Source of the DNA: a virus | IMG/VR virus record: IMGVR_UViG_3300022602_002453 | Coordinates: 1 to 21,100 of that record | DNA: 21,100 bases | Reading direction: 5' to 3' (one strand) | In this document: positions 1 through 21,100 of the stretch, piece after piece | Numbering within the stretch: the stretch's first letter is position 1 | Layout: each line of letters opens with the position of its first letter | Notes under the pieces: generated by a model | The model's database searches: none | The model's input: only the letters and a program-made list of their open reading frames with translations | What the model was told of the DNA's origin: nothing | Program-made: the position numbers and the translations under genes

Positions 1-23
1 TGTATTTACATTAAGGTTATAAA

Positions 24-383
24 ATGCCTTTGATAAATACAATATCGAGGGCTCAAACCGTGATTACAATTACTGAATCAGCAAAAACAAAGATCAAAGA
101 TCTACTTCTTGAAGAAAATAATCCCAATCTAGCATTACGCACATTTGTCCAAGGCGGCGGCTGTAGCGGATTTAGTTATGGTTTTACATTTGACGATGTA
201 GCAAACGATGATGATTTTGAAATACCCTTAGATGAATATCGAGTACTAGTAGATGCTATGAGTATGCAGTATCTTACTGGTGCTGAAATAGATTATAAAG
301 AAGATTTAATGGGTAGCAGTTTTAGCATTAAGAACCCAAATGCGACAACCACATGCGGCTGCGGTAGCAGTTTTGGAGTTTAA
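24..383 (+). CDS. A-type iron-sulfur cluster carrier (IscA/ErpA/HesB-like)
   Basis: The product is a 119-residue small cytoplasmic Fe-S scaffold/carrier of the HesB/IscA/ErpA family, which receives clusters and passes them to apo-enzymes. The three family cysteines are visible: C47 in GGGCSGF, then C111 and C113 in TTCGCGSS, giving C-x63-C-x-C. The body ([13 protein letters not shown], then YGFTFDD, then [12 protein letters not shown]) is ErpA-like and complete, so it should be functional. Start choice: ATG at 24 has AAGG at 13-16. However, family members usually begin about where V13 lies, and a GTG at 60-62 is preceded by GAGGG (47-51) with 8-base spacing, so a 107-residue form starting there is a real alternative. 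It ends 3 bases before the giant fibre gene. HesB-like genes are known as auxiliary genes in marine T4-like phages. The identity is strong; the role during infection is inferred. Confidence 0.93.
32..39 (+). promoter_or_regulatory. T4-late-promoter-like octamer
   Basis: GATAAATA matches the T4-type late -10 element (TATAAATA; other T4-like phages are looser at the first base). Transcription would begin near 45-46, giving a short leader with GAGGG before the GTG at 60 and reading on into the fibre gene. The octamer lies inside the reading frame that starts at ATG 24, so it makes sense mainly if GTG 60 is used in late messages. AT-rich octamers can occur by chance, so this is tentative. Confidence 0.35.
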
Positions 384-386
384 TAA

Positions 387-3300
387 ATGGCACAACAAAT
401 AATTGATATTGGCGTACAAGGTAATGACGGCACTGGTGACAGTATCCGCACATCGTTTAATAAAGTTAATCAAAACTTTACAGAAATTTATGCGGTGTTC
501 GGTGGTGGAGGTACGATTCCGTTTACTAAACTAAGTGACGCACCTAGTAGCTACTCTGCTAACCAAGTTATTATGGCGGCCACTACTGGTGGTGTACTAA
601 CTGCTAGAGATGTTGTAGGCGTAGACGGCATTACGATTGATGCCACTAGCGATCCAACTAAACTTAAGATTAAAAATACTACACTAGGTTTAATAACAGA
701 ACACACTCCTACATTAGGTGCCGCTCTAAATGCTGGCGGATTTGTTATTGGAAATTTGGCAGATCCTACTCCGGCAAATTTATACAATTACAATACAACT
801 TATAGCACAAGTACAACTACTCTAGATAAATTAGCTGTTAATAAAGGTTACGTTGATAGCAATTATGTTTCAGGTACTGCTACAAAAGATTCTAACGGAA
901 ACGTTATTGATTTTAATTTGTCTGTTCCAGTTAAAGCTCGTACAGAACCAGTCTTGCCGCCAACAACAGATGCAGATTATGATCCAACATTAACCAGTAA
1001 CTATACTGCTACTGAAGTATTGCCACGTAATAAAGTAGTTTATCGTGGCGGCGATTCGATGACTGGTAAACTAAACCTAAGTGACCACCCTGGCAGTATG
1101 GCAGGACTTGGAACTCCTAATGGTTCGGATGATTTGCAAGCCGCTACTAAGTTTTACGTTGATAACAACACTTACTATAGTGGCGTAAACTTGTATGTTA
1201 GTGCTACTAAAGGTGACGATTTACAAACTAAAACACCAGTAGGACGTCAAGGTCGTGCTTGGCAATATGCTTACAAAACACTTGGTGCGGCTGCTCTTGC
1301 CGCTGATAATCTTATCAGTTTATCTAGTACAGAACCTGGTCCATATCGTCAAACAATTACCTATACAGTAGGACCTACACAGTACCAATCAACTGTTCAA
1401 AGCGTAACATTAACTGGCGGTAATATGTATAGTAACATAGGCAACTATGGTTACGAAAATGCTAAAACATTGTTAGAAGCTAACAGAGCATTTATTCAAA
1501 ATGAAACTATTGCCTATTTGAATAAAAAATATGTTAACGCATTCCAATATGATAAAACATATTGGAGTAACATTATTAACAATATCTTAACCGCAGTTAG
1601 TTATGACCTTGCGTTAAGTTCTGCTGATGGCACCAGTTTAACAACTTATAATGTTACAACCGAAGCTAGTAAATTATACAATGCTTACAATAACAATATT
1701 ATTGTTAACCAACTAGTTCAAATTATCGATGCTATTACCTATGCTCAGAATCAAATTTTAAGTTATAGTTTTAGTACACCGAATTTAGAAAATTATGTTG
1801 GACAACTTGTAGATGCTTTAACCTACGACATGGCATTCAGTACAAGTTCTGTAATTTCCAACTATCAAAGTATACAAGCCGCACTTCTTTTTGGTGACGG
1901 TGCGTCTACCGGTATCAGCAATACTGAATTATATAGTTTATTAGATACTACAGCATATACAGTCACAGGCGCAAGTGCCAATGGCAGTACTGTTACTTTA
2001 TATTTTGCCACTCAACTTACTACACCATATGTAATAGGTAGCGGCATTATTGTTACAGGAATGACTCCGACAGGATATAATGGGACATATACTGTTACTG
2101 GTTGTACTACAAGTAGCGTAAGTTTCAGCAGTAGTTTCCAAATTCAATTTGTGTCTGGCGGTACTGTAGCAAAAAATAACATTATCAACACTATTTTAAA
2201 CACTACAGGTGTTGTTGGAAATGTAACTGCTACTAACAGTCTTATCGCAAATGCCGCATTGATTAATAATATCGTTGCTAGCGGAACTGTTCCTACTCCG
2301 AATTTCCCTCAACTAACAACTATTAATATCAGTAGTACCGGTACTATTGGTACTGTAAGTGGTTCTGGACCATACACCGCTACTATTACAAACATGACAA
2401 CTACAGTTGGTCTGTATGTTGGTGCTTCTATTAATGCCGTAAGTGGTTCTGGTTCTATTGGTTCTGGTACTGTAACAATTACTAATATTAACAGTTCTAC
2501 AAGTATCAATGTTTCGGCAACTACTGCTATGACTGCTGGTACTATTACTGGTATCACAACTGGCAATACAGCAGTTGTCAGCGCATCTAATTTAATATTA
2601 AACAACTTATCATTTATTCAAGCAGAATTGATTGCCTATATTACTGCTGAATTCCCAAGTGTTCAGTATAGTCAATCCACTTGTCGTCGAGATATCGAAT
2701 ATGTCATTTGGAGTTTAGTATACGATTTACAATATGGTGGTAATAGTCAAACTGTATATGCCGGTTTAAGATATTTTATCAATACTGCTACACTATTGGG
2801 TACACTACAAGCTGGTTCTACCAACATATATCCAACAATTTATAACCACTTAACTGCATTAGTTACCGCTGTTGTAGCCAACGTACCTCCATCTGTACTA
2901 TATCAACAAACTGTTCCGCAGTATATTAACCAAACATATTTAAATGGCGGATCGGTGTTGACCAGTGTTGTTGCCAACATCAATACATTTGTTAGCATTA
3001 TCAGTAGCGTTTCACAACCAAGCATTACTGCTACTCCTCCAGATGTTACACAAGTAAGCACATTGTTACAAACAGCAAGAGCAAACGTTAGATCAGCAAA
3101 AGTTTCACAATTAGAACCTCTAGCTGTAACATTTATTAATACTTCATTCCCGGTTATTAATAACACTACTATCAACTCGACTATTACTAACTTGTTTGAT
3201 GTAATATTAGATTTATTAGAATCTGGTATCAGTACACGTACTACTCCGACATTTAACAATCCAGCTGGATTGTTAAGCGATTTTGTCACAGCCAAATCTT

Positions 3301-6300
3301 TAATTTTAGACAACACTAGTTTTATTATTGCTGAAGCATTGGCTTACATGAATAACCAGTTCCCTGGCACAACTGGTTTAAATGCTTTGAGTACTAGAGA
3401 TTTAACATATTTGATTGAAGCTTCGATATACGATATGATTTATCAAAGCACTAGTGCTACAACTGCGGCGGCACTACAATATTTTGCCAACGGTGTTAAT
3501 CAGATACCAGGTTTAAATACTGCGGTTGAAGCGTGTTATGCCGCTGTCAATCATATTCAAAATATTATTTCAACTGTTGCTCAAAACGAGCCATTGAACC
3601 CAACACTACTAGTACAAAATGTTGTAGCACAAACAGTCTATTCTGGTACATCAGTAGGTACAGGGCCAGGAAACACCTTGGCAGGACTATTCGGCAATAT
3701 TAAGACTATTATGGCCTCTGGTTCTAGCTCAGCAGGAACACCACCTAACTTAACTAGCACAGGTTCAGGTGCGTTGGGTGTCAATTCTACATTACTAAAT
3801 GTAAAAACACTTATCACTAACAATGCCAGTGTTATTACTACTAGCACAATAAATTATCTATCTGCTACATATACTGGCGGATTTAACTATAACGAATCAA
3901 TTTGTTTTAGAGATATTGGATTAATGGTTGATGCGTTAGCCATTGACTTAGTAACCGGCGGAAATTACCAATCAGTTAATGCTGGTAAGAGCTATTACAG
4001 AAATGCCAGCGCACAAGGTATTGCGATTGGCACTCAGCTAACAGAAACATTAGATGGTATTACATTTGCCTTTGGTGATCCTGCTAACGGTATTACTGGC
4101 TTGATTGACCAAGTATTGGCTAACAACACTACTTTTAACAGATACCAAACACAATACGCTCAAGTAACATCAGCAAATAACACTAGCGGACAATACGGTG
4201 TACCAAGCGCCAACTCATTGTCTACCTTGTGGGGAACAAAAACACAAGTTAGTTATGGACTTGTTGGTATAATTTTAAATGTTATCAGATCTGGCATTGG
4301 GGCCGCTCCTACAGCGACATTCGGAACTGGTATTTGGAGCATACAATTCAATAATGGAAACAATGGATTCGTAGACCAAGGTGGAAAGATTACCCCTGGC
4401 GTACAAAGTAGCATTCACATTATTCCTGGAAAAATTCTAGTAGGTAATGCGTCCGGAGCAATCGGTCAAATTGTAAGTTATACATCGGGTTACGATAACA
4501 GTATTCCTAACGATACAATTACACTACGTATGACACAACCTGGTTTCTTCTCAGTAGGAGAAACTATCGACTTTGGCGAAACTGTAAACAATTTAAACAT
4601 TACAATTTTCTTAGAAAGCGGAATTTATTACGAAGACTATCCAATCAAGATGGCACCTAACGTGACCATTAGCGGTGATGACTTCCGTCGTACTATTGTT
4701 CGTCCATTGAATCGTATCAGTCAAAGTCCATGGCGTAGTACATTCTTCTATCGTGACTCAGTTATCGATGCTATTCAAACTGGTATCATTACATTTGCTA
4801 CCGACTATGCTAGCGGTGTACAATCTAGTGCTACCATAAGCGGTATCAATGGCAACATAACTGTTACACTTCCTGATAACGCAGTACAAGCTAGCCAAAG
4901 CTGGTTAGGACTTGTATTCATGGATGCTACTGCTGAAACTGGTTCAGCTGGTAAAGCTGTAGTTAATACTGTTAGCGGAAACGTTTTAAATTGTACAGTA
5001 GTATATCCATTTGCCGCTATTACAAATTATGCTATTGGTAGTTGGCATTTGTATAGCACACTTAACTACGGACGTCATTATTTGACAAATCCATTGTTAA
5101 TTGAAGGTGCTGTTCAAGCAGTCTTTACAGGTTATATTAGCGGAACAACACTACACATTAGTAATCTATCTAGCGGTTCCATTATTGTAGGTCAGTACTT
5201 GACTAACGTTAATACAACTGATACACAAATTATTAGTCAAACTAAAATTATAAGTGGCAGTGGCAATACATGGACTGTTAACTTTGGTCAAACTGTTGGT
5301 AGTAGTGGTATTCCTGTTAGCATGCAGATTGTTAATAGTGCCAAGAATAATAAAGACCTTGATGTATTCTTAGTCAACGATGCTACTCGTATTAAATTAT
5401 TAACAGCACAAGGCCACGGTGGCTTTATGATGGTACTTGACCCAACAGGTCAAATCAAAACTAAATCACCATATGCTCAAGAATCAGCCAGCTTCTCAGG
5501 AAGTTTAGGCACAAGCAAGCGTTTTGCTGGTGGTCAGTTCATTGACGGATTTGCTGGACGACTATTTGGTGTTGTAACTGCTATTAGTAACTTAGGTAAG
5601 ACTATCACAGTAACAGGACAAGCAGGAAGTGGTTTAGATTTACGTCCACCACAAGTTCCATGTGCGTTCTATGTAGCCGGTTTCCGCTATCAAATCAACG
5701 ATGTGGTCAGCTGGACACAAAATATGGATGGTTCAGGAACTGTTGTTCTAACCATGGACAATAGCACACCATTCTACTTAACAAACGCATATAATACTAG
5801 CACCAGCATTTACGCTAATTTGTTAAAATCTAGTGTAACTGCCGCGGCATACGATATGGTGGTAGGAACAAATTATAGAACTATCTATAATGGGCTAACT
5901 TACCTACAAGGTGCTAATTCATATACTTCACTACGTGCGTTGCTAATGACATCTGGTTTGGCACAAAGTGAAACATATTTAGGTTTGTTAGGATTATCTA
6001 CTAACGATAACACTTCAATTAATAATAGTTTAACAAATATAGAAAACATTATTAATAATGGATTAAGTGCAGCTCCTACATTAACATTCCCAGGATTTAC
6101 AATTACAACTTCAAGTTGTTCAGGTTCTACAGCTACAATCAATTATACTAGTAATGCCGCAGGTACTGCTCCATTCAGTAATGGCAACACTATTATAGTT
6201 GCCGGAAATAGTGTAACAGGATACAATGGCACTTGGACCGTAATATCAAGTACTGCTACAGCAACTACTTTCTCAGTTAGCCCATCAAGCAACTTACTTG

Positions 6301-9300
6301 CTGGATACGGTGGTACTGTTATATCTAGTACCAGTAGTAATGCTGTCAAGGCAGCCAACTTAATTCAATTGAATAAGTCATTTATTCAAAGTGAAATATC
6401 AGGTTGGATCAGTAACAACTATAACACACAAACTTATACTGGTTATAGTGCGGCTAAGAGTCAGAGAGATACCGGATACTTGGTTGACGCAATAACATAC
6501 GATTTGTTATACGGTGGCGGTACTGCTAATAGTGCCACATGGGACATGGCGTTATCATACTACTATGGTAATGGCACAACTGCCGCATCGTTTACCGGTG
6601 CTATTAATGGAACTACATTAACTGTTACTGGTACAATCACTGGTACTATACAAACTGGCCAGATAATTTATGGTGCCGGCATTACACCTAATACTTTGAT
6701 TGTGTCAGGTAGTGGAACAAGTTGGACCGTTAACTATAGTCAAACAGCAACAGGCACACTAGCGGCAACAACCACATGGGTATCTGGTGGAACATCTGGT
6801 ACAAACTCTGTCACACTTGCTAGCGGTAGTGGAGCAGTAGTAGGACAATTTATTACAGGTACTGGTATACCTTCTGGAACTACCATAACGGCTGTTAATA
6901 CAAACACTATTACTATCAGTGCCAATTTCACAACCAATGCGGCTGGTTCATATAATTTCTACACAGGCATTAGCATAACTAGCCAAGCACTTACAAATTA
7001 TCTAGGCAGTAATGTAATTGTTTGTGCTACATCATTTGTACGTTTGAATACTATACTACAAGAAATTATTAGTAACGCTACAGTAACACCTAGCCCTGCT
7101 AATCAGCAGTCACAAATTACCAATGCTTATAGTGCCACTTCAACTGAAAGAACTATCATTAGTAGATTAACTAGTTTGTTAGTTGACTATGTAGTTGAGG
7201 GATTATTTGACAATGATGTGCTAGGTACTGTAACATCAAGTAGCAACACATTGTTAAATGTAAGCTATAATCCAAGCCTAGTAGCAGGCGCTTCAATCTC
7301 AGGTGCTGGTATTCCTAACGGAACTACTGTTACTACAGTTACTCCAAATACCGGAGATGGCACAAATGGTATCGGTGGTTACGGTACTGCTACTGTTGTA
7401 ATTTCTAATAATGCCACTGTTAGCGGAACTAACGTAACATTAACACTTAGTGGTACTGGTACTAGTATTCCAACTAGAACCGAACTAACTATTAGCAGTT
7501 ATAGTAACTACAGTGATTGGACTACTATCAACAATAACTTAGGTAATTTACAAACTAACGTTCTAACTTATCTAAATGGCGGTGCTGGCCTAGGTATTAA
7601 TATCGAAATGGGCGGTAACAAGTCCATGTTGGCCAATGACTTTACACAAGTTAACGATTTGGGCTATGGTATTTTATGTACCAATGCTGGTTTAACAGAA
7701 CAAGTTTCAACATTTACTTACTACTGTCATACTGGTTACTGGGCGTTAAATGGTGCGCAGATTCGTTCTGTAGCAGGTTCGAACTCAAATGGTGACTATG
7801 GTCTACGTGCTACAGGTTATGACGTAACTGAATTACCGGACAGCGTTAACTTATACCAAAACATGACCCAGACAGCACACATATATGCTCAAGGATTCTA
7901 TTTAAATAGTCAAGTTGTAACTAGTACATCTAGTCCTCTTAAGATTTACATTTACAATTATGAATATACTCCAACTGATGTAAGTGAAATTGAAATCGAT
8001 CATACTGCCGCTGGTGGTGGTACTGTTCGTTATCTAATCAGTACCGTTGCTCATACTACTGTAACAGTTAACGGTAAGAACGTGCTTGAACTTGATTTAA
8101 GTACAAGTGGTACAAACGGTACTAGTACTACCGGTCTTCAATATACTTTATATCATGGACAAATTGTTAGCATTCGTATGTTACAGAACTTTAAGTTCTA
8201 CAATATCGATAACGTAAAACCAGTTCGTCCAAGTACAGCGTTACAATTCCTTACTAACTTAGGCGACATTTATCGTATTATTTCTTATAACTTAATCGAA
8301 GCCACTGGTGAAGTATTTGCGTTAGGTACAGGTGTAGCTATTCTTAGCGTTGACTCGACTTTCAATTATTATAAATTAGGATCAGACGGACAAAATATTG
8401 TAGCGGCTGACCCTATTGCCCCTCCAGTAACAGCGTTTGTAACTAGCGGTAGTATTTTAAGTACAACAATTACCATCGGAAATGTTGTTGGAACAATACT
8501 TACAACTCCAGTAGCTTATGTAATTGGCGGTATTGGCTGGTTAGGTCAAACTGTAGTATCTGTTACTCCAACTACTGCGTCTTTCACTGCTAACTTTAAT
8601 AACGCAGGAGCAATGACTGTTACATCTAGTATAACAGGTACACTAGCCGTTGGTATGATGTTAACTGGCGGAAGTCTTGGAAGCTATGTATATGTAACTT
8701 CTTTAGTTAGTGGATCGGGAAATGGAAGCGTATGGACTGTAACTAACACTACAACATTGTCAGGAGTAAGCGTTACAGGCGCAATGACTACTCTTGTAAT
8801 GAGTGCTGTTCCTAGTTTACCACCGCAAGGCCCTGTATACTTTACACCTCGTACACAAGGTTCACGAACAGGCGATGATCGTATTGCTGTTACTAGCGTA
8901 GGTAGCGCCAGTGAAATTAATCAGTTAAACAAGGGAATTTATATTTTCTCTTGGTATGGACGTACACATTTAATTAATAACTATTCAGCAGGAACTTTAC
9001 AAACAACAGGAAGTTATGCATCTAGTATAACAATTAATGGTACAACATACACAAGTAGTGGAACTACATTAGTTGTTACTGGAGTTTCTGGCACAATTAG
9101 TCAAGGACAAATTGTTACCGGTACTGGATTTAATGGAACACAATATGTACAAAGTGCCGTATCTAACATTAGCGGAAATACTGTAAACTATGTTATAACA
9201 TTAACTGCCGCTCCAACAAGCCCAAGTAGTTTGTCAACAGGTAATACTATATACTTTGGTCAAATAACCAATAGTTATATTAGTATCAATCCAAACTCGG

Positions 9301-12300
9301 TATACAACAATAGTGCGATTGGTACACCAGTTACTGCTATGACTTATTTGAGTCAAGCGTATGTACCTGGAAGTGTTACACAGAAACTTATAACATTCGC
9401 AATACCATATAATGGATCAGTGAATAACAATTATTATGCTGTTCTACCTCCAGTAGACAGTATGATTACTGTGGCTAACCAATCTAACACTAACTATAAC
9501 GGTACATATCAAGTTACCGGTGTAACTACTACTACACAAATTACTGTACCTTATCAGCCATTACTTGCCGCTGGTATGGTTGTTAGTACAACAACTACCG
9601 GAGCAGTTGTACCTCCTTACACAATTATCCAAACAATTGATGCGGCTAATTCAGGTGGTAACACTATATTCACAGTTAGCCCAGCTTGTTGGTTACCAGC
9701 TGGATCTGTTATAACTGCTACACAATACAATACTGTGGTAGGCGTAACACCAGCAACAGGTGGTAGTGGATATACATTAGGAGATACTATTACTGTTAGT
9801 TTCTCTGGCGGATTAAGCGTAGGTAGCGGACGTAACGCCGCTGGCTCAGCTACTGCTAACGCAGACGGAACTATTACAATTATTGTAGTGGATCAAGGCT
9901 TTGGCTATACCAACGTTATTCCAACAATTACTATTACTGGTGGCACAGGTACTCCTCCTTCAGTAACAGCAATTCTATCATCTAACCCAACTTACAACAC
10001 TACATCATTAAGTGGTAATACTGTAACTCAGATGACATTGTTGTACCCAACTGATCCTGGTACTAGCGGTATTAGCACAAGTGTACAAGCAAGTGGCAAT
10101 CAAGTATTTGTTAGCACTATTTCTAATTTAGTTGTAGGCGACCCAATTATATTCAGTGGAACAACTTTCAGTAATATTGTAGCAGGAACAACATATTATG
10201 TGTTGACTACCAATGCTAACAGCGGTAATCCTTATATTACAATTACTGTTAATCCTCCGCCAGGAAATGCGTTGTGGACTGGTGCTAGCCAGACAACATT
10301 TACTGTACTAGCTTCAGGCACTGCTACAGGATCAATGACATTCTATAGTCCAGCATGGGGGTTAGGCTCAACTGTTAACGTTTCTAACGCTTCGACTACT
10401 ACTTCTGGTAGTATCAATTCTAGTGTAACAACTATTAACGTTGCTAGTACAAGTGGATTCCCAACAACTGGTACAATTTTAATCGATTCAGAAGTAATCA
10501 CATATGGCGGTGTAACTGGTACAAGTTTCACAGGTTGTACACGTGCAGCTCAAAGTACTACAGCCGCTTCTCATAACTCTGGAGTTACTGTATATCTAGT
10601 TCCAACTATTACTCCAGTTACATCTAACGGTATTACTACTTACAGCATAACTTATACATTAAGTTCTGCTACAGGTATTGTACAAGGAAACTACTATAGA
10701 ATTAACAACAATGCTGTTAGTTTATATAATGGTTATTGGCCAACAACTACGTCGACTCAAACTACAAACAGTTTAACATTGACATATCAATTTAATCCTG
10801 GCTTGTATAGTGCTACTACAACTTATGTCATGACTAAGGAAGCTACTAGTGCTACAAGTAATATTTTAGGTATTACTAAACCATTTAATACTATCAGCTC
10901 AACGACACTAAGAGCTGGTTATGCTGGTGATACAAGTGGACAAATTACTGTTCGTATTAGTACTTGTCGTGCTACAGGTCATGACTTCTTAGACATTGGT
11001 ACTGGTGGATTTGATACTACTAACTATCCAAACCAAATTTATGGTAACCCAGCAATACCAGCAGATTCAAGTAAACAAGTTGTTGAAGAAACTGTAGGTC
11101 GTGTGTTCCATGTATCAACAGACGAAAACGGTATTTTCCGTGTAGGTCGCTTCTTCCAAGTTGACCAAGGTACAGGTACTGTTACTTTTGCGGCAAGTAT
11201 TGCGTTGAGTAACTTGGACGGTTTAGGATTCAAACGTGGTGTTGTTGTAAGTGAATTCTCGACAGACGGCACAATGACTGAAAATGCTACAGACATTGTT
11301 CCAGTACAATCAGCTGTTCGTAGTTTCGTTGACTTACGTTTAGGTTTAGACTACGGTGGAAACCCGATTGGTACTACACAATTAATTGGTCCAGGCTACA
11401 TGGCACTAAGTGGTGTGCTAGCTATGAAAGGCAATTTAAACATTGGTAATAATTATATCAGTAATTTAAATATGCCTACTACTAGTACAAGTCCAAGTGA
11501 CGGTGCTAACAGAAATTATGTAGACACAAATGTAACAAATATCAATAGTTTATTCAAACTAAAAGATGTTAACACACAAGCTACTGCTACATACGTAAGC
11601 GGAAGTAGTGCTACAATTATTGTAAGCAACTTGATTGGTTCATTAGTAGCAGGACAGACTCTTAGCTACACAGGCGGAAGTGACTTCACAGGCCTTACTG
11701 TAGTAAGTTGGTCGCCTATCGGATCTAACTGGTCTGTCGTACTAAGCGGTGCTCCTAGCTCGTTTGCTGGATTAACTGGAACCACAGTAATTACATTCTC
11801 AAGTCTTGCCAACGGCAACTACTTGATTTATGATTCAACTGCCGGTGCTTGGAAAAACATTGGACTACCAACAGGCGATATCAATGTTACCTATAATAGT
11901 ACTTCAAATACTAGCGGAACATTAACCACAGCTATACAGGCTAACAAGATTACCAACGCAATGGTTAATAGTAGTGCGGCAATTGCGCAGACTAAATTGT
12001 CATTGTATCCAACACAGGCAATAGCAAGTTCTGGAACAGCATTTACTAGCCCAGTTGGACAGTCAGGTACTAACTTAGGTCTTGCTAGTTTTGATAGCAA
12101 ATACTTTACAGCATCAAGTGGTTGGGTAAGTTTAGCGGCTAGCAGTTCAACATCTTCCGGTATTGGTTACGATAAGATCCGTTATGTATCTAACGGTGCT
12201 ATTTTAGGTAACTTAACAGGTAATGCTGCAGCTATCCAAGAAATTAGTCCTGGAACAGTTGTTAGCTCAGGTGATGGTATTAAAAATGCCAACTTTAGTT

Positions 12301-13862
12301 ACGGTGCTCCAATCAATAGTGGATTAATGACTGTAACATACGATGGGTCAAACACCAGTAATAACTCTTATACAATTACTCCGGTTAGTACAGTAAGTGC
12401 GGCAGGCGCTGTTCTTAAAGCAGACTCGAACGGTAACGTGGATGTAGGCGGATTAAAAGTCGCAGGATATCCAACACCAAGTACTGCCACAATACTAAGT
12501 GTTAATACAAGTACATTAACCTTGTCGTTAACAACACCAGGTAATCAAACATTCATAACTGCTGTTGGTAATAGCACAAGTAACACTACAATTACTACTA
12601 CTGGCACATTAGACACTAGCAATGGTACATTGAAAGCTACAGCTATTACAACAGGCGCTGGCGCTACTGCTGGTAGTATTGTTGGTAACTGGGCTGTTCA
12701 AAGTAGCAGTACATGGGATGTTACTTTAGGTACACTAAAATCAATTACACTAACAAGTGGCGCATCAAGCACTGGTGGTTCTTTAACTGGACAATGGGCG
12801 TTAACATCTGGTAGCCAAATTGATGCTAGTTTAGGTACATTGAAGTCTACTACATTAACAGCAGGTTCTAGTTCGATTAGCGGGTCATTAACTGGTGCGT
12901 GGGCTGTTACTGGTAGTTTATCTATGTCGGGCTCTAGTGGATTTAGTATGGGATCCGGTGTGTTAGATGCTAGCGGAGGTACTTTAAGAACTATAACATT
13001 AAGCACTGGAAGTAGTGGTGCTAGCGGAACAGTTACTGGTACATGGACAGTTAACTCTGGTAGCACATTTGTAGCAACAAGTATACAGAATCAAGCTAAC
13101 AGCGCAACTACTACAGCTACAAGTACTAACACCCCTAGTCAAATTGTATTGCGAGATGGCAGTGGAAACTTTAGTGCTGGAACTATTACAGCTACATTAA
13201 GTGGTAATGCTAGCACAGCAAGTAACCCACAAGGTGGTGGAACATTTATTACTAGTACTAACATTGGTACTCAAACTGTAGCTTCTGTAACAAATCAAGC
13301 TAATAGTGCGACAATTTCAGCTACAACATCTAGTAGTTTAGCAAATACAATATTGCTAAGAGATAGTGCTGGCGGTGGTTATTTGAACACAGCTTATGTA
13401 ACTGGACTATATGCTAACAATGGCGGTAGCGCAGTTGTTAGTGGAACATGGACACTAAGCGGTGGCGCAAGTTTCCAAGCAACCTACGCTGACTTGGCAG
13501 AGTACTATGAAGGTGATCAAGAATACGAATCAGGTACTGTACTAGTGTTTGGTGGCGAAAAAGAAGTTACTACAACTACACAAATCAACGATACTCATAG
13601 TGCTGGTGTAGTAACAACTAATCCAGCGTACACTATGAACCAAGAACAGAAAGGTATCAAGGTTTGTATCGCACTTGCTGGTCGTGTTCCATGTAAAGTT
13701 GTAGGTCGTGTTAAGAAAGGTGATATGCTAACTACTAGTGCTACTCCTGGATATGCTGTTAAGGCATTAAATCCAACATTAGGCAGTATCATTGGTAAGG
13801 CATTAGAAGACAAAGACTACGGCGAAGCCGGAGTGATTGAAGTTGCCGTAGGGAGAACATAA
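387..13862 (+). CDS. Giant 4491-residue mosaic tail-fibre/baseplate-associated structural protein
   Basis: A single uninterrupted frame, very rich in Thr, Ser, Gly, Asn and Val. Order of parts (residues): N-terminal module shared with neighbouring proteins (1-40); LGxxLNxxGF motif (113-125); fibre hinge MTGKLNL to FYVD (225-260); beta-helix entry LYVSATKGDD to EPGPYRQTITY (269-328); alpha-helical repeats (359-1210 and 1987-2061) mixed with beta modules; beta-helix block IYYEDYPIKMAPNVTISGDD (about 1412-1431); GHGGFMMVLDP; MGGNKSMLANDF (from about 2407); conserved RATGHDFLDIGTGGF to SNLDGLGFKRGVV (about 3520-3650); second hinge (3670-3713); 35-residue repeats (4080-4233); NQANSAT repeats; conserved C-terminal domain (4366-4491). 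Several blocks match large structural proteins of marine T4-like phages. GGAG at 375-378 precedes the ATG. It overlaps the next gene by one base (TAATG). A host-contacting fibre or baseplate role is inferred; no enzymatic active site was recognised. Confidence 0.9.
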   Translation: MAQQIIDIGVQGNDGTGDSIRTSFNKVNQNFTEIYAVFGGGGTIPFTKLSDAPSSYSANQVIMAATTGGVLTARDVVGVDGITIDATSDPTKLKIKNTTLGLITEHTPTLGAALNAGGFVIGNLADPTPANLYNYNTTYSTSTTTLDKLAVNKGYVDSNYVSGTATKDSNGNVIDFNLSVPVKARTEPVLPPTTDADYDPTLTSNYTATEVLPRNKVVYRGGDSMTGKLNLSDHPGSMAGLGTPNGSDDLQAATKFYVDNNTYYSGVNLYVSATKGDDLQTKTPVGRQGRAWQYAYKTLGAAALAADNLISLSSTEPGPYRQTITYTVGPTQYQSTVQSVTLTGGNMYSNIGNYGYENAKTLLEANRAFIQNETIAYLNKKYVNAFQYDKTYWSNIINNILTAVSYDLALSSADGTSLTTYNVTTEASKLYNAYNNNIIVNQLVQIIDAITYAQNQILSYSFSTPNLENYVGQLVDALTYDMAFSTSSVISNYQSIQAALLFGDGASTGISNTELYSLLDTTAYTVTGASANGSTVTLYFATQLTTPYVIGSGIIVTGMTPTGYNGTYTVTGCTTSSVSFSSSFQIQFVSGGTVAKNNIINTILNTTGVVGNVTATNSLIANAALINNIVASGTVPTPNFPQLTTINISSTGTIGTVSGSGPYTATITNMTTTVGLYVGASINAVSGSGSIGSGTVTITNINSSTSINVSATTAMTAGTITGITTGNTAVVSASNLILNNLSFIQAELIAYITAEFPSVQYSQSTCRRDIEYVIWSLVYDLQYGGNSQTVYAGLRYFINTATLLGTLQAGSTNIYPTIYNHLTALVTAVVANVPPSVLYQQTVPQYINQTYLNGGSVLTSVVANINTFVSIISSVSQPSITATPPDVTQVSTLLQTARANVRSAKVSQLEPLAVTFINTSFPVINNTTINSTITNLFDVILDLLESGISTRTTPTFNNPAGLLSDFVTAKSLILDNTSFIIAEALAYMNNQFPGTTGLNALSTRDLTYLIEASIYDMIYQSTSATTAAALQYFANGVNQIPGLNTAVEACYAAVNHIQNIISTVAQNEPLNPTLLVQNVVAQTVYSGTSVGTGPGNTLAGLFGNIKTIMASGSSSAGTPPNLTSTGSGALGVNSTLLNVKTLITNNASVITTSTINYLSATYTGGFNYNESICFRDIGLMVDALAIDLVTGGNYQSVNAGKSYYRNASAQGIAIGTQLTETLDGITFAFGDPANGITGLIDQVLANNTTFNRYQTQYAQVTSANNTSGQYGVPSANSLSTLWGTKTQVSYGLVGIILNVIRSGIGAAPTATFGTGIWSIQFNNGNNGFVDQGGKITPGVQSSIHIIPGKILVGNASGAIGQIVSYTSGYDNSIPNDTITLRMTQPGFFSVGETIDFGETVNNLNITIFLESGIYYEDYPIKMAPNVTISGDDFRRTIVRPLNRISQSPWRSTFFYRDSVIDAIQTGIITFATDYASGVQSSATISGINGNITVTLPDNAVQASQSWLGLVFMDATAETGSAGKAVVNTVSGNVLNCTVVYPFAAITNYAIGSWHLYSTLNYGRHYLTNPLLIEGAVQAVFTGYISGTTLHISNLSSGSIIVGQYLTNVNTTDTQIISQTKIISGSGNTWTVNFGQTVGSSGIPVSMQIVNSAKNNKDLDVFLVNDATRIKLLTAQGHGGFMMVLDPTGQIKTKSPYAQESASFSGSLGTSKRFAGGQFIDGFAGRLFGVVTAISNLGKTITVTGQAGSGLDLRPPQVPCAFYVAGFRYQINDVVSWTQNMDGSGTVVLTMDNSTPFYLTNAYNTSTSIYANLLKSSVTAAAYDMVVGTNYRTIYNGLTYLQGANSYTSLRALLMTSGLAQSETYLGLLGLSTNDNTSINNSLTNIENIINNGLSAAPTLTFPGFTITTSSCSGSTATINYTSNAAGTAPFSNGNTIIVAGNSVTGYNGTWTVISSTATATTFSVSPSSNLLAGYGGTVISSTSSNAVKAANLIQLNKSFIQSEISGWISNNYNTQTYTGYSAAKSQRDTGYLVDAITYDLLYGGGTANSATWDMALSYYYGNGTTAASFTGAINGTTLTVTGTITGTIQTGQIIYGAGITPNTLIVSGSGTSWTVNYSQTATGTLAATTTWVSGGTSGTNSVTLASGSGAVVGQFITGTGIPSGTTITAVNTNTITISANFTTNAAGSYNFYTGISITSQALTNYLGSNVIVCATSFVRLNTILQEIISNATVTPSPANQQSQITNAYSATSTERTIISRLTSLLVDYVVEGLFDNDVLGTVTSSSNTLLNVSYNPSLVAGASISGAGIPNGTTVTTVTPNTGDGTNGIGGYGTATVVISNNATVSGTNVTLTLSGTGTSIPTRTELTISSYSNYSDWTTINNNLGNLQTNVLTYLNGGAGLGINIEMGGNKSMLANDFTQVNDLGYGILCTNAGLTEQVSTFTYYCHTGYWALNGAQIRSVAGSNSNGDYGLRATGYDVTELPDSVNLYQNMTQTAHIYAQGFYLNSQVVTSTSSPLKIYIYNYEYTPTDVSEIEIDHTAAGGGTVRYLISTVAHTTVTVNGKNVLELDLSTSGTNGTSTTGLQYTLYHGQIVSIRMLQNFKFYNIDNVKPVRPSTALQFLTNLGDIYRIISYNLIEATGEVFALGTGVAILSVDSTFNYYKLGSDGQNIVAADPIAPPVTAFVTSGSILSTTITIGNVVGTILTTPVAYVIGGIGWLGQTVVSVTPTTASFTANFNNAGAMTVTSSITGTLAVGMMLTGGSLGSYVYVTSLVSGSGNGSVWTVTNTTTLSGVSVTGAMTTLVMSAVPSLPPQGPVYFTPRTQGSRTGDDRIAVTSVGSASEINQLNKGIYIFSWYGRTHLINNYSAGTLQTTGSYASSITINGTTYTSSGTTLVVTGVSGTISQGQIVTGTGFNGTQYVQSAVSNISGNTVNYVITLTAAPTSPSSLSTGNTIYFGQITNSYISINPNSVYNNSAIGTPVTAMTYLSQAYVPGSVTQKLITFAIPYNGSVNNNYYAVLPPVDSMITVANQSNTNYNGTYQVTGVTTTTQITVPYQPLLAAGMVVSTTTTGAVVPPYTIIQTIDAANSGGNTIFTVSPACWLPAGSVITATQYNTVVGVTPATGGSGYTLGDTITVSFSGGLSVGSGRNAAGSATANADGTITIIVVDQGFGYTNVIPTITITGGTGTPPSVTAILSSNPTYNTTSLSGNTVTQMTLLYPTDPGTSGISTSVQASGNQVFVSTISNLVVGDPIIFSGTTFSNIVAGTTYYVLTTNANSGNPYITITVNPPPGNALWTGASQTTFTVLASGTATGSMTFYSPAWGLGSTVNVSNASTTTSGSINSSVTTINVASTSGFPTTGTILIDSEVITYGGVTGTSFTGCTRAAQSTTAASHNSGVTVYLVPTITPVTSNGITTYSITYTLSSATGIVQGNYYRINNNAVSLYNGYWPTTTSTQTTNSLTLTYQFNPGLYSATTTYVMTKEATSATSNILGITKPFNTISSTTLRAGYAGDTSGQITVRISTCRATGHDFLDIGTGGFDTTNYPNQIYGNPAIPADSSKQVVEETVGRVFHVSTDENGIFRVGRFFQVDQGTGTVTFAASIALSNLDGLGFKRGVVVSEFSTDGTMTENATDIVPVQSAVRSFVDLRLGLDYGGNPIGTTQLIGPGYMALSGVLAMKGNLNIGNNYISNLNMPTTSTSPSDGANRNYVDTNVTNINSLFKLKDVNTQATATYVSGSSATIIVSNLIGSLVAGQTLSYTGGSDFTGLTVVSWSPIGSNWSVVLSGAPSSFAGLTGTTVITFSSLANGNYLIYDSTAGAWKNIGLPTGDINVTYNSTSNTSGTLTTAIQANKITNAMVNSSAAIAQTKLSLYPTQAIASSGTAFTSPVGQSGTNLGLASFDSKYFTASSGWVSLAASSSTSSGIGYDKIRYVSNGAILGNLTGNAAAIQEISPGTVVSSGDGIKNANFSYGAPINSGLMTVTYDGSNTSNNSYTITPVSTVSAAGAVLKADSNGNVDVGGLKVAGYPTPSTATILSVNTSTLTLSLTTPGNQTFITAVGNSTSNTTITTTGTLDTSNGTLKATAITTGAGATAGSIVGNWAVQSSSTWDVTLGTLKSITLTSGASSTGGSLTGQWALTSGSQIDASLGTLKSTTLTAGSSSISGSLTGAWAVTGSLSMSGSSGFSMGSGVLDASGGTLRTITLSTGSSGASGTVTGTWTVNSGSTFVATSIQNQANSATTTATSTNTPSQIVLRDGSGNFSAGTITATLSGNASTASNPQGGGTFITSTNIGTQTVASVTNQANSATISATTSSSLANTILLRDSAGGGYLNTAYVTGLYANNGGSAVVSGTWTLSGGASFQATYADLAEYYEGDQEYESGTVLVFGGEKEVTTTTQINDTHSAGVVTTNPAYTMNQEQKGIKVCIALAGRVPCKVVGRVKKGDMLTTSATPGYAVKALNPTLGSIIGKALEDKDYGEAGVIEVAVGRT
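1059..1163 (+). other. Tail-fibre hinge motif, first full copy in the giant protein
   Basis: Residues about 225-259 run from MTGKLNLSDHPGSM to ATKFYVD. They fit the common fibre pattern MxGxLxM...L..P....DA..K.YVD. A second full copy lies at residues about 3670-3713 (ALSGVLAMKGNLNIG to ANRNYVD), and a weaker one near residues 113-157 ends in NKGYVD. The two full copies bracket the beta-helix and helical-repeat section, so they may be joints at either end of it. Confidence 0.65.
1191..1370 (+). other. N-terminal beta-helix (pectin-lyase-like) entry segment
   Basis: Residues about 269-328 contain LYVSATKGDD, then GRAWQYAYKTLGAAALAAD, then EPGPYRQTITY. This resembles the start of right-handed beta-helix phage and surface proteins (YVS..GDD....P..A..T...A). 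The expected continuation, IYYEDYPIKMAPNVTISGDD, occurs only about 1080 residues later. The fold is inferred from motif resemblance. Confidence 0.5.
1461..4016 (+). repeat. Degenerate alpha-helical repeat array (copies 1-4; a fifth lies at 6345-6570)
   Basis: The protein-level repeat follows the pattern A..LI..N..FI..E..AY, then RDIG..VDA..YDL..GGN, then A..YY. Copies start at residues about 359 (AKTLLEANRAFIQNETIAYL), 733 (ASNLILNNLSFIQAELIAYI), 969 (AKSLILDNTSFIIAEALAYM), 1139 (VKTLITNNASVITTSTINYL) and 1987 (VKAANLIQLNKSFIQSEISG). The second half is clearest as RRDIEYVIWSLVYDLQYGGN and RDIGLMVDALAIDLVTGGN. Half-copies ending in YDM occur near residues 470-500 and 1815-1840. Linkers of the type SG....PTF.NP recur before or after the copies. 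Spacing is irregular (374, 236 and 170 residues), so the repeats are ancient and separated by other modules. Confidence 0.75.
4602..4709 (+). other. Beta-helix core block of the giant protein
   Basis: Residues about 1406-1441 contain IFLESGIYYEDYPIKM, then APNVTISGDD, then FRRTIVRP. This reads like the coil-turn rungs of pectin-lyase-like folds (LxxGxYxExxPIxLPxNVTIxGdd). It probably completes the framework begun at residues 269-328, after the helical repeats. The fold is inferred from pattern only. Confidence 0.5.
5121..6956 (+). repeat. Inserted beta modules of the type SGTTLxVT...GQxI...SGSGxxWTVNxxQT
   Basis: Two clear copies are at residues about 1579-1641 (FTGYISGTTLHIS; ISGSGNTWTVNFGQT) and 2068-2130 (FTGAINGTTLTVT; VSGSGTSWTVNYSQT). 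A related copy follows at about 2135-2190 (VVGQFITGTGIPSGTTITAV). More diverged relatives lie near residues 2280-2360, 2740-2800 and 2880-2945. Copy 1 interrupts the segment running from GRHYLTNPLLIEGAVQ to DLDVFLVNDATRI, and copy 2 interrupts the fifth helical repeat. They look like small beta domains placed in surface loops of an older framework. Confidence 0.6.
12624..13082 (+). repeat. Four tandem 35-residue repeats near the giant protein's C-terminus
   Basis: The protein-level unit is GTLKxxTLTxGxSSxxGSLT followed by GxWAxxSGSxxDASL. Copies begin at 12624, 12729, 12834 and 12978 (residues 4080, 4115, 4150 and 4198). The first two steps are exactly 105 bases. The third is 144 bases because copy 3 carries about 13 extra residues (SLSMSGSSGFSMG). 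The DNA has diverged between copies, so this is not a fresh slippage product. The unit fits a triple-beta or beta-roll fibre shaft; that fold is inferred. Confidence 0.8.
13089..13380 (+). repeat. Two-copy NQANSAT...LRD fibre repeat
   Basis: NQANSATTTATS to QIVLRDGSGNFSAGTITA starts at residue 4235, and NQANSATISATTSS to TILLRDSAGGGYLNTAYV starts at residue 4303, 68 residues apart. Short repeats of this kind are common in the distal shafts of phage tail fibres, just ahead of the C-terminal domain. Confidence 0.7.
13482..13859 (+). other. Conserved C-terminal domain of the giant protein
   Basis: Residues 4366-4491 contain TYADLAEYYEGDQEYESGTV, then GVVTTNPAYTMN, then ALAGRVPCKVVGRVKKGDML, then TTSATPGYAVKA, then IGKALEDKDYGEAGVIEVAV. 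This block recurs at the ends of many phage fibre and bacterial surface proteins as I know them. It looks compact, beta-rich and well conserved compared with the repetitive shaft. Possible roles are a trimerisation cap, a chaperone-like tip or a receptor contact; the sequence does not decide between them. A Ser/Asp-type self-cleavage site was not recognised. Confidence 0.6.
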
Positions 13863-14374
13863 TGGCTGTACAATTAATCAACACAGGGTCAAACCCGAAC
13901 GACAACAGTGGCGATACGCTACAGTTAGCGTTTAACAAATGTAATCATAACTTTGGAGAACTATATGCTAGCTTAGGTAGTGGAGTAGTTCCAAGCCCAA
14001 GTGTAAGCGACGCTAACAAATTATTAGTAGTCAATTCTAGTGGAACTGGATATCAGTTATCTGTTGGGTCATTCGGTAATGCTAATATAACAATTAGCAA
14101 TACTTCCCCAAATAGCCCAGCTACTGGCAACTTATGGTTCGACGATTTAGGCGGAAGATTGTACATCTATTATTCTAATGCGTGGGTCGAAGCTAGTCCA
14201 CCGTTGCTTAATTATAACTCAGTTCCCCCTACCCATGCTGTTGGTGCGGCGGGCGACTCGGCTGGAGAATGGAGCGCAGACTATAATTACTATTACTATT
14301 GTACGGCAACTTACACAGGTAACAGTGATCCAATTTGGCGCAGAATACCTTTTGACTCAAACAATAGTTGGTAA
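13862..14374 (+). CDS. Small fibre-like structural protein with the shared N-terminal module
   Basis: The product has 170 residues. Residues 3-38 (QLINTGSNPNDNSGDTLQ, then LAFNKCNHNFGELYASLG) are a diverged copy of the N-terminal module of the giant protein. The middle has a motif typical of phage fibre and tail appendage proteins, PATGNLWFDDLGGRLYIYY followed by SNAWVEASPP. The end has VPPTHAVGAAGDSAGEWS and YYYYCTATYTGNSDPIWRRI, a pattern also repeated in phage virion proteins (GAAGD.AG...D..Y.Y.CT..YTG...IW.R). There is no signal peptide or membrane segment. The start is supported by GGGAG at 13851-13855 and the one-base overlap with the preceding stop, which implies translational coupling. 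It is probably a minor fibre or baseplate-associated protein; the exact position in the virion is unknown. Confidence 0.85.
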   Translation: MAVQLINTGSNPNDNSGDTLQLAFNKCNHNFGELYASLGSGVVPSPSVSDANKLLVVNSSGTGYQLSVGSFGNANITISNTSPNSPATGNLWFDDLGGRLYIYYSNAWVEASPPLLNYNSVPPTHAVGAAGDSAGEWSADYNYYYYCTATYTGNSDPIWRRIPFDSNNSW

Positions 14375-14379
14375 TCAGT

Positions 14380-14907
14380 ATGACAACAATTTCATTTCCA
14401 AATAATCCTACAATAGGTCAAAGATATACTGCTAGTAATGGTATAACCTATATTTGGGATAACGAAAAATGGCAAAGCGAAGCTAGTACTTTTGGTACTG
14501 GAATGAACTACGTATTACCTCCAGCTAGCAATAGCCAGTTAGGTGGTGTTAAAATTGGTGCTAATATCAATGTAGATATTAACGGAGTTATTAGTGTATC
14601 TACACAAACACAAGTAGACTGGAATGAAACTAACGCTGCAAGTTTAGATTTTATTAAAAACAAACCTAACATTGTAACTCCGATACAAAGCGATTGGAAT
14701 CAAGCTAATAATTTAAGTTTAGATTATATCAAAAATAAACCAAACATTCCGCAGTTGCCAGCAAACGCTTCTGGTTATTTGTCTAACAATGGCAGTGGTA
14801 CGTTAAGTTGGATTGCGTTTACAGGAATTTCGTTATCAACACTTAAATCTATTGTGGCATCTAGTACTAGTTTTACAGATTTCCAATCAAGAATTGCGGC
14901 ATTATAA
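14380..14907 (+). CDS. Tail-fibre-like protein with DWN...NKPNI repeats
   Basis: The product has about 175 residues from ATG 14380, which lies 5 bases after the previous stop; a TTG at 14368 in the same frame would add four residues and is less likely. The N-terminus TTISFPNNPTIGQRY with YIWDNEKWQ matches a phage pattern in which FP..PT.GQ.Y is followed by Y.WD..KW. Residues about 80-123 hold two copies of DWNxxNxxSLDxIKNKPNI, a repeat known from fibre proteins. Next comes a Gly/Asn-rich stretch (ANASGYLSNNGSGTLSWI) and a short helical tail ending in DFQSRIAAL. It lacks the N-terminal module of the neighbouring structural proteins, so it may attach differently. It is a likely component of the fibre or baseplate periphery. 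Confidence 0.82.
   Translation: MTTISFPNNPTIGQRYTASNGITYIWDNEKWQSEASTFGTGMNYVLPPASNSQLGGVKIGANINVDINGVISVSTQTQVDWNETNAASLDFIKNKPNIVTPIQSDWNQANNLSLDYIKNKPNIPQLPANASGYLSNNGSGTLSWIAFTGISLSTLKSIVASSTSFTDFQSRIAAL
14617..14754 (+). repeat. Tandem 25-residue DWN...NKPNI repeat
   Basis: Two copies begin at 14617 (DWNETNAASLDFIKNKPNI) and 14692 (DWNQANNLSLDYIKNKPNI), exactly 75 bases apart. The protein is better conserved than the DNA, which suggests selection on the unit and not recent duplication. Confidence 0.8.
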
Positions 14908-14911
14908 TACG

Positions 14912-14918
14912 GTAAATA
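14912..14918 (+). promoter_or_regulatory. Weak late-promoter-like element before the 14937 gene
   Basis: GTAAATA lies 18 bases before ATG 14937, in the only sizeable gap (29 bases) within the structural cluster. It differs from the T4-like late element ATAAATA at one base. The spacing to the start codon resembles that of GATAAATA (32-39) to GTG 60. It is followed by AAGAGAG (14924-14930), a plausible ribosome binding site. Confidence 0.25.
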
Positions 14919-14936
14919 TACTAAAGAGAGCAGATT

Positions 14937-15512
14937 ATGACAGCACCACAAATACAACAAATCAATTTAGGTAACTATGCCAACGATGGCACTGGTGATG
15001 ATTTACGCACCGCGTTTCAAAAAGTAAACAACAATTTTAATGTGTTGTACGGCGAAGCCGCTGTTAGTAGTGCTGTAAACCTAGGAACAGGTACCGGCAT
15101 TTTTGCTGACAAAAACAATTCAACTCTTAATTTAGAATTTAAAACATTAAAGGCCAATGCCGATGGAAGTATCGTAATTACTAACGATGCTAGTAGTATT
15201 ACATTACAAAGCATTACTCGATTAGCCAACGACACTAATCCAGCATTAGGTGGAAATTTAAACTTAGAAGGATTTAATATTGTAGGCGGTGGAGATGTAA
15301 GAACTAGTATATGGGGCATTGATATTCGTATTTTAAATGCTACTGTAGAATTTCTAGTACAAACCGGAAACAGTAATATCGATGCTGGAACTATCACTAA
15401 CCCGACTGGAAGTGAATCTGGTTCTGCAGCCTACACATTAGACATGGGTCCATTTGTAAATCCATTAGGCGGATCTGTAGCATCAAACGTATTAGATTTT
15501 GGAAGTTTTTAA
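14937..15512 (+). CDS. Structural protein with the shared N-terminal module
   Basis: The product has 191 residues. Residues 6-41 (IQQINLGNYANDGTGDDLR, then TAFQKVNNNFNVLYGEA) are the clearest copy of the module that begins the giant protein. Around residues 96-115 there is NPALGGNLNLEGFNIVGGGD, which also has a counterpart in the giant protein (TPTLGAALNAGGFVIGNLAD), so the two share two modules in the same order. The C-terminus is short (SGSAAYTLDMGPF, NVLDFGSF) and has no recognisable receptor-binding fold. The ribosome binding site AAGAGAG precedes ATG 14937. It may be a short paralogue of the base of the giant fibre, for example an adaptor or a spacer occupying equivalent sites; that role is inferred. 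Confidence 0.85.
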   Translation: MTAPQIQQINLGNYANDGTGDDLRTAFQKVNNNFNVLYGEAAVSSAVNLGTGTGIFADKNNSTLNLEFKTLKANADGSIVITNDASSITLQSITRLANDTNPALGGNLNLEGFNIVGGGDVRTSIWGIDIRILNATVEFLVQTGNSNIDAGTITNPTGSESGSAAYTLDMGPFVNPLGGSVASNVLDFGSF

Positions 15513-15515
15513 AAT

Positions 15516-18080
15516 ATGCCATTAAATGTATGGACACAACCAAGTGGATATTCGTTTGGAACAGTCTACGCCGAGCAACCAGTTAATTTAGCGTTGCCAG
15601 TGGCAAATGATGCCGGAGTTACTTATCGAGTAATTTCAGGATCGTTGCCAGACAATGTCTTTCTTGTGGGCAATCATTTAGTAGGCAGTCCATTTGTTCT
15701 TAAAAATAAATTAAACTATAGTTTTTGTATACGTGCTAGTTTAAATGGTCAAATTAGTGATAGAACATTTACATTAAATTTACTAGAAGTCAACATACCA
15801 ACATTTATCACACCTGAAGGACAAATACAACAACTATATGTGTTAGATCAAACTTATGTAAGCTATCAGTTAGATGCGTATGATCTAAATGAATCCGGTG
15901 TATTAAATTATTTTATTGCTAGTAACGATGGAAATTTACCTCCAGGACTAACACTTAGTTCCACAGGTTTAATTTCTGGTTACATAGAACCGAACTATAG
16001 TATTGTACCAACAACAGGTAGTGGAAATTATGACGCCAGCATATTTGACCAAATTGGTTTTGACTTTGGACTAGTTAGTACAAACGGATTCGATGACTAC
16101 GCATATGATGATGTATTCTTTGATTACAATATTCCAACACAAGGACTAATAACACTTAGCGCAAATTATCAATTCCGTGTTACACTAACCGATGGCATTA
16201 ATAGTACCCAACGAATTTTTAGAATATTTGTTGTGGGCAATGATGAATTCCGCGCAGACTCGACTGCCCTTAACGGTTTCATGGATGGATTTACCGCTGA
16301 CGCAACTTATATTCGTAAACCTTACTGGGTCACTAACGCAAACTTAGGTGTATTCAGAGCCAACAACTATGTTACTATTCCTGTAGCATTGTATGACACA
16401 AACTTTGTTACATTTAGAGAAGAACTTACTAATCAAGAAGTTTATACAAACGCACATCAAATAACACCATTCGATAATATCTTAGGAAGTCATACAGTTA
16501 CCATTACTAACACAGTAGGAACTCCTCAAGTAGGACAATGGTTTGGTTTAGAATATTACGTTACAAACGCGACTGGCACCGCTTATAAAATTAACAATGT
16601 GGCAGTATTAGGAACAAACAGTTACAGACTTACTATAGATACTGCTTTAGAAAATGTTATCGATAATGGTACTCCTTTTTACATTGGATCATTAAGCACA
16701 TTACCAACAGGATTATCTTTTGATGTCGAAAGCGGGGACTTGTTTGGTATTGTTCCTTATCAACCTGCTATTACTAAAACATTTACATTTACATTAACTG
16801 CTTCAAGATACGGCACTAAAGAAGATTACGTAAGCAACAGTAGAACTTTCACTGTTACAATTATAGGTGAAATTAATAGTATTATTACTTGGCAAACTCC
16901 TAACAACTTAGGTAGCATTCCAGCTGACTATATATGTACACTATCAGTTAATGCCACAACTAATATTAGTGGAGCAAGTATAATTTACAGTCTAACCGGA
17001 GGTTCTTTACCGCCCGGACTAACATTAAATCCGGACGGTGAAATTATTGGAACTGTGAATCAGTTTTACAATAATTTGTCCGGCAAGTTAGGGCTGATTA
17101 CATTCAACGGTGGACATACTACCTTTGATCAAGGTACAACAACTTTTGATAGAACATATAACTTTACTGTAACTGCTAGTGATCAGTTTGGATACAATAC
17201 TGTACCTAGACAATTTACAATTAATATTACAACACCCAATACATACCTATACAGTAACATAACAGCTAGACCATTTTTAAACAGTACACAACGAACCAGT
17301 TGGCAAAACTTTATCAATGACACTAGTATTTTTACGCCGGATAGTATCTACAGAACAAACGATAGCAATTTTGGTGTACAAACTACTATGAGTATGTTAG
17401 TCTACGCAGGTATACAAACTGAGCAGGCGGCGGCTTATGTTGGCGCAATGGGTATAGGTGTTAAAAAGAAACGTTTTATTTTTGGCGATATTAAAACTGC
17501 GGTAGCTATAGATCCTACTACAAAATTGCCAGTATACGAAGTTGTATACATTCAAATGATAGATCCACTGGAACCTAACGGAAAGCATTTGCCTTTAATT
17601 GTAAAAACACCAACACTAGAGCCAGAGACTATTACAGTTGACGACAGCAATTCAATCTGGTCAGATTTGACTGACGATTTGAATGCCGATGCACCGACTG
17701 CGGTTCGACCAGATTATAATATTACTATCGACAGCACTGGTTATCTAGTAAGCAATCCTAATACAGACGAATACTTTCCTAGCAGTATTACCAATTGGAG
17801 AACTAGATTAGGTGGAGTTGGCGCAACAGAACGCGACTATTTGCCGCTTTGGATGCGTAGTATTCCATCAGGACAAAAAGCAGAATTAGATTATACATTA
17901 GCAGTTCCACTATGTTTTTGTAAACCAGGAACTTCTAGCACTATAGCATTAAACATTAAATTTAGCGGATTTGATTTTAAAACAATAGATTACACAATAG
18001 ACAGATTTACAATAGATTCTGTCACAGGATATGTAGGTAATAAATACCTTGTATTTAAAAATGATAGGATAACCGTATGA
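15516..18080 (+). CDS. Large virion protein with cadherin/Ig-like (He_PIG-type) domains
   Basis: The product has 854 residues. At least three segments fit the He_PIG-like pattern LPxGLxxxxxxGxIxG: residues about 140-157 (LPPGLTLSSTGLISGY), 393-412 (LPTGLSFDVESGDLFGIV) and 495-515 (SLPPGLTLNPDGEIIGTV). A weaker fourth is near 42-59 (SGSLPDNVFLVGNHLVGS). Each is followed by strands such as YNFTVTASDQFG and FTFTLTASRYG, typical of Ig-like sandwiches. The last third is different: YAGIQTEQAAAYVGAMGIG, then KKKRFIFGDIKTAVAI, then LPLWMRSIPSG, a block I associate with T4-like marine phage structural proteins. There is no signal peptide. GGAAG at 15501-15505 precedes the ATG, and it overlaps the next gene by ATGA. 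It is probably a baseplate or fibre-connector protein whose Ig-like domains bind carbohydrate or neighbouring proteins; this is inferred. Confidence 0.85.
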   Translation: MPLNVWTQPSGYSFGTVYAEQPVNLALPVANDAGVTYRVISGSLPDNVFLVGNHLVGSPFVLKNKLNYSFCIRASLNGQISDRTFTLNLLEVNIPTFITPEGQIQQLYVLDQTYVSYQLDAYDLNESGVLNYFIASNDGNLPPGLTLSSTGLISGYIEPNYSIVPTTGSGNYDASIFDQIGFDFGLVSTNGFDDYAYDDVFFDYNIPTQGLITLSANYQFRVTLTDGINSTQRIFRIFVVGNDEFRADSTALNGFMDGFTADATYIRKPYWVTNANLGVFRANNYVTIPVALYDTNFVTFREELTNQEVYTNAHQITPFDNILGSHTVTITNTVGTPQVGQWFGLEYYVTNATGTAYKINNVAVLGTNSYRLTIDTALENVIDNGTPFYIGSLSTLPTGLSFDVESGDLFGIVPYQPAITKTFTFTLTASRYGTKEDYVSNSRTFTVTIIGEINSIITWQTPNNLGSIPADYICTLSVNATTNISGASIIYSLTGGSLPPGLTLNPDGEIIGTVNQFYNNLSGKLGLITFNGGHTTFDQGTTTFDRTYNFTVTASDQFGYNTVPRQFTINITTPNTYLYSNITARPFLNSTQRTSWQNFINDTSIFTPDSIYRTNDSNFGVQTTMSMLVYAGIQTEQAAAYVGAMGIGVKKKRFIFGDIKTAVAIDPTTKLPVYEVVYIQMIDPLEPNGKHLPLIVKTPTLEPETITVDDSNSIWSDLTDDLNADAPTAVRPDYNITIDSTGYLVSNPNTDEYFPSSITNWRTRLGGVGATERDYLPLWMRSIPSGQKAELDYTLAVPLCFCKPGTSSTIALNIKFSGFDFKTIDYTIDRFTIDSVTGYVGNKYLVFKNDRITV

Positions 18081-18661
18081 CCAGTCAAATAAATTATTCA
18101 GCAGTGATAGCAACTTACCCAGTGGCTGGGCAAGATAACGACAGCCAGGGATTCAGAGATAACTTTACTGCGATCCAAGCAGGGTTGACTGTAGCCGCTA
18201 ATGAAATTACTAATCTTGAAAATAGCTCAGTATTAACCAGTGTACTTGGATCAAGCCCACCTGTTCCTGTGGTAAATGATTTGTTAGGTAGTACAATTCA
18301 CAATGGATTATACAGCCAATTCAACGGCGTTTTTTACAATGCTGGCGTTGTATCTGGTCTAGTTAACATTAATATAAACAACGGCCCTATTCAAAAATTT
18401 ACCTTAAGTGCTAACTCAGTTCTTAATTTCACCAATTGGCCGCCAACAGGTACTTATGGAGTTATACGTATTATGTTAGTAACTGATCACTCAGGAACAT
18501 ATACAGCTAATTTTAGTACAGCCAATTCAGGAACTTTAAAAAGAGCAACTGGATTTACTTTGCCTGTATCAGTCAACAGCACAGGTACATACGAAATTAT
18601 CGAAGCATGGAGTGTAGATTACGGAACCAACGTGTTTATTAAGAACATTGGGGAATATTAA
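18077..18661 (+). CDS. Structural protein with GQDNDSQGFRDNF N-terminal motif
   Basis: The product has 194 residues. It begins with a variant of the docking module: YPVAGQDNDSQGFRDNF followed by TAIQAGL, comparable with NDGTGDxLRxAFxKVNxNF in the other proteins. A short helical stretch (TVAANEITNLENS) follows. The C-terminal half is a predicted beta domain: FTLSANSVLNFTNWPPTGTY, then VIRIMLVTDHSGTYTANFST, then TYEIIEAWSVDYGTNVFI. This arrangement is familiar from small virion proteins of marine T4-like phages. The start lies within the stop of the preceding gene (ATGA), and the last base of its own stop is the first base of the next ATG, so the three genes are probably translationally coupled. 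It is likely the last gene of the fibre/baseplate group. Confidence 0.85.
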   Translation: MTSQINYSAVIATYPVAGQDNDSQGFRDNFTAIQAGLTVAANEITNLENSSVLTSVLGSSPPVPVVNDLLGSTIHNGLYSQFNGVFYNAGVVSGLVNININNGPIQKFTLSANSVLNFTNWPPTGTYGVIRIMLVTDHSGTYTANFSTANSGTLKRATGFTLPVSVNSTGTYEIIEAWSVDYGTNVFIKNIGEY

Positions 18662-18891
18662 TGCACCCGCTATTAGGTAATTTAGACAGCCTCAAAGACA
18701 ACGAGCTTGAACAAAAGATTTTTGATTTAAGCAAAAAATACTTCATGACTAATAATCCAGAAGTACAAAGCCAAATGATCATGGTTTTGAATGGATTAAA
18801 AGAAGAAATGAGCAAACGAAGACAAGCACAGTTAGCCAGTTTAATGGCTAATCGCGATAAAACACTTGACAAACTGATCAAAGTAAGTTAA
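18661..18891 (+). CDS. Small helical protein of unknown function
   Basis: The product has 76 residues and is highly charged, with predicted helices throughout: LDSLKDNELEQKIFDLSKKY, then NPEVQSQMIMVLNGLKEEM, then SKRRQAQLASLMANRDKTL. There are no cysteines, membrane segments or signal peptide. GGGGAA at 18650-18655 serves as ribosome binding site, and the ATG overlaps the preceding stop by one base. Its position at the border between structural genes and replication/accessory genes, and its size, are compatible with a small regulator, a chaperone or a virion assembly factor. I do not recognise a characterised family; the MTNNPEVQ and KEEMSKRR segments resemble conserved hypothetical proteins of marine T4-like phages. 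Confidence 0.82.
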   Translation: MHPLLGNLDSLKDNELEQKIFDLSKKYFMTNNPEVQSQMIMVLNGLKEEMSKRRQAQLASLMANRDKTLDKLIKVS

Positions 18892-18893
18892 AC

Positions 18894-18907
18894 TATGCGC
18901 TATGCGC
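18894..18907 (+). repeat. Tandem 7-base duplication spanning two candidate start codons
   Basis: TATGCGC is repeated twice without a gap. The first copy supplies an ATG at 18895 that opens a 6-codon frame (MRYALR, stop at 18913-18915). The second supplies ATG 18902, the chosen start of the next gene, in a different frame. No strong ribosome binding site precedes either. Confidence 0.8.
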
Positions 18908-19411
18908 TTAGATAAATTCGGTAATCCTATTTTTAATTCACAAGATATATTCAAATTCCTTTACCAAGGAAAACTTACCAACCTCAAAGATCTTACAGTA
19001 GATTATACTGAAGATATTGAACAGTTGGAGCAAACAGCCGGATTCACATTTCAAAGATTTAACGAACAGTTAGAATCTATCAATATAGAAGATTTTGATA
19101 GTGCTTTACAAAGTGACTGGTTTATGCCCCCAGAATATAGAGACTTTGATGTGGAAGAATGGTGTTTATCCAAGTGTACAACTCCTGAACAAGTATCTCG
19201 AGTTTTAGATGAAATGAAGGCCTATACAGATCGAGGTATGATTCCATTACTACAATGGACCAAACATTTTGTAGATACATGTAACGAAAATGGTATTGTT
19301 TGGGGAGTTGGGCGTGGATCTAGCGTAGCCAGTTTTATACTGTTTTTGCTGGGCGTACATCAAATAGATTCAGTCAAATATAATTTAGACTGGCAGGAAT
19401 TCCTGAGATAA
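18902..19411 (+). CDS. DNA polymerase III alpha-like fragment protein (GRGS motif, no catalytic residues)
   Basis: The product has 169 residues. The C-terminal part resembles the region of bacterial replicative polymerase alpha subunit (DnaE, family C) just ahead of its catalytic centre: YTDRGMIPLLQWTKHFVDTC, then NGIVWGVGRGSSVASFILFL, then LGVHQIDSVKYNLDWQEFLR. The GRGS motif is at residues 137-140. In DnaE the corresponding LFERFLNPER is followed by the PDFDxDF aspartates; here the protein stops at EFLR, so those residues are absent. The PHP domain is also absent; residues 1-85 are acidic and unlike PHP. It cannot be a polymerase alone. It may be a remnant kept for nucleic-acid or clamp/primer contacts, or a decoy for the host polymerase. 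The match is motif-based; the role is unknown. Confidence 0.8.
   Translation: MRLDKFGNPIFNSQDIFKFLYQGKLTNLKDLTVDYTEDIEQLEQTAGFTFQRFNEQLESINIEDFDSALQSDWFMPPEYRDFDVEEWCLSKCTTPEQVSRVLDEMKAYTDRGMIPLLQWTKHFVDTCNENGIVWGVGRGSSVASFILFLLGVHQIDSVKYNLDWQEFLR
19394..19405. repeat. Perfect 12-base palindrome at the end of the DnaE-like gene
   Basis: CAGGAATTCCTG is a loop-free perfect palindrome in the last codons of the DnaE-like gene. It is followed 7 bases later by the 8-base palindrome TACTAGTA (19413-19420). There is no T run, so it is not an intrinsic terminator. A protein-binding site is possible, but the codons alone could explain it. Confidence 0.4.
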
Positions 19412-19438
19412 GTACTAGTATAATCCAAGGAGATTAAT

Positions 19439-19765
19439 ATGGCAATGAAAGAGACAGCTCGTCAAGTATACCGTACCGCAAGAGGTAAGGAAGTTGATAT
19501 GGGCAGATTAATACAACAAAATGAATTGGCTATTGCTGTGGGCAATGCCGGTGTTAACGCTCGTGGTGATAAACTAGGGCCAGGCGGACAGATTATCAAA
19601 CGCCGAGAAGAATTACAAACACCTAATTCAATTCCTGAGCAAGTAAGTGTTCGACCACAACCTGATCCAGTACCTGCTCCAAAAACTACTGTTCAACTAT
19701 CGGGTCCAGTAACATTACCTACTAAAAAGAATATCGTAGATCAAGATCCGGAAGGAAACGAGTAA
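19439..19765 (+). CDS. Conserved hypothetical protein of T4-like phages
   Basis: The product has 108 residues. The N-terminal half is basic and well patterned: RQVYRTARGKEVDMGRLIQQ, then NELAIAVGNAGVNARGDKLG, then PGGQIIKRREEL. I know this TARGK.VDM...NE...AVGN..VNARGD.LGPGG signature from conserved, uncharacterised proteins of T4-like aquatic phages. The second half is Pro-rich and probably disordered (VSVRPQPDPVPAPKTTVQLS). It has the strongest ribosome binding site in this part of the window: AAGGAG at 19427-19432, 6 bases before the ATG, consistent with high expression. Its stop overlaps the next ATG by one base (TAATG), linking it to the GroES-like gene. The function is unknown; its composition suggests a virion- or nucleic-acid-associated protein. 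Confidence 0.85.
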   Translation: MAMKETARQVYRTARGKEVDMGRLIQQNELAIAVGNAGVNARGDKLGPGGQIIKRREELQTPNSIPEQVSVRPQPDPVPAPKTTVQLSGPVTLPTKKNIVDQDPEGNE

Positions 19766-20199
19766 TGGATTTACAAAGTATCGGCCGCGAAGGAATTAAA
19801 CCCAAGGTATACGGGAAAATTATTCCTCTAAAGGACAATGTTCTTATTACTGATATGGAATTCGGTGAAAGAAAACTTGGTATGTTTGTACTACCAAGTG
19901 ATGATGGCAAGTCAGAAGGTATCCGACATCGTTGGGGCCGCGTGTGGGCTATCGGTCCACAACAAAAAGATGTCAAAGTCGGAGATTGGATTCTGCTTGA
20001 ACATGGTCGCTGGACACGAGGTGTCACTGTTGTAGAAGAAGATGGCACTGAAGTTATTATTCGACGAGCAGACCTTAACGCAATTCTAATGGTCAGTGAC
20101 GAAAAGCCTGACGAAAATTATATGAATACTCAAGGTGTTCATTCAAAAATACAACATCAAGAATGGGATCCGGCTCAATTCTCAGGTCCACAGTTTTAA
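19765..20199 (+). CDS. Phage GroES-like co-chaperonin (gp31-like role)
   Basis: The product has 144 residues, against about 97 for bacterial GroES and 111 for T4 gp31. The core fits a GroES beta barrel: YGKIIPLKDNVLITDM (residues 16-31), a presumed mobile loop EFGERKLGMFVLPSDDGKSE (32-51), then HRWGRVWAIGPQQKDVKVGD and WILLEHGRWTRG, ending in VIIRRADLNAILMV. The loop carries the hydrophobic GMFVLP that would dock on GroEL. Residues about 115-144 form an extra polar tail (DENYMNTQGVHSKIQHQEWD) not typical of GroES. It would cap host GroEL and adapt it to fold phage proteins, as T4 gp31 does for the capsid protein. AAGGA at 19752-19756 precedes the ATG. The family call is good; the phage client protein is unknown. 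Confidence 0.85.
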   Translation: MDLQSIGREGIKPKVYGKIIPLKDNVLITDMEFGERKLGMFVLPSDDGKSEGIRHRWGRVWAIGPQQKDVKVGDWILLEHGRWTRGVTVVEEDGTEVIIRRADLNAILMVSDEKPDENYMNTQGVHSKIQHQEWDPAQFSGPQF

Positions 20200-20219
20200 T
20201 TTAAATCTGCCAAACAACT

Positions 20220-20245
20220 ACAGGACTATTGACTAGTCCTGTTTT
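20220..20245 (+). terminator. Intrinsic-terminator-like hairpin after the GroES-like gene
   Basis: The inverted repeat ACAGGACTA / TAGTCCTGT (9 bp perfect stem, 20220-20228 with 20234-20242) encloses the loop TTGAC. Four T's (20242-20245) begin at the stem's end. It lies 20 bases after the GroES-like stop. The stem is only moderately GC-rich and the T run is short, so termination may be partial. The loop and stem edge also form the -35 box of the promoter below, so the inverted repeat could instead be an operator. Confidence 0.55.
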
Positions 20246-20257
20246 CACCTGTATAAT
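20229..20257 (+). promoter_or_regulatory. Near-consensus sigma70 promoter for the 64-aa gene and gene 44
   Basis: TTGACT (20229-20234; consensus TTGACA) is followed by a 17-base spacer and TATAAT (20252-20257, perfect). Transcription should start near 20262-20265, so the mRNA would begin at or next to the ribosome binding site AAGGAG (20264-20269) and have a leader of only about 10-13 bases before ATG 20275. This is the best host-type promoter in the window and fits early expression of replication genes. Confidence 0.75.
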
Positions 20258-20274
20258 GTACAAAAGGAGTTAGT

Positions 20275-20469
20275 ATGGAAATTCAACCAAAAGATCCAAG
20301 TGTAGGACATTTTTATGTAAGTCTAGTAAAAAGTTTCTTGCGTATTGTAGGATATGTAGCATTAGGTATGGCTGGTTTTGATCCTAACTTGTTAACAGCA
20401 TGGCTTAAAGTAGCCGCAGGTATGTTAGCATTAGCCGAATGTTTAGGAATTTTAGAGGAACTAGTATGA
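20275..20469 (+). CDS. Small hydrophobic, possibly membrane protein
   Basis: The product has 64 residues. After a polar start (MEIQPKDPSVGHFY) come two hydrophobic stretches, SFLRIVGYVALGMAGF (about 20-35) and LLTAWLKVAAGMLALAECLG (about 39-58), ending in ILEELV. It could form one or two membrane segments or a helical hairpin. The ribosome binding site AAGGAG is 5 bases before the ATG, directly behind a strong sigma70 promoter, so it is the first gene of its transcript. Its stop overlaps the start of the clamp-loader gene as ATGA. I do not recognise a characterised family; the DPSVGHFYVSLVKSF segment looks like a conserved small protein of T4-like phages. Its function is unknown. Confidence 0.8.
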   Translation: MEIQPKDPSVGHFYVSLVKSFLRIVGYVALGMAGFDPNLLTAWLKVAAGMLALAECLGILEELV

Positions 20470-21100
20470 TAGAACTATGGGTAGATAAGTATCGTCCAAA
20501 GAGTATGGACGGTTATGTTTGGCGAGATAATGCTCAAAAACGTCAAGTAGAAAGTTGGATTAAAGACAAAAGTATTCCGCACTTGTTATTAAGTGGAACG
20601 CCGGGCATTGGTAAAACAACTATGGCTAAAATTCTAGTAAATGAAATTGGTATCGAAGATGCCGACGTACTAGATGTTAATGCGTCACGTGAAACAGGTA
20701 TTGATTTTATTCGTAACAAAATTGTTCCGTTTATCAGCAGTATTGCGTGGGGGCCATTTAAAGTAGTATTGTTAGACGAAGCAGATCGTCTAAGTCCACA
20801 AGCACAAGACTCGTTAAAAGGTATTATTGAAGAATATAGTGCCTATGCTAGATTCATCCTTACTTGTAATAATCCTAACATGGTTGTGCCAGCGTTACAT
20901 AGCCGTTGCCAACAATTCCATTTTACTAAATTGGATCAAACAGAGTTTACAGCTCGTGCGGCAACCGTTTTAGTATCAGAAAACATTGAATTTGATTTAG
21001 ATACGTTGGATGTATATGTTAGTACCACATATCCAGATTTGCGTAAATGTTTAAATCTACTACAACAAAACACTAGCGAAGGCAAATTATTCAGCCCACA
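20466..21100 (+). CDS. 44: Sliding-clamp loader ATPase subunit, gp44-like (partial, runs off window)
   Basis: The first 211 codons are open to the window edge; T4 gp44 has 319 residues, so about two thirds is present. It is an AAA+ ATPase that with gp62 loads the gp45 clamp onto primed DNA. The start ELWVDKYRPKSMDGYVW is typical of gp44/RFC small subunits. Walker A is GTPGIGKTT (residues 44-52), Walker B is VVLLDEAD (100-107), sensor 1 is TCNNPN (133-138), and the SRC arginine-finger motif is at 146-148. DLRKCLNLLQ (from about residue 190) fits the lid/sensor 2 region. AGAGGAA at 20454-20460 precedes ATG 20466, which overlaps the previous stop as ATGA. gp62 and the polymerase would be expected downstream, outside the window. 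Confidence 0.95.
   Translation, partial: MIELWVDKYRPKSMDGYVWRDNAQKRQVESWIKDKSIPHLLLSGTPGIGKTTMAKILVNEIGIEDADVLDVNASRETGIDFIRNKIVPFISSIAWGPFKVVLLDEADRLSPQAQDSLKGIIEEYSAYARFILTCNNPNMVVPALHSRCQQFHFTKLDQTEFTARAATVLVSENIEFDLDTLDVYVSTTYPDLRKCLNLLQQNTSEGKLFSP

What the first reader, a model, noticed from the sequence alone, without database searches (positions are those of the whole stretch)
18902..19411. Stand-alone DnaE-like fragment without catalytic residues
A 169-residue phage protein keeps the GRGS region and LxxxxFLR end of bacterial polymerase III alpha but stops just before the PDFDxDF aspartates and lacks a PHP domain. The frame is intact and its neighbours are tightly packed, so it does not look like decay. 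A T4-like phage with its own family B polymerase would not need it for synthesis. It might interfere with the host replisome, bind nucleotides or DNA, or act as an assembly factor. This is the strongest candidate for an uncharacterised function here.
Basis: partly seen in the sequence, partly recalled or inferred. Interest (0 to 1): 0.65.

Follow-up and report, generated by a model that had tools for sequence, protein, structure and literature searches.

The report
Half of a split phage DNA polymerase
The small gene encodes the nucleotide-binding half of a stripped-down bacterial-type DNA polymerase whose catalytic half is encoded by a separate, distant gene in related giant phages; this split enzyme was described from sequence in 2021, and I found no report that anyone has tested it.

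Summary
In detail: 18902-19411 is an intact 169-aa frame whose residues 73-169 match the first palm segment of PolIII alpha (DnaE), including GxGRGS, and it stops just before PDFDxDF. The inference "stand-alone, without catalytic residues, unknown function" does not hold: the missing half exists as a second gene. All 15 complete related phage genomes checked by profile carry one N-half (A, phrog_11127) and one ~190-210 aa protein (B, phrog_11778) that starts at the catalytic motif (MPDIDIDF) and holds all three catalytic aspartates plus a shortened finger core. GxGRGS is invariant in 126/126 A proteins, the aspartates in 135/135 B proteins. AlphaFold models of A and B align to adjacent stretches of one E. 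coli PolIII alpha chain (279-393 and 401-784). Both genes have dN/dS of about 0.08. B is not in this 21-kb fragment, but a 345-kb relative (half A 86% identical) has it about 170 kb away. Iyer et al. 2021 (PMC7824862) already described this split minimal PolIII alpha in group 2.2 jumbo phages with family B polymerase. So: a new member of a known, apparently untested kind. Added here: the pair also occurs in a 141-kb phage, and half A's first ~72 residues have no structural match.

The parts
18902..19411 (+). Half A: N-terminal half of a split minimal PolIII alpha (phrog_11127), 169 aa
18902..19117 (+). Half A residues 1-72: N-terminal region specific to this family; predicted with fair confidence, no structural match covered it
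   Evidence: only residues 73-169 were covered by matches
19118..19408 (+). Half A residues 73-169: first segment of the PolIII palm (E. coli DnaE 279-393; VIA Z 10.3, rmsd 2.2, 93 residues aligned against 2hnh)
19304..19321 (+). GxGRGS nucleotide-binding motif (residues 135-140); G135, G137, R138, G139, S140 invariant in 126/126 family members
18661..18891 (+). 76-aa protein of unknown function just upstream
   Evidence: no confident family match
19439..19765 (+). 108-aa protein (phrog_14844, unknown function), conserved downstream neighbour of half A
   Evidence: the same position is held by a ~110-150 aa gene
19765..20199 (+). GroES-like co-chaperonin (Cpn10), conserved neighbour
   Evidence: PF00166, 26.8 bits over cut-off 21.1
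20466..21100 (+). gp44-type clamp-loader ATPase, cut by the window end; conserved neighbour
   Evidence: its profile recovers the clamp-loader genes of relatives at 140-315 bits

Best explanation
The gene is half A of a two-subunit, minimal family C (PolIII alpha type) polymerase. Half A supplies the first palm helices and the GxGRGS loop, which binds the incoming nucleotide triphosphate. Half B, encoded elsewhere in the phage genome, supplies the catalytic aspartates (equivalents of E. coli D401, D403, D555) and a shortened finger core. The two most likely associate without covalent linkage into one palm; the chain is cut in the loop between the last palm helix of A and the catalytic strand of B. 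The assembled enzyme lacks PHP, thumb, HhH, OB and clamp-binding regions, so it most likely makes short stretches of DNA (repair, gap filling or one special step of replication) beside the replicative family B polymerase. Shown: homology, complementarity, co-occurrence, invariance of active-site residues, purifying selection. Inferred: physical association, catalytic activity, role in the infection. That this very phage carries half B is inferred from its relatives, because the record is only 21 kb.
For: Half B found by a finger-domain search in complete relatives and read as MPDIDIDF.... B matches PolIII models in colinear order: PDIDIDF, third Asp, RPG, KSHxxxY. All three catalytic Asp are invariant in 135/135 B, GxGRGS in 126/126 A; the Asp triad is absolutely conserved in the whole C family according to PMC3919608. 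Models: A residues 73-169 on E. coli DnaE 279-393 (VIA Z 10.3, rmsd 2.2, 93 aligned, 2hnh); B residues 2-189 on 401-784 (Z 8.9, rmsd 3.9, 180 aligned, 2hnh); family C polymerases alone stand at the top of both lists. Co-occurrence: 15/15 complete named phage genomes have one A and one B. All 60 best-listed A records in the phage collection also have B (59 by comparing, the last). Six of seven IMG/VR records over 200 kb have both. The 141-kb phage Slicko01 has both. dN/dS is 0.086 for A and 0.083 for B. The family B polymerase is present beside it. The same conclusion is published.
Against: No direct evidence of A-B contact: a complex could not be modelled here. The genes lie 11-224 kb apart, so they do not form an operon. 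One 261-kb record has B without A, though it may be incomplete. The thumb seems absent: H31 of B lies 28 residues after the first Asp, against 110 in E. coli, so synthesis on a primer-template is not certain. Foldseek E-values are modest (9e-4 for B, 2e-2 for A). B alone falls below the Pfam finger-domain cut-off. Correlated evolution of A and B is not distinguishable from that with a control gene.
Confidence: 0.82

Rival explanations
1. A and B form a complex, but one that no longer synthesises DNA on a template: a nucleotidyltransferase of another kind (end addition, gap filling for end joining, nucleotide sensing).
For: The thumb and all accessory domains are missing (motif spacing), and a family B polymerase is present for replication. 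The complete catalytic triad and nucleotide loop are invariant, so some phosphoryl transfer is expected.
Against: The finger core (RPxK, KKxHxxxY) is kept invariant or nearly so, which suggests template-directed dNTP selection rather than a general transferase.
Confidence: 0.3
2. Half A acts on the host replisome as a decoy of PolIII alpha, or on its own as a nucleotide or DNA binder.
For: It resembles the host palm segment (E. coli DnaE 279-393).
Against: The invariant residues are the nucleotide loop, which would lie inside the host polymerase and not on a contact surface (inference). The partner half is found with it in all complete genomes checked.
Confidence: 0.06
3. Truncation, frameshift or decaying remnant of a full dnaE.
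For: Only one part of DnaE is present at this locus.
Against: Same end point in all relatives, dN/dS about 0.09, conserved neighbours, and no residual coding after the stop.
Confidence: 0.01

Closest known systems
Split minimal DNA polymerase III alpha of group 2.2 jumbo phages (Iyer et al. 2021, PMC7824862)
   Same: Two separate proteins encoded by distant genes: an N-terminal NTP-binding half and a C-terminal Mg- and template-binding half, beside a family B polymerase and an RFC-type clamp loader.
   Different: No essential difference. This member comes from an uncultured lineage with many IMG/VR relatives; the same pair was also found here in a 141-kb phage (Slicko01), below jumbo size.
PHROG 11127 (half A) and PHROG 11778 (half B), both labelled DNA polymerase
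   Same: Full-length matches: A at 2e-38; B of relatives at 1e-58 to 5e-108.
   Different: The PHROG labels do not say that the two belong together.
Bacterial PolIII alpha (DnaE, PolC)
   Same: Palm fold, GxGRGS loop, PDxDxDF, third Asp, RPG and KSH finger motifs, in the same order.
   Different: Split in two; no PHP, HhH, OB or tau-binding parts, and the thumb region is missing by motif spacing; about 360 aa in all against 1160.
Split family B polymerase with intein of phage MIJ3 (PMC6892783)
   Same: A phage polymerase in pieces.
   Different: A different polymerase family; MIJ3 also carries A and B.

Membership tests
Split minimal PolIII alpha of jumbo phages | N-half protein with the PolIII GxGRGS palm segment that ends before PDxDxDF | tested here: met
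Split minimal PolIII alpha of jumbo phages | C-half protein with the catalytic aspartates encoded elsewhere in the same genome | tested here: inconclusive
   Met in complete relatives, including a 345-kb phage with an 86% identical half A; this window's own record is only 21.1 kb and contains no half B.
Split minimal PolIII alpha of jumbo phages | Accompanied by a family B polymerase and an RFC-type clamp loader | tested here: met
   Clamp loader at 20466 onward in the window; family B polymerase seen in the 345-kb relative and in the named phages searched, not in the 21-kb record itself.
Split minimal PolIII alpha of jumbo phages | The halves associate and polymerise DNA | not testable with these tools
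   Needs protein work; none found in the papers searched.
Family C DNA polymerase (PolIII alpha) as an enzyme | Three catalytic aspartates (E. coli D401, D403, D555) | tested here: met
   Met by the A+B pair of relatives (135/135); half A alone has none.
Family C DNA polymerase (PolIII alpha) as an enzyme | PHP domain, nearly universal in bacterial members (PMC3919608) | tested here: not met
   No PHP match in A or B.

The most novel reading that the evidence does not exclude
The pair is a two-gene, thumbless and PHP-less family C polymerase of about 360 residues, far smaller than cellular members, with a role other than bulk replication, and the unmatched N-terminal 72 residues of half A serve as a new docking or regulatory piece. 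It would give a working picture of a primitive PolIII.
Probability: 0.3. Interest if true: 0.7.

Novelty: new member of a known kind. Interest (0 to 1): 0.4.

Why it matters
If the two halves make an active enzyme, it is a natural minimal PolIII split exactly between its nucleotide-binding and metal-binding parts, kept for a long time beside an unrelated replicative polymerase. It would allow a direct test of which parts of PolIII are needed for DNA synthesis and of what a second polymerase does for large phages. The general arrangement is already published, so this window mainly adds a further lineage with many environmental relatives.

Tried and rejected
Decay, frameshift or missed continuation: rejected. 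A second full-length PolIII alpha in the same phages: none seen; the weak extra PF07733 hit in Vibrio phage 2.275.O is a 611-aa repetitive structural-type protein. Fused or adjacent A+B: no fetched locus has a fused ORF; the closest pair seen is about 11 kb apart (Slicko01). Two loci (L332, L358) gave A-profile hits near B, but these are a separate single-chain PHP-less DnaE-like protein, not found in the complete A/B phages tested. Intein or trans-splicing: A simply ends and B simply starts at the break (alignments); not pursued further. Correlated distances A-B (r 0.95) are no higher than B with the clamp loader (r 0.96), and one control sequence (Slicko01) was unsuitable, so this test is uninformative. 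Structure search gave no match covering half A residues 1-72; this does not show a new fold. Early family-search calls failed through a wrong frame for the clamp loader; protein 7 used the same wrong frame and is void.

Full report
What is there. The frame 18902-19411 (+) is intact, 169 aa. Its residues 93-168 match the Pfam PolIII alpha domain PF07733 at 42.6 bits, well over the cut-off; NCBIfam DnaE models reach E 9.6e-9. Over its whole length it belongs to PHROG 11127, a 171-residue phage family. It ends at WQEFLR, the equivalent of E. coli DnaE residue 393; PDFDVDF starts at 400. No PDxDxDF motif exists in any frame of the window and nothing continues after the stop.

It is a conserved gene, not decay. 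tblastn finds relatives in many jumbo phages, about 170-185 aa long and with the same end. Median dN/dS among close relatives is 0.086. The neighbourhood is conserved: half A, a small protein (phrog_14844 in the window), a GroES-like protein, then the gp44-type clamp loader (in the window).

The missing half. A search of complete relatives with the PolIII finger domain gave weak hits, each in a ~190-210 aa frame. Read out, these proteins begin MPDIDIDF or similar and continue with KHNTG (E. coli GKHAGG), FKIDFL (E. coli KFDFLGL, third Asp D555), RPGK (RPGP) and FKKSHS (FNKSHS). They are PHROG 11778, also labelled DNA polymerase. Profile and solved-structure searches place the pieces in the same order on several DnaE proteins.

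Complementarity. GxGRGS residues are invariant in 126/126 A proteins; the Asp triad of B is invariant in 135/135, as are H31, G34, R132, P133, K135, H167 and Y171. According to PMC3919608 the Asp triad is absolutely conserved in all family C polymerases. AlphaFold models (A: mean pLDDT 87.5; B: 88.4) match family C polymerases above everything else: half A residues 73-169 on E. coli 279-393, half B residues 2-189 on 401-784. The two stretches abut. From motif spacing (28 residues between the first Asp and the KH motif in B, 110 in E. coli) the thumb is missing; the fingers are shortened as well. No PHP domain was detected.

Co-occurrence. Fifteen complete named genomes searched by profile carry exactly one A and one B each. 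The 60 best A records of the phage collection all have B. Of seven IMG/VR records over 200 kb, six have both and one (261 kb, possibly incomplete) only B. The genes lie from about 11 kb (Slicko01) and 15 kb (RAS14, XacN1) to over 200 kb (Phosso) apart. The long relative of this window, a 345-kb record with an 86% identical half A, has A at 192.5 kb and B at 16.5 kb. Phage Slicko01, only 141 kb long, also has both, with a GroES-like gene next to A. All genomes searched for it have a family B polymerase.

Mechanism. The best reading is a non-covalent two-subunit polymerase palm: A brings the nucleotide-binding loop, B the metal-binding aspartates and the finger core. Shown here: homology, complementary coverage, invariance, selection, co-occurrence. 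Inferred: association, activity, and a supporting rather than bulk replicative role. The last rests on the family B polymerase and on the lack of thumb, clamp-binding and proofreading parts.

What is known. Iyer et al. [quoted passage not shown] I found no biochemical study in the papers searched; the library holds open-licence papers only. The finding is therefore a new member of a known kind. What this work adds is quantitative: invariance across 126 and 135 proteins, co-occurrence counts, presence in a sub-jumbo phage, a large number of IMG/VR relatives (their habitats were not checked), and the unmatched N-terminal part of A.

Limits. The window record is 21.1 kb, so half B of this very phage is not seen. 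A complex could not be modelled. Several records are fragments, so absences there mean little.

Noticed in passing
L332:14626-16302 (+) and L358:15167-16410 (+, cut): A separate single-chain DnaE-like protein (558 aa in L332) without PHP, with GRGS, PDIDLDF, a third Asp and finger motifs, in contigs that also carry half B; not found in the complete A/B phages tested.
   Followed up: partly
window 24-383 (+): A-type iron-sulphur cluster carrier (PF01521, 71.5 bits) next to phage tail genes.
   Followed up: no
window 387-13862, 13862-14374, 14937-15512 and perhaps 18077-18661 (+): Structural genes, one of them 4491 aa long, share an N-terminal motif like NDGTGDxxRxAFxKxNxNFxxLY; two of them match the T4 gp9/10 N-terminal domain weakly.
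   Followed up: no
L101, L099, L100, L379 (neighbours of half B): Half B often lies near a protein with an N-terminal zinc-finger-like motif and is followed by a convergent ~110-125 aa gene (with a WWWxxNR motif in the jumbo phages); a possible functional link.
   Followed up: no
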